Positions 1-64,000 of a DNA stretch of 64,000 nt are shown here, one piece after another. This DNA comes from Pararhodobacter zhoushanensis (lineage in GTDB: Bacteria > Pseudomonadota > Alphaproteobacteria > Rhodobacterales > Rhodobacteraceae): positions 62,001 to 126,000 of the forward strand of contig NZ_REEZ01000001.1 in assembly GCF_003990445.1 (NCBI RefSeq), in the 5' to 3' direction. Position 1 is the first letter of the stretch. The number at the start of each line of letters is the position of its first letter. A model generated the notes under the pieces. That model saw only the letters and a list, made by a program, of their open reading frames with translations, ran no database searches and was not told where the DNA came from. Made by a program: the position numbers and the translations under genes.

Positions 1-2
1 TC

Positions 3-323
3 GCCACCCGGGGCGGGCATCACCTTGCACCGGCAACGCTGGACGATGGCCGCGCGGTTTTCGACACATTGGGCCGCGGCTTCACGCTGTTGGCGCTGGG
101 GGCCCCGGACGAGGCGACTCAGGCCTTTCGCCGGGCCGCCGACGCGGCGGGCATCCCGCTGACCCTTGTCCACCAACCCCACGCCGGCGCGGCGGGCGCG
201 CGCTATGAAGCGCCGCTGGTGCTCGTGCGACCGGATCACTATGTCGCCTGGTCGGGCACCGATGCCACGGATGCCACCCGGATTCTCACCCGTGCCGCAG
301 GGCATAGCAGCGAGCCTTCATGA
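3..323 (+). CDS. FAD-dependent aromatic-type monooxygenase, C-terminal fragment
   Basis: This is the last ~106 residues of a protein that begins before the window, open in frame from base 3 to a TGA at 321-323. The tail resembles the thioredoxin-like C-terminal domain of PheA/TfdB-type FAD monooxygenases: a GRGFTLL segment, then LVRPDHYVAWSG just before the end, where the family usually has LVRPDxxVAWR. Such enzymes hydroxylate phenolic or polyketide-like rings with NAD(P)H and O2. The FAD-binding domain lies outside, so the substrate cannot be judged. The stop overlaps the next start (ATGA at 320-323), indicating co-translation with the exporter gene. Confidence 0.7.
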   Translation, partial: ATRGGHHLAPATLDDGRAVFDTLGRGFTLLALGAPDEATQAFRRAADAAGIPLTLVHQPHAGAAGARYEAPLVLVRPDHYVAWSGTDATDATRILTRAAGHSSEPS

Positions 324-1066
324 CACTGGAACTGATTGAAACCATTACCGTCATCGCTATCGGCTTCGCGCTGGGCGGTATTCTCAAAGGCGCGACCGGC
401 GTCGGCGCACCGATCATCGCGGTGCCGTTGCTGGCGATCTATTTCGATGTGCGCTTCGCCATCGTGATCTTCTCGATCCCGAACATCCTGCCCAACATCT
501 GGCAGGCATGGGCCTATCGCAAGACGCTTTTGCCGTTGCGCTTTGTTGTGCCCTTCACGCTGGCTGGCATGGTGGGCGCGGCCTGTGGCACATGGGTTCT
601 GGCCAATGCACCCACGGATCTGCTGCCGCTCGGTGTCGCGGGTGCCGTCCTTCTCTACATCGGTTTTCGTCTGCTGCGCCCGCATTGGGTTCTGCCCTAC
701 CCCAAGGCCGTGAAACTGGCTCCGCCGGTCGGTTTCATCGCCGGGATGCTGCAAACGGCGTCGGGCCTGTCCGCTCCGGCATCGGTCACGTTTCTGAGCG
801 CGATGAAGCTGGATCGTGCGGCCTTTATTCCCACCGTTTCGGCGTTCTTCATCGGTCTGGGCGTGGTGCAGATCCCGATGCTGATCGGCTACGGGTTCCT
901 GACGCCCGAGCGCGCGCTGCTTTCGGCCGCCGCGCTGATCCCGCTGACCGCGGCGATGCCACTGGGCGCCCGGCTGGTGCGGCATCTGCCCAAGGAAGTC
1001 TTTGATCGCGTGATCCTGGGCCTGCTTGCGATCCTTGCGATCAAGCTTTTGGTCACCGCGTTCTGA
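320..1066 (+). CDS. TSUP family membrane exporter (TauE/SafE)
   Basis: A 248-residue, very hydrophobic protein with about eight predicted membrane segments. The N-terminal repeat has the glycine-rich pattern GGILKGATGVGAPIIAVPLL, typical of TauE/SafE (TSUP) carriers, and the second half repeats the arrangement around GMLQTASGLSAPASV. The family moves sulfonates, sulfite or organic anions across the inner membrane. Its start overlaps the stop of the flavin monooxygenase, so export or uptake of that enzyme's substrate or product is possible. The family is clear; the substrate is unknown. It converges on thiE with only 36 bp between the stops. Confidence 0.85.
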   Translation: MTLELIETITVIAIGFALGGILKGATGVGAPIIAVPLLAIYFDVRFAIVIFSIPNILPNIWQAWAYRKTLLPLRFVVPFTLAGMVGAACGTWVLANAPTDLLPLGVAGAVLLYIGFRLLRPHWVLPYPKAVKLAPPVGFIAGMLQTASGLSAPASVTFLSAMKLDRAAFIPTVSAFFIGLGVVQIPMLIGYGFLTPERALLSAAALIPLTAAMPLGARLVRHLPKEVFDRVILGLLAILAIKLLVTAF

Positions 1067-1102
1067 GAGTGGCGCAGCAGGGAAGCGGCGGAACGCTGGC
1101 CC

Positions 1103-1728
1103 TCAGACTGACCGCCGCGCCTGCGCGAGCGCCCGCGCCGCCGCCTCAGGATCAGGCTGCCCGCAAATGGCCGAGACCACAGCCAGCCCCTGCGCACCCG
1201 CCGCAACCACCTGCGCGACATGCGCCGCTTTCAGTCCGCCGATGGCCACGGCGGGCACCCGGCTGGCAGCGACCTGCGCCGCCAGCCCGTCAAAGCCGAC
1301 GGGCTGCTTGTGGTCGGTCTTGGTCGGCGTGGCAAAGACCGGCCCCGCGCCGATGTAATCCACCAGCGCGGGGTCAGCCGCCTTCGCCAGCGCGGGCGTC
1401 TCGACCGACAGTCCAAGGATCGCCCCGGCCCCGACACGCGCCCGCGCCTCGGCCACCGACATATCGCCCTGCCCGATGTGCAGCCCATCCGCCCCCAGCG
1501 CCACCGCTGCGGCGACATCATCGTTGATGATCAGCCGCGCGCCGGTGCCCGCCAGCGCCGCCTGCAACGCACGCCCGGTCGCGATCATCGCCGCCGTATC
1601 GGCGTCTTTGTCGCGCAGCTGCACCATCGTGACCCCGCCCGCCACGGCACGGCGGGCAGTTTCGACCATGCCGATCCCGGCGCAAAGCCCGGGATCGAGC
1701 ACGAGATAGAGCGAGAGATCGAAATCCT

Positions 1729-1732
<4 letters not shown>
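1103..1732 (-). CDS. thiE: Thiamine-phosphate synthase
   Basis: A 209-residue TIM-barrel enzyme that joins HMP-pyrophosphate and HET-phosphate to give thiamine phosphate. Family features in order: VTMVQLRDKD near the N-terminus, the LIINDD segment, GADGLHIGQGD, and the phosphate-binding GAGPVFATPTKTDHK followed by PAVAIGG. I start it at a GTG whose bases overlap the thiM stop (GTGA at 1729-1732); the open frame extends upstream but there it only shadows thiM. It is the last gene of thiC-thiM-thiE. Confidence 0.92.
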
Positions 1733-4340
<2,608 letters not shown>

Positions 4341-4447
4341 TCAGAGCCTCCAGTGCTCAAAGCGTTGGAGACCCAGTTCCGCGTCGAATGGAGAAAGGCT
4401 GAGCGGAATACGCCTGTGACGTATCGGCAAGAGCCGCGCAGCCGGTG

Positions 4448-4552
4448 CACCATCCCTACGCCAGTATGAACTGGATCAGGTTCATCGGGTCACTGCGCTG
4501 CGCCTTGCGGCACGATCAGTATCTCAGCCTCTTGTCGAGACCCCCCGGGTGA
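4448..4552 (-). promoter_or_regulatory. TPP (THI-box) riboswitch in the thiC leader
   Basis: Read on the minus strand, the leader contains the two conserved halves of the thiamine pyrophosphate aptamer: a CTGAGA element (about 4527-4532) and, nearer thiC, TGAACCTGATCCAGTTCATAC followed by TGGCGTAGGGA (about 4453-4485). Both lie in the right order and spacing. Roughly 110 bp separate the aptamer from the thiC ATG. Binding of TPP is expected to shut off the thiCME operon, by termination or by masking the ribosome site; the expression platform was not resolved. Confidence 0.95.
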
Positions 4553-4731
4553 GTGCGCCCAACCTGCGCCAAAGGCCTGAGGGTTGTCAATCCGCCACGT
4601 GCCATCGCGGCAGGATCGCGAAGCGAGCGCCGTGAGACGAGCTTTATCTAAGCAATTTCATGCGGATAGACATCGGGCAGCCAGACATGTCGCGCACGCT
4701 GAACTGAAATCCCTGCCGCCGTCGATCAGCC

Positions 4732-6522
4732 TCAGCCCCCCAGGGCGATCCCCTCGCGGCGGCGGTCGGCCCCACCTGACAGACCCTCTGGCGTGATCTG
4801 AATCGCGTGCAGGCCCGAGTTCAGATCCCCGACGCGCACCTCATAGCCAAGCGCCGTCAAAGACTCGGCAAAATCTGCCGCGACGGTACCTTCTTCCAGA
4901 TCGTAGCGGCCAAAGCGGTTCACCGCATGCGCCATATCGACGGCCTCTTGCGCATTCATCCCCCAGTCGAGATGCGCGATGATCGCCTGCGCGACATAGC
5001 CGATGATCTGGCTGCCGCCGGGCGAGCCGATGACCAGAACCGGCGCGCCGTCCTGCATCACGATGGTTGGCGACATGGACGACCGGGGCCGCTTGCCCGG
5101 CTCGACCCGGTTGGCAATCGGCACGCCATTCTCATGGCTGCGGAACGAGAAATCCGTCAGCTCGTTGTTGAGCAAAAACCCGCCCGGCGCCATCAGGCGA
5201 GAGCCGAAGCCGTTCTCGATGGTGGTCGTCATCGACAGCGCGTTGCCATAGGCATCGACGATGGAAATATGGCTGGTCGCGGGCATCTCGATCGGCACGT
5301 TATCTGCCCAGTTGAGTGCATGCTCGAACACCGGCATCCCGGCCTCGACGCTCTCCAGTGCCCGATCACCGCGCAAGGCCTCGGCCCGCGACGACAGATA
5401 GGCGGGATCGACAAGGCCCGCGGTCGGCACCGGCACATAATCGGGATCAGCCATATAGCGTTCGCGGTCCGCGAAGGCCTGCCGCGAGGCATCGCCGATC
5501 AGCCGCCATGTCTGCGGATCGCCCGGCCCCATCGTGGCCAGGTCGAAATGGCTGAGTTGCCCGAGGATCTGCCCAACGGTCAGCGCCCCCGACGAGGGTG
5601 GCCCCATGCCGCAAACCTCATAGGCGCGATACGCAGCGCAGACGGCAGGCCGCTCGACAGCCTCATAGGCGGCGAGGTCGATCATCGCCAGCCGACCCGG
5701 ATTGCCCGGCGCGTTCTGGACCGTGTCCACAATACCTTGCGCGATGTCGCCTTGGTAGAAGACGGCAGCGCCGCCCACCGCTATCGCGCGCAGGGTTTCG
5801 GCATAGGCGGGGTTGGTCAGTATCGCGCCGGCCATGAGCGGCTCGCCGCCGGGCAGGAAATAATCAGCCGTCGGGGCAAAGCGCGACAGGCGCTCGGAAT
5901 CGGCGGCAATCGACTCGGCCATGCGCGGCGAGACGGCAAAGCCGTCCTCGGCCAGCGTGATCGCGGGCGTGAACAGATCCGACCAGTCGGCCCTCCCCCA
6001 CCGGTCATGCGCCATCTGCATCAGCGCTGGCGTGCCCGGCACCCCGACCGAGCGCCCGCCGACCACCGCATCCCAGAACCCCATCGCCGCGCCGTCGACC
6101 TGGAACAGCCTCGTATCGGCGGCCAGCGGCGCGCGTTCGCGCCCGTCGAGCGTGGTCAGCGCGCCGGTTTGCGCGTCATACCAGACCAGAAACGCGCCGC
6201 CGCCCAGCCCTGAGCTTTGCGGCTCGACCAGCCCGAGCACCGTCTGCACCGCAACCATCGCATCGGCGGCGGTGCCGCCTGCGGCCAATACGCCTGCGCC
6301 AGCCTCGGCCGCCAGCGGATTGGCGACGGCGACCATCCAGTGCTCGGCTGTCACCGGCAGCCCAGCATCCCGCGTTGCAAGCGCAGCCTGTGACGCCTCG
6401 CCAAGCGCCCAGACCCCGGCAGAGGTCGCTGCTTCCGGGGCCACGGTGTCGGCGGCTTGCTGGGCATGGGCAGCCAAGGCCGAGCCGCAGAGTAGCAGGA
6501 AACTGGCTGAGACAAGGCGCAT
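4732..6522 (-). CDS. ggt: Gamma-glutamyltransferase
   Basis: A 596-residue secreted N-terminal nucleophile hydrolase that cleaves or transfers the gamma-glutamyl group of glutathione. It has a Sec signal peptide (about residues 1-21, ending AAHAQ). The autoprocessing nucleophile sits in ATSHIS, with Thr near residue 416; it is preceded by the large-subunit motif SSGLGGGAF and followed by TTTIENGFGSR and GSPGGSQI. An in-frame ATG lies at 6528, but the AAGGGA ribosome site is only about 1 nt from it and about 7 nt from the ATG at 6522, so I use 6522. It follows the lytic transglycosylase gene by 55 bp. Confidence 0.93.
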   Translation of the reverse strand: MRLVSASFLLLCGSALAAHAQQAADTVAPEAATSAGVWALGEASQAALATRDAGLPVTAEHWMVAVANPLAAEAGAGVLAAGGTAADAMVAVQTVLGLVEPQSSGLGGGAFLVWYDAQTGALTTLDGRERAPLAADTRLFQVDGAAMGFWDAVVGGRSVGVPGTPALMQMAHDRWGRADWSDLFTPAITLAEDGFAVSPRMAESIAADSERLSRFAPTADYFLPGGEPLMAGAILTNPAYAETLRAIAVGGAAVFYQGDIAQGIVDTVQNAPGNPGRLAMIDLAAYEAVERPAVCAAYRAYEVCGMGPPSSGALTVGQILGQLSHFDLATMGPGDPQTWRLIGDASRQAFADRERYMADPDYVPVPTAGLVDPAYLSSRAEALRGDRALESVEAGMPVFEHALNWADNVPIEMPATSHISIVDAYGNALSMTTTIENGFGSRLMAPGGFLLNNELTDFSFRSHENGVPIANRVEPGKRPRSSMSPTIVMQDGAPVLVIGSPGGSQIIGYVAQAIIAHLDWGMNAQEAVDMAHAVNRFGRYDLEEGTVAADFAESLTALGYEVRVGDLNSGLHAIQITPEGLSGGADRRREGIALGG

Positions 6523-6577
6523 GGTCATTCCCTTCTGGTTGGCAGGCGGGGTGTTGTCCCGCTGTGGTTTTCTCCCC

Positions 6578-7717
6578 TCAGCGCAGGCTTTGCAGCAGCG
6601 CTTGTGACGGGGTTCCGGTGACCGGCAAGCCACGGCTCGCCTGATAGGCGCTGATCGCGCTTTCGGTGTTCGACCCGATCACGCCGTCCGCGCCCTGCGT
6701 GTCGAACCCGCGCGCCGTGAGGCGCTCTTGCAGGGCGATGCGGTCGTTTTTGGTCAAGCCATTCGCATCGGGCGGGAATGTGCCACGCAGCGGCCCGGCC
6801 CCGCCGATCCGGTCAGCCAGATGCCCGACCCCCAGCGCGTAGGCGTCGGACGGGTTATAGCGCTTGATGACCCGGAAGTTGCGCGTGGTGTCGAACTGCG
6901 GCCCGCCCGCCTGCGGCTGGATCACCGTGCCAGTGGGCGACCCACTGACCAGCTCGCGCCCCCAGCTCATCCCCCGGACCCAGCCGTGACGTTCCAGATA
7001 GGCCGCTGTCGTCGCCAAGGCGTCCGAGGGATCCTCGGACCAGATGTCGCGCCGCCCGTCGCCGGTGAAATCGACGGCGTATTCCTGAAACACTGTGGGC
7101 ATGCACTGCGTGTGCCCCATGGCGCCCGCCCAGCTGCCGGTCATCCGGCTGGCCTGAATGTCGCCGTTCTGCACGATCCTGAGCGCGGCGATAAGCTCGC
7201 GCTCGAAATACCGCCCGCGACGGCCTTCAAACGCCAGCGTCGAGGTGGCGGAGATCACCGGGATCAGCCCCTGGCGTTCGCCGTAATAGCTTTCCAGCCC
7301 CCAGATTGCCGTGACGATCTTGGCATCGACGCCGGTATTCTCTTCGATCGCAAACAGCGTCCGACGATGCCGGGCATAGGCAGCGCGGCCTTTCTCGACC
7401 CGTTCATCCGAGGCTGCAATAGAGAGGTAATCCTCAAGTGTGCGGCGGAACTCGGTCTGGTTCTGATCGCGCGTCACCACGCCGGGCAAAAAGCCCGCAC
7501 CCCGAAACGCCGTGTTCAGGGTGGCGCTGGTGATCCCCTGCCCCATCGCCCGCTCGCGGAACGACACCACCCAGGCGTCATAGGCCCGGTTGGACGCGGG
7601 CAGCAGGTCGTCAGGCAACCCCTCGGGTGCCGCGGTACTCATGCGCGCTGTCACCGACCGCGAGCACGCCGCCAGACCAAGGCTGCCCAGCCCCAGACCA
7701 AAGAGGCGTCTATTCAT
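6578..7717 (-). CDS. Lytic murein transglycosylase, MltB type, lipoprotein
   Basis: A 379-residue cell-wall enzyme that cuts peptidoglycan glycan strands to 1,6-anhydro ends. The N-terminus is a lipoprotein signal with a twin-arginine flavour (NRRLFGLG) and lipobox LAAC, lipidated Cys at residue 18. The catalytic Glu lies in IWGLESYYGER, followed by GSWAGAMGHTQCMP and DGRRDIW as in SLT_2/MltB enzymes. The last ~65 residues form a peptidoglycan-binding domain. In-frame ATGs at 7723 and 7747 are alternatives; none has a strong ribosome site. It is divergent from the MCE transport operon. Confidence 0.9.
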   Translation of the reverse strand: MNRRLFGLGLGSLGLAACSRSVTARMSTAAPEGLPDDLLPASNRAYDAWVVSFRERAMGQGITSATLNTAFRGAGFLPGVVTRDQNQTEFRRTLEDYLSIAASDERVEKGRAAYARHRRTLFAIEENTGVDAKIVTAIWGLESYYGERQGLIPVISATSTLAFEGRRGRYFERELIAALRIVQNGDIQASRMTGSWAGAMGHTQCMPTVFQEYAVDFTGDGRRDIWSEDPSDALATTAAYLERHGWVRGMSWGRELVSGSPTGTVIQPQAGGPQFDTTRNFRVIKRYNPSDAYALGVGHLADRIGGAGPLRGTFPPDANGLTKNDRIALQERLTARGFDTQGADGVIGSNTESAISAYQASRGLPVTGTPSQALLQSLR

Positions 7718-7894
7718 CTGCATCACTCTGCCCACCATTTTTTTCATTTTCGCCTATGGTGCCGACAAGTTGCCCCTCACACAATGCCGCAGTTGCAGGC
7801 ACGGCGATCACAATCTGTCCAAGGCGTGGTGCAGCCTGGCTTTACTCTCTCGCCGGGCTCTGTTCTATCAGATCAGCCGCGCTATCCTTGTAAC

Positions 7895-7915
7895 TTCAAG
7901 CGGAATGCGCTTGAA
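7895..7915. promoter_or_regulatory. Perfect inverted repeat ahead of the MCE operon
   Basis: TTCAAGCG at 7895-7902 is followed by a 5-base spacer and its exact complement CGCTTGAA at 7908-7915. This lies 8 bp before the ATG of the first MCE gene and just upstream of its GGAG ribosome site. It could be a repressor operator or a leader hairpin affecting translation. The palindrome is visible; the function is inferred. Confidence 0.4.
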
Positions 7916-7923
7916 CGGAGTTC

Positions 7924-9060
7924 ATGACGGTGCCGCCAGACCTTGCCCCTGAGATTACTGTCGTCGCCGAGCCTGCGTCCACCACGGTGGCAATCCGCGG
8001 GCAGGTCACGATCTATTCGCTCAGCGCGGTCCAGGCGCAGCTCGCCAACCTTCCCGAAGGGCCGGATGTGTCGCTCGATCTGACGCAGGTCACGCGGCTG
8101 GACACAGCCGGTGCATGGCTGGTGACGACGCTCAGGGAAAAGATCACCGCGCGCGGTGCCGGGTTCGAGGTTCGCGGCCTTGCGCCCGAAGCCCAGAGCT
8201 TTCTCGACAGCGTCGAAAAAGCGATGCCACACCCCGAGGCCGCGAGCGATGAGCGCAAGACGATCGCCGATCTGGTTGCGGGTATCGGCGCGGCGGTGGT
8301 TGGCGCCGTCAGCCTGCTGCTCAGCCTGCTGGGGTATTTCGGCATGTTTCTGGCGCGGCTTGCCCGCGCCTTCCGCCACCCGCGTGAATTCCGCCTGACA
8401 GCACTGGTGCATCATTGCGAAGAAGTCGGGCTCAAGGCCGTGCCCATCGTGGCACTGATGGCGTTTCTGATCGGGGTGGTTCTGGCGTTTCAAGGCGCCT
8501 CGCAGCTGCGGCAATTCGGGGCTGAAGTGTTCGTCGTCGACCTGATCGCCGTGTCCATCCTGCGCGAGCTGGGCATCTTGCTGACCTCGATCATCGTGGC
8601 GGGGCGGACGGCCTCTGCCTTCACCGCCGCGATCGGCTCGATGAAGATGCGCGAAGAGATCGACGCGATGCGTACGCTGGGGCTGGACCCGGCGATGACG
8701 CTGTTTGTGCCGCGCATTCTGGCGCTGCTGCTGATGCTGCCGATCCTTGGCCTGATCGCCGATATCGCCGGGCTGTTCGGCGGCGCGCTGATGGCATGGG
8801 TCGAGCTGGGCATCTCGCCTGCCATGTTCCAGACCAGACTGGTCGAAGGCACCGATGTCAGCCACTTTCTGGCTGGCGTGATCAAGGCCCCGGTCTTTGC
8901 GCTGATCATCGGCGTGATTGGCTGCCGGTCGGGCATGCAGGTGCAAAGCAACGCGGAATCGCTGGGGCAAATGACCTCAAAGGCCGTGGTGATGGCAATC
9001 TTCTCGGTGATCGTCGCCGATGCCGCGTTTTCCATCTTCTTCGCACAGATCGGGTTCTGA
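7924..9060 (+). CDS. MlaE-family ABC transporter permease with N-terminal STAS domain
   Basis: A 378-residue inner-membrane permease of an MCE lipid transporter. Residues ~10-95 form an STAS-like domain (LDLTQVTRLDTAGAWLV); fusion of STAS to MlaE is common in alphaproteobacteria, whereas in E. coli the STAS protein is the separate MlaB. The rest is the MlaE/YrbE permease with five to six membrane segments, including GAEVFVVDLIAVSILRELG and the coupling helix MKMREEIDAMRTLGLDP, which contacts the ATPase. A good GGAG ribosome site precedes the ATG. It starts an operon with the ATPase, MCE protein and lipoprotein. Confidence 0.93.
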   Translation: MTVPPDLAPEITVVAEPASTTVAIRGQVTIYSLSAVQAQLANLPEGPDVSLDLTQVTRLDTAGAWLVTTLREKITARGAGFEVRGLAPEAQSFLDSVEKAMPHPEAASDERKTIADLVAGIGAAVVGAVSLLLSLLGYFGMFLARLARAFRHPREFRLTALVHHCEEVGLKAVPIVALMAFLIGVVLAFQGASQLRQFGAEVFVVDLIAVSILRELGILLTSIIVAGRTASAFTAAIGSMKMREEIDAMRTLGLDPAMTLFVPRILALLLMLPILGLIADIAGLFGGALMAWVELGISPAMFQTRLVEGTDVSHFLAGVIKAPVFALIIGVIGCRSGMQVQSNAESLGQMTSKAVVMAIFSVIVADAAFSIFFAQIGF

Positions 9061-9062
9061 CG

Positions 9063-9866
9063 ATGACTGACACCCCCTCGGATGCGGTGATCACGGTGCG
9101 CGGCGTGCGCAACCAGTTCGGCACGCATCTGGTGCATGACAATCTGGACCTTGATGTCTGGCGCGGCGAGATCCTGGGCGTGGTGGGCGGTTCCGGCACC
9201 GGGAAATCGGTACTGCTGCGCACCATCGCCGGGTTGCAGGAGCCCGCTGCCGGCACCATCACCGTGCTGGGCACCGACCTGAGCACGGCGACCGAAGACC
9301 AGCGCAAAGCCATCGAGGCACGCTGGGGCGTGATGTTTCAGGACGGCGCGCTGTTCTCGTCACTGACCGTGCGCGAAAACGTCGAGGTGCCGATGCGCAG
9401 CGTGCCGGGTCTGTCGCGCGAAACCGTGCGGGCTTTGGCCGATCTGAAGATCTCGATGGTCGGCCTGCCTTATCTGGCGGGCGACAAATACCCGTCCGAG
9501 CTGTCAGGCGGCATGCGCAAGCGGGCCGGTCTGGCGCGGGCCTTGGCGCTGGACCCCGATATCGTGTTTCTTGACGAGCCCACAGCGGGGCTTGACCCGA
9601 TTGGTGCCGCAGATTTCGATCAGCTGATCAAGGGCCTCAGCCGATCGCTGGGCTTGACGGTATTCCTCGTGACTCACGATCTGGATACGCTACATGCTAT
9701 CTGCGACAGGATCGCCGTTCTGGCTGAACGCAAGGTTCTGGTCACCGGCACGATGCAAGAGATGCTCAGCGTCGATCATCCGTGGGTGCACAGCTATTTT
9801 CACGGTCCGCGCGCACGCGCCGCGCTGGATCACGCCGAGAGCCAGACTGCCGGGAAGGGCGACTAA
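9063..9866 (+). CDS. MlaF-type ATPase of the MCE transporter
   Basis: A 267-residue ABC ATPase that powers the MlaE-type permease. Walker A is GGSGTGKS (residues 42-49), the signature LSGGMRKRAGLARAL and Walker B IVFLDEPTAGLDP. The Met-Arg-Lys-Arg in the signature is typical of MlaF/Ttg2A. The C-terminal extension (VDHPWVHSYFHGPRAR) resembles the handshake tail by which MlaF dimerises and contacts its partner. The ATG lies 2 bp after the permease stop. The frame extends upstream but there it only shadows the permease gene. Confidence 0.93.
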   Translation: MTDTPSDAVITVRGVRNQFGTHLVHDNLDLDVWRGEILGVVGGSGTGKSVLLRTIAGLQEPAAGTITVLGTDLSTATEDQRKAIEARWGVMFQDGALFSSLTVRENVEVPMRSVPGLSRETVRALADLKISMVGLPYLAGDKYPSELSGGMRKRAGLARALALDPDIVFLDEPTAGLDPIGAADFDQLIKGLSRSLGLTVFLVTHDLDTLHAICDRIAVLAERKVLVTGTMQEMLSVDHPWVHSYFHGPRARAALDHAESQTAGKGD

Positions 9867-11606
9867 GTGGAAACGAAAGCCAATTACGTTCTTATCGGCC
9901 TGTTCACCATCGCCGGAATTGTCGGGCTTCTGGGGTTCTTTATCTGGTTCGCGCAGGTCGAGCTGGATCGCCAGTTCGCCTATTACGACGTGCGCTTTGA
10001 CTCGGTCTCGGGGTTGAGCAACGCGTCTGACGTGCGCTTCAGCGGGTTGCCCGTGGGACAGGTCGTCGCTGTGCGCCTGTCGCCGGACAACGATGGCAGC
10101 ATCACTGTACGACTGGAGATCGCCGCCGACACCCCGGTACGCACCGACAGTGTGGCCACCATCGAATCGCAGGGTGTGACCGGCGTGTCCTACGTGGGCA
10201 TCAGCGCGGGCACCTCGACCGAGCCCTTGCTGGTTCCCACGGCGCGCCAGTCGGTGCCCGAGATCACCGCCGGGCGCTCGATCCTGCAAACCCTGTCCGA
10301 GGACGGACCTCAACTGGTCAACGAAACGCTGCGCGTGGTGCAGGGAATCAGCGCGCTGTTGAGCGACGACAACCAGCAGCGCATTCAGGCGATCCTGACG
10401 AATGCCGAAACAGCATCCGAAGGCTTGTCCACCGCGTTGCAAGGCTTCTCTGGCGTCGCCGGAACGGTTGACGAATTTGCGCAGCAAATCAACCGGTTCA
10501 ACACCACGCTCGATACGCTCACCACCAGTCTGACCGGGGTTCTCTCAACGGCGGACGAGACGTTGGAATCCATCACCACGCTGGCCGCGCGCTCGACGGT
10601 TCTGGTGGACAACGGCACCGTTGCTGTTGTGTCGATCGAAGCCGCCGTCGCCGAGGCCGAGCGCTATATCACCGAAGATCTGACCCCGGTCACCACCACC
10701 GTTCGCAGCACCCTGGCCGATCTGAACACGCAACTTGCGACGCTGAGTGCCGACGCCGACAGGCTGATGACCACCTTCGACACCACCGGCCAGACGGCGA
10801 CCGCGCGGCTGGAGGAGCTTCAGGCGCTGTTCACCCGGGCCGAGACCCTGATGGCCGGGCTGGAAACAACCGCAGGCTCGGTCACCGATGTCGCCACGCG
10901 CATCGACGGATTGATCGAAAGCGACGCCGCGCCGCTCCTTGCCGAAACACGGGTCGCCGTGGCCGAGGCCACGCAGACCATCCGCTCGGTCAACGCCGTA
11001 ACGCAGACCCAGTTGCCCGCAACCATCGCCAATGTTCAGGCGGCGGTCGAGAACGCCCGCACGGTGATCGCCGATCTGGGCACGACGCTGACGACGGCGG
11101 CGGACGGTGTCGGCGGCGTCGTGACCGACGCGCGCGCCACGCTGACACAGATCACCACCACCTTCAGCGACGCCAACCAGACCCTGAGCGCCATCAACAG
11201 CGCACTGGCCGTGGGCGAGCGCACCCTTGCCGCCGCCGAAAGCACCTTCACCGGCGCCGACCGTTTCCTGAACGAGGATATCGACGGGCTGATGACGGAA
11301 CTGCGCGCGACGGTCGAGGGGGTCAATCAGGCCGTCGGTCAGGTTTCGGCGGATCTGCCGGGGATCTCGGCCAACCTGCGCGCTGCCGGACAATCGGCGG
11401 CGGACACCTTCGCGCAGGTTCAGCGGCTCGTGGATTCCTCGGCCCCCGGTGTCCGCGAATTCACGACGACGGGCCTGCCGCTTTATACGCGTCTGGCCCA
11501 GGAGACGCGCGAACTGATAGACAACATCGACCAGCTTACGCAGCAGATCTCGCGCTCGCCGGCCCGGTTCTTTCTGGACCAGGACGTCCCGACCTTCAGA
11601 AGGTAA
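9867..11606 (+). CDS. MCE-domain protein (MlaD family) with long C-terminal helical region
   Basis: A 579-residue protein with one membrane anchor (about residues 8-28), an MCE domain (about 38-115, including SGLSNASDVRFSGLPVGQV) and then ~430 residues rich in Ala, Thr, Leu and Val in heptad-like patterns, likely long periplasmic helices. MCE proteins bind lipids and bridge the periplasm between the MlaE/MlaF complex and the outer membrane. E. coli MlaD is ~180 residues, so this belongs to the long single-MCE type. The start is a GTG directly abutting the ATPase stop (TAA then GTG). Confidence 0.9.
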   Translation: METKANYVLIGLFTIAGIVGLLGFFIWFAQVELDRQFAYYDVRFDSVSGLSNASDVRFSGLPVGQVVAVRLSPDNDGSITVRLEIAADTPVRTDSVATIESQGVTGVSYVGISAGTSTEPLLVPTARQSVPEITAGRSILQTLSEDGPQLVNETLRVVQGISALLSDDNQQRIQAILTNAETASEGLSTALQGFSGVAGTVDEFAQQINRFNTTLDTLTTSLTGVLSTADETLESITTLAARSTVLVDNGTVAVVSIEAAVAEAERYITEDLTPVTTTVRSTLADLNTQLATLSADADRLMTTFDTTGQTATARLEELQALFTRAETLMAGLETTAGSVTDVATRIDGLIESDAAPLLAETRVAVAEATQTIRSVNAVTQTQLPATIANVQAAVENARTVIADLGTTLTTAADGVGGVVTDARATLTQITTTFSDANQTLSAINSALAVGERTLAAAESTFTGADRFLNEDIDGLMTELRATVEGVNQAVGQVSADLPGISANLRAAGQSAADTFAQVQRLVDSSAPGVREFTTTGLPLYTRLAQETRELIDNIDQLTQQISRSPARFFLDQDVPTFRR

Positions 11607-11613
11607 GACTCGA

Positions 11614-12249
11614 ATGACCTATGCCTCTTCCATCAGGACAGTTTTGCTGGCCGTCGGCCTGCCCCTGCTCTCGGGCTGCGGGGCGATATCCGCGATCAAT
11701 GGCGCCACGGCGGCGCTGGATGTCTATGAACTGCGCGTCCCTGCCGATCTGCCCGTCACAACCGGACGGGCGCTGCAACGCGATGTGGTGATCGAGCTGC
11801 CAACCTCGGGCGGCGCGCTGGCCACTGATCGGATCATGGTGCGCCCCAGCCCCTTGCAGGCGCAATACCTCGCCGATGTGCGCTGGAGCGAGCCGACGCC
11901 GGTGATGGTGCAAACCCTGATGCTGCGGGCGCTGGATGCCACGCAGGGGCTGCGCTACGTCGGTCGCCGCCCGCTGGGTGCCAGTGGCGATTTCGCCATC
12001 GTCAGCGAGCTGGTGGATTTTCAGGCTGATCTGGCCCCCGATGCCAACAGTGCCACCGTTGAGGTCCGCCTGATCGCCCGCATCGTGCGCGAGCGTGATC
12101 TGGGCATCGTCGCCTCGCGGACCTTTACCGCCAGCGTGCCCGCCGCATCGAGCGACACGCCGGTGCTGGTGGACGCCTTCGATGCCGCCGTCGGGCAGGT
12201 GATGCGCGACTTCGCGCCTTGGGCGATGACCGCCGTTCGCGTGAACTGA
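11614..12249 (+). CDS. PqiC-like ABC transport auxiliary lipoprotein
   Basis: A 211-residue lipoprotein. The signal peptide ends in lipobox LLSGC with Cys at residue 22. The rest matches the ABC-type auxiliary lipoprotein family (PqiC/YmbA, DUF330): ELRVPADLP, then DRIMVRPSPLQAQYLADVRW, a very typical segment, and a final DAFDAAVGQVM helix. These outer-membrane lipoproteins dock the MCE tunnel. It lies 7 bp after the MCE gene. It ends 4 bp from the convergent dehydrogenase gene, with no room for a separate terminator. Confidence 0.85.
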   Translation: MTYASSIRTVLLAVGLPLLSGCGAISAINGATAALDVYELRVPADLPVTTGRALQRDVVIELPTSGGALATDRIMVRPSPLQAQYLADVRWSEPTPVMVQTLMLRALDATQGLRYVGRRPLGASGDFAIVSELVDFQADLAPDANSATVEVRLIARIVRERDLGIVASRTFTASVPAASSDTPVLVDAFDAAVGQVMRDFAPWAMTAVRVN

Positions 12250-12253
12250 GCCC

Positions 12254-13153
12254 TCAGGCCAGCGCGTTGCGCACAAGCGCGCGCACATCCGCATCCGCGC
12301 GAAACCCGGCTTTGAGCGCGGGGGATGCGTCCAGCTCAGGCAGGGCGCCGAACAGTCCGGTCAGACGGGCGTCGTCGCCCCAGGTGACGCGGCTGGTCTG
12401 ACCGGTGACCTCGGCCACCGCCTGCGCCACCGCGCCGGTGGTCAGGTGCAGCACCGGCGGCTGGATCACCGCATCCCCGTCCAGCGTGCTGGCGTGCAAG
12501 AACGCTTCGACACAGGCCGGACGCGACAGCCACCAGCAGCGGGCAGTTTCGGGCACAGGGCAGTCATAGCCCTGCCCTGCGGCAATCTTGTGGAACAGCA
12601 GGCTCATGAAGGCCGAGCCATGGCCGGTCTCGGTCGCAGGCCGCGCAACGACGCCCGGCAACCGCAGACTGACCGCGTTCAGATCGCCTCGCCGGGTGAG
12701 ATCTGCCAGCAGTACCTCGGTCATCCGCTTGTGCGCACCATAACTCAGCGCGGGGTCGCAGGGCGTAGCGGGCGTCACCGTTTCACGCAAGGCGCCGTAG
12801 ACCGCAATCGACGAGGCAAACACGAAGCGCGCGCCGGGTTTGCGCTGCGCGACCCCGCGCGCCAGTGCAATCGGGGCCAGCAGATTGATGCGGTGGCCGA
12901 GGTCAGGCTCGCTTTCGGCCTTGGCACCGGGCAGGCTGGCAAGGTGGAACACCAGATCGAAACCGGGTGCCAGAAGCGCGTCCACGAACCCCGGATCAGT
13001 CAGATCCCCCGGTTGCAGCGCTGCTCCCTGCGGACCCTTGGTGATGTGTTGATCGGTCAGGACCAGCTGCGACAGATCCGGGCGGTGGTCCGCCACCGCC
13101 CGCGCCAGCGCCTGCCCGATGAACCCGCCCGCGCCGGTAATCAGCACCCGCAT
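12254..13153 (-). CDS. NAD-dependent epimerase/dehydratase, D-erythronate dehydrogenase-like
   Basis: A 299-residue extended SDR. The Rossmann motif GAGGFIG starts at residue 7 and the active-site YxxxK is YGAHK. The segment around AVSLRLPGVVARPAT and the acidic-sugar-dehydrogenase-like C-terminal half recall DenD, which oxidises D-erythronate in tetronate catabolism. This substrate is a family-level guess. The stretch upstream of Met 13153 only shadows the neighbouring SDR. It is last in a four-gene operon with a 1-bp TGATG overlap to the SDR. Confidence 0.75.
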   Translation of the reverse strand: MRVLITGAGGFIGQALARAVADHRPDLSQLVLTDQHITKGPQGAALQPGDLTDPGFVDALLAPGFDLVFHLASLPGAKAESEPDLGHRINLLAPIALARGVAQRKPGARFVFASSIAVYGALRETVTPATPCDPALSYGAHKRMTEVLLADLTRRGDLNAVSLRLPGVVARPATETGHGSAFMSLLFHKIAAGQGYDCPVPETARCWWLSRPACVEAFLHASTLDGDAVIQPPVLHLTTGAVAQAVAEVTGQTSRVTWGDDARLTGLFGALPELDASPALKAGFRADADVRALVRNALA

Positions 13154-13929
13154 CACAGATTTCCGTCCGACAGGGTCGTCCCGCCATCGACTACCAGCGT
13201 TTGCCCGGTGATGAACCCGCCCGAACGGCTGGCAAGCATCACCACCACGCCGGCGATCTCGTCCGGCTCGCCGACGCGGCGCAGCGGTGTCAGGCTTAGG
13301 CGACGCTCTATGAAGGCCGCGTTTTCCATCAGCGTTTCCGCAAAAGGTGTGCGGATCACGCCCGGCGCCACGGCGTTGACACGGACGTTCGACGGCCCCC
13401 ATTCCACCGCAAGATTGCGCGCCAGTTGGGCCAGTGCGGCTTTGGACAGGCCATACAGCCCGATCGCCTTGTTGCCGCGCAGGCCGGCGATCGAGGCCAT
13501 CAGCACCACACTGCCGCCACCGCGTTCGGCCATCGTCGGGATCAGCTGCGCGGTCAGATCCATCGCGGCGCGCAGATTGACCTCGAACACCGCGTCCACC
13601 TCGGCATCGGTAACCGCAGCGATGGGCCCGGCAGGCCCTTGCAGCCCCGCGTTGCAGACCAGCACATCGGGGCGCAGACCCGTACGGTCAAGGGCTGCAA
13701 CCAACGTCGCCCGGCTGTCCGCCTGTCCCATGTCGGCGGCGAGGGCGGTGGCCGATCCGCCCCGCTGACGCAGGGACTCGGCCGCGCTGTCGCAGCGCTC
13801 AGGGTCGAGATCCGAGATCACCACATGAGCACCCGCCTGCGACAGCGCGTCGACCAGCGCCGCGCCAAGCCCGCCGGTAGCACCGGTCACCAGAGCAATC
13901 TTTCCTGTCAGGTCAAAGAGATCCATCAT
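13153..13929 (-). CDS. Short-chain dehydrogenase/reductase
   Basis: A 258-residue classical SDR with the cofactor motif TGATGGLG, NAG at the fourth strand, active-site Ser in MASIAG and the YxxxK pair in YGLSK. VAPGVIRTPF and the C-terminal GQTLVVDGG are standard. The Asp after the second strand (ISDLD) favours NAD over NADP. The operon (transporter, cupin, two dehydrogenases) suggests oxidation of an imported polyol or sugar acid; the substrate is not deducible. The gene 6 bp upstream is the cupin. Confidence 0.88.
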   Translation of the reverse strand: MMDLFDLTGKIALVTGATGGLGAALVDALSQAGAHVVISDLDPERCDSAAESLRQRGGSATALAADMGQADSRATLVAALDRTGLRPDVLVCNAGLQGPAGPIAAVTDAEVDAVFEVNLRAAMDLTAQLIPTMAERGGGSVVLMASIAGLRGNKAIGLYGLSKAALAQLARNLAVEWGPSNVRVNAVAPGVIRTPFAETLMENAAFIERRLSLTPLRRVGEPDEIAGVVVMLASRSGGFITGQTLVVDGGTTLSDGNL

Positions 13930-13935
13930 TCCGGG

Positions 13936-14517
13936 TCAATCAGCCTGCGCGGTCAGGGCGATCTCGGGCGCAAACGTGCCATCAATGAGCACAAACAGCA
14001 TGCGGCACATCGCCCCCGATCTGTTCGCCCAGGCATGATTGGTCCCGCGCTGGATGACCACCGAGCCGGGCTTCAGCGCCACCTCGCCCTCATCCAGAAC
14101 GAGGGTCATCTCGCCCGAGATCACGATGCCATAATCCACCGATTCAGTGCGGTGCATCAGCGGATGCGGGCTTGTCGCCGTGACCGTAGACGCGCCCTTG
14201 TCGCCGATTTCGGAGAACGCGGCACCCATCTTGGCGGCGCCGGTTTGCAGAAAGTCCTCGGTGTCGGGCGGGATATCGACGAAACGGATGCGCGTGCCGT
14301 TCGCAGGCGGCGGCAGGGTGAGCGGGCCGAGCGTCGGATCGGCCTCGTTTCCGACCGGCGCCGGCGTTTGCAGCGTGGCCCAGACCTCGTGAAAGACGGT
14401 GCCGGGGATAGAGGCCAGCGGGATCACCGTGGGCAAAGGCCCGTTTTGCGAGATCACCGCCCGCCCCTCCGCGTCATGCCCTGTCACGACGCGGTGGATT
14501 GCTGGAAATTCTGTCAT
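13936..14517 (-). CDS. Cupin-domain protein
   Basis: A 193-residue protein with a C-terminal cupin barrel. The region HRTESVDYGIVISGEMTLVL, then KPGSVVIQRGTNHAWANRSG, gives the two cupin motifs with His/Glu/His metal ligands. An N-terminal ~85-residue part (ISQNGPLPTV; VFHEVWAT) is shared by cupins annotated near carbohydrate or aromatic catabolism. The start at 14517 overlaps the MFS stop (ATGA); a longer reading frame begins inside the MFS gene. It may be an isomerase or a metal-dependent decarboxylase; the role is unassigned. Confidence 0.8.
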   Translation of the reverse strand: MTEFPAIHRVVTGHDAEGRAVISQNGPLPTVIPLASIPGTVFHEVWATLQTPAPVGNEADPTLGPLTLPPPANGTRIRFVDIPPDTEDFLQTGAAKMGAAFSEIGDKGASTVTATSPHPLMHRTESVDYGIVISGEMTLVLDEGEVALKPGSVVIQRGTNHAWANRSGAMCRMLFVLIDGTFAPEIALTAQAD

Positions 14518-15629
14518 GTGCGGGCCTTGGATTGGGCAAAGAAGAAGCACGATACCGCCGCAACGACCACAGCCGCAATGCCCAGTGCCGGGAAGCCGAA
14601 GTTCTGGCTGAGCGCGCCACCGATGAACGGCCCCAGTGCCGCGCCGATCATCAGCATGGCCGGCGTCGCCGACACGGCGCGACCGGTCCGGTCAATGCGC
14701 GCCAGCAGGCCAAAGGCGAAGGTGTGGGTGAAAATCTGCACCGCGACGAAAACCGCGGCAGACGGTGCCCAGACCGGCAGAACCGTCACCATGGTCACCA
14801 CCAGCGCCAGCGCTGCCTGAACCATCGGTCCGACCAGCACTACCCGGTAGGCCGAGACGCGCTTTTCAAGGAAGATCGCCAGCGGGGCCGGAAAGACCAG
14901 ATTGACCAGACCCATCGCGATCAGCACCGCCAGCACGCTTTCGACGGGAAAACCGCGGACACCGCCAATGACCTCGACAAACGAGAAGACCATTGCCTGA
15001 TTGAAGGTCATCAGGCTGATCCCGAAGATCAGGAACCAGACCGGCCGTGACAGGGGCGGCAGTTGCGACGGCATCTCGACAAGGTCGGTCTTGGGGAAAA
15101 ACAGCAGGCTGGTAACCGCAGCCACCGCCATCAGCGCCCCAAAGCACACGAACATTGCCGCGCCGCCAAAGGCGATCAGCAGTTGCGGGACGGCGCCCAG
15201 AAACACCACCGCAAAGATGCCAAGGCAGATCCCGGCCATGGCAAACAGACGGTGCGGGTTCTGCGAGCGCCCGATGGCCCCGTGGACCATCGACAGGCCC
15301 GAGCCCACCGCAACCCCGGCGACGACGTGTAGCACGGCCAGCACGCCAAAACCGGTCTGCGTCGAGGCCGCAAGAAAGGCCGCTGCCGCAACCGCAAAGC
15401 CCAGAGTGGCGACCAGCTTATGGCTGAGACGGTTTACCCGCGCGGCGAACAGGACCGAAGCCAGCACGGCCCCCAGCAGGAACAGCGTCGGCAAAGCACC
15501 GGCCTGTTGCAGCGAAAACCCGAATCGGTCGCGCAATGCGCCGACCCAGACAGGCAGCGCCACCAGATCCAGCATCCCTGCTACATGCGCCACAAGCAGG
15601 GCAGCAACGCCCATGATCCCCAGTTTCAT
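14514..15629 (-). CDS. Major facilitator superfamily transporter
   Basis: A 371-residue membrane protein with about eleven to twelve hydrophobic helices and a short loop pattern (RVNRLSHKL) in place of the classical MFS loop 2-3 motif. It begins the cupin/SDR operon. The start at 15629 has a strong GGGAGGGG ribosome site eight bases upstream, so the 23-codon upstream extension is rejected. It probably imports the substrate handled by the downstream dehydrogenases; direction and cargo are inferred. Confidence 0.85.
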   Translation of the reverse strand: MKLGIMGVAALLVAHVAGMLDLVALPVWVGALRDRFGFSLQQAGALPTLFLLGAVLASVLFAARVNRLSHKLVATLGFAVAAAAFLAASTQTGFGVLAVLHVVAGVAVGSGLSMVHGAIGRSQNPHRLFAMAGICLGIFAVVFLGAVPQLLIAFGGAAMFVCFGALMAVAAVTSLLFFPKTDLVEMPSQLPPLSRPVWFLIFGISLMTFNQAMVFSFVEVIGGVRGFPVESVLAVLIAMGLVNLVFPAPLAIFLEKRVSAYRVVLVGPMVQAALALVVTMVTVLPVWAPSAAVFVAVQIFTHTFAFGLLARIDRTGRAVSATPAMLMIGAALGPFIGGALSQNFGFPALGIAAVVVAAVSCFFFAQSKART

Positions 15630-15969
15630 TCTGTATTCCCCTCCCAAGGATGGCCGCAGCAGGACTGCAACGCTGGCTGCGATATCGCCCAAGGCCATCC
15701 CAGCGGGCCCCGTCAGACATCAAAGCACAGCATCCCGACGCACATCGGTGCTGGCACTCTGTCTTGTGTGGATAGGGGCGCCGAGGGCATTTGAGAAATT
15801 GATCTTTCTAATGTTAACCATTTGCGGATTCTATAGATGACCAAAACGCCCTGCCAAAGCGGCGTTGTTTGGCCCCCGACCGCGCCTTTCACCGAACTGA
15901 TTCAAATCAGTCACCCTTCTGTCGTCGAAGCCCTGCATCTGTCCCGCAACACACAGATGGGTGCGGTTG
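15630..15969. other. Divergent intergenic region, MFS operon / phnC
   Basis: 340 bp without a convincing gene. The stretch 15785-15845 is clearly more AT-rich than its surroundings and should hold the phnC promoter; the leftward MFS promoter must also lie here. I saw no copy of the CTAGAC palindrome found ahead of phnG, so control by PhnF is not evident from sequence. Confidence 0.5.
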
Positions 15970-16788
15970 ATGCTTGAAGTTCGCAATGTCTCTCGGGTCT
16001 TTGGTCAACGTAAGGCCGTGGACAACATCAGCTTCCGCGTGGACGGCGCGCAGTTCATTGGCATCATCGGGCGCTCGGGGGCCGGGAAATCCACCTTCCT
16101 GCGCATGATGAACCGGCTGACCACGGCGAGTGCGGGACAGATCCTCGTCGACGGCACCGACATCCTTGCGCTGAACGGAGCTGCGGCCCGCGCGTGGCAA
16201 AGCCAGTGCGCGATGATCTTTCAGCAGTTCAATCTGGTGCCGCGCATGGACGTGGCGTCGAACGTGCTGCACGGCAAGCTCAACAGCCGGTCGACCCTGA
16301 CCACGATCTTCAACATGTGGTCGCGCGCCGACATCGTACAGGCGCTGGATATTCTGGACCGGCTCGGCATCGCCGAGCAGGCCCCCAAGCGCGCCGAAGC
16401 CCTGTCCGGCGGCCAGCAGCAGCGCGTCGCCATCGCCCGCGCGCTGATGCAGGACCCCAAGATCATTCTGGCTGACGAGCCGATCGCCAGCCTCGATCCG
16501 ATGAATGCCCAGATGGTCATGGACACGCTCAAGCGGATCAATACCGAAGATGGCCGCATGGTCATCGCCAACCTGCACACGCTCGACACCGCGCGGCGCT
16601 ACTGCGACCGGGTGATCGGGCTGCGTGACGGGCGGATCGTGTTTGACGGTGTGCCCGCCGATCTGACCACAGACGCCGCGCGCGAAATCTACGGCGCGGA
16701 TGAAAGCTTCAACGAGGACGCGACGTCCACGTCCCTGCCCGCCGACAAGGTCGCGCATCTGCACGTCCTGCCGATGGCCGCGCAGTAA
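15970..16788 (+). CDS. phnC: Phosphonate ABC transporter ATPase
   Basis: A 272-residue ATPase for phosphonate import. Walker A is GRSGAGKS, the Q-loop region [12 protein letters not shown], signature [15 protein letters not shown] and Walker [14 protein letters not shown]. The SLDP and [18 protein letters not shown] stretches are typical of PhnC. An in-frame GTG at 15961 would add three residues; neither start has a strong ribosome site. It is followed by phnD and two phnE genes, the usual import order. The C-terminal ~30 residues after YGADE are an unconserved tail. Confidence 0.93.
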
Positions 16789-16842
16789 CCATTACCCCCT
16801 TTTCCGGCCCATTCGGGCCTCATGTCGCAACGGAGAAAACCG

Positions 16843-17745
16843 ATGAAGACGCTTGCTGCCGCTCTGGCTCTGACCACCGCCCTGACCGGCGTTGCCCAGG
16901 CTCAGGAAATCACCGAATTCAGAATTGGCCTGCTGGGTGGCGAGAACGCTCAGGACCGTCTGGCCAATAACGAATGCCTGCGCACCTATGTCGAGGAAGC
17001 GCTGGGCGTACCGACCACGCTGTTCGCACCGGCCGACTACAACGGCGTGATTCAGGGCCTGCTGGGCGGCAACCTCGATCTGGCGATCCTGGGCGCGTCG
17101 GGTTATGCCGCCGTCTATCTGGCCGACCCCGACGCTGTCGAGCCGGTGCTGGTCAAGACCAACCTCGATGGGTCATACTCGTATTTCTCCATCGGCTTTG
17201 CCCGCGCTGACAGCGGCATCACGTCGCTGGATGATCTGCAGGGCCGCCGCTTTGGCTTTGGCGATCCCAACTCGACCTCGGGCTTCCTGATCCCGTCGGT
17301 CGAGATCCCGCAGGTCACCGGGCATTCGATGGAAAACGGCGCTTATTTTGGTGAAGTCGTGTTCACCGGCGGCCATGAGCAGACCATCATCGCGGTCAAC
17401 AACGGCAGTGTCGATGCGGGTGTGACCTGGGCCGATGGTCTGGGCGCGTGGGAAGACGGCTACAACTCGGGCGCGCTGCGTCGCGCGGTCGATGCCGGTC
17501 TGGTCGACATGAACGATCTGGTCGAAATCTGGCGCTCGCGCCCGATCCCCGAAGGTCCGGTCGTGGTCCGCAGCTCGCTGCCGCAGGACGTGCGTGACAC
17601 GGTTACCGCGCTGGTTGAAAACCTGTATGCCAACGATCCGACCTGCGCCTATGGCGTCGCGGCTGGCGACACTGCGGGCTTCTCGCCGATCTCGCACGAC
17701 GCCTATGAGACCATCATCGAAGTTCGCCGCGCACAGATGAACTGA
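16843..17745 (+). CDS. phnD: Phosphonate-binding periplasmic protein
   Basis: A 300-residue solute-binding protein. It has a clean Sec signal peptide (residues 1-20, cleaved after GVAQA). The mature part has PhnD landmarks: FRIGLLGGENAQDRL, DLAILGASGYAAVY, GRRFGFGDPNSTSGFLIPS and GSVDAGVTW. These loops bind the phosphonate oxygen atoms. A GGAG site precedes the ATG at 16843; the seven upstream codons are not needed. A rho-independent hairpin follows, so the binding protein is probably made in excess over the permeases. Confidence 0.95.
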   Translation: MKTLAAALALTTALTGVAQAQEITEFRIGLLGGENAQDRLANNECLRTYVEEALGVPTTLFAPADYNGVIQGLLGGNLDLAILGASGYAAVYLADPDAVEPVLVKTNLDGSYSYFSIGFARADSGITSLDDLQGRRFGFGDPNSTSGFLIPSVEIPQVTGHSMENGAYFGEVVFTGGHEQTIIAVNNGSVDAGVTWADGLGAWEDGYNSGALRRAVDAGLVDMNDLVEIWRSRPIPEGPVVVRSSLPQDVRDTVTALVENLYANDPTCAYGVAAGDTAGFSPISHDAYETIIEVRRAQMN

Positions 17746-17761
17746 GCCGGTAGACACAAAG

Positions 17762-17793
17762 GGGCCCGCGTCCAGCGCGGGCCCGCTTTTTAT
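17762..17793 (+). terminator. Intrinsic terminator between phnD and phnE
   Basis: GGGCCCGCG at 17762-17770 pairs with CGCGGGCCC at 17776-17784 around a 5-base loop, followed by GCTTTTTATT. It is a strong 9-bp GC stem with a U-tract, 16 bp after the phnD stop. It lies inside the phnCDEE transcription unit and so would allow partial read-through to the permeases. Confidence 0.85.
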
Positions 17794-17805
17794 TGGAAAT
17801 CCTGC

Positions 17806-18672
17806 ATGACATTCCTCGCCACCGGCGCGCGCGGTACAGCCGATCTGCGACACGCCTATCTCGCCCAAGTTCAGCGTCGACGGCTGTATTCGGGCCTGTT
17901 GACGATCCTTTTTGTGGCGCTGATGGTCTCGGGCTTTCAGATCGCGCAGGCGCGGAACGCCGGTGATTTCCTGAACGGTATCACCCATATTTTCGACTTT
18001 CCCGCCGATATCGTCGACGAGGCGATCGCCAAGGCGGGCAATCTGCCCGGCCATATCTGGGACGCCCTGCCCCCGCTGATCGAGACGATCAACATCGCGG
18101 CGGTGTCCACGCTGATCGGCACGCTGTTTGGCGGGCTGCTGGCACTGGCCTCGACCCGCGGGCTGGCCGCCTGGCCACGGCTGATCGTGGTGTTTCGCCG
18201 GACCTCGGACGTGCTGCGCGCCGTGCCCGAGATCGTGATTGCGCTGGTGCTGATCTTTGTGCTGGGCGCAGGTCCGGTCCCCGCCGCCATCGCCATCGCC
18301 CTGCACACGGCAGGCGCGACGGGAAAGTTGTTTTCCGAGGTGAACGAGAACGCTGACCTCAAGCCGGTCGAAGGCCTCGCCTCGGTCGGCGCGGGCTGGG
18401 TTCAGCGGATGATGCTGGGGGTGATCCCTCAGGTCGCCCCGAACTATTTCAGCTACGCGCTGCTGCGCTTCGAGATCAACATCCGCGCCTCGGCCATCCT
18501 TGGCTTCGTCGGTGCGGGCGGGATCGGCTATGAGCTGAAGAATGCGATGACCTTTGGTCAGGGTAAACTCGATGAGGCAGCCGGCATCTTCATCGTCCTT
18601 TTCGCGACCATCGTGATCTTCGACCAGCTGTCCGGCGTGATCCGCCACCGCCTCACCTATGGAGACGCCTGA
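17806..18672 (+). CDS. phnE: Phosphonate ABC transporter permease (first)
   Basis: A 288-residue PhnE permease with a cytoplasmic N-terminus, one lone membrane helix (~28-48) and a BPD_transp_1 domain of about five helices. The ATPase-coupling region contains VRAVPE-like RAVPEIVIALVL and the EGLASVGAGWVQRMMLGVIPQV loop. The ending MTFGQGKLDEAAGI and ILGFVGAGGIGYEL are family hallmarks. The start lies only ~12 bp beyond the terminator U-tract. The next permease begins one base after its stop. Confidence 0.93.
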   Translation: MTFLATGARGTADLRHAYLAQVQRRRLYSGLLTILFVALMVSGFQIAQARNAGDFLNGITHIFDFPADIVDEAIAKAGNLPGHIWDALPPLIETINIAAVSTLIGTLFGGLLALASTRGLAAWPRLIVVFRRTSDVLRAVPEIVIALVLIFVLGAGPVPAAIAIALHTAGATGKLFSEVNENADLKPVEGLASVGAGWVQRMMLGVIPQVAPNYFSYALLRFEINIRASAILGFVGAGGIGYELKNAMTFGQGKLDEAAGIFIVLFATIVIFDQLSGVIRHRLTYGDA

Positions 18673-18673
18673 C

Positions 18674-20002
18674 ATGGCCGCCACCGCAGCGATGCAAAGC
18701 GATCTTCTTGCCCGGTTTCGCGGCAAACGTATCCGGTCTTTCGCCGTTCCGGCGCTGATCCTCGTCTATCTGACCTATGTCTTCTTCGCTTTCGATCTGC
18801 CCGGCCTTGCCTCGCGTGCCCGGCTCGACAACGCGGCGATCCTGATGAGCGATGCGGTTGCCCATAAGGTCCACGTCACCCGCGACAACCGCAGTGGCGA
18901 GATGTCGGTGTCCATAGAAGGGTCGCGCCGTATGACCTTCGCCGCCAACCAGCGCCCCGACTGGGTGCAGGTCGACGGTGACACCGTCCAGATCGACCTG
19001 CCGCAGGGCCATTCGGTGACCTATGACGGGCCGGTGGTCAGCTATGACTATCCGGGCTATGGCGTGATCCGCATCACGTCGGACAATGGCATCCATCTGG
19101 ACCTGCCAACGCCTGAAGTCCCCGATTTCATCAACGCCTCGTCCACGCGTGTCGCGATTACCACCCCCGCCGGGCGTCTGTCGGTGACCCGCTCGCGCAC
19201 CGAAACCCTGCGCTATTTTCCGGGGTGGGAGCTGTTCTTCTTCGACCTCGCCAGCCCGTACTGGGGGATGAGCTGGGGTCAGGTTGCCTCTACCGTGCTG
19301 GTCGGAGAGCGTCTTGATCCCGCACAGAGCAACGTCTCACTGATGGTGTCGAACATCTGGAACAACACCATCTGGCGGCATGGCGACGTGGTCTGGGCGC
19401 TGGGCGAGACGATCCTGATGGCCTTCCTCGGGACCTTTGGCGCGGCGATGATCGCACTGCCGCTGGCGTTTCTTGCCGCGGGCAATTTCGCGCCCTCGCG
19501 CGCCATCCGCTTCGTCATGCGCCGGATCTTCGACTTTGTGCGCGGCGTTGACGGGTTGATCTTCACCATCATCCTGTCGCGCGCCTTTGGCCCCGGACCG
19601 ATGACCGGCGCCTTGGCGATCCTGACCACGGATACCGGCAGCTTCGGCAAACTCTTCTCGGAAGCGCTTGAAAACGTGGATGACAAGCAGATCGAGGGTA
19701 TCCGCTCGACCGGCGCCAATGTCATCCAGCGCTACCGTTTCGGTGTGATCCCGCAGGTGTTGCCCGTGCTGCTGAGCCAGGTGCTCTATATGTTCGAATC
19801 CAACACCCGCTCGGCCACCATCATCGGTGCCATCGTCGGTGGCGGGATCGGCCTGCTGCTGACGCAAGCGATCCAGACCACGGCGGATTGGGAGAAGGTG
19901 ACCTATTACATCATCCTGATCGTGCTGATGGTGTTTGCCATGGACGCCCTGTCGGGCTGGCTGCGCCGCCGGTTGATCAAAGGCGACGGCAGCGGTCGTT
20001 AA
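18674..20002 (+). CDS. phnE: Phosphonate ABC transporter permease (second, long form)
   Basis: A 442-residue PhnE paralogue. The C-terminal ~230 residues are the permease domain (EGIRSTGANVIQRYRFGVIPQV; SATIIGAIVGGGIG). Residues ~45-190, between the first helix and the permease helices, are an extra hydrophilic beta-rich segment, likely periplasmic. That makes it ~150 residues longer than the first copy. I start at ATG 18674, which has GGAG about 9 bp upstream; an ATG at 18659 overlaps the previous gene. The two PhnE proteins probably form a heterodimeric channel. Confidence 0.92.
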   Translation: MAATAAMQSDLLARFRGKRIRSFAVPALILVYLTYVFFAFDLPGLASRARLDNAAILMSDAVAHKVHVTRDNRSGEMSVSIEGSRRMTFAANQRPDWVQVDGDTVQIDLPQGHSVTYDGPVVSYDYPGYGVIRITSDNGIHLDLPTPEVPDFINASSTRVAITTPAGRLSVTRSRTETLRYFPGWELFFFDLASPYWGMSWGQVASTVLVGERLDPAQSNVSLMVSNIWNNTIWRHGDVVWALGETILMAFLGTFGAAMIALPLAFLAAGNFAPSRAIRFVMRRIFDFVRGVDGLIFTIILSRAFGPGPMTGALAILTTDTGSFGKLFSEALENVDDKQIEGIRSTGANVIQRYRFGVIPQVLPVLLSQVLYMFESNTRSATIIGAIVGGGIGLLLTQAIQTTADWEKVTYYIILIVLMVFAMDALSGWLRRRLIKGDGSGR

Positions 20003-20022
20003 ACCCAAAATCGAGACACACA

Positions 20023-20640
20023 ATGCCCAGATTGTCGCCCACCGAACCGTTCCTCCATCCTGAGTGCGAAATCAGCAACGCGACCTTTGGGGCCTATTGC
20101 GAGGTCGGGCGCGGCAGTCGGGTGACCAACAGCGCGTTTGGCGATTATGCCTATTGCGACCGCTATGCCGATATCGCCAACTGCACCGTCGGCAAATTCG
20201 CCAATATCGCCGCCTTCACCCGGATCGGCCCCACCGATCACCCGCTGCAAAACGCGGCGCAACACCATTTCCTCTATCGCTCGGCTGACTATTGGGACGA
20301 CACCCCTGACGATGGCGCTTTCTTCGAGCGCCGCGCCGCCCGGCGTTGCAGCTTGGGCCACGACTGCTGGATCGGTCACGGCGCGATCATCAAGCCCGAG
20401 GTGACAGTCGGCATCGGCGCGATTGTAGCGTCGGGCGCTGTGGTCACCAAAGACGTGCCGCCCTTCGTGATCGTTGCGGGCGTTTCAGCCACGCCGTTGC
20501 GGGCGCGGTTCGCGCAGCCGGTAATCGACCGGCTGCTGGAACTGGCGTGGTGGGACTGGCCGCATGAGGCCTTGCGCGCCGCGCTCAGCGACTTCCGCAG
20601 CCTGCCCGCCGAAGCCTTCCTTGAAAAACACAGCGGCTAG
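20023..20640 (+). CDS. Hexapeptide-repeat transferase of phosphonate loci
   Basis: A 205-residue left-handed beta-helix protein of the chloramphenicol/DapH-type acyltransferase superfamily. Hexapeptide periodicity is clear in the first 80 residues and again in LGHDCWIGHGAIIKPEVTVG to GAVVTKDV. It matches the family found almost only in C-P lyase loci. It may acetylate an aminoalkylphosphonate, as PhnO does with another fold, but that is inference. Its TAG stop shares the palindrome CTAG (20637-20640) with the stop of the converging PhnM-like gene. Confidence 0.85.
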   Translation: MPRLSPTEPFLHPECEISNATFGAYCEVGRGSRVTNSAFGDYAYCDRYADIANCTVGKFANIAAFTRIGPTDHPLQNAAQHHFLYRSADYWDDTPDDGAFFERRAARRCSLGHDCWIGHGAIIKPEVTVGIGAIVASGAVVTKDVPPFVIVAGVSATPLRARFAQPVIDRLLELAWWDWPHEALRAALSDFRSLPAEAFLEKHSG

Positions 20641-21797
20641 GCGGCACCGGCCGAGAGAAGCTGCCGACCGGCCCTGCCCTGCGCGAAGGCAAGTCGCCCG
20701 CCCGAAATCGTCGCCTCGACGCTTTGCGTGTCGGGGTTCATCACAACCAGATCGGCGCGCTGCCCAGCCGCAAGCCGTCCGCGATCCGTCAGCCCAAGGA
20801 TCGCTGCCGGTCGGGTCGAGATCATCTCCCAGGCAGCGCCAAATCCCAATGTACGCTTGTCGGCCAATGACCACGCCGCCTGCGACAGCGCCGGGTAGTA
20901 ATAGTCCGACACCAGCGCGTCACACAGCCCGTCCGCAATCAGCCCTTCTGCGGCGATATTGCCCGACTGGCTGCCACCGCGCACCACATTGGGCGCGCCC
21001 ATCAGCACTGGTTCGCCAGCCTTGCGCGCGGATCTGGCTGCCGCAACCGTGGTTGGAAACTCGGCAATCGGTGCACCGATACTACGGAAGAACCCACGGA
21101 CCGCCGCGTCGCCGTCATCATGCGAGCCCATTGTCACACCCTCATCCCCCAGACGCGCCGCCAGTTCGCACAGCGCCTGCGGCACCTGCGCGTCCCTGAG
21201 TTGCGCCTGCTCGACAATCGTCAGCAACTCGCGCGGGTGGCGGCCCTGCTGCGCGGCCCATCCGGCAAAGCGTTGGGGCTTTTGTTGGGCCATCTCAAGC
21301 GCTTCGGCGAGGTGGTTGTTGAACACCACGTAGTCCACGCCGTAGCGTTTCACCGCAGCCAACAGACGGGGATGCTCGTCCACGACATGCGTTTCCAGCC
21401 GGATCTGCACGCGGATATCGGCAATCAGATCGGCGCGCATGGCGTCCACCGCCTGCAACAACGCCTCGGTCGCGTCGGCGCTGCGAAAACCGCCCTCCCA
21501 GCTCCAGCTTTGCGCCAGCCAGGCGGTGGTCACGCCATTCGCCGCCAGCTCGGCCGCTACCGAGCGCAGGGCGCGGGCCTTGTCGAACGGTGCGGCGGGC
21601 CGGGGTGTCAGGTGACGCTCGAACCCGTCGCCGTGCAGATCGACGATGCCGGGCAGAAGCAGAAAGCCGCTCAGATCGACCGCGCGCGCGGGGCCGTCGG
21701 TGATGTGGCCGTCGGCCAGTGTCAGCGGGGCGTCGTGCAGGATGGCGTCGTTCAGGACGCGGGCGCCCGTCAGGCGGATCGGGGGAAGCAAGGGCAT
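20637..21797 (-). CDS. PhnM-like amidohydrolase, paralogue A
   Basis: A 386-residue amidohydrolase-superfamily protein related to alpha-D-ribose 1-methylphosphonate 5-triphosphate diphosphatase. It keeps the metal site HGD in DLHGDGFERHLTPRP, the SHDDGD segment, IAEFPTT, GAPNVVRGGSQSGN and the late TDRGRLAAGQRADLV. It is clearly diverged from the second PhnM at 28379-29515, e.g. HGDGFE against HTDNLE. It sits next to phnF on the same strand with a GGAG ribosome site. It may act on a different nucleotide-sugar phosphonate or be a redundant PhnM. Confidence 0.85.
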   Translation of the reverse strand: MPLLPPIRLTGARVLNDAILHDAPLTLADGHITDGPARAVDLSGFLLLPGIVDLHGDGFERHLTPRPAAPFDKARALRSVAAELAANGVTTAWLAQSWSWEGGFRSADATEALLQAVDAMRADLIADIRVQIRLETHVVDEHPRLLAAVKRYGVDYVVFNNHLAEALEMAQQKPQRFAGWAAQQGRHPRELLTIVEQAQLRDAQVPQALCELAARLGDEGVTMGSHDDGDAAVRGFFRSIGAPIAEFPTTVAAARSARKAGEPVLMGAPNVVRGGSQSGNIAAEGLIADGLCDALVSDYYYPALSQAAWSLADKRTLGFGAAWEMISTRPAAILGLTDRGRLAAGQRADLVVMNPDTQSVEATISGGRLAFAQGRAGRQLLSAGAA

Positions 21798-21854
21798 AGC
21801 GGTCTCCAGTGGTCGCGCCCTCTATCCCGCGCGCCGATGACAGCGCGGTGACGG

Positions 21855-22568
21855 TCAGTCGGGGATAACGCTCAACGTCACCCGTTCGCCGGCGAAATGC
21901 GCCAGACCATATTCGACCGGTGTCCCGTCAGGCCCCAGATTGAGCGACTCGGCCCTGATCACCGGATCGCCCCGGCGCAGTTGCAAATGCCCGGCCAGCA
22001 AGGCATCCGCAGCGCTGGCGGTGATCTTTGTCCAGGCGCGGGTGTAGTCGGGCACCCCGCAGGCCTGAAGCGACTCCGTCACGCCCAGCCCCGAGCCGAT
22101 TGCCGCCGCCATCCCGGGCAAGCGCGCCTGCGGAAAGGCCGAGCGGAAATGGCCAATGACCACGCCGTCGGACAGCGTAAGCCCTTCGACCCTGAGCACC
22201 TCATCCCCGGCAGCAAGGTGCAGCGCCGCTGCCTCATCCTCACTCGCCGCAAAGGCCTGCACGCTGAGCACCTTGCGCCCCGGAACGCGGCCCGTTGCCG
22301 ACAGCGCGCGGTGAAAACGCATGCGGCGGGTGAGAGGGTATTCGGTCGGCTTGGCCGCCACAAACACCCCCGCCCCGCGCCGCGCATAGACCGTGCCGCG
22401 TTCGGCCAAATCAGCAATCGCACGGCGGACGGTGTGACGGTTGACGCCGAAACGCTCGGCCAGTTGCGCCTCGGTCGGCAGTTTCGCACCGGGGGCCAGG
22501 CCTGCGGCAATCTCTTGCCCGAGCATGTCGGCGATGCGGCTCCACAGGGGTTGATCGCGGTCTGTCAT
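21855..22568 (-). CDS. phnF: GntR/HutC-family phosphonate regulator
   Basis: A 237-residue regulator. Residues ~5-72 form a GntR winged helix (LPTEAQLAERFGVNRHTVRR) and ~90-235 a UTRA ligand-binding domain (GHFRSAFPQ; PVEYGLAHFAGERVTL). It is divergent from phnG with a 77-bp gap that contains a palindrome, the expected layout for a repressor of its own gene and the phnG operon. The ligand is unknown; UTRA domains bind small sugars, phosphates or amino acids. Confidence 0.92.
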   Translation of the reverse strand: MTDRDQPLWSRIADMLGQEIAAGLAPGAKLPTEAQLAERFGVNRHTVRRAIADLAERGTVYARRGAGVFVAAKPTEYPLTRRMRFHRALSATGRVPGRKVLSVQAFAASEDEAAALHLAAGDEVLRVEGLTLSDGVVIGHFRSAFPQARLPGMAAAIGSGLGVTESLQACGVPDYTRAWTKITASAADALLAGHLQLRRGDPVIRAESLNLGPDGTPVEYGLAHFAGERVTLSVIPD

Positions 22569-22605
22569 CGAAATTTCACGTGACCTTGGGACGATGGAAA
22601 GCTAG

Positions 22606-22639
22606 AACAAGTCTAGTTGTATAGTTATCTAGACAAGTT
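22606..22639. promoter_or_regulatory. Probable PhnF operator in the phnF-phnG gap
   Basis: AACAAGTCTAG (22606-22616) and CTAGACAAGTT (22629-22639) are inverted with 9 of 11 positions complementary and a 12-base AT-rich spacer. GntR/HutC proteins bind palindromes of this size with GTCTAGAC-like cores. It ends 6 bp before the phnG start, so a bound repressor would block initiation of phnGHIJKLN. Confidence 0.65.
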
Positions 22640-22645
22640 GGCAAG

Positions 22646-23086
22646 ATGTCCACACGCACACCCTTCGACAGAAAAGCCGCCATGGGCCTGCTGGCCCGCG
22701 CCCGCCCCAACCGTCTGGCCGCCGTCTTTCCCGACATGCCCGACAGCACCCTGCTGCGCGGTCCCGAAACCGGCGCGGTGATGGTGCGCGGGCGGCAAGG
22801 CGGCACCGGCGCACCGTTCAATCTGGGCGAGGTGACGATCACCCGCTGCTCGGTCCAGCTTCCCTGCGGCACCGTCGGCCACGCGCATGTGCAGGGTCGT
22901 GACAAGGCGCATGCCCGCCGCGCCGCCGTGCTCGACGCGCTGCTGCAAACGCAGGACGCCGAGGCCCTGACCCGCGCCGTGCTGTCGCCTCTCGCCGCCG
23001 AGGAAACCGCGCGGCGCGAAACCCGCGCCCGCAAGGCCGCCGCGACGAAGGTCGAATTTTTCACCATGGTGCGAGGAGACGACTGA
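22646..23086 (+). CDS. phnG: C-P lyase core subunit PhnG
   Basis: A 146-residue subunit of the PhnGHIJ core complex, which transfers ribose-triphosphate from ATP to the phosphonate. Family features: RKAAMGLLARA near the N-terminus, PETGAVMVRGRQGGTGAPFNLGEV in the middle and the CSVQLPCGTVGHAHVQGRDK segment. Length is normal. It opens a tightly packed operon; its TGA overlaps the phnH ATG by one base (TGATG). Transcription starts within the PhnF operator region. Confidence 0.95.
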   Translation: MSTRTPFDRKAAMGLLARARPNRLAAVFPDMPDSTLLRGPETGAVMVRGRQGGTGAPFNLGEVTITRCSVQLPCGTVGHAHVQGRDKAHARRAAVLDALLQTQDAEALTRAVLSPLAAEETARRETRARKAAATKVEFFTMVRGDD

Positions 23087-23670
23087 TGACAGCGCTGTCC
23101 ATGAATGCCGAAGCCATGACCGGCAGTTTCACCGATGCACCGGTGCAAGCCGCCCATGGTTTCCGCGCCGTGTTGCGCGCGCTGTCGCAGCCCGGTGAAA
23201 TCGTCACGCTCTCGGGCGCGACCCCGCCTGCGCCGATGTCGCCCGCCGCGGGTGTTGTCGCACTGGTGCTGCTGGATGGCACGACGCCCGTGCATCTGGC
23301 CGGCGCGCATGATTGCCCGGCCCTGCGAGACTGGATCACCTTTCAAACCGGCGCGCCCCTTGTGGCCGCTGAGGCGGCAATGTTCGCGATTGGCACGTGG
23401 CAGGCGCTGACCCCGGTCACCCGTTTCGCCATCGGCACACCGGAATACCCCGACCGGGCAGCAACGCTCATCGTCGAGAGTGACCACCTCACCGCTGAAG
23501 GCACCACCCTGCGCGGCCCCGGCATCGACGGCAGCGCGCAACTATCCCTGCCCGAAACCGGCGCCTTCCGCGCCAACCGGGCGCTTTTCCCGCTGGGCTT
23601 CGATACGCTCTTTTGCTGCGGCGACCAGCTTGCCGGTCTGCCGCGCAGCACCATCGTGGAGGGCCGCTGA
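23086..23670 (+). CDS. phnH: C-P lyase core subunit PhnH
   Basis: A 194-residue structural subunit of the C-P lyase core complex. Conserved stretches are FRAVLRALSQPGEIVTL, LVLLDGTTPVHL and the C-terminal NRALFPLGFDTLFCCGDQLAGLPR. PhnH has a PLP-transferase-like fold without PLP and is thought to help assembly and substrate recognition. It shares one base with each neighbour's start or stop. The N-terminus could alternatively begin at the Met six residues in. Confidence 0.94.
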   Translation: MTALSMNAEAMTGSFTDAPVQAAHGFRAVLRALSQPGEIVTLSGATPPAPMSPAAGVVALVLLDGTTPVHLAGAHDCPALRDWITFQTGAPLVAAEAAMFAIGTWQALTPVTRFAIGTPEYPDRAATLIVESDHLTAEGTTLRGPGIDGSAQLSLPETGAFRANRALFPLGFDTLFCCGDQLAGLPRSTIVEGR

Positions 23671-24740
23671 TGTATGTCGCCGTCAAGGGTGGCGAGCGCG
23701 CCATCGACAACGCCCATGCGCTGCTGGCCGAAGAGCGCCGGGGCGACCCTGCGGTCCCCGAACTCAGCGTTGCGCAGATCCGCGAGCAGATGACTCTGGC
23801 GGTCAACCGGGTTATGGCCGAGGGCTCGCTCTATGACCCCGATCTGGCGGCGCTGGCGATCAAACAGGCGCGCGGGGATCTGATCGAGGCGATCTTCCTG
23901 ATCCGCGCTTACCGCACCACCCTGCCCCGGCTGGGCCACTCGAACCCGGTCGATACCGGCGCGATGGCGGCAGTGCGGCGGGTCTCGGCGACCTACAAGG
24001 ATCTGCCCGGCGGGCAGGTTCTGGGACCGACCTTCGACTACACCCACCGGCTGATCGACTTCGCGCTGGCCGCTGAGGGTGAGGCCCCGCGCGCACCACA
24101 AGCCGAACCGCTTGGCCCTGTGCCGCGCGTCACCGGTTTTCTGGACCGCGAAGGCCTGATCGAGGCCGAACCGGACAGCGACGCCACCCCGCGCGATCTG
24201 ACCCGCGAACCGATGGAACTGCCCGCCGACCGCGCCCTGCGCCTGCAAGCGCTGACGCGAGGCGACGAGGGATTCATCCTGTCGCTCGCCTATTCCAGCC
24301 AGCGCGGCTACGGGCGCACGCATCCTTTCGTCGGGGAATTGCGCATCGGCGAGGTCGCGGTCGAGATGGAGATCCCCGAACTGGGCTTCGCCGTCGAGAT
24401 CGGCGAGATCACCGTCACCGAATGCGAGACGGTCAACCAGTTCACCGGCTCGAAAACCAAGGCGCCGCAGTTCACCCGCGGCTATGGGCTGGTCTTTGGC
24501 CAGTCCGAGCGCAAGGCGATTTCCATGAGCCTCGTGGACCGTGCGCTGCGCTGGGAAGAGCTGGGCGAGGACAACACCGGCGCGCCGGTACAGGACGCCG
24601 AATTCGTGCTGATGCATGCCGACAACATTCAGGCGACGGGATTTCTGGAGCATATCAAGCTGCCCCATTACGTCGACTTCCAATCCGAGCTTGAGCTGGT
24701 GCGCCGCTTGCGCGCCGGCGCGCAGGAGGCCGCAGAATGA
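23670..24740 (+). CDS. phnI: C-P lyase core subunit PhnI (nucleosidase)
   Basis: A 356-residue subunit that, with G, H and L, makes ribose-1-phosphonate 5-triphosphate from ATP and alkylphosphonate by displacing adenine. Key segments: MYVAVKGGERAIDNAH at the start, YRTTLPRLGHSNPVDTGAM, the HPFVGELRIGEVAVE block and TECETVNQFTGSKTKAPQFTRGYG. Length is close to E. coli PhnI (354). The real start is the ATG overlapping the phnH stop; the upstream in-frame stretch is phnH shadow. Confidence 0.96.
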   Translation: MYVAVKGGERAIDNAHALLAEERRGDPAVPELSVAQIREQMTLAVNRVMAEGSLYDPDLAALAIKQARGDLIEAIFLIRAYRTTLPRLGHSNPVDTGAMAAVRRVSATYKDLPGGQVLGPTFDYTHRLIDFALAAEGEAPRAPQAEPLGPVPRVTGFLDREGLIEAEPDSDATPRDLTREPMELPADRALRLQALTRGDEGFILSLAYSSQRGYGRTHPFVGELRIGEVAVEMEIPELGFAVEIGEITVTECETVNQFTGSKTKAPQFTRGYGLVFGQSERKAISMSLVDRALRWEELGEDNTGAPVQDAEFVLMHADNIQATGFLEHIKLPHYVDFQSELELVRRLRAGAQEAAE

Positions 24741-25603
24741 GCGATTACAACTTTGCCTATCTCGACGAGCAGACCAAACGGATGATCCGCCGCGCGATCC
24801 TCAAAGGCGTCGCCGTGCCGGGCTATCAGGTGCCCTTTGCCAGCCGCGAGATGCCGATGCCCTACGGCTGGGGCACCGGCGGTGTGCAGGTGACGGCGGC
24901 ATGCCTGACGCCCGACGACACGCTGAAAGTCATCGACCAGGGCGCGGACGACACCACCAATGCCGTGTCGATCCGCAAGTTTTTCGAGCGCACGGCGGGG
25001 GTTGCGACCAGCACCCATACGGCCGAGGCAACGATCATCCAGACCCGCCACCGCATCCCCGAGGCGGCGCTGAGCGACGGGCAGATCCTTGTCTACCAAG
25101 TGCCGATCCCCGAACCCCTCCGCTTTCTGGAACCGCGCGAGACCGAAACGCGGCGCATGCACGCGCTTGAGGATTACGGTCTGATGCATGTCAAACTCTA
25201 CGAGGACATCGCCCGCAACGGCGCGATCGCGACCTCGTACGCCTATCCGGTCAAGGTCGAGGGGCGCTATATCATGGACCCTTCCCCGATCCCGAAATTC
25301 GACAACCCCAAACTGTCCAATACCCCCGCGCTGCAACTGTTCGGCGCGGGCCGTGAACAGCGGATCTACGCGATCCCGCCCTTTACGCAGATCGTCAGTC
25401 TCGATTTCGAGGATTACCCGTTCGAGGCCAGCAAAGCCCCGCACGCCTGCGATCTGTGCGCGGATGACACGACCTATCTGGACGAGGTGATCACCGATGA
25501 TCACGGCGGTCGGATGTTCGTGTGCTCGGATACAGACCATTGCGAAACCCGCCGTGACGCTGGCTACCGTGGCCGGTTGGCCCCGCAGGAGGATGCAGCA
25601 TGA
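24737..25603 (+). CDS. phnJ: C-P lyase catalytic subunit PhnJ
   Basis: A 288-residue iron-sulfur radical-SAM enzyme that cleaves the carbon-phosphorus bond of ribose-1-phosphonate 5-phosphate, releasing the alkane and a 1,2-cyclic phosphate. The four Cys ligands/thiyl residues are C238, C241, C263 and C269, with the CX2CX21CX5C spacing of the family. The N-terminal YNFAYLDEQTKRMIRRAILK and GYQVPFASREMPMPYGWGTG are canonical. It overlaps phnI and phnK by ATGA tetranucleotides. Confidence 0.97.
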   Translation: MSDYNFAYLDEQTKRMIRRAILKGVAVPGYQVPFASREMPMPYGWGTGGVQVTAACLTPDDTLKVIDQGADDTTNAVSIRKFFERTAGVATSTHTAEATIIQTRHRIPEAALSDGQILVYQVPIPEPLRFLEPRETETRRMHALEDYGLMHVKLYEDIARNGAIATSYAYPVKVEGRYIMDPSPIPKFDNPKLSNTPALQLFGAGREQRIYAIPPFTQIVSLDFEDYPFEASKAPHACDLCADDTTYLDEVITDDHGGRMFVCSDTDHCETRRDAGYRGRLAPQEDAA

Positions 25604-26376
25604 GCGCTACCCCGCTTCTGACCGTTGACGGCATCGGCAAATCCTACGGTGCGCGGATCGGCTGCGCGGATGTGTCCTTCGATCTGTGGCCCGGCGAGGT
25701 CATGGGGATCGTGGGCGAATCCGGCTCGGGCAAATCCACCCTGCTGGGCTGTCTGGCCGGGCATCTGACCCCTGACACCGGCCATGTGATCTTTGACACC
25801 ACCGCTGACGGCCCGCGGGATGTGCTGGCGATGAGCGAACCCGAGCGCCGGATGCTGGCGCGCACCGACTGGGCCTTTGTCCACCAGAACCCGCGCGACG
25901 GCTTGCGCATGGGGGTCAGCGCCGGCGGCAATGTCGGTGAACGCCTGATGGCAGTGGGTGCGCGCCATTACGGCCAGATCCGCGATCAGGCGACCGAATG
26001 GTTGGGCCGCGTCGAGATCAACGCCGACCGGATTGACGACAAGCCCCGCCAGTTCTCGGGCGGGATGCAGCAACGGTTGCAGATCGCCCGCAATCTGGTG
26101 ACCGGGCCAAGGCTGGTGTTCATGGACGAGCCGACCGGGGGTCTGGACGTCAGCGTGCAGGCACGCCTACTGGACCTGCTGCGCGGGCTGGTGCGCCGGA
26201 TGGGGCTGAGTGCGGTGATTGTCACGCATGATCTGGCCGTGGTGCGCCTGCTGGCGGACCGGTTGGTGGTGATGAAGGACGGACGGATTGTGGAACAGGG
26301 GCTGACCGATCAGGTACTCGACGATCCGCAACACCCCTACACGCAACTGCTGGTCAGCTCGGTGCTGCAGGTCTGA
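25600..26376 (+). CDS. phnK: C-P lyase accessory ATPase PhnK
   Basis: A 258-residue ABC-type ATPase that docks on PhnJ and is needed for C-P lyase turnover rather than for transport. Walker A GESGSGKS, signature FSGGMQQRLQIARNL and Walker B LVFMDEPTGGLDV are complete. Features peculiar to PhnK include the FVHQNPRDGLRMGVSAGGN segment and ERLMAVGARHYG. No membrane partner is nearby in the operon, consistent with the accessory role. A gap of about 60 bp precedes phnL, the largest in the operon. Confidence 0.94.
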   Translation: MSATPLLTVDGIGKSYGARIGCADVSFDLWPGEVMGIVGESGSGKSTLLGCLAGHLTPDTGHVIFDTTADGPRDVLAMSEPERRMLARTDWAFVHQNPRDGLRMGVSAGGNVGERLMAVGARHYGQIRDQATEWLGRVEINADRIDDKPRQFSGGMQQRLQIARNLVTGPRLVFMDEPTGGLDVSVQARLLDLLRGLVRRMGLSAVIVTHDLAVVRLLADRLVVMKDGRIVEQGLTDQVLDDPQHPYTQLLVSSVLQV

Positions 26377-26437
26377 AACCGGGTGCCGGGCTGCGGCCGA
26401 GCAAGGGCGTATTTAAGGCAAGATGAAAGGGCGACGC

Positions 26438-27115
26438 ATGATCGCGGTTCAGGACGTCGAAAAGAGATTCACGCTGCACACACAGGGCGGCGCCGTGTTG
26501 CAGGTGATGGCGGGTGCCTCCCTGTCAGTAGCGCCGGGGGAATGCGTGGCGCTGATCGGGGCCTCGGGTGCGGGCAAGTCCACACTGATGCGGATGATCT
26601 GGGGCAATTACCGCACTGATGGCGGGTTGATCCGGGTGGGCGATGTGCACGTCTCGGGCGCCGAGCCTCGCGCGATCATCGCGCTGCGCCGCGCCACGCT
26701 GGGCTATGTCAGCCAGTTCCTGCGCGTCGTGCCCCGCGTGCCGACGCTGGAGGTGGTGGCCGAGCCGCTGCTGGCGCTGGGCATCTACGAGGCCGAGGCC
26801 CGCGAACGCGCGGCAGAGATCCTGACGCGGGTGAACATCCCCGAACGCCTGTGGTCGCTGTCCCCGACGACGTTTTCAGGCGGCGAACAGCAGAGGGTCA
26901 ACATCGCGCGTGGCTTCGTGCACCATTGGCCCGCGCTGTTGCTGGACGAACCGACGGCCAGTCTGGATGGCAGCAACCGCGCGGTGGTCCTGTCGCTGAT
27001 CGCCGAGGCCAAGGCGCGCGGCGCGGCCATTCTGGGGATCTTTCACGACGAGTCGGCGCGCGCGCAGGTCTGCGACCGCGAGGTCGACGTGACCAGCTTC
27101 GCCGTCGCGCCATGA
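26438..27115 (+). CDS. phnL: C-P lyase accessory ATPase PhnL
   Basis: A 225-residue ABC-type ATPase; with PhnGHI it supports formation of the ribose-phosphonate triphosphate intermediate. Family hallmarks: FTLHTQGGAVLQVM, Walker A GASGAGKS, YVSQFLRVVPRVPTLEVVAEP, signature FSGGEQQRVNIARGF, Walker B LLLDEPTASLD and GIFHDE near the end. I choose ATG 26438 because AAAGGG lies 7-8 bp upstream; an in-frame ATG at 26423 adds five residues. The stop overlaps the phnN start. Confidence 0.93.
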   Translation: MIAVQDVEKRFTLHTQGGAVLQVMAGASLSVAPGECVALIGASGAGKSTLMRMIWGNYRTDGGLIRVGDVHVSGAEPRAIIALRRATLGYVSQFLRVVPRVPTLEVVAEPLLALGIYEAEARERAAEILTRVNIPERLWSLSPTTFSGGEQQRVNIARGFVHHWPALLLDEPTASLDGSNRAVVLSLIAEAKARGAAILGIFHDESARAQVCDREVDVTSFAVAP

Positions 27116-27660
27116 GGGGGCGTCTGTTCGCCGTCGTCGGCCCCTCGGGCGCGGGCAAGGACACTTTGCTGGCGGGCGTCTGTGGCGGGACGGGTCCGCA
27201 TTGGGTGCGCCGGGTGATCACCCGCCCGTCCGCCGCCGGGGGCGAGCCGTTCGAAGGCGTCGACGCCGTTGAGTTCGACCGCCGCGAAGCAGAGGGGGCG
27301 TTCGCGTTGACGTGGCGCGCGCATGGGTTGGCTTACGGTATTCCGGCGGCGGAACTGGCCCCGCTAGAGGCCGGGCGCGACGTGGTCTTCAACGGCTCGC
27401 GCGCTGCGCTGGAGCAGGCGGCGGCGGCGTTTCCCGCGTTGCAGGTGATCGTGGTCACCGCCCCCGTCGCGGTGCTGGCGACCCGTCTTGCCGGACGCGG
27501 ACGCGAGAGCGCCGCGCAGATCGCCGAGCGTCTGGCGCGCGATGTTGCCCCCTTGCCGCCGCATCTGCCGGTGATCGAGATCGTCAATGACACAACGCCC
27601 GCCGCGGGCATCGCCCGGCTCAAGGCCGCGCTTCAGCCCAGTCTGGCGCGGAGGAGCTGA
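27112..27660 (+). CDS. phnN: Ribose 1,5-bisphosphate phosphokinase
   Basis: A 182-residue guanylate-kinase-like enzyme that phosphorylates ribose 1,5-bisphosphate to PRPP, the last step of the C-P lyase route. Walker A is GPSGAGKDT (residues 10-18). RRVITRPSAAGGEPFEGVD is the nucleotide/phosphate loop and ALTWRAHGLAYGIP the typical PhnN segment. The start ATG lies within the phnL stop (ATGA at 27112-27115). The 3' end overlaps the convergent DUF1045 gene by 28 bp. Confidence 0.93.
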   Translation: MRGRLFAVVGPSGAGKDTLLAGVCGGTGPHWVRRVITRPSAAGGEPFEGVDAVEFDRREAEGAFALTWRAHGLAYGIPAAELAPLEAGRDVVFNGSRAALEQAAAAFPALQVIVVTAPVAVLATRLAGRGRESAAQIAERLARDVAPLPPHLPVIEIVNDTTPAAGIARLKAALQPSLARRS

Positions 27661-28295
27661 TGAAAACTGCCATCCTCGGCCTCGCCAAACACGCTCAATG
27701 CCTTGAAAGCAAACGGGCGCGGCAACAGCGGCTCGAACAGCGCCTTGGCCATCGGTTGCAGGACCGCCGTCTGTCCGGCATCCAGCCGGTCGGTCAGCGT
27801 CATGTGAAAGCGAAACTGGTCCAGAACATAGGGGTAGCCGTAGGTTTCCAGCAAGGCGCGCTGGCGCGCGCTGAGCCGCTCGGGCTTGCGCCGCGCGACC
27901 TCGGCCTCGGTCAAGGGCGCGCGCAACCGCTCGAAGCGCGTCACGACTTTGGCGGCGAAATCGTCCAGCGCGGTTGTGTCGCCCTCGGGGATCAGGGCCA
28001 GAAACCCGTCCAGCGAGGCCACGCGCAGCCCGTCAACCACAACGGAACTGCGGCCTGCCGCGAAAATCTCGACAGCGGCGATCAGATCGTCCTCGGACAC
28101 GCCTTCGGCCAGCCGGAACGGTGCCTTGAGCGTGCCATGGAACCCATAACGCCGGGCGCTGAGCGTCAGCGCCGGGAGCATCGCATCCGGTTGCGCCACG
28201 GCTCGCCCGGTCGCCGCGTCGCGACCCAGCCATTGTGCAGCGGCATCGGCAAAGGGCCCGGTGTCGGGCGCGTAATACAGAGCATAACGTTTCAT
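27633..28295 (-). CDS. DUF1045 phosphonate-locus protein (2H phosphoesterase-like)
   Basis: A 220-residue protein of the family found in C-P lyase loci. Two HxT-type signatures, RYGFHGTLKAPF and FRFHMTLT, separated by ~130 residues give the 2H phosphoesterase pattern. No PhnP (metallo-beta-lactamase cyclic phosphodiesterase) gene is present in the window, so this protein may open the 5-phosphoribosyl 1,2-cyclic phosphate made by PhnJ. The start at MKRYALYYAP (28295) is chosen over an upstream Met. It is transcribed against the phn operon and ends inside phnN. Confidence 0.85.
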   Translation of the reverse strand: MKRYALYYAPDTGPFADAAAQWLGRDAATGRAVAQPDAMLPALTLSARRYGFHGTLKAPFRLAEGVSEDDLIAAVEIFAAGRSSVVVDGLRVASLDGFLALIPEGDTTALDDFAAKVVTRFERLRAPLTEAEVARRKPERLSARQRALLETYGYPYVLDQFRFHMTLTDRLDAGQTAVLQPMAKALFEPLLPRPFAFKALSVFGEAEDGSFHQLLRARLG

Positions 28296-28378
28296 GCGTC
28301 CACCTTGCCCGCGTCGTGTCACGGTTCCGTGACGATCTTCGTTCATCTCACTGCCCTAACCTTGCCTCAGGATACCCA

Positions 28379-29515
28379 ATGACCACGATCTTTGCCAATG
28401 CGACCCTTGTGCTGCCCGACCGCGTAGAGCGCGGGTCGCTCACCGTCGAGAACGGGCTGATTGCGCGCATCGATAGCGGGGCGGGCGTTCCGGCGGGCGC
28501 GCTTGACTGCGAGGGCGATCTGCTGATGCCCGGCCTGATCGAGCTGCATACCGACAATCTGGAACGCCATATCCAGCCGCGCCCTGGTGTGGACTGGCCG
28601 CATGGTCCGGCGATCATCGCGCATGATGCCGAACTTGCGGGCGTCGGCATCACCACGGTGTTCGACGCGCTGCGCGTCGGCTCGCTGGTGTCGCGCGATC
28701 GCGGGGCGCGGGAATACGCGCGCGGGATGGCGGATGAAATTCTGGCCGCGCGCAAGGCCGGGATGCTGCGGGTGAACCACCTGATCCATCTGCGCGCTGA
28801 GGTCTGCTCGGAAACGCTGATCGACGAGCTGGCCAAGTTCGGACCCGAGGACGCGGTCGGCATCGTCAGCCTGATGGACCATACGCCGGGCCAGCGCCAG
28901 TTCGCCGATCTTGCGCAACTGCGCCGCTATCTGCGCGGCAAGTACGGGCTGACCGAGGACGAGTTCCTCGCCCATGTCGACGTGCAGACCGCCTTGGGCA
29001 ACCGCGTGCGCGGTGCGCATGAAGAGGCTACGGTGGCGACGGCACGGCTGCTGAACGCGACGCTGGCCAGCCACGACGATACCACGGTCGAGCAGGTCGT
29101 GGCCTCGGCCCGCCATGGTGCAGCGATTGCCGAGTTTCCGACGACCCAAGCCGCCGCCAAGGCCTGTGCAGCGCAAGGGATCGCGGTGATGATGGGGGCA
29201 CCGAACCTGATCCGGGGTGGCTCGCATTCCGGTAATGTCGCCGCGCAAGACCTTGCCGTGGCTGGATTTCTTGATGTGGTCTCGTCGGACTACGTCCCCT
29301 CGGCGCTGCTGAGCAGTGCCTTGATGCTGGGGGATCTGTGGGGCGACATGGCGCGGGGAATTGCCACGGTGACGTCCCGTCCGGCGCAGGCGACGGGCCT
29401 GTCGGACCGGGGCCGACTGGCGGCGGGCATGCGGGCGGACCTGATCCGCGTCCACCGCTTTGGCACCGCTGCCGCCGTGCGTGGCACCTGGGTGAACGGC
29501 GCGCGGGTGGCGTGA
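28379..29515 (+). CDS. phnM: RPnTP diphosphatase PhnM (paralogue B)
   Basis: A 378-residue amidohydrolase that removes pyrophosphate from ribose-1-alkylphosphonate 5-triphosphate, giving the PhnJ substrate. Metal-site and family motifs are standard: PGLIELHTDNLERHIQPRP, ASHDDTT, IAEFPTTQAAA, GAPNLIRGGSHSGNVAA and SSDYVPSALL. It is closer to E. coli PhnM in motif and length than paralogue A. It starts 83 bp after the divergent DUF1045 gene, so the two probably share a promoter region, and it ends at a hairpin. Confidence 0.95.
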   Translation: MTTIFANATLVLPDRVERGSLTVENGLIARIDSGAGVPAGALDCEGDLLMPGLIELHTDNLERHIQPRPGVDWPHGPAIIAHDAELAGVGITTVFDALRVGSLVSRDRGAREYARGMADEILAARKAGMLRVNHLIHLRAEVCSETLIDELAKFGPEDAVGIVSLMDHTPGQRQFADLAQLRRYLRGKYGLTEDEFLAHVDVQTALGNRVRGAHEEATVATARLLNATLASHDDTTVEQVVASARHGAAIAEFPTTQAAAKACAAQGIAVMMGAPNLIRGGSHSGNVAAQDLAVAGFLDVVSSDYVPSALLSSALMLGDLWGDMARGIATVTSRPAQATGLSDRGRLAAGMRADLIRVHRFGTAAAVRGTWVNGARVA

Positions 29516-29525
29516 CTTGGCCCCA

Positions 29526-29551
29526 GTCAGGCGGCGAAACCGCCGCCTGAC
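29526..29551. terminator. Hairpin between convergent phnM and hbdH
   Basis: GTCAGGCGGCG (29526-29536) pairs perfectly with CGCCGCCTGAC (29541-29551) around an AAAC loop. This 11-bp GC-rich stem lies between two converging genes and could end transcription from both sides; there is no long U-tract on either strand. Confidence 0.55.
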
Positions 29552-29564
29552 AGATCGCAAAGGC

Positions 29565-30347
29565 TCAGGTCATCGACCAGCCGTGGCTGACGTTCAGCGA
29601 CTGGCCGGTCAGCGCATTGGTCGGGAAAGCCGCAAAGAGCCAGGCGATTTCTGCGACATCCGCAACGGTGGTGAATTCGGTATCAACCGTGCCGCCGAGC
29701 ATGACCTTGCTGACCACTTCCTCCTCTGAAATCCCCAGATCGCGCGCCTGCTCGGGGATCTGTTTTTCCACCAGCGGCGTCTTGACGAAGCCCGGGCAGA
29801 TCACGTTCGAGCGTACGCCCTTCTTGCCACCCTCTTTGGCGATGACCTTGGACAGCCCCATCAACCCGTGCTTGGCCGTCACATAGGCGGATTTGAGTTC
29901 CGAAGCCTCTTTCGAGTGGACCGAACCCATGAAGATGATCGACCCCGACCCGGCCTTGTACATATGCGGCAGCACGGCTTTCGACGTCAGGAATGCCCCG
30001 TCCAGATGGATCGAGAGCAGCTTTTTCCAATCCTCGAATGGGAAATCCTGCAACGGGTGAACGATCTGGATGCCGGCGTTCGAGACCAGCACATCGACCC
30101 CGCCCCATGCAGCGACCACGGCGGCAACGCCGTCGTTGACCATCTTCTCATCGGTCACATTCATCGCGACGGCCATGGCTTTGCCCGGACCTTTCGCGGT
30201 CAGCTCGTCGGCCGTTGCCTGCGCGGCTTCCAGCTTGAGGTCAGCGATGGCCACCCAGGCGCCGTCGGCGACATAGCGCTCGGCGATGCGTTTGCCGATG
30301 CCACTGGCGCCACCGGTGACGATACAGACTTTATCCTTGAGGTTCAT
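29565..30347 (-). CDS. bdhA: D-3-hydroxybutyrate dehydrogenase
   Basis: A 260-residue SDR that interconverts 3-hydroxybutyrate and acetoacetate with NAD, linked to poly-hydroxybutyrate turnover. Cofactor loop GGASGIG, NAG, active-site Ser in MGSVHS and YxxxK in YVTAKHG are present. Segments specific to this subfamily are [41 protein letters not shown] and [20 protein letters not shown]. The ATG is the first codon of the frame. No regulator or other PHB gene is adjacent. Confidence 0.93.
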
Positions 30348-30874
30348 AGTCTTGCTCCATTTTCATGAGGGGGGTTCGGAGGCTGCAGTGGTCGCGTACG
30401 ACCCCGCCTGAGCCAAGGGCCAGCTGGGCGACCACCTGTATCGCCGGGAAAAACTCGTCCGCCGACATGGCGGCCACCAGACCTGAAGGCGTCACCAGTT
30501 TGCCACCTGCCCTGCCCGCTTTTGGCGAGAGAGCCGGACGCGGCTGGGGTCGGCAGGCCGAGAAGAGCGGGATGGGCAGAGGCGTCGGTGATCTCCAACA
30601 GTTCGGGCCGTGCAGCGGGCCGATAGGGACGCGATATCCGCAAAACATATACGCGCGAAAATCGAAACGATAGAGCTTGCGCTCCAGGTAGGGTTGCCCA
30701 CGCTCGCGTTGCCTGCAAGGGCTGCCCCAAGGCCGGGCGGTGCTGCTCTTCATATAGGCGGTCGGTGTGACAATCCGCGTGTCGGGTGCTGAAATCCCTG
30801 TGATGCCGCGCTTGATCTCATGGGTGCCCGTGACGACAGGATTTTCTTGGCGAAACCGGCCCTGCCGAACCGGG
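30348..30874. other. Gap without a recognisable gene
   Basis: 527 bp between hbdH and the next leftward gene. Several overlapping open frames exist on both strands (longest about 183 codons, minus strand, 30331-30882), but they run into each other, are Arg/Pro-rich and match no family I know. None has a good ribosome site plus a normal composition. It may be a decayed gene or a long leader for hbdH. Confidence 0.4.
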
Positions 30875-31552
30875 TCAGTCAACCACGCCTGCCGCGATCA
30901 GCACCAGCACGGGGATCGGCGCAACGGCAATCAGCACCGTTGCGACGAATTGCGCGACACTGAGCAACCGGCTGGTCCCGACTGCCAGCGCGATACCACC
31001 ACCCCCGCCAATCAGCGAATTGCCGGGGGTGTTGAACAACAGCCCCAGCGCGACGCAGCGATAGCGCAAGACGCGGGAAAGCACGGTTCTCGGCCCGCCT
31101 GACGGCGCGTCCAGCGCCGTGAGCGGGCTGCCAGACGCAAGCAGCGCCGCCGCGCGGTGCAACCCCATCGCCCGCAACCCGGCGACCAGTCGCGCCACCG
31201 GCACCGCGCGCCCGATGAGGAAACTGAGGATCAGCGCTGCAACCGTCGCGCCATACACCGGCAGCGCCGCCTTGGCCCCGAAGACCGCCAGCAGAAACAG
31301 CCCCAGCTCGGTGCTGGGCACAAACGGGATCGCCAGCAGCAGAATGTAGAGCGCAAGGACGATCACAAAGAGCCGGCCATCCATCATCGCGCCTACCCTC
31401 TCAGGCGACAGGTCCAGCACCGCGGCGAGCCACAGCAACAGCCCGTGACCGCCGACGCTGAGCGCCACGCAAACCGCCAGCCCCAGCCCCCACCAGACCA
31501 CGGCAGGCAACCGGGGCGGTCTGGGCGGCGGGTCGTTGCTCGGCTGGATCAT
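30875..31552 (-). CDS. Small multi-pass membrane protein, possibly VTT/TVP38-like
   Basis: A 225-residue protein with a proline-rich cytoplasmic start and about six hydrophobic segments. The middle, LLAIPFVPSTELGLFLLAVFG followed by AALILSFLIGR, resembles the VTT (DedA/TVP38-type) core pattern with a conserved Pro-Ser/Gly and a late GR, though the match is weak. The C-terminal half has a glycine-rich loop (NSLIGGGGGIALAVG). The start at MIQPSNDPPP (31552) avoids a 22-residue Arg-rich extension. Function unknown; lipid or solute transport is possible. Confidence 0.65.
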   Translation of the reverse strand: MIQPSNDPPPRPPRLPAVVWWGLGLAVCVALSVGGHGLLLWLAAVLDLSPERVGAMMDGRLFVIVLALYILLLAIPFVPSTELGLFLLAVFGAKAALPVYGATVAALILSFLIGRAVPVARLVAGLRAMGLHRAAALLASGSPLTALDAPSGGPRTVLSRVLRYRCVALGLLFNTPGNSLIGGGGGIALAVGTSRLLSVAQFVATVLIAVAPIPVLVLIAAGVVD

Positions 31553-31669
31553 CGCGCTACACCTGCGCCCTTGTGTCCGCCGCTCGACGCGTGCGCCTCT
31601 TGCGGCAAGGGCAACCACCGCCCTTCCCCGATAGCACGCAAGCGACGGCGGTGGCAGAGGCGGCGCAGC

Positions 31670-32569
31670 TCAAACCGGACGCGCCTCGGTCACATAGCGC
31701 TCGAAGAAATCCGAGAACGTCACCAGCCGCATCGGCAGCTTGTCATAAGGCGGGTAGTACAGCGTCAACCACAGTTGCGGCGGCTGCCAGTCGTGCAACA
31801 CCTGCACGAGTGCGCCGGATTTCAGCGGCTCGTCGATAATGAACTGCGGCAGCATGGCGATCCCCTCACCGTTTGCCGCCAGCTTCGCGATCAGATCGCC
31901 GTTGTTGGACGACAGCACATCCCCCGCCACAACCCGCCGCCGCTTGGGGCCGTTTGTCAGATCCCATGTCTCGGGCCCGGCCTCGGCATCATAAGACAGC
32001 AGGCAATGGCCGCTCAGGTCATCGACACTTTCGGGTGTACCGAACCGGGACAGATACTGCGGCGAGGCGACAAAGCAGCGGCGCACCTCGGTGATCTTGC
32101 GCCAGATGGTCAGCTTGTCCTTGGGCTGGGTCGAGATGCGGATCGCCAGATCGACGTTCTCCGATACGATGTCGATGTGCCGGTCGGTCAGCGTCAATGC
32201 CAGCGAGACCTGCGGGAACAGCGTGCGGAACTGCGAGATCACATCGGGCAGCACCCGCTCGCCCATCGACATCGGCGCGTTGACACGGATCAGCCCGGCG
32301 GCCTGTCCCTGGCCCTCGTGCAATTCGGCGGCGGCCTCGGCCAACCCTTTGATCAGCGGTGCCACCCGCGCGGCATAAGCCGCCCCGGCGGAGGTGAGCG
32401 AGACTTGGCGTGTGGTGCGCAAGAGCAGCTGCACGCCGAGCTGGTCCTCGAGCGCGCTGACCGCGCGGGTCACGGCGGGCGGGGTCATCGCCAGATGGCG
32501 GGCGGCCGAGACAAAGCTGCGATGCTCGGCCACGGCAAGGAAGATCTCGATGGCGTTCTGGAGGCTCAT
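31670..32569 (-). CDS. LysR-family transcriptional regulator
   Basis: A 299-residue LTTR. Residues 1-60 form the winged helix (AVAEHRSFVSAARHLAMTPPAVTR) and ~90-295 the periplasmic-binding-protein-like effector domain with AIRISTQPKD, RCFVASPQYLSRFG and GEGIAMLPQF. It is divergent from the VOC dioxygenase / esterase / pirin operon with a 124-bp gap that holds a palindrome, so it very likely controls that operon. The effector may be a quinone or another electrophile, inferred from the target genes. Confidence 0.92.
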   Translation of the reverse strand: MSLQNAIEIFLAVAEHRSFVSAARHLAMTPPAVTRAVSALEDQLGVQLLLRTTRQVSLTSAGAAYAARVAPLIKGLAEAAAELHEGQGQAAGLIRVNAPMSMGERVLPDVISQFRTLFPQVSLALTLTDRHIDIVSENVDLAIRISTQPKDKLTIWRKITEVRRCFVASPQYLSRFGTPESVDDLSGHCLLSYDAEAGPETWDLTNGPKRRRVVAGDVLSSNNGDLIAKLAANGEGIAMLPQFIIDEPLKSGALVQVLHDWQPPQLWLTLYYPPYDKLPMRLVTFSDFFERYVTEARPV

Positions 32570-32590
32570 GGCCCGATTATTGCAGAAATT

Positions 32591-32615
32591 GGAATAGACA
32601 AGTCAACTTTATTCC
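32591..32615. promoter_or_regulatory. Candidate LysR operator
   Basis: GGAATA (32591-32596) and TATTCC (32610-32615) form an inverted repeat separated by 13 bases, in an AT-rich stretch 22 bp upstream of the LysR start and about 80 bp from the dioxygenase start. The T-N11-A-like geometry and position suit an LTTR recognition site. Confidence 0.55.
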
Positions 32616-32693
32616 CATTCTCAGCCAGCTCTTTTGACCCCATCTTAGCCCCAACACCATCACGGCCTTCGATGGCCGAAAGGAGATACGATC

Positions 32694-33626
32694 ATGTCCC
32701 TGCCGATCAATGGCCTGCACCACGTCACCTCGATTGCCTCGAATGCGCAACAAAACAACGACTTCTTCACCAAGACGCTGGGCCTGCGCCGCGTCAAGAA
32801 AACGGTGAACTTTGACAGCCCGGAAACCTATCACCTGTACTATGGCGACGAAAAAGGCACGCCCGGTTCGGTGATGACCTACTTCCCGTTCCGCGGCATC
32901 GGCAAAGCGGTGCTGGGCACGGGTGAGGTTGGCGAGACGCATTTCTCGGTGCCCAAAGGCTCGCTGGGTTACTGGCAGGAACGGCTGACGGCCCAGTCTG
33001 TCAGCGGCCTGTCCGAGAGCACGCGCTTTGGCGAAAAACGCCTCAGCTTCACCGGCCCCGATGGCGACGGCTTTGCCCTGATCGAGACCGACAACGACAA
33101 CCGCGAAGGCTGGACCGGCGCTGGCGTGAGCAATGCCGAAGCCCTGCGCGGGTTCCAGGGGGTCAACCTGCGGCTGCGCGACGGCGATGCGACGGCGGAA
33201 CTGCTGCGCTTCATGGGCTATGACAAGCTTGAGAGCGACGGCAGCGTCACGCGCTACGGGGTCAGCGGTGGTAATGGCGCGGATTTTGTCGACATCGACG
33301 TGCAGCCCGGTCTGGCCCGTGGCCAGCAAGGCGCGGGGTCGGTGCACCATCTGGCCTTTTCGGTCAAGGATCGCGCGGCGCAACTTGAGGTGCGCAAGGC
33401 GCTGATGGACACCGGCTATCAGGTCACCCCGGTCATCGACCGCGACTATTTCTGGGCGATCTATTTCCGCACCCCCGGCGGCGTGCTGTTCGAGGTGGCC
33501 ACCGCCGAGCCGGGCTTTGACCGGGACGAGGATCTGGCCAATCTGGGCACGGCGCTGAAGCTGCCGACCCAGCACGAGGCCCTGCGGGCGCGGATCGAAG
33601 ACTTCCTGCCGCCGATCACCGACTAA
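32694..33626 (+). CDS. Ring-cleaving dioxygenase-like VOC protein (MhqO type)
   Basis: A 310-residue protein with four VOC (glyoxalase) modules. The first half begins INGLHHVTSIASNAQQNNDF and the second has GSVHHLAFSVKD and the metal-binding Glu in GGVLFEVATAEP, the His/His/Glu set of extradiol-like enzymes. Its closest named relatives are MhqA/E/O hydroquinone-specific dioxygenases. A strong AAAGGAG site precedes the ATG. The esterase and pirin genes follow, giving the same pairing as in Bacillus mhq operons, so quinone or aromatic-electrophile detoxification is likely. Confidence 0.85.
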   Translation: MSLPINGLHHVTSIASNAQQNNDFFTKTLGLRRVKKTVNFDSPETYHLYYGDEKGTPGSVMTYFPFRGIGKAVLGTGEVGETHFSVPKGSLGYWQERLTAQSVSGLSESTRFGEKRLSFTGPDGDGFALIETDNDNREGWTGAGVSNAEALRGFQGVNLRLRDGDATAELLRFMGYDKLESDGSVTRYGVSGGNGADFVDIDVQPGLARGQQGAGSVHHLAFSVKDRAAQLEVRKALMDTGYQVTPVIDRDYFWAIYFRTPGGVLFEVATAEPGFDRDEDLANLGTALKLPTQHEALRARIEDFLPPITD

Positions 33627-33636
33627 GTGCGCCACA

Positions 33637-33662
33637 GCGTCGGGCCATCCCCGGCCCGACGC
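33637..33662 (+). terminator. Intercistronic hairpin after the VOC gene
   Basis: GCGTCGGGCC (33637-33646) and GGCCCGACGC (33653-33662) form a perfect 10-bp stem with loop ATCCCC. Only CTT follows, so it is a weak terminator or an mRNA-processing/stabilising hairpin inside the operon. Confidence 0.5.
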
Positions 33663-33685
33663 CTTCCGCTGACTGGAGACCCGTC

Positions 33686-34297
33686 ATGAGCCTGTCCACC
33701 TATCACGCCCTGATCACGCCCCCCGCCAAGGGCGCACCGCTAGTGTTTGCCTTTCATGGCACCGGCGGCGATGAGCACCAGTTTGCCGGGCTGGTCCGGC
33801 AGATCCTGCCGGACGCGGGTCTTGTCGCGCCGCGCGGGGACGTGTCCGAGCACGGCGCGAACCGCTTCTTCAAGCGCACCGGCGAAGGCGTCTATGACAT
33901 GGCCGACCTCGCGCAGCGCAGCGCGCAGATGGCCGCGTTCATTGCAGCGCACCAGGCCGAGCATCCCGATGCGCCTGTCTATGCCCTGGGCTATTCGAAC
34001 GGCGCGAACATTCTGGCGTCGGTGTCCTTCGAACACCCCGACCTCTTCGACCGGATCGCCCTTTTGCATCCGTTGATCCCCTGGACCCCGGCGGATCAAC
34101 CGGGCCTTGCCGGTCGCCGCGTGCTGATCACTGGCGGCCGCCGCGATCCGATCTGCCCGCTGCCACTGACCGAGGCGCTCGCCGCTTATTACCAGCGGCA
34201 AGATGCCGAGCTGACGATGGTGCTGCAGGACGGCGGGCACGAGGTCCGGCCAGAGGAGTTCACCGCCGTCGCAGCCCTTTTGCAACGCGAGCACTGA
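33686..34297 (+). CDS. Alpha/beta hydrolase (MhqD-type carboxylesterase)
   Basis: A 203-residue phospholipase/carboxylesterase family protein. The catalytic triad is visible: Ser in GYSNGA, Asp in GGRRDPICP and His in DGGHEV. The oxyanion segment is FAFHGTGGDEHQF. Small cytosolic hydrolases of this kind accompany hydroquinone dioxygenases (MhqD/MhqO pairs) and may cleave the ring-opened or conjugated product. A GGAG site precedes the ATG; pirin begins two bases after the stop. Confidence 0.88.
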   Translation: MSLSTYHALITPPAKGAPLVFAFHGTGGDEHQFAGLVRQILPDAGLVAPRGDVSEHGANRFFKRTGEGVYDMADLAQRSAQMAAFIAAHQAEHPDAPVYALGYSNGANILASVSFEHPDLFDRIALLHPLIPWTPADQPGLAGRRVLITGGRRDPICPLPLTEALAAYYQRQDAELTMVLQDGGHEVRPEEFTAVAALLQREH

Positions 34298-34298
34298 G

Positions 34299-34997
34299 AT
34301 GAGCATCCTGATCCACGACCGCATGAACCGGGGCCGTACGCAGAGGGGCTGGCTGGACAGTTTCCACAGCTTCTCGTTCGGCGGGTTTCGCGATCCGATG
34401 CGCATGGGCTTTGGCGCGCTGCGCGTGATCAATGAGGACTGGATCATCCCGGGCGCGGGTTTTGGTCGTCATGACCATGCCGAGATGGATATCCTGACCA
34501 TCGTGCTCAACGGCGCGCTGCGGCATGAGGACAGTCTGGGCAACGCGGCGGTGATCACACCGGGCGAGGTGCAGTTGATGCAGGCAGGCAGCGGCATCGC
34601 GCATTCCGAAAAGAACGCCTCGGATACTCAGACCGTGCATCTGCTGCAGATCTGGCTGATCCCCGACCGCACCGGTGGCGCGCCGCGCTATCAGAACGCG
34701 GTGCTGCCGCAGGGTGATGCCACTTGGCAGCTTCTGGCCAGCGGGGTTGAGGGTGCAGCCCCGCTGCATCTGTGGTCGGACACACGGGTGTCTATTGTCT
34801 CGGCGCAGGCCGGGGCGGTGACGACATTTCCAGACGGGAAAAACCGCCAGTTCTTTGTGCAAATGGTCGCGGGATCAGCCCTGATGCAGGGCGAGAAACT
34901 GGTCGAGGGCGATGGCCTTCAGGTCACGCGGGACACCCTGCCCGCGCTGGAATGGCAAAGCGACGGGCAGGCGCTGTTGTTCGATCTGGCACTGTAA
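34299..34997 (+). CDS. Pirin family protein (YhhW/YhaK type)
   Basis: A 232-residue bicupin with the pirin metal site: GFGRHDHAEMDILTIVLNG supplies two His, HSEKNAS the third His with its Glu partner. FHSFSFGGFRDPMRMGFGALRVINED is the usual pirin opening. Some bacterial pirins oxidise quercetin; others respond to oxidants. Its place in the LysR/VOC/esterase operon supports a role with aromatic quinones. No good ribosome site precedes the ATG, so translation probably depends on the upstream gene. Confidence 0.9.
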   Translation: MSILIHDRMNRGRTQRGWLDSFHSFSFGGFRDPMRMGFGALRVINEDWIIPGAGFGRHDHAEMDILTIVLNGALRHEDSLGNAAVITPGEVQLMQAGSGIAHSEKNASDTQTVHLLQIWLIPDRTGGAPRYQNAVLPQGDATWQLLASGVEGAAPLHLWSDTRVSIVSAQAGAVTTFPDGKNRQFFVQMVAGSALMQGEKLVEGDGLQVTRDTLPALEWQSDGQALLFDLAL

Positions 34998-35035
34998 GCG
35001 CCTCGCCGACGCTTCGGCACCGGATTGAGAAACCC

Positions 35036-36616
35036 TCAGCGGCGGAACGTGCCCAAGCCGAATTCATCAAGATGCTCGATGCGCATCTCTTGCGCCTGCT
35101 CATCGGTGAATGCGGCGAAACCCACCTCGGATACAGACCCGTCCGAAGCATTCTCGCTGTACGGCAAATAGGTGAAGGCATCGCCATCCCAGGGCGTCAG
35201 CAGCTCGATCTGACGATTCGGACCAAGGACCAGCGCCAGGCCGCCATCCTGTTCGATCACCTCAGCCGGCCCGAAATAGGCGTTCTGATAGGTGCCCACA
35301 TAGGCCGCAGTCGCACGCGGCGGCGCGGCAGTCTCTGGTCGCTCGGCCCCGACCAGATGCCCGACCGGCGCCATCAGGGCCGAGATCATCGGGCGATACG
35401 CCGCGAACCAGTCGCGCGTCGAATGGCCGAACTGGACCTCGTCCATGAAGGTTGCGCTGATCGCCTCAGCCGCGCCCAGCGGCGAGGCATTGGTCAGCAC
35501 GACAATCCCCACGCCCAGCGACGGGATCATCGACACCGTGGTCCCTGCCCCCAGCGCGAAAGCGCCCGAGTGGCTGAGCATCACCCGGCCCGAGGGCTGC
35601 ACCCCGACATTGAAGCCATAGCCATAGGTTCCGCCGCGCGCGTCCATCGTCCCCGGCGGTGACGCGATCGCCTGTGGGGACACAGCGGGCAGCAGCGCGT
35701 CGGCGGCAATGAGCGGCGCGCCGCCTTCAAGGATCAGGGCCATCCAGCGCGCGACATCGTTGACGCTGGAACTGACGCCCCCGGCGGGCGATTGGGCGTC
35801 GGGCTGGCGCAGATCGGCGACGGCATAGCCACCCTCAACCGGCACATGGCTTGAGGCGCGGTTGGCGCGGGCCATGAACTCGGCATTCAGCGAACTGGTC
35901 GCGGTCATGCCCAGCGGCTCGTAAAGCGCGCGGCGCGACAGGCTGGCCCAGTCGGTACCGGCCGCGACGGCAACCCCCTCAGCAGCGGCGGTCATGCCGA
36001 AGTTGGTGTAGGCATAGCTCGCGCGGAACGGTGCCAGCGGCAGCAGGGCCAGCCGCTCAAGTACCTGACGGCGCGCATAGCCGAGATCCTCAAGTTCGTC
36101 GCCCGCATGATCCGGCAAGCCCGAGCGATGCGCATACAGATCGCCGATGGTGAGGTGCCGCGTCACCCACTCATCGGAAAGCGAGAACCACGGCAGCAGA
36201 TCAACCAGCGGCGTGTCCCACTCAACCACCCCGGCACTGACCTGCGTGGCAACCACCGTCGCACCGATCGGTTTCGATAGTGAGGCCAGCAGAAAGGCGG
36301 TGTCGGCGTCAACGGGCAGATCCGCATCGATCCGCCGCAGCCCGAAGCCGCGCGCATAGACAGTCACGCCATCGCGCACCACGGCAACCGCCAGTCCCGG
36401 AATCCCGCTGCGTTCGAGAATATCAGCGGCCAGAGCATCGAGATTTGCAACCGCGTGATCTATCTGCGCCGATGAAACCGGCACCGCAGAATACTGCGCG
36501 GGCGAACCGGTGGCCTGCTGCGGGGTTTGCGCCTGTAGCGGCAGGCTCATCGCCAGCAGAACGGCTGCTGACACCGCAAGGGGACGCGACCGGCCCGGCT
36601 TGGAAATATGCAGCAT
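35036..36616 (-). CDS. Secreted serine hydrolase, class C beta-lactamase fold
   Basis: A 526-residue periplasmic protein. The signal peptide (~1-30, PLQAQ) is followed by a ~340-residue beta-lactamase/PBP4-like domain with the nucleophile motif SLSK in FLLASLSKPIG, the YxN motif YTNFG and a late HSGAFALG in the third-motif position. A C-terminal ~120-residue beta-rich domain (TAAYVGTYQNAYFGPAEVIE) is typical of the EstB/Pab87-type peptidase family. It may be an esterase, D-aminopeptidase or peptidase. It precedes a second, degenerate hydrolase in the leftward direction. Confidence 0.88.
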   Translation of the reverse strand: MLHISKPGRSRPLAVSAAVLLAMSLPLQAQTPQQATGSPAQYSAVPVSSAQIDHAVANLDALAADILERSGIPGLAVAVVRDGVTVYARGFGLRRIDADLPVDADTAFLLASLSKPIGATVVATQVSAGVVEWDTPLVDLLPWFSLSDEWVTRHLTIGDLYAHRSGLPDHAGDELEDLGYARRQVLERLALLPLAPFRASYAYTNFGMTAAAEGVAVAAGTDWASLSRRALYEPLGMTATSSLNAEFMARANRASSHVPVEGGYAVADLRQPDAQSPAGGVSSSVNDVARWMALILEGGAPLIAADALLPAVSPQAIASPPGTMDARGGTYGYGFNVGVQPSGRVMLSHSGAFALGAGTTVSMIPSLGVGIVVLTNASPLGAAEAISATFMDEVQFGHSTRDWFAAYRPMISALMAPVGHLVGAERPETAAPPRATAAYVGTYQNAYFGPAEVIEQDGGLALVLGPNRQIELLTPWDGDAFTYLPYSENASDGSVSEVGFAAFTDEQAQEMRIEHLDEFGLGTFRR

Positions 36617-36650
36617 CGAGGTTCCTCATTCAGCGGTTAGGGTAGCACGT

Positions 36651-37835
36651 TCAGCGCATCGGTGGCGGGTTCCGGGGGCTGAGCAACTCCCCGATCCGTC
36701 GCACGGTCTGATCCGCCCAGTTCGGCGTAGCCGCGCTCCAGTCCTCGAACGAGGCCGCGGTATGGGTAACCACCGCGGCAATGGTGATCCGGCCTTGCGG
36801 CGCATGTTCGTCAGGCAAGGTGCCGACCGAGGCCGCATAACCGCCAAAGGACGGCGTCTGGAACACCCAGTCGCCCTGCAACATCGCGCCCAGCCCGTAG
36901 CTGAAACTCTCGGTCATCTGGTGACAGGTCGGACAGCCGGGCAACGGCGACCCAAAGCCGATGAGCGACGGTTCGATCATCTGTTGGCGCGACGCCGGCG
37001 TCAGAAACCCGTCATGGCCGACGATCCCGTCAAAACTGCGCGCCATGTCCGAAATGGTGGTGACCTGAATGGCACCGCTGGGCAGGGTCCACGACGGGTT
37101 CCAGAACGTCGCATCCTCCCACACGCCGCGCTCTGCGGTGAACCCGTGCAGGACCGGCGCGGGGATCTGGGCGGTGTCAAAACCGGCGGTCCCGGTCAAC
37201 GCGAGCGGGGTCAGGACATAGCGCGCCATCACCTCGTGCAAGGGCTGGCCGGTCGCGGCTTCAAGCACCTGCCCCAGAATGACATAGTCTGTGTGTGAAT
37301 AGTCCCAGTTTGTCCCGGGCGCGAAGAGGCGTGGCGTGGACAGGCTGACATCGATCAGCGCTTGCGGGCTCCACGCCGCGAAAGGATCGGCAAGGAAGGG
37401 CGCAACGAACGCTTCTTCATTCGCGACATGGTCGGGATAGCCTGAGGTCATGTTCGCCAGCATCCGCAGGGTTACGGTGTCGCTGTCGGGCAGTTCAGGC
37501 AACCAGCGTGCGACCGGTGCATCCAGATCGATCACCCCGTCTTCGGCGAGCCGCAGCATCACCGCCGCGACATAGGCCAGCGCCACCGCTCCGTTGCGAA
37601 ACCGGGCGTCGGCGGTTACGGGCACACCGGTCATCGCCTGCCCCAGCGCCAGCGTCAGCTGCACCTCGCCCCCGATACGGACCTGAAGGAGCAGCGCGTT
37701 TAGCTCGTGCTGGTCCATCTGTTCCTGCGCGATGTCGCGGATCGCAGCCAGATCCACATCAGGCCGGACTTGGGCGCTGGCGAAACCCGCGCCAAGCAAC
37801 AAAGCAACGCAGGACGCCATGATAGACTGTCTCAT
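36651..37835 (-). CDS. Beta-lactamase-fold protein lacking catalytic residues
   Basis: A 394-residue secreted protein (signal peptide ~1-21) of the serine-hydrolase fold: LRMLANMTSGYPDH and APGTNWDYSHTDYVILGQVLE align with the family. But the SxxK position reads AVAL in RFRNGAVALAYVA, without Ser or Lys, and the YxN motif is YSH. It should therefore be catalytically dead, perhaps a ligand-binding or regulatory relative of its neighbour 34 bp downstream. A CPTC pair (GCPTCHQM) is unusual. The reading frame is intact, so it is not an obvious pseudogene. Confidence 0.8.
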   Translation of the reverse strand: MRQSIMASCVALLLGAGFASAQVRPDVDLAAIRDIAQEQMDQHELNALLLQVRIGGEVQLTLALGQAMTGVPVTADARFRNGAVALAYVAAVMLRLAEDGVIDLDAPVARWLPELPDSDTVTLRMLANMTSGYPDHVANEEAFVAPFLADPFAAWSPQALIDVSLSTPRLFAPGTNWDYSHTDYVILGQVLEAATGQPLHEVMARYVLTPLALTGTAGFDTAQIPAPVLHGFTAERGVWEDATFWNPSWTLPSGAIQVTTISDMARSFDGIVGHDGFLTPASRQQMIEPSLIGFGSPLPGCPTCHQMTESFSYGLGAMLQGDWVFQTPSFGGYAASVGTLPDEHAPQGRITIAAVVTHTAASFEDWSAATPNWADQTVRRIGELLSPRNPPPMR

Positions 37836-38228
37836 CTGATTACCGCTTTCCTGTGTTGCCGGTTCAGGGACAACTCGCGTTTAAGTGTAGCCACGCCAAT
37901 TCAGTGCGTCCAGTTCTCCGCCTTCCTGTCGTGAAAGGCGCAACAATACCGCGCTATATCCCGGCGGTGACGCGCAAGCTGTTCAAACTGCGAATAACAA
38001 GCTTATTTTGGCGATAAAAAAATGAGGTAACTTATTTGCATCTCAAGAAAGGAAATGCAAAACAAGAAGCGCGACCAGCGTCGTTTGTTCAAGCCTAAGC
38101 CCATAGGACCCCCTATACAGGCGCTGGCCAGTAAGACAACTTTGCCGCGAGTTTTGTGGTTCTGTTATCCCCCCTGCATCCGGTTGGAAAACCGATGTGA
38201 CCCTACATGCTTGAAGGCGATACCGATC
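37836..38228. other. AT-richer divergent intergenic region
   Basis: 393 bp between the leftward hydrolase and the large glycosyltransferase. From about 37975 to 38060 the sequence is markedly AT-rich (GCTTATTTTGGCGATAAAAA) and probably carries the promoter. The glycosyltransferase frame is open from an ATG at 38055, but codons 38055-38228 encode a Lys/Arg/Pro/Cys-rich stretch unlike the rest, so I treat it as leader. Confidence 0.5.
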
Positions 38229-41200
38229 GTGACAGCAACCCTACGGATTCATGCGGCCATCATCAGCTGGGATGGCCTCGGCGCCCAGGCAGCGGGCATT
38301 GCCGACGCCCTCGACGGCGTGGTCGACAAGCTTTCGGTGATCTATTCAAATGCCAGCAACCGGCGTGAAACCGGTGCGGGCGATTGGCACCGCGTCTCGC
38401 ATGACTGGTATTTCGGTCTCAAGTTCGAACAGTCCATCATTCTCAACCCCGCCGAGCATGCCTTGCTGGTGATCCATGCCGATGCGGCCTATCACGACTG
38501 GCCCGCGCTGGTTGCCCGCCTGCGACTGGCGCTTGAAACCAACGAAGACCTTGGCCTGTGGGCGCCTGATCTGGACAACACCCCCTGGCCGAGCACGCTG
38601 GTCGGCGAAGGCAGCGTTGGCGACACCGGCTTGCTGTCGGTCGAACAGACCGACGGCGTGGTGCTGGCGCTGACACCGCCGGTGCTGGCGCGGCTGCACA
38701 ACCTGGATTTCCACGAGAACAAATTCGGCTGGGGCATTGATTGGGCCGCCATCTCGTATTGCCGCACGCAGGGGTTGAGCGTTCTGCGCGACACCACGGT
38801 GAAGATCGAGCATGCACCGGGTCGCGGCTATGACGACGAACTTGCCGAGTATGGCGCGGATCTGTTCATCGCCCAGCTCACGGATGACGAGAGGCTCTGG
38901 CTGACCGAGGCACGCGCGCGGCTCGCCCAACGCCGCGACGACGCCGCGCAAACCGCCGGGGAGGGCGACAGCGGCCCTGCCCCGTCGGACGAACCCCGCC
39001 TTCGCCCACGGGTCTTTTTCGAAACGCCCCCCGCCGGCTCGCAGCACCTGTCCAACCCCGTCGAGATCAGCGGCTTCGCCTTGATGGACGGCCGGGTCTA
39101 TGTCTGCTCGAACAGCGATCTTGAAGGCAAGGCCGTTCATATCGACGCCAATGGCGTGGCCTATGAGCTGGAACGCCAATCCTCGGTCGCGCTGCGCGAC
39201 CTGCCGCCCGTCAACTTTCCGATCCAGGCAGATCCCAACGGCTGGCCGACGCAAAAGGATGGGCTGGACGAATGGCAGGTCGATGGCTGGACGACCTATC
39301 GCATTGGCGCCAGCGGCATCGCTGACAACCGCCGCATTCCGCTGACCGGCACGCTGCGACTGACGGCCCCCGGCGAGACGTTCCGCTTTGATGCCAAGTT
39401 AGCGCTGCATCGCGGTGCAGGTCATCTGGGCCTGGTGATTGCCGATGCGCAGGGCAAGACGACGCGGCTGCTCAAGATCCCTTATGACGCTCGGTTCGAG
39501 GGTGGCTCGCAGCCCGGCGGCTACCAGAGCGTCAGCATAGATTTCCCGGCAGAGCGCGGCGAAACGCATATTTCGCTTTATCTGGAAAGAGAGCCTTTCG
39601 TTGACCACGTTGGCGACGGCACGGTGTTTTTCATCGCCGAACCCCGGGTGTCGGTCGTCGGTAGCGTGGGATCCAGACTGCATCCCTACGTGTATTTCCT
39701 GAACGATGTGGCGAACCCGATCTGGCATGTCAGCACCCTGCCCCTGTCGGCGCGCGACGCGGGGTCAGCGGTATCGCTGATCATCGACGCACAGAAATTC
39801 GAGCTGATCGCCCCGTCTCCCATCGATGTGAAACTCACCGCCGATTGGGGCCATGTGCTTGAATTCTCAAGCAACACCCTGTTCCGAAGCGCGATTTACA
39901 TTGACGGCACCTTCGCGCTTTGCACTGACCTTGCGCAGGGCGAGAACAGTGTGCGCATTCCCGGCCAGTTCCTGAACGGCACCCACCGCAAGATCGAGCT
40001 TCGCGACGAGATGGGTGTGCAGACGCTGTGGCACAGCTGGTTCCTTGCCCCCAAGCAACTGACCACGGTCGACCACCTGCGCCGTGAAAGCCGCGCGCCC
40101 TACCAGCCGGACCTGTTTGTGCAAAGCCCGCAGCGCTTCAGGGGCCTGCGTGCGCATTGCGAAGCCGGCGCATCGGGCAAGGTGCTCCAGCAGCTGACAC
40201 AGGCGATTGACGCTCTGGAAGCAGGCTATGCCGCGCTCAAGATCAAGCCCCTGTCCTTTCCCAAGGTGAGCAACCCTGACGTTTCCGTGGTGATCCCGGC
40301 GCATAACAAGGTCGAGGTGACCTATGCCTGTCTGTGCGCCCTGCTGCTGGCGCATAACAAGGCCTCGTTCGAAGTGATCGTGGTCGATGATGGATCGACC
40401 GATGAAACGGCACAGTTGGAGAGTATCGTCTCGGGCATCACGGTGATCCACAACACCGCACCCAAACGCTTTATCGGCGCGTGCAACGCCGGGGCCGCTG
40501 CGGCCAAAGGCACGTATGTCGTCTTGTTGAACAACGATACCGAGCCGACGGTCGGCTGGCTGGATGAACTGATCGACGGGTTCGCACGGTTCAAGAATGT
40601 CGGGCTTGTCGGATCCAAGCTGCTCTACCCGGACGGACGCCTGCAAGATGCGGGCGGGATCATCTGGGGTACGGGCGACCCGTGGAATTATGGGCGTCTT
40701 CAGAACCCGGCCGATCCGCGCTTCAGCTATGCGCGTCAGGCCGACTATCTGTCGGGCGCTTCGATGATGACCACCAAGGCGATCTGGGATGAGGTCGGCG
40801 GTCTGAGCAGCTACCTTGAACCGATGTATTTCGAGGACACGGATTTCGCCTTCAAGGTCCGCGATGCGGGCTATACCACATGGTATGTCCCGGCGTCCGA
40901 AGTGTATCATTACGAAGGCATGTCCAGCGGCACCGATCCATCGACCGGCTTCAAGCGCTTTCAGGACATAAACCGCCCCAAGTTCAAGCAACGCTGGGCC
41001 CGCGCCTGCGCCGGGTTCAGCCCGGTAGGCACCGCGCCCGATCTTGAGAAGGATCGCGGCATCGTCGGGCGTGTGCTGTTCATCGACTATACCACACCAT
41101 CGCCCGACCGCGATGCGGGCAGCTATGCGGCGTTGCAGGAAATCCGGCTGGTGCAGTCCTTGGGCTACAAGGTCACCTTCATGCCCGAGAACCTTGCCTA

Positions 41201-42182
41201 CATGGGCCGCTACACCACCGATCTGGAAAAGTCCGGCGTCGAGGTGATCACCGCACCCTTCCATGCGACACCGCAAAGCTTTCTGGAACAGCGCGCGCAT
41301 GAGTTCGATCTGGTCTATATCACCCGCTACCATGTGGTGAACACGATGATCAAAACCATCCGCGAGCGTGCGCCCAACGCCAAGGTGATCATGAATGGTG
41401 CTGACCTGCACTATCTGCGGCTGTTGCGCCGGGGGTTGTCGGCGAACAACGAAGGCCACATTCAGGAAGCCCGCAGCGTGCGGATCGACGAGTTCAACGC
41501 GATGGGCAGCGTCGATCTGGTCGTCTCGTATAATGACACCGAAATGTCGATCATTCAGGCCATGTCCGAAGGGTCGATCAAGCTGAGCAAATGCCCTTGG
41601 GTACTGGACGTCCCCGACACAACCCCAGGACGCGAGGGGCGCACAGGCGTTTCCTTCCTGGGCAGTTTTGCGCATCATCCCAACGTCGAAGGGCTGACCT
41701 GGTTTGCACAGTCGGTCATGAGCCTGCTTTCTGCCAATAGGCCGGATATCGTGCTATCGGTCTATGGCTCGCGGATGGGCGATGACATGCGCAAGCTGGA
41801 GTCGCCCACAATCCGGCCAATCGGGTATATCGAAGCGATTGAGGACGCCTACGACAGCCACCGTATCTTTGTCGCGCCCTTGTTGTCGGGGGCCGGCATC
41901 AAGGGAAAAGTCCTGAACGCGCTGGCGGCGGGCATTCCCACCGTGCTCTCACCCGTCGCGGCCGAAGGGATCGGCCTGCGCGATGGCGTGGATTGCCTGA
42001 TCGCCGAGACACCGCAGGAATGGGTCGCAAAGATCACCCAGCTGACCGACGATGACCTCTTGTGGGAGAAGATCCGCAAGAACGGGATTGATCTGGCGCG
42101 GCGCAATTTCTCGTTCGAGCGCGGCCGCCGCCTGATGCGCGCTGCCTTCGAGGCAGTCGATATGTACCGCTCGCTGGACTGA
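38229..42182 (+). CDS. Large multi-domain glycosyltransferase (GT2 plus GT4)
   Basis: About 1317 residues from a GTG at 38229; an ATG at 38055 would add 58 atypical residues. Residues ~1-210 are a reduced GT-A-like domain (LRIHAAIISWDGLGAQAAG). Residues ~260-650 are a beta-rich, perhaps carbohydrate-binding section. A GT2 domain follows (~684-930) with VSVVIPAHNK, VDDGSTDE, LLNNDTEP and EDTDFAFKVRDAGY. The C-terminal ~370 residues are a GT4-like domain (LLSGAGIKGKVLNALAAGIP). It probably adds two or more sugars to a surface polysaccharide on the cytoplasmic side. It opens the glycan region. Confidence 0.85.
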   Translation: MTATLRIHAAIISWDGLGAQAAGIADALDGVVDKLSVIYSNASNRRETGAGDWHRVSHDWYFGLKFEQSIILNPAEHALLVIHADAAYHDWPALVARLRLALETNEDLGLWAPDLDNTPWPSTLVGEGSVGDTGLLSVEQTDGVVLALTPPVLARLHNLDFHENKFGWGIDWAAISYCRTQGLSVLRDTTVKIEHAPGRGYDDELAEYGADLFIAQLTDDERLWLTEARARLAQRRDDAAQTAGEGDSGPAPSDEPRLRPRVFFETPPAGSQHLSNPVEISGFALMDGRVYVCSNSDLEGKAVHIDANGVAYELERQSSVALRDLPPVNFPIQADPNGWPTQKDGLDEWQVDGWTTYRIGASGIADNRRIPLTGTLRLTAPGETFRFDAKLALHRGAGHLGLVIADAQGKTTRLLKIPYDARFEGGSQPGGYQSVSIDFPAERGETHISLYLEREPFVDHVGDGTVFFIAEPRVSVVGSVGSRLHPYVYFLNDVANPIWHVSTLPLSARDAGSAVSLIIDAQKFELIAPSPIDVKLTADWGHVLEFSSNTLFRSAIYIDGTFALCTDLAQGENSVRIPGQFLNGTHRKIELRDEMGVQTLWHSWFLAPKQLTTVDHLRRESRAPYQPDLFVQSPQRFRGLRAHCEAGASGKVLQQLTQAIDALEAGYAALKIKPLSFPKVSNPDVSVVIPAHNKVEVTYACLCALLLAHNKASFEVIVVDDGSTDETAQLESIVSGITVIHNTAPKRFIGACNAGAAAAKGTYVVLLNNDTEPTVGWLDELIDGFARFKNVGLVGSKLLYPDGRLQDAGGIIWGTGDPWNYGRLQNPADPRFSYARQADYLSGASMMTTKAIWDEVGGLSSYLEPMYFEDTDFAFKVRDAGYTTWYVPASEVYHYEGMSSGTDPSTGFKRFQDINRPKFKQRWARACAGFSPVGTAPDLEKDRGIVGRVLFIDYTTPSPDRDAGSYAALQEIRLVQSLGYKVTFMPENLAYMGRYTTDLEKSGVEVITAPFHATPQSFLEQRAHEFDLVYITRYHVVNTMIKTIRERAPNAKVIMNGADLHYLRLLRRGLSANNEGHIQEARSVRIDEFNAMGSVDLVVSYNDTEMSIIQAMSEGSIKLSKCPWVLDVPDTTPGREGRTGVSFLGSFAHHPNVEGLTWFAQSVMSLLSANRPDIVLSVYGSRMGDDMRKLESPTIRPIGYIEAIEDAYDSHRIFVAPLLSGAGIKGKVLNALAAGIPTVLSPVAAEGIGLRDGVDCLIAETPQEWVAKITQLTDDDLLWEKIRKNGIDLARRNFSFERGRRLMRAAFEAVDMYRSLD

Positions 42183-42200
42183 AGGCGGGTTCGCCTTTCT
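42182..42200 (+). terminator. Weak terminator-like hairpin after the glycosyltransferase
   Basis: AAGGCG (42182-42187) pairs with CGCCTT (42192-42197) around GGTT, followed by TCT. The stem is short (6 bp), starting at the last base of the stop codon. Confidence 0.4.
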
Positions 42201-42326
42201 CGGGCCTGCTGTCAGGGAACTGATCGCGGGCCCGTGCGGCTCGGTGACCATCGTGCTGGCACCGGTTGCGGCACTGGCCATCAGGGGTGATCACTGATGC
42301 AAGGGACGCCAAACGCCCCGATCACC

Positions 42327-43895
42327 TTATCCCGGGGGGCCATAGAACCGTGACCGGTTCTTCAGGTTCTCGGCCCCTCCACCCTGCACCAGCAGCTTTT
42401 GCCCGACACACCAGCCGGACACAGCGAGGATACGCTCGACCGCATGCGCAAGCGTGCCGTCGAGCTGACCTTCTTCGCGCTCAAAATCCTCGACCTGCAG
42501 ACCCAGCGACATCAGGGGCGCCAGCGCCGACACGCGGGCCAGCAGCATGGTTCCCGCCACGAAATGCCCCTGCAACCGGCACCTGTCCAGCCGCAACCCG
42601 AGCCGCTGAAGCAACCTGCCGACCTGCGCGTCATTGGGGCCGATGAAATCCCCGACCGGCAGCACATGGCCGGAAGGCCCGACAAACCCGATATCGGGCG
42701 CGCTCATCAGCGCAGTGATCGCAGCCTCAAGGCTGTCGGGACTGGTGAGCGCGTCAAACAAATGTGTGGCCCAATGAACGCCATCCAGTCGGTGGGTGGA
42801 TTTCTTGGTGTGCAGCTTGAGCACAAACGGATGCCCATCCTCGACGATCCGCGGCAGGACGTTCAGGAACGGCGCGACATCGCGCCCCCGGTTTTCGACG
42901 ACAGACAGCGCATAGGGCAAACCGGTCGCGTCGAGACGCGCGCGCACCGTGCCTTCCAGCGCGGCAGAGGTGGTGACATACAGCGCCATCGGCCAGTCAG
43001 ATCGCGCCAGACGCAGCAGGATCGCTTCCGAGACATCAAGGTAAAAGATATGCAGCGCGACGGCCAGCGTGGGCCGGGTCTGCGCGCCACCCGCTGCGTC
43101 ACCGGACTGCGCTGTGACCTGAAAAAAGCGGCGGTCTGATGGCAGGCTGTGACGGTCAGCATCGACCAGCATCGCGCTGCCTGCCAGACCGCTGCCCAAG
43201 AAAGGCGCCAACTGGGGGAAGCCGGCAATCCGTCCTTGCCACAGAAAATGCGCGAAAGGCTGCAAGGGCAACGGTCCGGTGAGCGCCGCGTCTTCGGCCC
43301 AGACATGGGCATTGAAGCTGGCCGATGGCCAATCCCCGCGCGCATCACCGAGCGAGGCATAGTGCAGGATCGCGTCCCAGTCGCTGCCGACACAATCGCC
43401 GTACTGGCGGCGCAGGAAATGCGGGTCGATCCATGCCGCGCTGCTCGCATCAAGCTGCTGGTCGCACAACTGGGCCAAGGCGCGCCGGGGATCGGCCGAC
43501 AGCCACGGGCTGAGGGCCACGACACCGTCGCCAATCAATGCAAACAATCCGGCGGCAGTGCGCATTTCAGCAGCAAGGTCAGGACGGAGCGCCAGCGCGA
43601 AATCGAGGCGGACCAGCGGATGCGGCCATTTGCGCGCCAACGGACCCGCCGTCAGAAAATCCTCCAACTGCTCCATGGCTCCGGTCACGCCATAGAGCCG
43701 CGCGTAATGCTCGGGCTCGATCAGCGGAAACAGCAGGGCCCGCCGGTCTGCCGGCACTTGCGGGAAAAGGTCGATGAATTCATCGACATAGTAAATCGGC
43801 GCGCCGACAGCGCGCTGCGCTGCCTGCGGCGCTATCAGCCCGCAGGCAAGCCAGGCTTCAAGTGCCGCGCGGTGCGGTTTCGCCAGTTCGGTCAC
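42327..43895 (-). CDS. RgpF (rhamnan synthesis F)-domain glycan protein
   Basis: A 522-residue protein. The C-terminal ~250 residues match the RgpF family: ALYVTTSAALEG, VVENRGRDVAPFLNVLPRI, FVLKLHTKKSTHR and PDIGFVGPSGHVLP. RgpF-like proteins act in polysaccharide (rhamnan) assembly, probably as glycosyltransferases. The N-terminal half has degenerate YPDV-like modules (DPHFLRRQYGDCVGSDWDAI). The GTG start overlaps the stop of the repeat protein (GTGA at 43892-43895). Last gene of a leftward four-gene operon. Confidence 0.82.
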   Translation of the reverse strand: MTELAKPHRAALEAWLACGLIAPQAAQRAVGAPIYYVDEFIDLFPQVPADRRALLFPLIEPEHYARLYGVTGAMEQLEDFLTAGPLARKWPHPLVRLDFALALRPDLAAEMRTAAGLFALIGDGVVALSPWLSADPRRALAQLCDQQLDASSAAWIDPHFLRRQYGDCVGSDWDAILHYASLGDARGDWPSASFNAHVWAEDAALTGPLPLQPFAHFLWQGRIAGFPQLAPFLGSGLAGSAMLVDADRHSLPSDRRFFQVTAQSGDAAGGAQTRPTLAVALHIFYLDVSEAILLRLARSDWPMALYVTTSAALEGTVRARLDATGLPYALSVVENRGRDVAPFLNVLPRIVEDGHPFVLKLHTKKSTHRLDGVHWATHLFDALTSPDSLEAAITALMSAPDIGFVGPSGHVLPVGDFIGPNDAQVGRLLQRLGLRLDRCRLQGHFVAGTMLLARVSALAPLMSLGLQVEDFEREEGQLDGTLAHAVERILAVSGWCVGQKLLVQGGGAENLKNRSRFYGPPG

Positions 43896-44404
43896 GATGC
43901 CCCGTCGTCTACTCCGGGGGCGTCTTTCGCTGGTGCGACGTGGACCGCGTCTTCCCTGACTGCGCGCAGGATGCGACGCCAGTCGTGCACAGCTTCCGAC
44001 ACCGCCGGATTTGGCAAGCGCCATTCGCTGCGGCCAACGGCCAGATAATGCGCCAAGCCGTCCTCATAGCCGCCCTCCTGAATCGCAGCGCGTACATCGG
44101 GATAGGTGCTCAGATACCAGTCTTCGTCAAAATTGCGCGGAGTCGCCGAAAGACCAGCCAGAAATCCGGTCGCAGCAAAGTGTTCGGATGCCGACGCTAG
44201 GCCATCCCAATCCGCGCCCGTGCTCAGGCCATGTTCTTTGCGATAGGCGCGCGCATCCAGCGCGAACCCTTCGGCGATCCGCTCGAGAAGAAAGCGCAAG
44301 AACGCCCCGTCAACCACAACACGGTCGACGGTCTGCAAGCTTTCGGTCTCGCCCAGACCGAGCCGGGCTTCAATTTGCGAAATATGGGGAAGAAAATCAG
44401 TCAT
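43892..44404 (-). CDS. YPDV-repeat-containing protein
   Basis: A 170-residue soluble protein of unknown function. Residues ~105-145 hold one clear copy of the module FDEDWYLSTYPDVRAAIQEG ending in HYLAVGRSEWRLPNP, the same unit repeated in the divergent acyltransferase-fusion gene. The N-terminal ~90 residues are helical and charged. The start ATG at 44404 lies inside the end of the preceding gene (8-bp overlap). It may interact with or scaffold the glycan enzymes around it. Confidence 0.7.
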   Translation of the reverse strand: MTDFLPHISQIEARLGLGETESLQTVDRVVVDGAFLRFLLERIAEGFALDARAYRKEHGLSTGADWDGLASASEHFAATGFLAGLSATPRNFDEDWYLSTYPDVRAAIQEGGYEDGLAHYLAVGRSEWRLPNPAVSEAVHDWRRILRAVREDAVHVAPAKDAPGVDDGAS

Positions 44405-44819
44405 GGCACACAGGATAGAGGTCAAGCAAAACAACGCCAAGCGACCTTTTGTCCGGGAGCACCGGGATCAGGGGACGCGAGACACGCAGGGAAATCGGCA
44501 ACGGGCCAGTTGAATCGCGCGGCGGTAACGGGATGCTCAGAGTCAAAACCTGAGACGTCAGACGCGAAAAGGTAAACTCGGTCAGGAACTCGGCGCCCGA
44601 GCGCACCACAATGTCCTGCCGAAGCGCGAAATCCGGCGATACGGCCGGCCTGAATGCTCTGAGGTGCAAACGCGTGTGGCTGGCCGGAACTTCAGGGAAA
44701 ACAAGACAGAGAAAGGGTGACGTCCAGCCATCCGCATACCATTCGCCCCGCACCGTTTCGGCGCGCGGCGGCGGGACTTGGGCAGAGGTTGCCAACGAGA
44801 TCCGTTGATCTGCAGTCAT
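44397..44819 (-). CDS. Small beta-rich protein of the glycan operon, unknown
   Basis: A 140-residue protein without signal peptide or membrane helix. The pattern ETVRGEWYADGWTSPFLCLVFP followed by alternating hydrophobic strands and the ending RSLGVVLLDLYP resembles the ~130-residue beta-sandwich domains found next to glycosyltransferases. I do not recognise the family. Another in-frame ATG at 44837 is possible. It overlaps the following YPDV-repeat gene by 8 bp, which supports translation coupling and a shared role. Confidence 0.65.
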   Translation of the reverse strand: MTADQRISLATSAQVPPPRAETVRGEWYADGWTSPFLCLVFPEVPASHTRLHLRAFRPAVSPDFALRQDIVVRSGAEFLTEFTFSRLTSQVLTLSIPLPPRDSTGPLPISLRVSRPLIPVLPDKRSLGVVLLDLYPVCHD

Positions 44820-44894
44820 AACCGCCACATTACGCATGCACCCGCACCAAAGGTCGACCAGTCCCCACCACGCCAAAAACGCCGCATACTGCCA

Positions 44895-45884
44895 TCACGC
44901 AAGTGCCAGCGCCATCACGCGCGCCAGCTCGAGCCAGTAGCCGGCATGCAGATCGTCACGGTGGATACGATCAGACCAATCGGGGAACGGCAACACAAGC
45001 GGCTCGTGGCCATCGTGACGAAGGTCCGCATTCATCAACTCATTGTCGGCGCTAAATTTTTTGGTCAGTGAGACAATTTCCGCCCGTGTCAGCAAGGTCG
45101 TGGCGCGTCCTGCACCGAAATGCCGATCCAGAGCTTTCTGCGCCAGATCGATGACCGACTGCGGGATATTCGGCACATCCGACACCTGCCGGGCAACATA
45201 GGTTGCCAAGGGATCGGGCGACCGGTTCGAGTTCAATCCCTCCAGCCTGTCAAGCTGAGCGGCGCGAACCGGGCGCCCGGTCAACGCCAGAATCGCATCC
45301 AGAACGCCGGTCGGCGTGACCGATACAGTGTCATAGCTCAGCGGTCGCATCGCTTGTGTGCCGAAACTGCGCTTCAACGCGGCGTGAGTTGCGCGATTAT
45401 GATAGAATGCTCCCCGAAAATCGGCGTTACGGAGCGCTACGGCGACCGTATCAATGATGGGGTGGCCTGCGCGCTTTTTTATCACTTCCAGATAGGAAGC
45501 CTGCACGAAAGACACCTGATTTCGGTAAAAGCACACAACCACAACGTCGTCAAAACGCCGTGCCACCTGTGCAATCTGTGCAACAAAATCTTCCTCAGCG
45601 TTGGCGGCAACAGAGAGCAACTCGCTGCTGATGATGACCGAAGCGTCGGTTCCGGCATACTGGTCCGCCATCGCCTCCCACAGGGACAGACGCCCTTTCG
45701 GGGGAAGATAGGCAGGGGCCAGCTCGGTCAGTTTTCCGATCATGGCGTGATGTTCGACGCCGTAAAAAGGGTCCGGATACACCACACCCAACCCCGCCAG
45801 TTGCGCCCGATTGTCGTACAGAACGCGCTGAACCGACGATGTTCCGGTCTTGTGGGTCCCCACGTGGAGGATCAGACGAGACAT
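44895..45884 (-). CDS. Sulfotransferase-like protein
   Basis: A 329-residue protein beginning MSRLILHVGTHKTGTSSVQR, a PAPS 5'-phosphosulfate-binding loop of the sulfotransferase P-loop type. VVVVCFYRNQVSFVQASYLEV is the likely 3'-phosphate motif, with Arg and Ser. Such proteins sulfate sugar hydroxyls of exopolysaccharide or other small molecules. A GGAAAG site lies 8 bp upstream of ATG 45884; the frame continues upstream only as shadow. It starts the leftward operon, divergent from the repeat-acyltransferase gene. Confidence 0.8.
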   Translation of the reverse strand: MSRLILHVGTHKTGTSSVQRVLYDNRAQLAGLGVVYPDPFYGVEHHAMIGKLTELAPAYLPPKGRLSLWEAMADQYAGTDASVIISSELLSVAANAEEDFVAQIAQVARRFDDVVVVCFYRNQVSFVQASYLEVIKKRAGHPIIDTVAVALRNADFRGAFYHNRATHAALKRSFGTQAMRPLSYDTVSVTPTGVLDAILALTGRPVRAAQLDRLEGLNSNRSPDPLATYVARQVSDVPNIPQSVIDLAQKALDRHFGAGRATTLLTRAEIVSLTKKFSADNELMNADLRHDGHEPLVLPFPDWSDRIHRDDLHAGYWLELARVMALALA

Positions 45885-45997
45885 GGCAGACTTTCCATTG
45901 CGATCAGGGCTGTGGCTGATAAACCGTGATATAAAACAGGTGTCAACGTTGATGCCGGTGCTCCGCACACGATACCTGCAAGCTCTGGGGGAAACCT
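45885..45997. promoter_or_regulatory. Shared divergent promoter region of two glycan/natural-product operons
   Basis: 113 bp between the leftward sulfotransferase operon and the rightward acyltransferase/halogenase operon. It contains an AT-rich TGATATAAAAC (about 45930) suited to a -10 box. Both operons must start here, so they are probably co-regulated. Confidence 0.5.
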
Positions 45998-47956
45998 GTG
46001 GCAGCGACGAAAGAATCGGCAGCGAAAATACTGGCTGATAGCCCTTTTTTCGACGAAGCGTTTTATTTGTCGACGTATCCGGATGTGCGCGCAGCCGGTT
46101 TGGACCCCATTGAACATTACCTCGACACAGGATGGCAGGAGAACCGCGACCCCTCAGCGGAATTTTCAACCGAAGGGTATTTCAGCGCCAATCCTGATGT
46201 TGCCACCGCACAGATAAATCCCCTGGTCCACTATGTCCGGCACGGACAGGCCGAGGGACGAAAGCTGCGTCCTGACCCGCAGCCAAAGCCAAAGAAAGAC
46301 GGCGGGGTCAGCAAACTTCAACAGAATATGGCCCTTATCCGCGAACAGTTTGACGCAGAGTTTTACCTGCGGGCGAACCCGGATGTCGCCGCGTCGGGTA
46401 TGGATCCACTGCTGCATTATTGTCAGCACGGCTGGATCGAAGCGCGCGATCCCAGTCCGCGTTTCTCCGCCACCGCCTATTTCCGTCGCCACCCGGATCT
46501 GGCAAACACGCGCGTCAACCCGCTCGTCCATTTCGTTACTGCGGGCGGCAACCTCGCGGTCGAGACAGTTTTGCCGCGCACCCGCCATACCGCCAACCGT
46601 GCGCCCGGACTCGCCGAGAACGTCCTTGCAACCGGCCTTCATCCGAACCAGTTGGGAGCCCTGATCAGCCCCTATTTCGACGCCGAACATTACCGCGCGC
46701 AATTGTCCGATGACGCCAATGTCTACGACCTGCTTGATCACTTTGTCACCGATGGTGAAGCCGCTGGGCTGGACCCTCACCCGGGGTTTTCAACCCGCTT
46801 CTACCGTGCATCGAACCCGGACGTCAGCGAGGCCGTCTTGAACACGTTCGCCCATTTCATTTTGCTCGGGCATCAGGAAGGCCGCCTGCCGCACCCGAAA
46901 CTTTCGACGCTCGATCCCGCTACCGGCTTCTTTGACACACAACCCCATCCTGCGACCAAGCGTAAACCCCTTGCGGAGCAGCTCAAACCAAATTCCGAAG
47001 CAGAAATTTCGCGGTTGTCCAGCATCAACCAAAATCAGGGATTGTTCATGAAGCATGGTTTAACGCGACACGAAATCGGCGACATCATGACCCAGCCCAT
47101 GGACGTGGTTTTGTCAACGATCCGCGAAAAAACCCACGCTGCGCCCACCGTTCAGGCAACAAAGGGCATGTTGCAAGCTGACATGCCGCTCTTTCACCGC
47201 TTGCTCCCAGAGATCGCGCCGAAGGCAGACGTATCGCCGCAACACGCCGCTTTCTGCCAGACCCTGACAAGCGAGATGTTTCAGCTATGGTACGCCTTGC
47301 GGATCGGCGCTTTGCCCGACCCGGTCTTTGGGCAGCATGTCGACGTGCAGGGGCTGGATCTTGTGCGCGATGCCCTGGACAGCGGCGCGCGGATCGTCAT
47401 GGTCAATGCCCACGTGGGACATGCCTGGTCCATCGTCCAGACATTGCTGCGGGCCTCGCTCCGCGTCTTGACTGTCGCTGTCACGCGCGGCTTTCCCAAT
47501 CTCGTGCTTCTGAAGCACCCCGACCTGGAGATTGCAGCGCTCGCGGATAGACTTGCCGCCGGTGTGACCATTCAGGCAGCGCGGTTTCTCAAGAAACCCG
47601 GGATCGTCAATATCCTGCCGGATGCCCAGACAAACTCCGGTCCGAAGCGTCGCTTTCTGACCCGCGAATGCATGATTTCAGACGGGTTTGCCCATCTGGC
47701 CTATACCCATGCAGACACCCTGATCACGGCCTACAGCAGCGTGGATGAAAGCGGCAAACTGATCATCCGCTTTGGTAAGGAACTGGGCGACATCCCCAAA
47801 GAGCTTGATCGCAAAGAGGCTGTCTCGACGATGGTTCAGCGCTATACCACCTATCTTGAAGACTGGTGGCGCCGGGAACCAGAGATGATCCAACTGGGCA
47901 ACCTGATCCCGTTCTCAAACGCTCCGCGCCACACACCGCCACAAGGAATGGCCTGA
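45998..47956 (+). CDS. YPDV-repeat protein fused to an LpxL-like acyltransferase domain
   Basis: 652 residues from a GTG with a GGGGG site 6-7 bp upstream. Residues ~17-300 contain six copies, in three pairs, of a ~37-residue unit (FDxxFYLxxxPDVxxxxxDPLxHYxxxGxxExRxP). After a linker, residues ~390-600 resemble lysophospholipid acyltransferases of the LpxL/HtrB type: GARIVMVNAHVGHAW with the candidate catalytic His 472, an AVTRGFPN segment, then RFLKKPGIVNILPDAQTN and HADTLITAYS. No membrane helix is obvious. LpxL enzymes use acyl-ACP, and a carrier-protein gene lies downstream. The acceptor is unknown. Confidence 0.75.
   Translation: MAATKESAAKILADSPFFDEAFYLSTYPDVRAAGLDPIEHYLDTGWQENRDPSAEFSTEGYFSANPDVATAQINPLVHYVRHGQAEGRKLRPDPQPKPKKDGGVSKLQQNMALIREQFDAEFYLRANPDVAASGMDPLLHYCQHGWIEARDPSPRFSATAYFRRHPDLANTRVNPLVHFVTAGGNLAVETVLPRTRHTANRAPGLAENVLATGLHPNQLGALISPYFDAEHYRAQLSDDANVYDLLDHFVTDGEAAGLDPHPGFSTRFYRASNPDVSEAVLNTFAHFILLGHQEGRLPHPKLSTLDPATGFFDTQPHPATKRKPLAEQLKPNSEAEISRLSSINQNQGLFMKHGLTRHEIGDIMTQPMDVVLSTIREKTHAAPTVQATKGMLQADMPLFHRLLPEIAPKADVSPQHAAFCQTLTSEMFQLWYALRIGALPDPVFGQHVDVQGLDLVRDALDSGARIVMVNAHVGHAWSIVQTLLRASLRVLTVAVTRGFPNLVLLKHPDLEIAALADRLAAGVTIQAARFLKKPGIVNILPDAQTNSGPKRRFLTRECMISDGFAHLAYTHADTLITAYSSVDESGKLIIRFGKELGDIPKELDRKEAVSTMVQRYTTYLEDWWRREPEMIQLGNLIPFSNAPRHTPPQGMA
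46046..46897 (+). repeat. Six-copy YPDV protein repeat
   Basis: Codons ~17-300 of the acyltransferase-fusion gene encode three pairs of a ~37-residue unit, with cores YPDV (27-30), NPDV (65-68), NPDV (127-130), HPDL (165-168), a degenerate copy (~235) and NPDV (273-276). Each unit ends in an HY/HF-x(4)-G pattern. Related units occur in the genes at 43892-44404 and 42327-43895. Confidence 0.8.
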
Positions 47957-47958
47957 CT

Positions 47959-49086
47959 ATGGATTTCGGCCAGACACCCGCACAGAGCGACGCCGTGGCA
48001 CATGCGCGCGCGCAGGCGCTGGCCTTCGATGCCGCGCTGCGCCCGGCCGAACGGGCCTTCTGGCAAGCGGCCGGGGAAAACGGTTGGGTGGGGTACTGCC
48101 TGCCCACAGCGGCAGGCGGCGCGGGTTTCGACGCGCTCACCACGGTTCTGGTGGTCGAGGCGCTGGGGCGCGCCGGTGTGTCACGCTCGGCGCTGTTCGC
48201 CATGGGTGCGCATCTGTTCGGCTGTGCGATGGTCGTGGCCAATCACGCCAGTGCGGTGGATCAGCAGCACTGGTTGCCCCGGCTTGCGCGGGGCGACGCG
48301 GTCGGGGCACTGGCCTTGACCGAGCCCGAGGGCGGCTCTGACCTTGCCGATCTGGACTGCACGATCACCGAGGATGGAGACACGCTGATCCTGAACGGCG
48401 TCAAGACGCTGGTCTCGAACGCACCGATGGCCGATCTCTTCATCGTCAGCGCGCGCCAGACAGGTCCGCGCTCGGCCCTCAACAATGCCGCGCTCTGCGT
48501 GCCCCGCGACACGCCCGGCGTATCGGTAGCGCCGGTAACCGGATCTCTGGGCCTGCGCGACGCGCCGATGGGGCGCGTCACCTTCGATGCTGTGCGCCTT
48601 CCTCCGACCGCGTATCTGGGGGGAAAAGGGCGCGCCCTGCCCGTCATCCTGTCCGCCATGCAATGGGAGCGCAGCTGTATTCTGGCCGGGTTTCTGGGCG
48701 CCGCCGACCGCGATCTGGTCGCGGTCACCGGCCATCTGGCAGCCCGACGTGATTCAAAGGGCAGCGTTCTGGGGCATCAGGCAGTTCTGCACAGCCTCGC
48801 CGAGGTTCGCGCGTCGCTGGAAAGCGCGCGATGGACGCTCTACCGCAGCGCCTCGGCGCTTGATCAGGGGGAAGACCCGATCTTCCACCCGGCCGCGAGC
48901 AAGCTGGTGGTCAGCCGTGCCATCGTCTCGGCCGCGCGCACGCTGCAAGAGGTGATGGCCGGGGCTGGTTGGCTGGACACGCTGGGGATCGCCTCGAGTC
49001 TTGCCGATGTCATGGGCACGCTCAGCGCCTCGGGTTCGACCTTTGTGCAGCTCAATGCCATCGGCGCGAGGCTGACGCGCAAATGA
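47959..49086 (+). CDS. Acyl-CoA dehydrogenase family protein (PltE/Bmp3-like)
   Basis: A 375-residue flavoprotein of the acyl-CoA dehydrogenase fold: N-terminal helical domain, the flavin/substrate signature ALTEPEGGSDLADLDC and a C-terminal helical bundle ending GTLSASGSTFVQLNAIGARL. Next to a stand-alone adenylating ligase, a carrier protein and a halogenase, it most resembles the prolyl-S-carrier oxidases (PltE, RedW, Bmp3) that turn prolyl thioester into pyrrolyl thioester. That role is inferred from context. The ATG is 2 bp after the acyltransferase stop, and its own stop overlaps the ligase start. Confidence 0.75.
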   Translation: MDFGQTPAQSDAVAHARAQALAFDAALRPAERAFWQAAGENGWVGYCLPTAAGGAGFDALTTVLVVEALGRAGVSRSALFAMGAHLFGCAMVVANHASAVDQQHWLPRLARGDAVGALALTEPEGGSDLADLDCTITEDGDTLILNGVKTLVSNAPMADLFIVSARQTGPRSALNNAALCVPRDTPGVSVAPVTGSLGLRDAPMGRVTFDAVRLPPTAYLGGKGRALPVILSAMQWERSCILAGFLGAADRDLVAVTGHLAARRDSKGSVLGHQAVLHSLAEVRASLESARWTLYRSASALDQGEDPIFHPAASKLVVSRAIVSAARTLQEVMAGAGWLDTLGIASSLADVMGTLSASGSTFVQLNAIGARLTRK

Positions 49087-50600
49087 CCCCGGACGAGACC
49101 TGCATCGGGCAGTATCTGCAGCGCCAACCGGACCCCGCCACCACGGCGCTCAGCTGGACAGGCGGTCAGATCGACCAGAGCGCCTTGCATGACAAGGTTA
49201 CCGGGCTTGCCAGCTGGCTGTCCGACGCCGGGCTGACACACGGTGACCGGGTTGCGGTGCTGTTGCCCAAAGGCCCGACCGCAGCCGCCGCGCTGCTGGC
49301 CTGTCTGGCCGCCGGTGTCATCGCTGTCCCGTGTGACTTTCACGCCCCGGCGGCACGGACGACCGACCTGCTGAACGATCTCACCCCCGCTCTGGTGATC
49401 ACCACAGACGAGCGCCGCGCCGATCTGCCCCGGACCTTCCGCCTGATCGCCGTCACGCCAGACGATCCCGCCACCCTGCCCCACAGCACCCGGCCCCTCG
49501 GGTGCTTTGACCGGCCCGTCGACACGGCGGCGCTTATCCTGCCGACATCGGGATCGACCGGCACGCCCAAAGGCGTCGTGCTGTCCTATCGCAATGTGAC
49601 GACCTTCCTGCACTGGGCGGTCGAGCATTTCGCCCTGACCCGCGCCGACCGGTTTCTCAGCATCGCGCCGTTTCATTTTGACCTCGCGACGCTGGATCTG
49701 CTGGGAAGCCAGATGATCGGCGCGTCGGTGCACCTGCTCGGCGAGGTCGAAACCCGCTTTCCCGGCGCCATTGCCAAAGCCCTGCACGAAAAGCGCATCA
49801 CGATTGCCTATACCGTGCCCACCGTCCTGACCATGATGACCACGCTGAAGGCCTTCAGCGGTGGCGTCGGCGCGGATCTGCGCTGGCTGCTCTCGGCCGG
49901 AGAAGTCTTGCCGACCGCGCTGCTGACCAGCCTGAAAGCAGCATTGCCCGACACAAGGATCGCCAATCTCTACGGCCCGACAGAAACCAATGTCATCAGT
50001 TGCCACATCGCCGGAACCGTTGACCCAAGCCTGCCGACAACGCCCATCGGCCTGCCCTGTGCGCACAGCCAAATCACCATCTGCGATCCCGACGGCGTCG
50101 CACTGCCCGGCGGAACCGAGGGCGAGATCTGTGTTCACGGACCCAGCGTCATGCTGGGCTACTGGAACCGGCCTCAGGCCACGCAAGACGCGCGCGTCGC
50201 TGGCGCAGATGAGAGCTATCGCACCGGGGATTTCGGGCGCTTTGCCGCCGATGGCAGCCTTACATTTCTGGGGCGACGCGACCAACAGGTGAAGATCCGC
50301 GGCCACCGTCTGGAACTGACCGAGGTCGAGGCGAAAGCCCTCGCCACCGGGCTGGTGCAAGCAGCCTGCGCCGTGCTGATCGAAACGGATCCGCAGAGGC
50401 CCAAGCTTGTGCTCTGCGCGATCCTCCGTGATGACACCATCAGCCCAAAGGCGATAAAAGCCAGCCTGACGAAGCATTTGCCGCGACACGCCCTGCCGGA
50501 TACCATTTTTATCGTCCCTAGCTTTCGGTTCACATCTTCCGGCAAGATAGACCGCAATGCGATACGCCAACTTGCCACAGACCACCTTCAACGGGATTAA
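49083..50600 (+). CDS. Stand-alone amino-acid adenylating ligase, prolyl-AMP-ligase-like
   Basis: A 505-residue ANL-family enzyme that loads an acyl-adenylate onto a carrier protein. Core motifs are complete: LPTSGSTGTPKGVV (A3), NLYGPTETN (A5), YRTGDFGRFAADG (A7), QVKIRGHRLELTEVEA (A8) and SSGKIDRNAIR with the catalytic Lys (A10). The stretch HWAVEHF...FHFDLATLDLL is typical of prolyl-adenylating enzymes of the PltF/RedM/Bmp4 group, though D-alanine-type ligases share some of it. Proline as substrate is therefore likely but unproven. Its ATG overlaps the dehydrogenase stop. Confidence 0.78.
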   Translation: MTPDETCIGQYLQRQPDPATTALSWTGGQIDQSALHDKVTGLASWLSDAGLTHGDRVAVLLPKGPTAAAALLACLAAGVIAVPCDFHAPAARTTDLLNDLTPALVITTDERRADLPRTFRLIAVTPDDPATLPHSTRPLGCFDRPVDTAALILPTSGSTGTPKGVVLSYRNVTTFLHWAVEHFALTRADRFLSIAPFHFDLATLDLLGSQMIGASVHLLGEVETRFPGAIAKALHEKRITIAYTVPTVLTMMTTLKAFSGGVGADLRWLLSAGEVLPTALLTSLKAALPDTRIANLYGPTETNVISCHIAGTVDPSLPTTPIGLPCAHSQITICDPDGVALPGGTEGEICVHGPSVMLGYWNRPQATQDARVAGADESYRTGDFGRFAADGSLTFLGRRDQQVKIRGHRLELTEVEAKALATGLVQAACAVLIETDPQRPKLVLCAILRDDTISPKAIKASLTKHLPRHALPDTIFIVPSFRFTSSGKIDRNAIRQLATDHLQRD

Positions 50601-50609
50601 AAAATACCT

Positions 50610-50858
50610 ATGCCTGCTGCAAACCGGGACTATCTTGCCGCTTGGCTGGCGGCCGAAACGGACCTTTCAGTCACCGAATTGACCGACACATCAGAGCTGC
50701 TGGCCAGCGGCGTTCTGGACTCGCTCAAGATCATGGATCTGACGATGGCGGTTGAGAGCGATCTGGGGATCACCATCCCGCTTGAAGACGTGATCGGCGA
50801 GAATTTTGCAACAGTCGGCAGCATTGTCCAGATGCTCGACCGCCTTCAGGCCGGATGA
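50610..50858 (+). CDS. Acyl/peptidyl carrier protein
   Basis: An 82-residue four-helix carrier protein. The phosphopantetheine attachment site is Ser38 in GVLDSLKIMDL; the following helix II and the GITIPLEDVIGENFATVGSI segment are typical. It starts 9 bp after the ligase, suggesting it is that enzyme's partner, and lies ahead of the halogenase. It is dissimilar in context to the fatty-acid acpP. No phosphopantetheinyl transferase is in the window. Confidence 0.9.
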   Translation: MPAANRDYLAAWLAAETDLSVTELTDTSELLASGVLDSLKIMDLTMAVESDLGITIPLEDVIGENFATVGSIVQMLDRLQAG

Positions 50859-50862
50859 CGCC

Positions 50863-52131
50863 GTGACCTGTGCTCGCCCCGTAAAAACGGTGGCCATCGT
50901 TGGGGCCGGTCCGGGCGGCGCAACACTTGCCGTTCGGCTGCGCCGCTTGGGCTACCGCGTGGTGCTGGTCGAGAAAGCGACGTTTCCGCGCGAACACATC
51001 GGTGAATCGCTGACCGGCGAATGCGCGATCGTGCTGCGCGAGATGGGCTTTGGCGACGCGATGGACGCCGCAGGGTTTCCTGTCAAACGCGCAGTCACCG
51101 TCCATGGCCCCAACAAACTCAACCGCTTCCGGGTTCCCGTGCAGCGGCTGGGTGAGGATGGTGTGATCATCCCCGGCCAAACCTGGCAAGTCAGACGCCC
51201 CGAGTTCGACAGCCTGTTGCTGAACGGCGCTCTTGCCGAGGGCGCAGAACTGATCCGGGCCGAGGCCCGGGGCGTCCTGCGCCGAGATGGCCGGATCAGC
51301 GGCCTGCGCCTGCGGGACGAAACCGGAGAAGACAGCGATCTGACAGCGGATTTCGTCGCCGATGCGTCGGGGTTGCAGACGTTCCTCAGCCGTTCGGGCG
51401 TGTGCGGTGCGCGACACCGGGGCGGGTACGAAAAGCAGGTCGCGTTTTACGGCCAGTTTGAAGGGGCCCGCCGCGACGCCGCTCCAGACGATGGGGCCAC
51501 CCATATCTTCTATGCCGCGCGGCACCTGTGGGCTTGGTTCATCCCGATCAGCAGCACGGTCACCAGCATCGGCGTCGTGACGCCGGGCGCGCTGTTCAAA
51601 GAATCGGGTCAGTCGGTGCAGGAATATTTGACCGAGCAGCTCGCGTCCCTTCACCCCGAGCTTTCCGAGCGCCTGCGCGAAGCGCAGCCGGTATCCGAAA
51701 CATGGTCAACGTCGAACTACTCGTATCACATCGACGATTTCGCCGGTGACGGATACCTGTGTATTGGCGATGCGCATCAATTCACCGATCCCATCTTCTC
51801 ATTTGGCGTTTCCAATTCAGTGCAGGAGGCAAGTTTGGCTGCGGGCGCCATCGACGGCTATCTGACCGCCCGGAGCGTCGACAGGATGCACCCCATTCAC
51901 ACCTACGCTGATATTGTTTCGCGGGCACAAGCGCGCGTAAAAACGCTGATCGATACGTTTTGGGAGTTCCCGCTCGCCTTTCTTAAACTCGCTCATTACG
52001 ACCGTCAGGCCGATATAGCCGAGCTGTTGTCAGGCAGGCTCTACAGCCAAAGCGCCGAAATGAATGAAGCCGGGATCATCATGCGCGATCTGCTGGCCAA
52101 AAGGCGCGTTGCAGGGGATGGGCGGGCCTGA
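50863..52131 (+). CDS. Flavin-dependent halogenase
   Basis: A 422-residue FAD protein of the halogenase/hydroxylase superfamily. FAD motif GAGPGGAT (residues 14-21) and FPREHIGESL are followed by Lys75 in FPVKRAV, the position of the catalytic Lys in carrier-dependent and phenolic halogenases. The WxWxIP signature is present as WAWFIP (223-228), and GDAHQFTDPIFSFGVS is the GD/halogenase block. These favour halogenation over hydroxylation. The GTG start is 4 bp after the carrier-protein stop, and the substrate is probably carrier-bound. A separate flavin reductase must be encoded elsewhere. Confidence 0.82.
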   Translation: MTCARPVKTVAIVGAGPGGATLAVRLRRLGYRVVLVEKATFPREHIGESLTGECAIVLREMGFGDAMDAAGFPVKRAVTVHGPNKLNRFRVPVQRLGEDGVIIPGQTWQVRRPEFDSLLLNGALAEGAELIRAEARGVLRRDGRISGLRLRDETGEDSDLTADFVADASGLQTFLSRSGVCGARHRGGYEKQVAFYGQFEGARRDAAPDDGATHIFYAARHLWAWFIPISSTVTSIGVVTPGALFKESGQSVQEYLTEQLASLHPELSERLREAQPVSETWSTSNYSYHIDDFAGDGYLCIGDAHQFTDPIFSFGVSNSVQEASLAAGAIDGYLTARSVDRMHPIHTYADIVSRAQARVKTLIDTFWEFPLAFLKLAHYDRQADIAELLSGRLYSQSAEMNEAGIIMRDLLAKRRVAGDGRA

Positions 52132-52147
52132 CGACCCGCCAACCGGG

Positions 52148-52852
52148 TCAGGCGGCGATCATCTCTTTCGCGGTCCTAAGCAACCTGAAATCGTCGGCGT
52201 TGGCCGAATTGAGTTGGGTGCGCAGCGCGGGACTGATCGCGTTCTTCTCTTTCGACGTGACGTTCTTGTGGGCGCTAACCCCCTGAAATTGAGGGAACAG
52301 TCCCTGCAACCGCGCATTGATCCGCGCAACGGACGTGTCAAAGTCTTCGACGATTCCCACCACCCCGGTCTGGTTCAGCATGGCCAACGCCTTGGTCGCG
52401 CGCTCGACTTCGCTTTCCGGTCCGGGGAAAAAGGCCGCCAATCGTTCCGCCTGAAAATTGCGGCATTGCCGGTCACCAAGACGCGACAGACGGGCATCAA
52501 CATAGCCACCAAGATCATGCGTGCGCGCAAGCTCGGCGCCCCAGGTTTCGGCCTGTTGCACCCGCTCAAACGCATAGGCGGATTCTATGCGCGCAATCGG
52601 ATCACGCAGAAACAGGATCGGAATGATCTGTACGCCAGGGATCTGCGGCAGCGGACCCGCGGCAGTGTGGGAGGAGAAAACGACAGCCTCCGGCGTCTCT
52701 TCAATCCACGCCTTTACCAAGCTCGTGTTATTGCCGGCCATTGCCGGAAATTCACGCGTAACCCAACGTTCACCGAAATTCGCCTGAAAGATGCTGTCGA
52801 CCGACGTGCCTGCATTCTTGAAGAGGTGGTAATGTAGGATGACTGTGCGCAA
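52148..52852 (-). CDS. Sulfotransferase family protein with TTG start
   Basis: A 234-residue protein opening RTVILHYHLFKNAGTSVDSI, the 5'-phosphosulfate-binding motif of type-2 (HS2ST-like) sulfotransferases. PILFLRDPIARIESAYAFER is the 3'-phosphate motif with Arg and Ser. No ATG or GTG lies ahead of the P-loop; the TTG at 52852 has GAAGGG eight bases upstream and is the best start. It converges on the halogenase gene (16-bp gap). Likely sulfates a glycan or metabolite of this region. Confidence 0.78.
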   Translation of the reverse strand: MRTVILHYHLFKNAGTSVDSIFQANFGERWVTREFPAMAGNNTSLVKAWIEETPEAVVFSSHTAAGPLPQIPGVQIIPILFLRDPIARIESAYAFERVQQAETWGAELARTHDLGGYVDARLSRLGDRQCRNFQAERLAAFFPGPESEVERATKALAMLNQTGVVGIVEDFDTSVARINARLQGLFPQFQGVSAHKNVTSKEKNAISPALRTQLNSANADDFRLLRTAKEMIAA

Positions 52853-53593
52853 AAGAGTGCCCTTCAGTGAACGTGAAAACGAGCGTTAGGCAACGTAGCA
52901 AAGCAAAGAGGCAAGTGCCAGCGACTTTTCCGGGCAAATGCTGAAAAATCGGGGCGATCCGGTGAGCTCCTAACGGGAATCGCGTTGCCTTTTCCAACCT
53001 AAACGCGACTTCCCCTCATGCGACTTCAGACACATTAAATTAAATCGACCAAATTTCGCGCTAAAAGAGAGATACCCCCTCTGCCGCGCATCCTCCCGGG
53101 CTTTGACACCCGATCACGCGGCAAGAAAGTTTCTACTACTCCGGCACTTGGCAAGCGCACCCGCTCCCAACCCACAGATTGCTTGCACGACACGACGCCA
53201 GATTCCCCACAGGCCGCGGCAGCAATGGGGATCGCAAGCTTCGCTCAAACGCCGCACCTTCCCAGACGTCACGTAACGGATTTAGGATGTATCCGGCACG
53301 ATTAAAGCCGCGATCCCCCGAATTCAGAGAACACTCATAATGTTAATACCCCGGATGCGGAGAACAGGTCTCGGCACCGGCTGCGACAATGGCGGTCTAA
53401 GAGTTCAAAGGGCTCCCGCCATCATTCTTGACCAGATCGGAAGGGGTCAGCTCGCAAGGTAGAGTACACCCCCAAGCGACTCGCCCCGAAAGCCCCCGCC
53501 CGGCCCGGGACCGCCCTGAACTTGGCCCGCCGCAGCCCCCCTTGCGCCGCATTCGCCTGACATGCCATTTTCACCACAGTAAGGCGCGTAGGC
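52853..53593. other. Long non-coding gap, AT-richer
   Basis: 741 bp with no open frame of normal composition on either strand. It is less GC-rich than the flanks, notably 53030-53080 (TTAAATTAAATCGACC). It must hold the promoter of the TTG-start sulfotransferase and of the HAD-UbiA operon. No tRNA, att site or inverted terminal repeat was recognised. It may be a junction left by insertion of the glycan/halogenase block, or contain an unrecognised RNA. Confidence 0.45.
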
Positions 53594-55054
53594 ATGGTTA
53601 CAGGGTCGGTTGCACATATGGATCAGGTCACAGACACCCGGCCCGTTCTGGTCGTTGATCTGGATGGAACGCTGATCCGCTCGGATATGCTGTACGAGAC
53701 CTTCTGGTCGGCGTTCTCGCGCGATTGGCGCACGCCGATGCGGGCGGTGGCGGGCCTGTTGCACGGCAAAGCGGCGCTGAAAGCGCGGCTGGCGGCACTG
53801 GGGATGCCTGATCCTGCAACCCTGCCCTATACTCCTGAAGTTCTGGACGAAATCCGCGACTGGCGCGCATCCGGCGGGCGCACGGCGCTGGTGACGGCGG
53901 CGGATCAGTCCATCGCCGATGCGATTGCCGACCACCTCACGCTGTTTGATGAGGTGCATGGCTCGAACGGCGAAACAAATCTCAAGGGCCCGGCCAAGGC
54001 CGCCTTCTTGTGCGAACGGTTCGGCAGCGGGGCCTTCATCTACGCGGGCGACAGCACCGCCGATCTGGCGGTCTGGTCGCAAGCCTCGGGCGCGGTCACG
54101 GTCGGGGCGGACGCCAGCCTGCGCACCAAGGTCGAGGCGCTGCGGCCCGGCACCCGTCATCTGGCGCCAAGACACTCGCTGTTGCCCGCAGCGTTCCGCG
54201 CGATGCGGCCGCACCAATGGGCCAAGAATGCGCTGGTGTTTTTCCCGATGGTGGCCGCGCATGATTTCAACCTTCTGGCGCTGGGGCAGACCATTCTGGC
54301 GGTTATCGCGTTCAGCCTGATGGCCTCGTCGGTCTATCTGCTCAACGACCTGCTCGACATCGGTTCGGACCGCGCCCACCCGCGCAAGCGCAACCGACCG
54401 CTGGCCTCGGGCGCGCTGCCGCTGAAAGCGGGGATGGCAATGGTGCCGTTGCTGCTGGTGATCGGCATCGCCGTGGCGGCGCTGTTGCCGCCGATCTTCA
54501 TGCTGGTGATGGCCGGGTATTACGGCCTGACCATCGCCTATTCGCTGTGGTTCAAGCGCAAGCCGATCCTCGATATCGCGGCACTTGCCAGTCTTTACAC
54601 GATGCGCGTCGTTGCAGGCGGTGCCGCAACCGGGATCGAGCTGTCGGTCTGGCTGCTGGCGTTCTCGGCGTTTTTGTTCTTCTCGCTCGCCGCCGTCAAA
54701 CGACAGGCCGAGCTGGTCGACATGGCTCAACGGGGAGTCGATCAGGCCGCCGGTCGCGGCTACCGCGTGGGCGATCTGCCGGTGATCACGCAGATGGCCA
54801 CGGCCTCGGGGTTTGTCGCCGTGCTGGTGCTGATGCTCTATCTGAATGAGCCCGCGACGCTGACGCTTTACCACCACCCGCTGATGCTGTGGGCGGCCTG
54901 TCTGGTAATGCTGTACTGGATCGCGCGCATGGTACTGGTGGCGCAGCGCGGGCAGATGGACGATGACCCGGTGGTCTATGCCATGCGCGACCCGGCCAGC
55001 CAGCTGGTGGTGCTCATCATCGCCTGCCTCTTTGTCGGAGCGAAAGTGCTGTGA
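53594..55054 (+). CDS. HAD phosphatase fused to UbiA-type decaprenyl-phosphate phosphoribosyltransferase
   Basis: 486 residues. The N-terminal ~190 residues are a HAD phosphatase (DLDGTLIRSD; GDSTADL). The rest is a UbiA-family transferase with about eight helices and the prenyl-diphosphate motif NDLLDIGSDRAHPRKRNRPL, almost the pattern of mycobacterial DPPR synthase Rv3806c, which moves 5-phosphoribose from PRPP to decaprenyl phosphate. The HAD part would remove the 5-phosphate, a step that mycobacteria give to a separate enzyme. Downstream DprE1/DprE2 homologues support this. A later Met (53618) is an alternative start. Confidence 0.82.
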   Translation: MVTGSVAHMDQVTDTRPVLVVDLDGTLIRSDMLYETFWSAFSRDWRTPMRAVAGLLHGKAALKARLAALGMPDPATLPYTPEVLDEIRDWRASGGRTALVTAADQSIADAIADHLTLFDEVHGSNGETNLKGPAKAAFLCERFGSGAFIYAGDSTADLAVWSQASGAVTVGADASLRTKVEALRPGTRHLAPRHSLLPAAFRAMRPHQWAKNALVFFPMVAAHDFNLLALGQTILAVIAFSLMASSVYLLNDLLDIGSDRAHPRKRNRPLASGALPLKAGMAMVPLLLVIGIAVAALLPPIFMLVMAGYYGLTIAYSLWFKRKPILDIAALASLYTMRVVAGGAATGIELSVWLLAFSAFLFFSLAAVKRQAELVDMAQRGVDQAAGRGYRVGDLPVITQMATASGFVAVLVLMLYLNEPATLTLYHHPLMLWAACLVMLYWIARMVLVAQRGQMDDDPVVYAMRDPASQLVVLIIACLFVGAKVL

Positions 55055-55482
55055 GCCAGACCCCAACCGGCTGGACGCTTGTCGTCCGATACAGCGGCTT
55101 CGCCGTTGTCGCCACGCTGGCCAATCTGGGCGCGCAGCGGCTGGTCTTGCAATTGGGCGAGACGCCCGCGCTGTTCGCGCTGGCGGTGCTGGTCGGCACC
55201 GCGTTGGGGCTGGTGGTGAAATATGCGCTGGATAAGCGGTGGATCTTTCTGGACCCTGAGACGGGCGTGAAAGCCAATTCCCGCAAATTCGCGCTCTATA
55301 CGGTGATGGGGCTGGTGACGACGGCGATCTTCTGGGGCAGCGAGACGCTGTTCTGGCAGATCGGCGGCACCCATACCGCGCGCGAGATTGGCGCGGTTCT
55401 GGGGCTGGCCGTCGGCTACATGGTCAAGTATCAGCTGGACAAGCGGTTCGTTTTCACCCCCCCGCTGGCCGAGGGCGTGTGA
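55051..55482 (+). CDS. GtrA family membrane protein
   Basis: A 143-residue protein with four hydrophobic helices and the GtrA motifs KYALDKRWIF and KYQLDKRFVF, each closing a two-helix half. GtrA proteins are thought to flip polyprenyl-phosphate sugars across the inner membrane. In a DPA pathway it could flip decaprenylphosphoryl arabinose, like mycobacterial Rv3789. The GTG start overlaps the previous stop (GTGA at 55051-55054), and its own stop overlaps the DprE1 start. Confidence 0.88.
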   Translation: MSQTPTGWTLVVRYSGFAVVATLANLGAQRLVLQLGETPALFALAVLVGTALGLVVKYALDKRWIFLDPETGVKANSRKFALYTVMGLVTTAIFWGSETLFWQIGGTHTAREIGAVLGLAVGYMVKYQLDKRFVFTPPLAEGV

Positions 55483-56801
55483 TGGATCTGTCAGGCTGGG
55501 GCCGTTACCCGCATCAGGAAACCCGTCTGAGCACCCCGCGCGACGCGCAGGGCGTCGCGGCGTTGCTCGGCGATGGCCCGGTGATCGCGCGCGGGTCGGG
55601 CCGGGCGTATGGCGATCCGGCGATCGGGGCGCATGCTGTCTCGACCCGGCACCTTAACCACATGATCGCTTTCGATGACGCGACGGGTGAGCTGGTCGCG
55701 GAATCCGGCGTGACGCTGGGCGAGATCATGGACGCCTTCCTGCCGCGCGGCTGGTTTCTCAGCGTGACGCCGGGGACGAAGTTCGTCTCATTGGGCGGCG
55801 CGATTGCCGCCGATGTGCATGGCAAGAACCACCATTCCGAGGGATCTTTCGGCGTCTTCGTCGACTGGTTCGACCTGATGGGCGCCGATGGCAGCGTCAC
55901 CCGCTGCTCGCGCAACGACAACGCCGATCTGTTTCGCTGGACGCTGGGCGGCATGGGCCTGACCGGCATCATTCTGCGCGCCGCGATCCGGCTCAAGAAG
56001 GTCGAAAGCGGCTGGATCCGCCAGACCACCATCGCGACCCGCAATCTGGATGAGGCGCTGGCTGCCTTCGAGCAAACCTACGACGCAACCTACAGCATGG
56101 CGTGGATCGACTGCGCGGCGACCGGCGCGAAGATGGGCCGCTCGATCGTGATGAACGGTGAGCATGCAACGCGCGATGAACTCCCCCCCCTCGCACGCCC
56201 GCGCCCTTTGGACACCGCCCTGCACCGCAATCTGAGCGTGCCGTTCGACTTCCCCGGCTTTGCGCTGAACCCGTGGTCGATCCGCGCCTTCAACGAGCTT
56301 TACTATTTCAAGGGCAAGCGCACGCCACCGACCAGCATCGTGGGCCTCGACTCGTTCTTCTATCCGCTCGACGCGATCCGTAACTGGAACCGCATCTATG
56401 GCCGCAAGGGTTTCATGCAGTTCCAATGCGTCGTGCCGCTCGAAAGCCACGCCGAAGGGCTGCGCGCGATCCTGAACGCGATCACCCGCACCGGGGCCGG
56501 CTCGTTTCTGGCTGTCCTCAAGCGCTTTGGCCCGCAAGACAGCCGCCTGTCCTTTCCGATGGAGGGCTACACGCTCGCCCTCGATTTCCCCCTGACCCGC
56601 CGGAGCCTCGACCTGATGCCCGAACTTGACCGTATCACCGCCGATCACGGCGGGCGCTTCTATCTGGCGAAAGACAGCCGGATGAGCGCCGACACCCTGC
56701 GCCGCACCGATCCGCGCTGGCAGGCCTTCGCCGAGATGCGCCGTCAACAGGGGCTAACGCAGGCCTTCGCCTCGGCCCAAAGCGAAAGGCTGGGACTATG
56801 A
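55482..56801 (+). CDS. DprE1-like decaprenylphosphoryl-ribose 2'-oxidase
   Basis: A 439-residue VAO-family FAD enzyme that oxidises the 2'-OH of decaprenylphosphoryl ribose. It aligns along its length with M. tuberculosis DprE1: SGWGRYP, ARGSGRAYGD, VHGKNHHSEGSFG, GGMGLTGI, LKRFGPQDSRLSFPMEGYTL and FYLAKDSR with the active-site Lys397. The Cys387 targeted by benzothiazinones is Ala366 here (GYTLALDFP against GWNICVDFP). Start at ATG 55482; a GTG at 55479 is possible. Two-base-scale overlaps on both sides show tight coupling with gtrA and dprE2. Confidence 0.9.
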   Translation: MDLSGWGRYPHQETRLSTPRDAQGVAALLGDGPVIARGSGRAYGDPAIGAHAVSTRHLNHMIAFDDATGELVAESGVTLGEIMDAFLPRGWFLSVTPGTKFVSLGGAIAADVHGKNHHSEGSFGVFVDWFDLMGADGSVTRCSRNDNADLFRWTLGGMGLTGIILRAAIRLKKVESGWIRQTTIATRNLDEALAAFEQTYDATYSMAWIDCAATGAKMGRSIVMNGEHATRDELPPLARPRPLDTALHRNLSVPFDFPGFALNPWSIRAFNELYYFKGKRTPPTSIVGLDSFFYPLDAIRNWNRIYGRKGFMQFQCVVPLESHAEGLRAILNAITRTGAGSFLAVLKRFGPQDSRLSFPMEGYTLALDFPLTRRSLDLMPELDRITADHGGRFYLAKDSRMSADTLRRTDPRWQAFAEMRRQQGLTQAFASAQSERLGL

Positions 56802-57529
56802 GCAGCGTTCTGATCCTCGGTGCCCGCTCGGACATCGCCCGCGCCTGCGCGCAGCACTACGCCAGGCAAGGCTACGCCGTGCAACTCGCCGCCCGCGACG
56901 CCGCCAGCCTTGAAGCCGACGCCACCGACCTGCACCTGCGCCACGGCGTCCCGGTGACCTGCCACGCCTTTGACGTGCTCGACACCGCCAGCTTTGCCGG
57001 GTTCATCGAGGCCCTGCCCATCCTGCCCGACACGGTGATCTGCGCCGTGGGCTTCATGGGCGACCAAGCCGAAAGCGAGCGTGACCCGCAGGCCGCTGCG
57101 CTGGTGATGCGCTCGAACTATGAAGGCCCGTCGCTGATCCTCAGCCTGCTGGCCGACCGCTTTGCCGAGCGCAATTCCGGCACGCTGGTCGGCATTTCCT
57201 CGGTCGCAGGCGACCGGGGGCGCGCGTCGAATTATGTCTATGGCTCGGCCAAGGCGGGGTTCACCGCCTTCCTCAGCGGGTTGCGCAACCGTCTGTCGCG
57301 CACCAGGGTGCAGGTGATCACCGTCAAGCCGGGCTTCGTTGCGACCCGGATGACCGAGGGCATGGACCTGAACCCCCGCCTGACCGCCCAGCCCGACGAG
57401 GTGGCCCGCGCGATCTGGACCGCACAGGACAAGGGCCGCAACGTGATCTATGTGCGCGGCATCTGGCGGCTGGTGATGACCATCATCCGCCTGCTGCCCG
57501 AGGCGCTGTTCAAAAAGACCAGCCTCTGA
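56798..57529 (+). CDS. DprE2-like decaprenylphosphoryl-2-keto-pentose reductase
   Basis: A 243-residue SDR that would reduce the 2-keto intermediate to decaprenylphosphoryl arabinose. It has the atypical cofactor motif GARSDIARA (as in DprE2), the active-site region SSVAGDRGRASNYVYGSAKAG with Ser/Tyr/Lys, VKPGFVATRMT and a hydrophobic C-terminal helix (RGIWRLVMTIIRLLPEALF). The ATG overlaps the DprE1 stop. Together these two genes make the epimerase pair of the DPA route. Confidence 0.88.
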   Translation: MSSVLILGARSDIARACAQHYARQGYAVQLAARDAASLEADATDLHLRHGVPVTCHAFDVLDTASFAGFIEALPILPDTVICAVGFMGDQAESERDPQAAALVMRSNYEGPSLILSLLADRFAERNSGTLVGISSVAGDRGRASNYVYGSAKAGFTAFLSGLRNRLSRTRVQVITVKPGFVATRMTEGMDLNPRLTAQPDEVARAIWTAQDKGRNVIYVRGIWRLVMTIIRLLPEALFKKTSL

Positions 57530-57535
57530 GCAGCA

Positions 57536-57557
57536 CTGACGCCCGTCAGGGCGTCAG
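57536..57557. terminator. Hairpin between convergent dprE2-like and RCC1 genes
   Basis: CTGACGCCC (57536-57544) pairs perfectly with GGGCGTCAG (57549-57557) around GTCA, seven bases after the reductase stop. No U-tract follows, so a bidirectional pause/termination role is only plausible. It overlaps the restored 3' end of the RCC1 gene. Confidence 0.45.
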
Positions 57558-57931
57558 CTCCGGCATCGGCTCGCTCGAGGCGGTTGTCGTGCCCCCCCCA
57601 ACTGGCCCTCGGCTTTCCGCCCCCAGTACCGCAGCCGCCCCAGCGCCGCGATAGCGCAGCTGTGCGACTCACCCGCGCCGATAGCCCTCACTGGCGACAA
57701 GATCCCGTGCACCCGACGCGCAAAACGCCAGCCTCTCGCCCTGCCCGAGCCAAGCTGGCCCTGAACATTCGCTCCCCAGCACAAAACCGCGCCATCGGCG
57801 ACACGCCCGCAGGCGTGAAAGGGTGCCGCCTCGATTTCCAGAAAATGCGCGTCCGTCCGCGCCCGCAAAATCGCTGGCGCACCCACCATGCCGAGGGCTA
57901 CGACTGCAAGCCACATCAACACCTTGACCAT
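57546..57931 (-). pseudogene. RCC1-repeat protein gene with a frameshift in a poly-G tract
   Basis: From ATG 57931 (GGGAG 8 bp upstream) the frame encodes a membrane/signal helix (VKVLMWLAVVALGMVG) and two RCC1-type units with VLCWGANVQGQLG and LRYWGRKAEGQLG. Inside the second, at 57592-57599, eight Gs (minus strand) shift the frame, and the tail becomes GARQPPRASRCRS, ending at 57554. One more G would give GGTTTASSEPMPELTP ending at 57546, a natural RCC1 continuation. So this is a disrupted gene, a phase-variable tract or a base-calling error. The first unit also has unusual Arg-rich sequence. Confidence 0.65.
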
Positions 57932-58139
57932 GATATCGCTCCCGGGATGCGCCACGCCTCGGGCGGGGCGGAACCGGGCGAGAGCGTGGCATGCCGCCTG
58001 AAATCGCGCTGGAGATTTTCGCACCCATACCGCGAGTCCCGTGTTACCCTTCGCGCAGGTGCTGCGCAGGTCGGCAAGGCGCCGCCGATCCGTCGCGACA
58101 TCCAAGATGCCTTCATTGCCGGTTAAGACAATCGCCGGT

Positions 58140-59801
58140 ATGTGGATAAGTATGACGAGGGACACACAAGAATTGCGCACCGCAAAGATGCGCCTGAACG
58201 CGGCTGCTCGGCCGTTGACGCTGGTTGCTACGGGGTTGAGCGCGCTCGCCCTGGTGGCGGTCAGCGCCCAGATGCTCTGGCAACCGGCGCCGCAAGCAAC
58301 GCTTGCAGCGGCAAGCGACGTGCCACGGTCCGCAGGCGCTCAACCCGCCGCGTCTGGCAGCCCTGCACCACAGGTGTGGCTGGCGTCGCTGAATTCGCCG
58401 CAGGTGACAGGCTTCGCCGCGCATGACTACGCGGATGAGGCGGTCTTTCCCCGCCGCACGCCTCAAGCGGCGCGACCTCCGATACCCGCCGCTCCGGCAG
58501 CTGACGCCTCGGAAACCGCAGCCCCCGAGGTCGTCGCTGCGCCGGAAGGCAGCTTGCTGACACGAGGGGAACGCACCACCAGCGTTCCGGTTCCCGCCCC
58601 GGCACAAATTATTTTGCGGGCACCTCGCGCGGTACCGCCGCCCCGCCCGCAAGTTGTCCCGCAGCCTGACGCGGTGGCCACCGACGAGCCGCCGCTCGAC
58701 GCCCAGCAACTCGCGGCCCTGCGCGCCCCCACCCATTCGCCCACGCCGCGCGCGCGGCCCTTCACGCCTCAGGTGGCCGACACAGCGCCCGCCCAAACCC
58801 AGGCCGCGCCCGGTCAGATCGTTCTGGCCAGCCTCGGCGGCGACACAACCAGCCTGATCCGCTCGCGCCTGCCACAACCGCGCCCTGAGGCCGTTACCCG
58901 TCTCGCCAGCGCCTCGCTCGATACGCCGCAACCGACAGCGCCGCGCGCGCAGGCGCCTGCCCCGTCGCTCTCGGTGCCACCGCTGACTTCGGCCATCGCC
59001 GGACAATCCGACCGCTGCGAAAGCAACCTCACGCGCGCCATCCCTCGCCGTGCACGCAATGCCGGTGACGGCAGCAGCGTGATCGGCCGCCTGACCGGCA
59101 GCGGCGGTGGCGAGCGTGACAACGCGGTGATCTCCGAGGTTCTCGCGGGCAATATTCCTGACTTCCTTCGTGATCTGGTGCCCGTGACTTTCAACGGCAC
59201 CGGCGCGAGCGGTCAGCCCACCCGCGTCACCATCTGCGTCACGCCCGACTACCTCGCCGTCGGCTCGGACAGCGATTTCGTCCGCGTGCCACTGGGCCTG
59301 CCCGCCGCAATGCGGGTGGCAGAACGGTTCGACATGGTGCTGCCGACGACCCGCATGGTCGACGCGATCTACCAGCAAGCCGCGATCCACCTCAGCCCCG
59401 CACCGATGGAGCCGAACGGTCAGATGGCCTCGACCAACTACTTCCTGCGCCACAACGCCACAGTCGAAGGCCAGCGCCGTCAGGCGGGTGGCCATCTCGG
59501 TCAACTGGTTTCGGGTCACAAGAAGGACCTCGTGCTGACCAACCGCCTGCAATCGCATCCCGGTCGCGTCGCCATCTACGGCTGGCACCGCCGCAACGGT
59601 CAGGCGATCCAGCCGCTCAGCACCGTCCACGGCGCGCAATACGCCGATTACAGCCACGGCATCCGGCTGGTCGCCCGCCGCGCCTATGTCAACGGCCGCG
59701 CCGTGGACCTGCGCGATCTGCTCTCGGACAGCCGCCTTGCCGGGCTGGTCAGCGCCGAAGGCACCATCTCGAACCGCCAGCTTCTCGCCCTCGCCGACTG
59801 A
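58140..59801 (+). CDS. Membrane-anchored Pro/Ala-rich protein with conserved C-terminal domain, unknown function
   Basis: About 553 residues. A short charged N-terminus, one membrane helix (LTLVATGLSALALVAVSA), ~270 residues rich in Pro, Ala, Arg and Gln (a periplasm-spanning linker), then a compact ~240-residue domain from CESNLTRAIP to the end. It contains FVRVPLGLPAAMRVAERF, LPTTRMVDAIY, RVAIYGWHRRNG and STVHGAQYADYSHGIRLV, with conserved-looking His and Tyr. I do not recognise the domain. Other starts are ATGs at 58152 and 58188. A strong terminator follows. Confidence 0.75.
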   Translation: MWISMTRDTQELRTAKMRLNAAARPLTLVATGLSALALVAVSAQMLWQPAPQATLAAASDVPRSAGAQPAASGSPAPQVWLASLNSPQVTGFAAHDYADEAVFPRRTPQAARPPIPAAPAADASETAAPEVVAAPEGSLLTRGERTTSVPVPAPAQIILRAPRAVPPPRPQVVPQPDAVATDEPPLDAQQLAALRAPTHSPTPRARPFTPQVADTAPAQTQAAPGQIVLASLGGDTTSLIRSRLPQPRPEAVTRLASASLDTPQPTAPRAQAPAPSLSVPPLTSAIAGQSDRCESNLTRAIPRRARNAGDGSSVIGRLTGSGGGERDNAVISEVLAGNIPDFLRDLVPVTFNGTGASGQPTRVTICVTPDYLAVGSDSDFVRVPLGLPAAMRVAERFDMVLPTTRMVDAIYQQAAIHLSPAPMEPNGQMASTNYFLRHNATVEGQRRQAGGHLGQLVSGHKKDLVLTNRLQSHPGRVAIYGWHRRNGQAIQPLSTVHGAQYADYSHGIRLVARRAYVNGRAVDLRDLLSDSRLAGLVSAEGTISNRQLLALAD

Positions 59802-59824
59802 CCCACCCGCGAGACACCAAACCC

Positions 59825-59857
59825 AAAAGGCGCGTCCTCGTCCGGCGCGCCTTTTTC
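59825..59857 (+). terminator. Intrinsic terminator after the Pro/Ala-rich protein gene
   Basis: AAAAGGCGCG (59825-59834) pairs with CGCGCCTTTT (59846-59855) around an 11-base loop, then TCTT. A 10-bp perfect stem with U-run, 24 bp after the stop. Confidence 0.85.
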
Positions 59858-59891
59858 TTATCATCTGTCTAAAAATATCCACGGGGGGATT

Positions 59892-59950
59892 TTCAAGGGG
59901 GGCGCGTGCGTCCCCCTTGAAGCAGGGGGCCCGGGGGGCGGCAGCCCCCC
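59892..59950. repeat. Twin GC-rich hairpins, intergenic element
   Basis: TTCAAGGGGG / CCCCCTTGAA (59892-59901 with 59912-59921) and GGGGGGC / GCCCCCC (59933-59939 with 59944-59950) form two perfect stems in the gap between convergent genes. It looks like a dispersed intergenic hairpin element and may end the leftward PLP-enzyme transcript. Confidence 0.55.
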
Positions 59951-59977
59951 GCACTAATAGTAAACGCACCTACAGGC

Positions 59978-61159
59978 TCACACCGCCTGTGACGCCGCCA
60001 CCGCTTTAGAGAACTCGCTCTTCAACAGCCCGATATCCTCGATCCCCACCGACACCCGGAAGAACCCTTCCGTGATCCCCAGCGCGGCCCGTGCTTCAGG
60101 CGCCAAAGCCCGGTGCGAGGACGACGCCGGATGCGACAGCGTGGTGCCGATGTCGCCCAGCGTCGGCGCAAAGGCCAGATCGGGTGCACCACGGGTCAGC
60201 GCGTTCGCCTGAGCGCGGTCGCCCTCGATCACGAAACTCACCATATGGCCGCCGCGCTCGCCCAGCAGCGACACCGCGCGGTTCTGGTCCGGGTGGTCCG
60301 AGCGCGTCGGATACAGCACTTTCTTCACCCCCGGCAGCGTCGCCAGATGATCGGCCAGCGCCGCGGCATTCGCCTCGGCCCGGTCATAGCGCAGCTCGAA
60401 TGAATAGAGCCCGCGCTCGGCCAGCCAGCAATCGAAGGGGCTGGGCGTCATCCCCGTGGTCACGGCGAAATCATAGATCGCCTTGCGCAGCGCTGGGTCT
60501 TTGGTCGCCGTATAGCCCAGCGTCGCGTCCGAGTGCCCGGACAGGATCTTGGTCACCGAATGGATGACGATATCCGCGCCATGCTCGAACGGGCGGAAGC
60601 CGCGCGGCGTGGTGAAGGTGTTGTCGATCGCCAGCAACACGCCCTTTTCGCGCGCGACAGCGGCGATGCCCTCGATATCCGCCACCCGCAGCGTCGGGTT
60701 CGAGACGACTTCGAGCAGGATCATCTTCGTCTCGGGCCGGATCGCCGCGGCAAAGGCGCGCGCATCGGTCGAATCGGCCAGCGAGGTGGCGATGCCAAAG
60801 CGGTTCAGATCCTGCCCCATCAGCCGCAGCGAGCGGCCGTAAAGCTGATCGCCCCCCAGCACGTGATCGCCCGCCTTCAGCACACCCATCAGCGCTGCCG
60901 TCACCGCCGCCATGCCCGAACCGGTGATCAACCCGCCCTCGGCCCCTTCCAGCATGTCAATCTTCTCGGCCAGCACCTGCGCGTTGGGGTGTCCTTCGCG
61001 CGCATAGGTAAAGCCCGGATTGGTGCCCGCGTATTGCGCATCCAGCGTGTCGGGATCGGGCGAGGCATAGACCACCGAGGGCTGCAGCGGCGTGACCACC
61101 GGGCGCGAGGCGCTGGCGGGCCAGGGCGTGCGACGAACCAGCGAAGGGGTATCGGACAT
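59978..61159 (-). CDS. Cys/Met-metabolism PLP enzyme (trans-sulfuration family)
   Basis: A 393-residue PLP-dependent enzyme of the cystathionine gamma-synthase/beta-lyase/O-acylhomoserine sulfhydrylase family. The PLP Lys lies in HSVTKILSGHSD; LLEVVSNPTLRVADI and AIDNTFTTP bind the cofactor; the C-terminal GDIGTTLSHPASSSHRAL fixes the substrate carboxylate. The TLGDIGTTLSHPA tail and the FDCWLAERGLYS segment fit cystathionine beta-lyase-like enzymes, but the reaction cannot be settled by eye. AAGGAG lies 7 bp before ATG 61159. Confidence 0.85.
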   Translation of the reverse strand: MSDTPSLVRRTPWPASASRPVVTPLQPSVVYASPDPDTLDAQYAGTNPGFTYAREGHPNAQVLAEKIDMLEGAEGGLITGSGMAAVTAALMGVLKAGDHVLGGDQLYGRSLRLMGQDLNRFGIATSLADSTDARAFAAAIRPETKMILLEVVSNPTLRVADIEGIAAVAREKGVLLAIDNTFTTPRGFRPFEHGADIVIHSVTKILSGHSDATLGYTATKDPALRKAIYDFAVTTGMTPSPFDCWLAERGLYSFELRYDRAEANAAALADHLATLPGVKKVLYPTRSDHPDQNRAVSLLGERGGHMVSFVIEGDRAQANALTRGAPDLAFAPTLGDIGTTLSHPASSSHRALAPEARAALGITEGFFRVSVGIEDIGLLKSEFSKAVAASQAV

Positions 61160-61220
61160 GGGCAATCTCCTTTTCTTCCCCAGTTGATGACACGCGGCCA
61201 AGCCCCCCGCAAGACATGCA

Positions 61221-61259
61221 AAAACCCCCGGACGCGCGCGGCGTCCGGGGGCTGTTTTT
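61221..61259. terminator. Bidirectional terminator between bioY and the PLP-enzyme gene
   Basis: CCCCCGGACGC (61225-61235) and GCGTCCGGGGG (61241-61251) form a perfect 11-bp stem, with A-run on one side and T-run on the other. On the minus strand it ends bioY, 19 bp after its stop. Confidence 0.85.
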
Positions 61260-61277
61260 CAGGCAGTCGGGGGCAGC

Positions 61278-61850
61278 TTAGCCGCGACGGGCGCGCAGCG
61301 TGGTCCAGGCACCCGTGACGATCAGCGCCGCGATCACCGACTTGACCAGATCACCGGCCAGAAACGGCAGCATCCCGCGCGACACAGCGCCGCCCAGATC
61401 CAGCGGGGTCACAGCGGTCAGCCAGATCAGGCCCGGCACATACAGCAGCGCCGAGATCGCCGCGACACCCAGAGCCGTGCCAAGGAAGCCGCGCGCCACG
61501 CCCCGCTCGGCCAGCAGGCCAGCGGCATAGGCCATGGCAACAAAGCCGATCAGGAAGCCACCGGTAGGCCCGAACAGATAGGCCGCACCCGCAGCACCGT
61601 TCGAGAACACCGGCAGCCCCATGGCACCCTCGGCCAGATAGGTCAGCACCGCCGCCGCGCCCAGACGCGAGCCCGCGACCAGACCGACCATGAGCACGGC
61701 GAGCGTTTGCAGGGTCATCGGAACCGGCAGCATCGGTACGCTGACCTGCGCGCCCAGAGCGACCACCGCAGAGCCGCCGACAACGGCGAGCAGTTTGGTG
61801 AGCAGCGATTGCGTGCCAAAAGAGGCCTGAAGTAGAGTTTGCTGGGCCAT
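61278..61850 (-). CDS. bioY: Biotin transporter substrate-specificity subunit BioY
   Basis: A 190-residue ECF-type S-component with six hydrophobic segments. Family features: VSVPMLPVPMTLQTLAVLMVG, LTYLAEGAMGLPVF, YLFGPTGGFLIGFV and a closing FLAGDLVKSVIAA. No bioM/bioN genes are next to it, so it either works alone or with shared ECF components elsewhere. A GGGAG site precedes the ATG. The gene is flanked by its own terminator and is divergent from an SDR gene over a 240-bp gap. Confidence 0.92.
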   Translation of the reverse strand: MAQQTLLQASFGTQSLLTKLLAVVGGSAVVALGAQVSVPMLPVPMTLQTLAVLMVGLVAGSRLGAAAVLTYLAEGAMGLPVFSNGAAGAAYLFGPTGGFLIGFVAMAYAAGLLAERGVARGFLGTALGVAAISALLYVPGLIWLTAVTPLDLGGAVSRGMLPFLAGDLVKSVIAALIVTGAWTTLRARRG

Positions 61851-62090
61851 GAGGGTCTCCCTGTTCGTCGGTCCAAGTTGACGTGTTTATCCGGTGTCGG
61901 CGCGGTCGGGTCAAGCGGCGCGCGCGCCCTCGGCAACTTTACTGCGCGTTGACTTTGCAAACCCCGGCGTCTGCTAATTTCAAAACTTCGCAATCAGGAC
62001 CGGGCGCGAATCCGCGCCCTGCAGCACCCCGTCGCGGGCGCGTCCCATCGCCGCCTTGCATGGCGCGGGACGCGATGGCATGAGCGCAGC

Positions 62091-62807
62091 ATGAGCCAGA
62101 ACCCTGACACACCCGAATCAACCGCCGCCCCTGAGGCCCCGATTGCGCTGATCACCGGCGCGTCGCGCGGTCTGGGCGCAGCTCTCGCCGAGGCGCTGGG
62201 GGCGCGCGGCTGGCATATCGTCGCCCTCGCCCGCACCACCGGCGCGCTCGAAGAGCTGGACGACCGCATCAAGGCCAAGGGCGGCAGTGCCACGCTTGTG
62301 CCCGTCGACATCACCAATGACGACGCGATGCGCCAGATCTGCCTGTCGATCTACGAGCGCTGGGGCAAGGTCGATCTGTGGGCGCATTGCGCCGTCCATG
62401 TCCCGCCGCTGTCGCCCGCCGGGCATGTCGCGGCAAAGGATTGGGACAAGACGATCAACGTCACCGTCCGGGCCACCGGCGCGCTAATCCCGCTGATCGA
62501 GCCGCTTTTGCGTCCCAGCCCACGTGGCACGGCGCTGTTCTTTGACGATCCCAGCTGGCATGACGGCGACGGCGTTACCAAGTTTTTCGCCGCCTATGGC
62601 GCCTCAAAGGCCGCGCAGATCGCCTTTGCCCGCGCATGGGCCGCTGAGAACGCCGGTCTGGCCGCCAAAGGTGCGCCGCGCGTGATCATCGACACGCCAG
62701 CGCCGATGCCCACCGCCACCCGCGCCCGGTTTTTCCCTGGCGAGGATACCAGCGCGCTGACGCCTTGCGCGGCTGAAGCCGAGCGTATCCTCTCGATATT
62801 GGGCTAA
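62091..62807 (+). CDS. Short-chain dehydrogenase/reductase
   Basis: A 238-residue SDR with cofactor loop TGASRGLGAA. The NAG tripeptide is replaced by CAVH (AHCAVHVPP), and the Ser is in FFDDPSWHDGD rather than the usual ISS. YGASK supplies Tyr and Lys. Substrate unknown; this subgroup is common in Rhodobacteraceae. Ribosome site is weak; Met 62091 is the first codon consistent with the family start. It is divergent from bioY and ends at a strong bidirectional hairpin. Confidence 0.85.
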   Translation: MSQNPDTPESTAAPEAPIALITGASRGLGAALAEALGARGWHIVALARTTGALEELDDRIKAKGGSATLVPVDITNDDAMRQICLSIYERWGKVDLWAHCAVHVPPLSPAGHVAAKDWDKTINVTVRATGALIPLIEPLLRPSPRGTALFFDDPSWHDGDGVTKFFAAYGASKAAQIAFARAWAAENAGLAAKGAPRVIIDTPAPMPTATRARFFPGEDTSALTPCAAEAERILSILG

Positions 62808-62826
62808 GCCCCTTATCTGCAAGCAA

Positions 62827-62852
62827 AAAGGCCGGGCAATCGCCCGGCCTTT
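62827..62852. terminator. Bidirectional terminator between SDR and PPC-like genes
   Basis: AAAGGCCGGGC (62827-62837) pairs with GCCCGGCCTTT (62842-62852) around AATC. An 11-bp perfect stem with A/T ends, serving both converging genes. Confidence 0.85.
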
Positions 62853-62870
62853 CGCATTGCTTTCCAGCGA

Positions 62871-63344
62871 TCAGCGCTCGCTGATATAGATCATCGTGTT
62901 GCGCACGCGCGAGCGGTTATAGGTCCCCGCCCAGATGTCATACTGGCCCGAACGCGGGTTCGAAAAGCGGATCAGCGGGTCAAGCCCGTTGTAGTCGTCG
63001 TTGCAGAACCAGGTGGCCGAGGGATCATTGATCAGCAACATCGTGTCGCCCGGCGCGCTGACATAAATGGTCAGCGGATACCCCCCGGCACGGTAGTGCA
63101 GGCGGAAATCGGGCGCATTGGCGAACCAGCCGCCCCCCGGGCAACCGCCGCTGCCGCCGAAATGATAATCCCCCCCGGCGCGCACCCGGACCGAGCGCGG
63201 ATCGGGCAGGAATCCTGCGTTCAGCGTGGCGCTGCCATAGGACGGTGCCAGCGAATAGTTTTGCGCCGTGGCCGTGGTAGCAATACCGCCCAGCGTCGTG
63301 GCGGCGATGGCCGCGGCAATAAACAGTTTGAAACGTTTGATCAT
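62871..63344 (-). CDS. Secreted PPC-like protein
   Basis: A 157-residue exported protein. The signal peptide ends ATTATAQ (~residue 28). The mature part resembles a small pre-peptidase C-terminal-type beta-sandwich: VRVRAGGDYHFGGSGGCPGG, YPLTIYVSAPGDTMLLINDP, WFCNDDYNGLDPLIRF and SGQYDIWAGTYNR. Two Cys could form a disulfide. Start at 63344 has GGAGG 5 bp upstream; the 26-codon upstream extension is rejected. No protease domain is attached, so the role is unknown, perhaps surface binding. Confidence 0.82.
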   Translation of the reverse strand: MIKRFKLFIAAAIAATTLGGIATTATAQNYSLAPSYGSATLNAGFLPDPRSVRVRAGGDYHFGGSGGCPGGGWFANAPDFRLHYRAGGYPLTIYVSAPGDTMLLINDPSATWFCNDDYNGLDPLIRFSNPRSGQYDIWAGTYNRSRVRNTMIYISER

Positions 63345-63637
63345 TTGATCCTCCAATCGCGTTAATTCTCTCCTGCCATGGTCCGGCGGCCCAATGATCA
63401 CAAAAGATCGCCAGCATCGCACAGACCCAGGAATGTCGCGATGCTGCCCGCAATTCCGTCACCTGTCCAGAATGTTTCCTGAACCTCCGGCCTTTGTCAG
63501 ATGTTGAAACAATTGGCGTAACTGCCGCAGCCATACGGGGTTTTCGGCAGGGCCTGCATCTGGTTAATTCAATGCGGCGAGCGTCCGACGGCCGCACCCT
63601 GCCCCATTCCAGCCTGCCAAACTGCAAAGGCCTCGTT

Positions 63638-64000
63638 ATGCGTGCCATCAGCTTTCTTGCCTTTGCGTCGTTTACCACGCTGATGCCCGCGCTGGTTGTT
63701 GCGTGGACCATGGGGGCGATGGCCCCCTTCTGGTTTCTGGCCGGCGACGCGTATCTCTATCTGGGCATCGGCGAGGCCTCGCAGGGACTGGCGATGAGCT
63801 TTGACGGCTTGCGCCCGACCAACGGGTTTCACCCGGCCTGGCAGGTCTGGGTACGCCTCGCCACCGCGTTGACCGGCGACCCACTGGGCGCGATGACCCT
63901 TGTGGCGTGGAGCGCCATTGTCTGCACATTGGGCGGCGTTCTGGCGCTGGGGGCGGCGATCCAGCGCTTCACCGGCTCTTGGCTGCTGGCGCTGCTGACG
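63638..64000 (+). CDS. GT-C-like membrane glycosyltransferase, N-terminal fragment
   Basis: The first 121 residues of a protein running past the window end, with no stop reached. It begins with a membrane helix (ISFLAFASFTTLMPALVVAW), then FLAGDAYLYLGIGEASQG with the acidic Asp and DGLRPTNGFHPAWQVWVRL. This is the first-loop pattern of polytopic GT-C glycosyltransferases, which take sugars from polyprenyl phosphates. The ATG lacks a strong ribosome site. It may be an acceptor-side enzyme for a lipid-linked sugar such as the arabinose donor upstream; this is inference. Confidence 0.7.
   Translation, partial: MRAISFLAFASFTTLMPALVVAWTMGAMAPFWFLAGDAYLYLGIGEASQGLAMSFDGLRPTNGFHPAWQVWVRLATALTGDPLGAMTLVAWSAIVCTLGGVLALGAAIQRFTGSWLLALLT

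Follow-up and report, generated by a model that had tools for sequence, protein, structure and literature searches.

Gene cassettes that assemble a pyrrolyl group on a carrier protein are already known; they supply antibiotics and pigments, and also tetrabromopyrrole, a cue for coral settlement. The Bmp1-4 system, which makes tetrabromopyrrole in Pseudoalteromonas, includes a prolyl ligase, a prolyl-carrier oxidase and a pyrrole halogenase; pyoluteorin PltF/E/L/A and similar PKS- and NRPS-linked cassettes feed assembly lines. A transfer of carrier-borne pyrrole to a sugar is described for clorobiocin (CloN3/4/5/7): pyrrole-2-carboxyl is built on a carrier, and an acyltransferase then passes it to a hydroxyl group of a sugar; CloN7 takes part in this transfer, the pathway also involves a second carrier and a methyltransferase, and the assumed substrate of Clo-hal is the clorobiocin aglycone (PMC11218499). 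Acyltransferases of the LPLAT family act on various acceptors, and LpxL, LpxM, PatA and VexE use fatty acyl donors (PMC9597891). One of them, VexE, lacks the acidic residue of the HX4D/E motif, has a His-Asp pair (H466/D532, spacing 66) and uses acyl-ACP to acylate UDP-GlcNAc on the way to a capsule glycolipid (PMC9597891).

The locus described here belongs to Pararhodobacter zhoushanensis, and the whole 64,000-nucleotide stretch analysed is called the window. The features of the operon and its neighbours are the following:

38055..42182, plus strand: GT2+GT1 glycan protein (Pfam)
42327..44404, minus strand: RgpF-type protein whose N-terminal ORF carries repeats (Pfam, repeat search)
44895..45887, minus strand: divergent neighbour with the P-loop GTHKTGTSS, no Pfam match
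45998..47956, plus strand: acyltransferase of 652 aa, with six glycan-locus repeats of ~38 aa followed by a C-terminal LPLAT domain (LpxL/Lip_A_acyltrans type)
47411..47413, plus strand: codon for the predicted catalytic His in the LPLAT domain (alignment with LpxL-type proteins)
47621..47623, plus strand: codon for the predicted catalytic Asp in the same domain, 70 residues beyond the His (same alignment)
47959..49086, plus strand: prolyl-S-carrier oxidase of the Bmp3/PltE/PigA type, acyl-CoA dehydrogenase fold (NCBIfam, PDB, tree)
49083..50600, plus strand: stand-alone adenylating ligase with a proline-type pocket, DLLYLALVIK (Pfam, NCBIfam, PDB, pocket alignment)
50610..50858, plus strand: stand-alone carrier protein of 82 aa, Ser38 in LDSL (Pfam, PDB, alignment)
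50863..52131, plus strand: flavin-dependent pyrrole halogenase of the Bmp2 clade, GTG start (PDB, trees, Lys75, WAWFIP)
52148..52852, minus strand: converging neighbour with a weak Sulfotransfer_2 match (Pfam)

The four genes from the oxidase to the halogenase, which an earlier note on this DNA had claimed as a cassette, are all present on the plus strand according to gene calls and Pfam, and they have the same four predicted activities as the Plt-type sets. Its description of one overlapping operon holds for the close packing of the genes, with gaps of 2 (acyltransferase-oxidase), 9 (ligase-carrier) and 4 bases (carrier-halogenase), but the only overlap is that of the ligase ATG with the oxidase stop (ATGA). 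The acyltransferase-like gene said to begin the operon is part of it and proves to be of the LPLAT family. The glycan genes reported around the operon include the GT2+GT1 and RgpF-type proteins upstream. Sulfotransferase readings of the genes at both operon borders are weak: the P-loop of the divergent gene is presumably sulfotransferase-like, by motif only, and the converging gene scores 18.5 bits against a Pfam cutoff of 22.0. The earlier statement that no polyketide synthase follows agrees with a ketosynthase query (from L092), which matched nothing in the window with an E-value below 0.3; a polyketide chain built nearby was rejected on this result, which also sets the locus apart from the assembly-line cassettes.

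The oxidase has three Acyl-CoA_dh domains in Pfam (E 1.7e-23 to 1.8e-16), and its leading NCBIfam models are PigA (1.3e-68; 231.9 bits against an equivalog cutoff of 500) and RedW (2.3e-67; 227.5 against 650), with the next family at 1.8e-36 and all of them below the curated cutoffs. Its best PDB match is 6cxt_B (1.1e-60), which we take to be Bmp3, followed by 4irn and 5zw0. In a tree that included 17 different dehydrogenases from the same genome (18 rows, one protein being entered twice; L052, with an internal TGA, was excluded), the oxidase was found within the prolyl-carrier oxidase clade (support 99/97), apart from all 17. The WER/WEK motif with the catalytic Glu occurs in 6/6 members of that clade, and the window oxidase keeps the WER glutamate. 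The phylogeny that had been suggested as a check therefore places the enzyme with the prolyl-carrier oxidases, and a role in beta-oxidation was rejected. The ligase matches AMP-binding (8.6e-74) and the NCBIfam model AA-adenyl-dom (321.7 bits, above the cutoff of 317.4), and its best match among lone ligases in the PDB is 6o6e_B (L-proline--carrier ligase, 1.8e-72), presumably PltF. At ten presumed pocket positions, read from alignments, the ligase has DLLYLALVIK and PltF has DLLYLALVCK; with 9/10 identical, the pocket comparison also proposed earlier is compatible with proline. The carrier matches PP-binding (6.1e-9) and, best in the PDB, PltL (4.1e-5), and the Ser38 named before is invariant in an alignment of three carriers. 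By homology, the steps from proline to a pyrrolyl group on the carrier are well supported, with proline as the predicted substrate.

The flavoprotein matches Trp_halogenase in Pfam (2.1e-16), and its best PDB match is 5bva at 1.2e-71, the structure of Bmp2 (PMC8407142), followed by Mpy16 (2.8e-41) and PltA (2.3e-36). It falls in one clade with the pyrrole brominase Bmp2 in two trees (100/99 and 100/100). Each tree came with a long-branch warning at the point where Mpy16/ChlB4 joins the window clade; the second, from which 3e1t and L003 were excluded, places the flavoprotein in the Bmp2 and not the Mpy16/ChlB4 clade. Its pairing with the halogenase of L006, a Hellea MAG, is moderately supported (92/92 and 90/89). 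The sequence also contains GxGxxG and, as had been pointed out, WAWFIP (WxWxIP) and the conserved lysine, which falls at 75 when numbered from the GTG start. The gate residues, read by eye from motif strings with the Bmp2 triple mutant as key, are F/N/V in place of Y302/F306/A345 (Y/F/A) in Bmp2; Y/F/A is also found in L007, a genome from the same family as the window, and F/N/V matches none of the enzymes compared in the second tree. The pocket, the oxidase clade, Ser38 and the Bmp2 grouping agree with the gene set first proposed, and they support a chemistry from proline to halopyrrolyl-S-carrier. The pyrrole is probably halogenated, by inference from homology; the halide and the number of halogens are likewise inferred.

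The acyltransferase carries six repeat domains in its N-terminal part; the adjacent glycan ORF (43892-44404) has one related copy, and a multi-domain glycosyltransferase of the same genome has two. It has no Pfam or NCBIfam match at E 0.001, and its direct score against PF03279 is 13.6 bits, below the cutoff of 22.3; its L006 orthologue, which matches it at E 2e-17, is above the same cutoff (38.1 bits). The C-terminal part scores 60.3 bits against a profile of 11 LpxL-type proteins (fragment L017 excluded), the best of 200 shuffles reaching 1.8 bits, in a test that is not fully independent, as the 11 proteins had come from a search with a window/L006 model. Membership of the LPLAT family thus follows from the Hellea orthologue match, the Pfam scores and the LpxL-profile score, with an identity of only 18-21% between the window and Hellea LPLAT domains; AlphaFold2 gave the domain a mean pLDDT of 36 from a two-row alignment. 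The His is kept and the acidic residue of HX4D/E is lost in both the window and L006 proteins, whereas HX4E occurs in 11/11 LpxL-type proteins covering that stretch; the catalytic Asp is conserved in both and in 12/12 aligned LpxL-type proteins. The domain therefore shows the His-Asp pair of VexE/PatA-type enzymes, and it further resembles VexE, by description, in its N-terminal repeat region, the missing HX4D/E acid and an assumed carrier-bound donor. The repeats of VexE are described as TPRs, unlike those of the glycan locus, and LpxL, LpxM, PatA and VexE use fatty acyl donors, whereas a halopyrrolyl donor is proposed for the window.

The Hellea MAG carries all five genes in an identical order, and it is the one locus besides the window with this architecture. 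The genes beside them there, one glycosyltransferase-like and one for a sulfotransferase, matched nothing in the window below E 0.25, and because the gene order is kept while these neighbours have no counterpart, the LPLAT gene is the fifth member of the cassette. The L006 acyltransferase has none of the glycan-locus repeats, which link the enzyme to glycan genes in the window locus only. In L007, a Bmp1-4-like operon has a thioesterase, no LPLAT and a different gene order. Genomes of group f188 have a similar quartet beside another protein, with polyketide genes adjoining in the two loci read, indicating that the off-loading partner varies. Among plasmids, the halogenase matched 22 records and the oxidase 26, all below 60% identity, and the acyltransferase matched none in the collection; the four oxidase loci inspected comprise one bearing PigD, two with PKS-type genes and one on a Brasilonema plasmid (L094), where the four genes keep the window order and the next gene reads by eye as a ketosynthase. 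A scan of viral contigs gave no relative, and the 13 regions read around halogenase matches elsewhere in the sampled family and class, three of them ended by contig edges, gave no oxidase or ligase match at E 1e-4.

It is proposed that the ligase would adenylate L-proline and load it on Ser38 of the carrier, the oxidase would turn prolyl-S-carrier into pyrrolyl-S-carrier, and the halogenase of the Bmp2 clade would halogenate the carrier-bound pyrrole. The His-Asp pair of the LPLAT would then take the acyl group off the carrier thioester and place it on a sugar or lipid-linked sugar, at a hydroxyl (or amine); the neighbouring glycan genes may make this acceptor. The ligase, oxidase and halogenase steps draw on family, pocket, active-site and phylogenetic evidence, and the transfer step on family membership, the retention of the acyltransferase in the L006 operon and context, from which the sugar or lipid-linked sugar is also the predicted acceptor. 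Taken as a whole, from proline to unloading on such an acceptor, this reading is given about an even chance on the sequence evidence. It resembles the clorobiocin transfer in the function described for CloN7.

The halogenation step could differ if the flavoprotein hydroxylates or is inactive, giving a non-halogenated pyrrole ester. The wider flavoprotein family does include hydroxylases, the NCBIfam monooxygenase model QhpG (9e-39) scores close to CmlS (8.1e-40), a halogenase model, with neither reaching its cutoff, and the F/N/V gate is unlike that of any compared enzyme. The trees proposed earlier group the flavoprotein with Bmp2, in a sample free of known hydroxylases. The large drop from Bmp2 to the next different protein, the far weaker match to the peptidyl tryptophan dihydroxylase 7ctq (1.5e-6), the Bmp2 clade and the retained Lys75 and WxWxIP make this reading very unlikely, and it was kept as a rival on account of that tree sample.

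The fate of the group could also differ. Free halopyrrole or halopyrrole acid might be released by an unlinked hydrolase, as in a Bmp1-4-like system, with the LPLAT a co-resident fatty-acyl glycolipid enzyme. The Bmp2 and Bmp3 structures are indeed the closest to the halogenase and oxidase, the family contains the L007 operon, and the thioesterase part from L007 gave six weak matches in the window's own genome (best E 2.9e-6), probably generic hydrolases. This is nevertheless unlikely, as the LPLAT is also the first gene in L006, where two other neighbours lack a counterpart in the window, the carrier is stand-alone and not the carrier-thioesterase fusion of the Bmp1 type, and the gate departs from that of Bmp2. 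Alternatively, the LPLAT may unload halopyrrole onto a lipid or the amine of a diffusible small molecule. The variety of LPLAT acceptors noted above and the f188 quartets, with their different partner and nearby polyketide genes, are consistent with this; the fusion of glycan-locus repeats to the LPLAT, the glycan neighbourhood of the window, and the glycosyltransferase-like and sulfotransferase genes adjoining the L006 set point instead to a glycan, and the small-molecule acceptor is considered improbable.

On the preferred reading, the replacement of the usual gene for pyrrole release or extension by a lipid-A-type acyltransferase suggests that halopyrroles may end up bound to a sugar or lipid at the cell surface. 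The LPLAT as off-loading partner is a new variation of the known cassettes, and open-literature searches listed nothing resembling it. That bacteria attach proline-derived halogenated pyrroles to cell-surface polysaccharide or glycolipid through an LPLAT, as a halogenated aromatic glycan decoration, is put forward tentatively, as a possibility that falls short of a likely one; it predicts halopyrrole on surface glycans, within reach of mass spectrometry. With its off-loading enzyme swapped, the cassette appears to feed into glycan assembly. If so, an acyltransferase would be moving heteroaromatic groups from a carrier to a sugar, and halogenated heteroaromatics would decorate surfaces in addition to acting as diffusible metabolites, which would bear on adhesion, the chemistry of biofilms and encounters with phages or predators.

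The cassette consists of five tightly packed genes, the quartet for oxidase, ligase, carrier and halogenase being preceded by an acyltransferase gene:

45998-47956, + strand, acyltransferase, first gene
47959-49086, + strand, acyl-CoA-dehydrogenase-fold oxidase, second gene
49083-50600, + strand, adenylating ligase, third gene
50610-50858, + strand, carrier protein, fourth gene
50863-52131, + strand, flavin halogenase, fifth gene

The quartet reported in the earlier note is present in full on the forward strand, and the residues it had named, Ser38 of the carrier and Lys75 and WAWFIP of the halogenase, were all confirmed. Searching its own genome with the halogenase brought up no further copy at E <= 0.001.

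The oxidase ranked PigA (1.3e-68) and RedW (2.3e-67) highest in NCBIfam, both under the models' curated cutoffs, with the next family at 1.8e-36. Its best solved structures were 6cxt_B, 4irn and 5zw0/6af6, with acyl-CoA dehydrogenases ranking behind (among the best 60 of 84 matches). According to the structure labels, 4irn is a prolyl-ACP dehydrogenase and 5zw0/6af6 an L-prolyl-carrier dehydrogenase, and 6cxt_B, labeled as butyryl-CoA dehydrogenase in an entry that also contains a carrier chain (6cxt_A), is presumably Bmp3. In a tree including 17 different dehydrogenases from the window's own genome, the oxidases of the window, of a Hellea MAG locus (L006) and of a locus from the window's own family (L007) formed one clade with 6cxt, 4irn and 5zw0 (support 99/97), and all six members keep the glutamate of W-E-R/K, which we take to be the base.

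For the ligase, the best lone-ligase structure was the L-proline--carrier ligase 6o6e_B (1.8e-72), assumed here to be PltF. Gramicidin synthetase chains, which outrank it because the scores of two domains per chain sum, and another peptide synthetase, 8xjz_C (1e-83), were placed above. Read by eye at the specificity-pocket positions, the window ligase has DLLYLALVIK. The corresponding letters are DLLYLALVCK for both PltF and the Brasilonema octagenarum plasmid locus (L094), DLLYLALVFK for L006, DLLYCAFVCK for L007 and DLFYLALVCK for L092, a locus of family f188. The top structure match of the carrier was PltL (4.1e-5).

The halogenase matched best to 5bva (1.2e-71), listed as Bmp2 in PMC8407142, and then to its triple mutant 5bul, followed by Mpy16 (5buk, 2.8e-41) and PltA (2.3e-36); the peptidyl tryptophan dihydroxylase 7ctq was far weaker (1.5e-6). 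Counting against a halogenase, NCBIfam gave nearly equal scores to CmlS (8.1e-40) and the monooxygenase QhpG (9e-39), both under cutoff. In a first tree, the window and L006 enzymes paired (92/92) and joined L007 and Bmp2 at 100/99; in a second, with four more genomes, the Bmp2-type clade comprised eight rows (100/100), including the f188 pyrrole cassettes (L089-L092), with Mpy16, ChlB4 and 16 other halogenase-like rows outside. Neither tree contains a known hydroxylase, and both come with a long-branch warning. The exchange of three gate residues in Bmp2 (Y302/F306/A345) lowers the number of bromines added (PMC5577590, PMC8407142), the two papers disagreeing on whether the mutant halts at one or two. 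Read by eye, these residues are Y/F/A in Bmp2 and L007 and S/V/W in Mpy16 and ChlB4, whereas the window has F/N/V, L006 F/F/S and the four f188 genomes F/F/I, a comparison from which the halogen number is not predictable for the window enzyme.

The N-terminal half of the acyltransferase has six repeats of ~38 residues each. Related copies occur singly in the adjoining glycan ORF (43892-44404) and twice in a protein of 1752 residues from the same genome that has WbsX, GT1 and GT2 domains. The C-terminal part belongs to the LPLAT family (lipid-A acyltransferase type), scoring 60.3 bits against a profile of 11 LpxL-type proteins (200 shuffles, <= 1.8 bits) and E 2e-17 with the L006 protein, which is over the Pfam cutoff. 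The HX4E motif of all 11 LpxL-type proteins is lost in the window (HVGHAW) and L006 (HFGPGQ), both retaining the His and a later Asp. Similarly, VexE, an LPLAT which uses acyl-ACP to acylate UDP-GlcNAc for the Vi capsule glycolipid, lacks the acid at the HX4D/E site and depends on a His-Asp pair (PMC9597891).

The Hellea MAG (family Robiginitomaculaceae) has counterparts of all five genes in unchanged order, adjoined by a gene with weak glycosyltransferase matches (under Pfam cutoffs) and a clear sulfotransferase, neither having a window counterpart better than E 0.25. Both cassettes lie amid glycan-type genes; since these flanking genes are unshared while the five genes are the same, the acyltransferase travels with the quartet. 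Also beside the Hellea cassette are three similar secreted-looking proteins in tandem (L006 11288-13305, - strand), tail-collar-like by eye.

Other loci have different partners. The operon of L007 resembles Bmp1-4, with genes for a carrier-thioesterase, halogenase, oxidase and ligase but none for an LPLAT. L094 keeps the window's quartet order, after a P450 gene and before a ketosynthase-like gene (by eye); its halogenase resembles the Mpy16 type by eye, and at the locus edge a 273-base CDS aligns with a portion of the halogenase from the window (42% over 66 residues). The four f188 genomes have carrier, ligase, oxidase and halogenase in one common order, each with a second halogenase nearby. 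In L089 and L092, the two read gene by gene, the carrier and ligase genes are separated by that of a protein of 425-429 residues containing HP(L/I)CDAKG, which looks condensation-like by eye and has no Pfam match in L092. These two cassettes adjoin type II polyketide genes (for KS, KR, an MMPL exporter and a thioesterase), with which they may form a pathway to halopyrrole-capped polyenes.

Halogenase matches were found in 5 of 394 family genomes (1e-40), 11 of 385 class genomes (1e-60) and 5 of 398 phylum genomes (1e-65), in overlapping samples that each include the own genome. The LPLAT-bearing set was seen once besides the window, in L006; the scan of genome contigs relied on exact 8-residue matches to a single protein and misses distant copies.

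Downstream (3') of the cassette, genes at 53594-57526 encode UbiA/HAD, GtrA, FAD oxidase and SDR proteins (Pfam, NCBIfam), presumably resembling the decaprenylphosphoryl-arabinose pathway, and are followed by a 586-aa ORF (58041-59801) without Pfam match. They were matched over almost full length in five of eight congeners, with plasmid relatives including Salipiger and Cereibacter, which points to a probable host within the Rhodobacterales. The glycan genes and cassette were not found upstream of these counterparts in three congeners (19.9 kb read), which fits an acquired glycan island; the sole matches there came from the oxidase and ligase queries, at an identity of 23-32% such as ordinary dehydrogenases and ligases would give, and in two further congeners the contigs end 2.0 and 3.4 kb upstream. 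The G+C content of the island is mostly lower (0.585-0.648 in seven of eight 2-kb steps across 38-54 kb), with 0.675 at 48-50 kb, within the cassette. Also in this region are an RgpF-type protein and the repeat-bearing N-terminal ORF in two overlapping frames (42327-44404, - strand; a split gene or two genes) and, directly before the glycan genes, two adjoining serine beta-lactamase-fold proteins (35036-37835, - strand).

Several concordant lines of homology support the first three predicted steps, which lead from proline to halopyrrolyl-S-carrier. In a fourth step, the LPLAT would move the pyrrole acyl group from the carrier to a sugar or lipid-linked sugar. Clorobiocin provides a precedent, its acyltransferase CloN7 taking part in the transfer of a carrier-borne pyrrole to the hydroxyl of a sugar (PMC11218499). 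Among the papers listed by searches of an open-licence library, which lacks most papers of subscription journals, none describes a pyrrole-decorated glycan, judging from titles and abstract openings. From the compared loci, the quartet is thus a portable module whose presumed off-loading partner varies, being a thioesterase, a polyketide synthase, a condensation-like protein or, in the window, an LPLAT.
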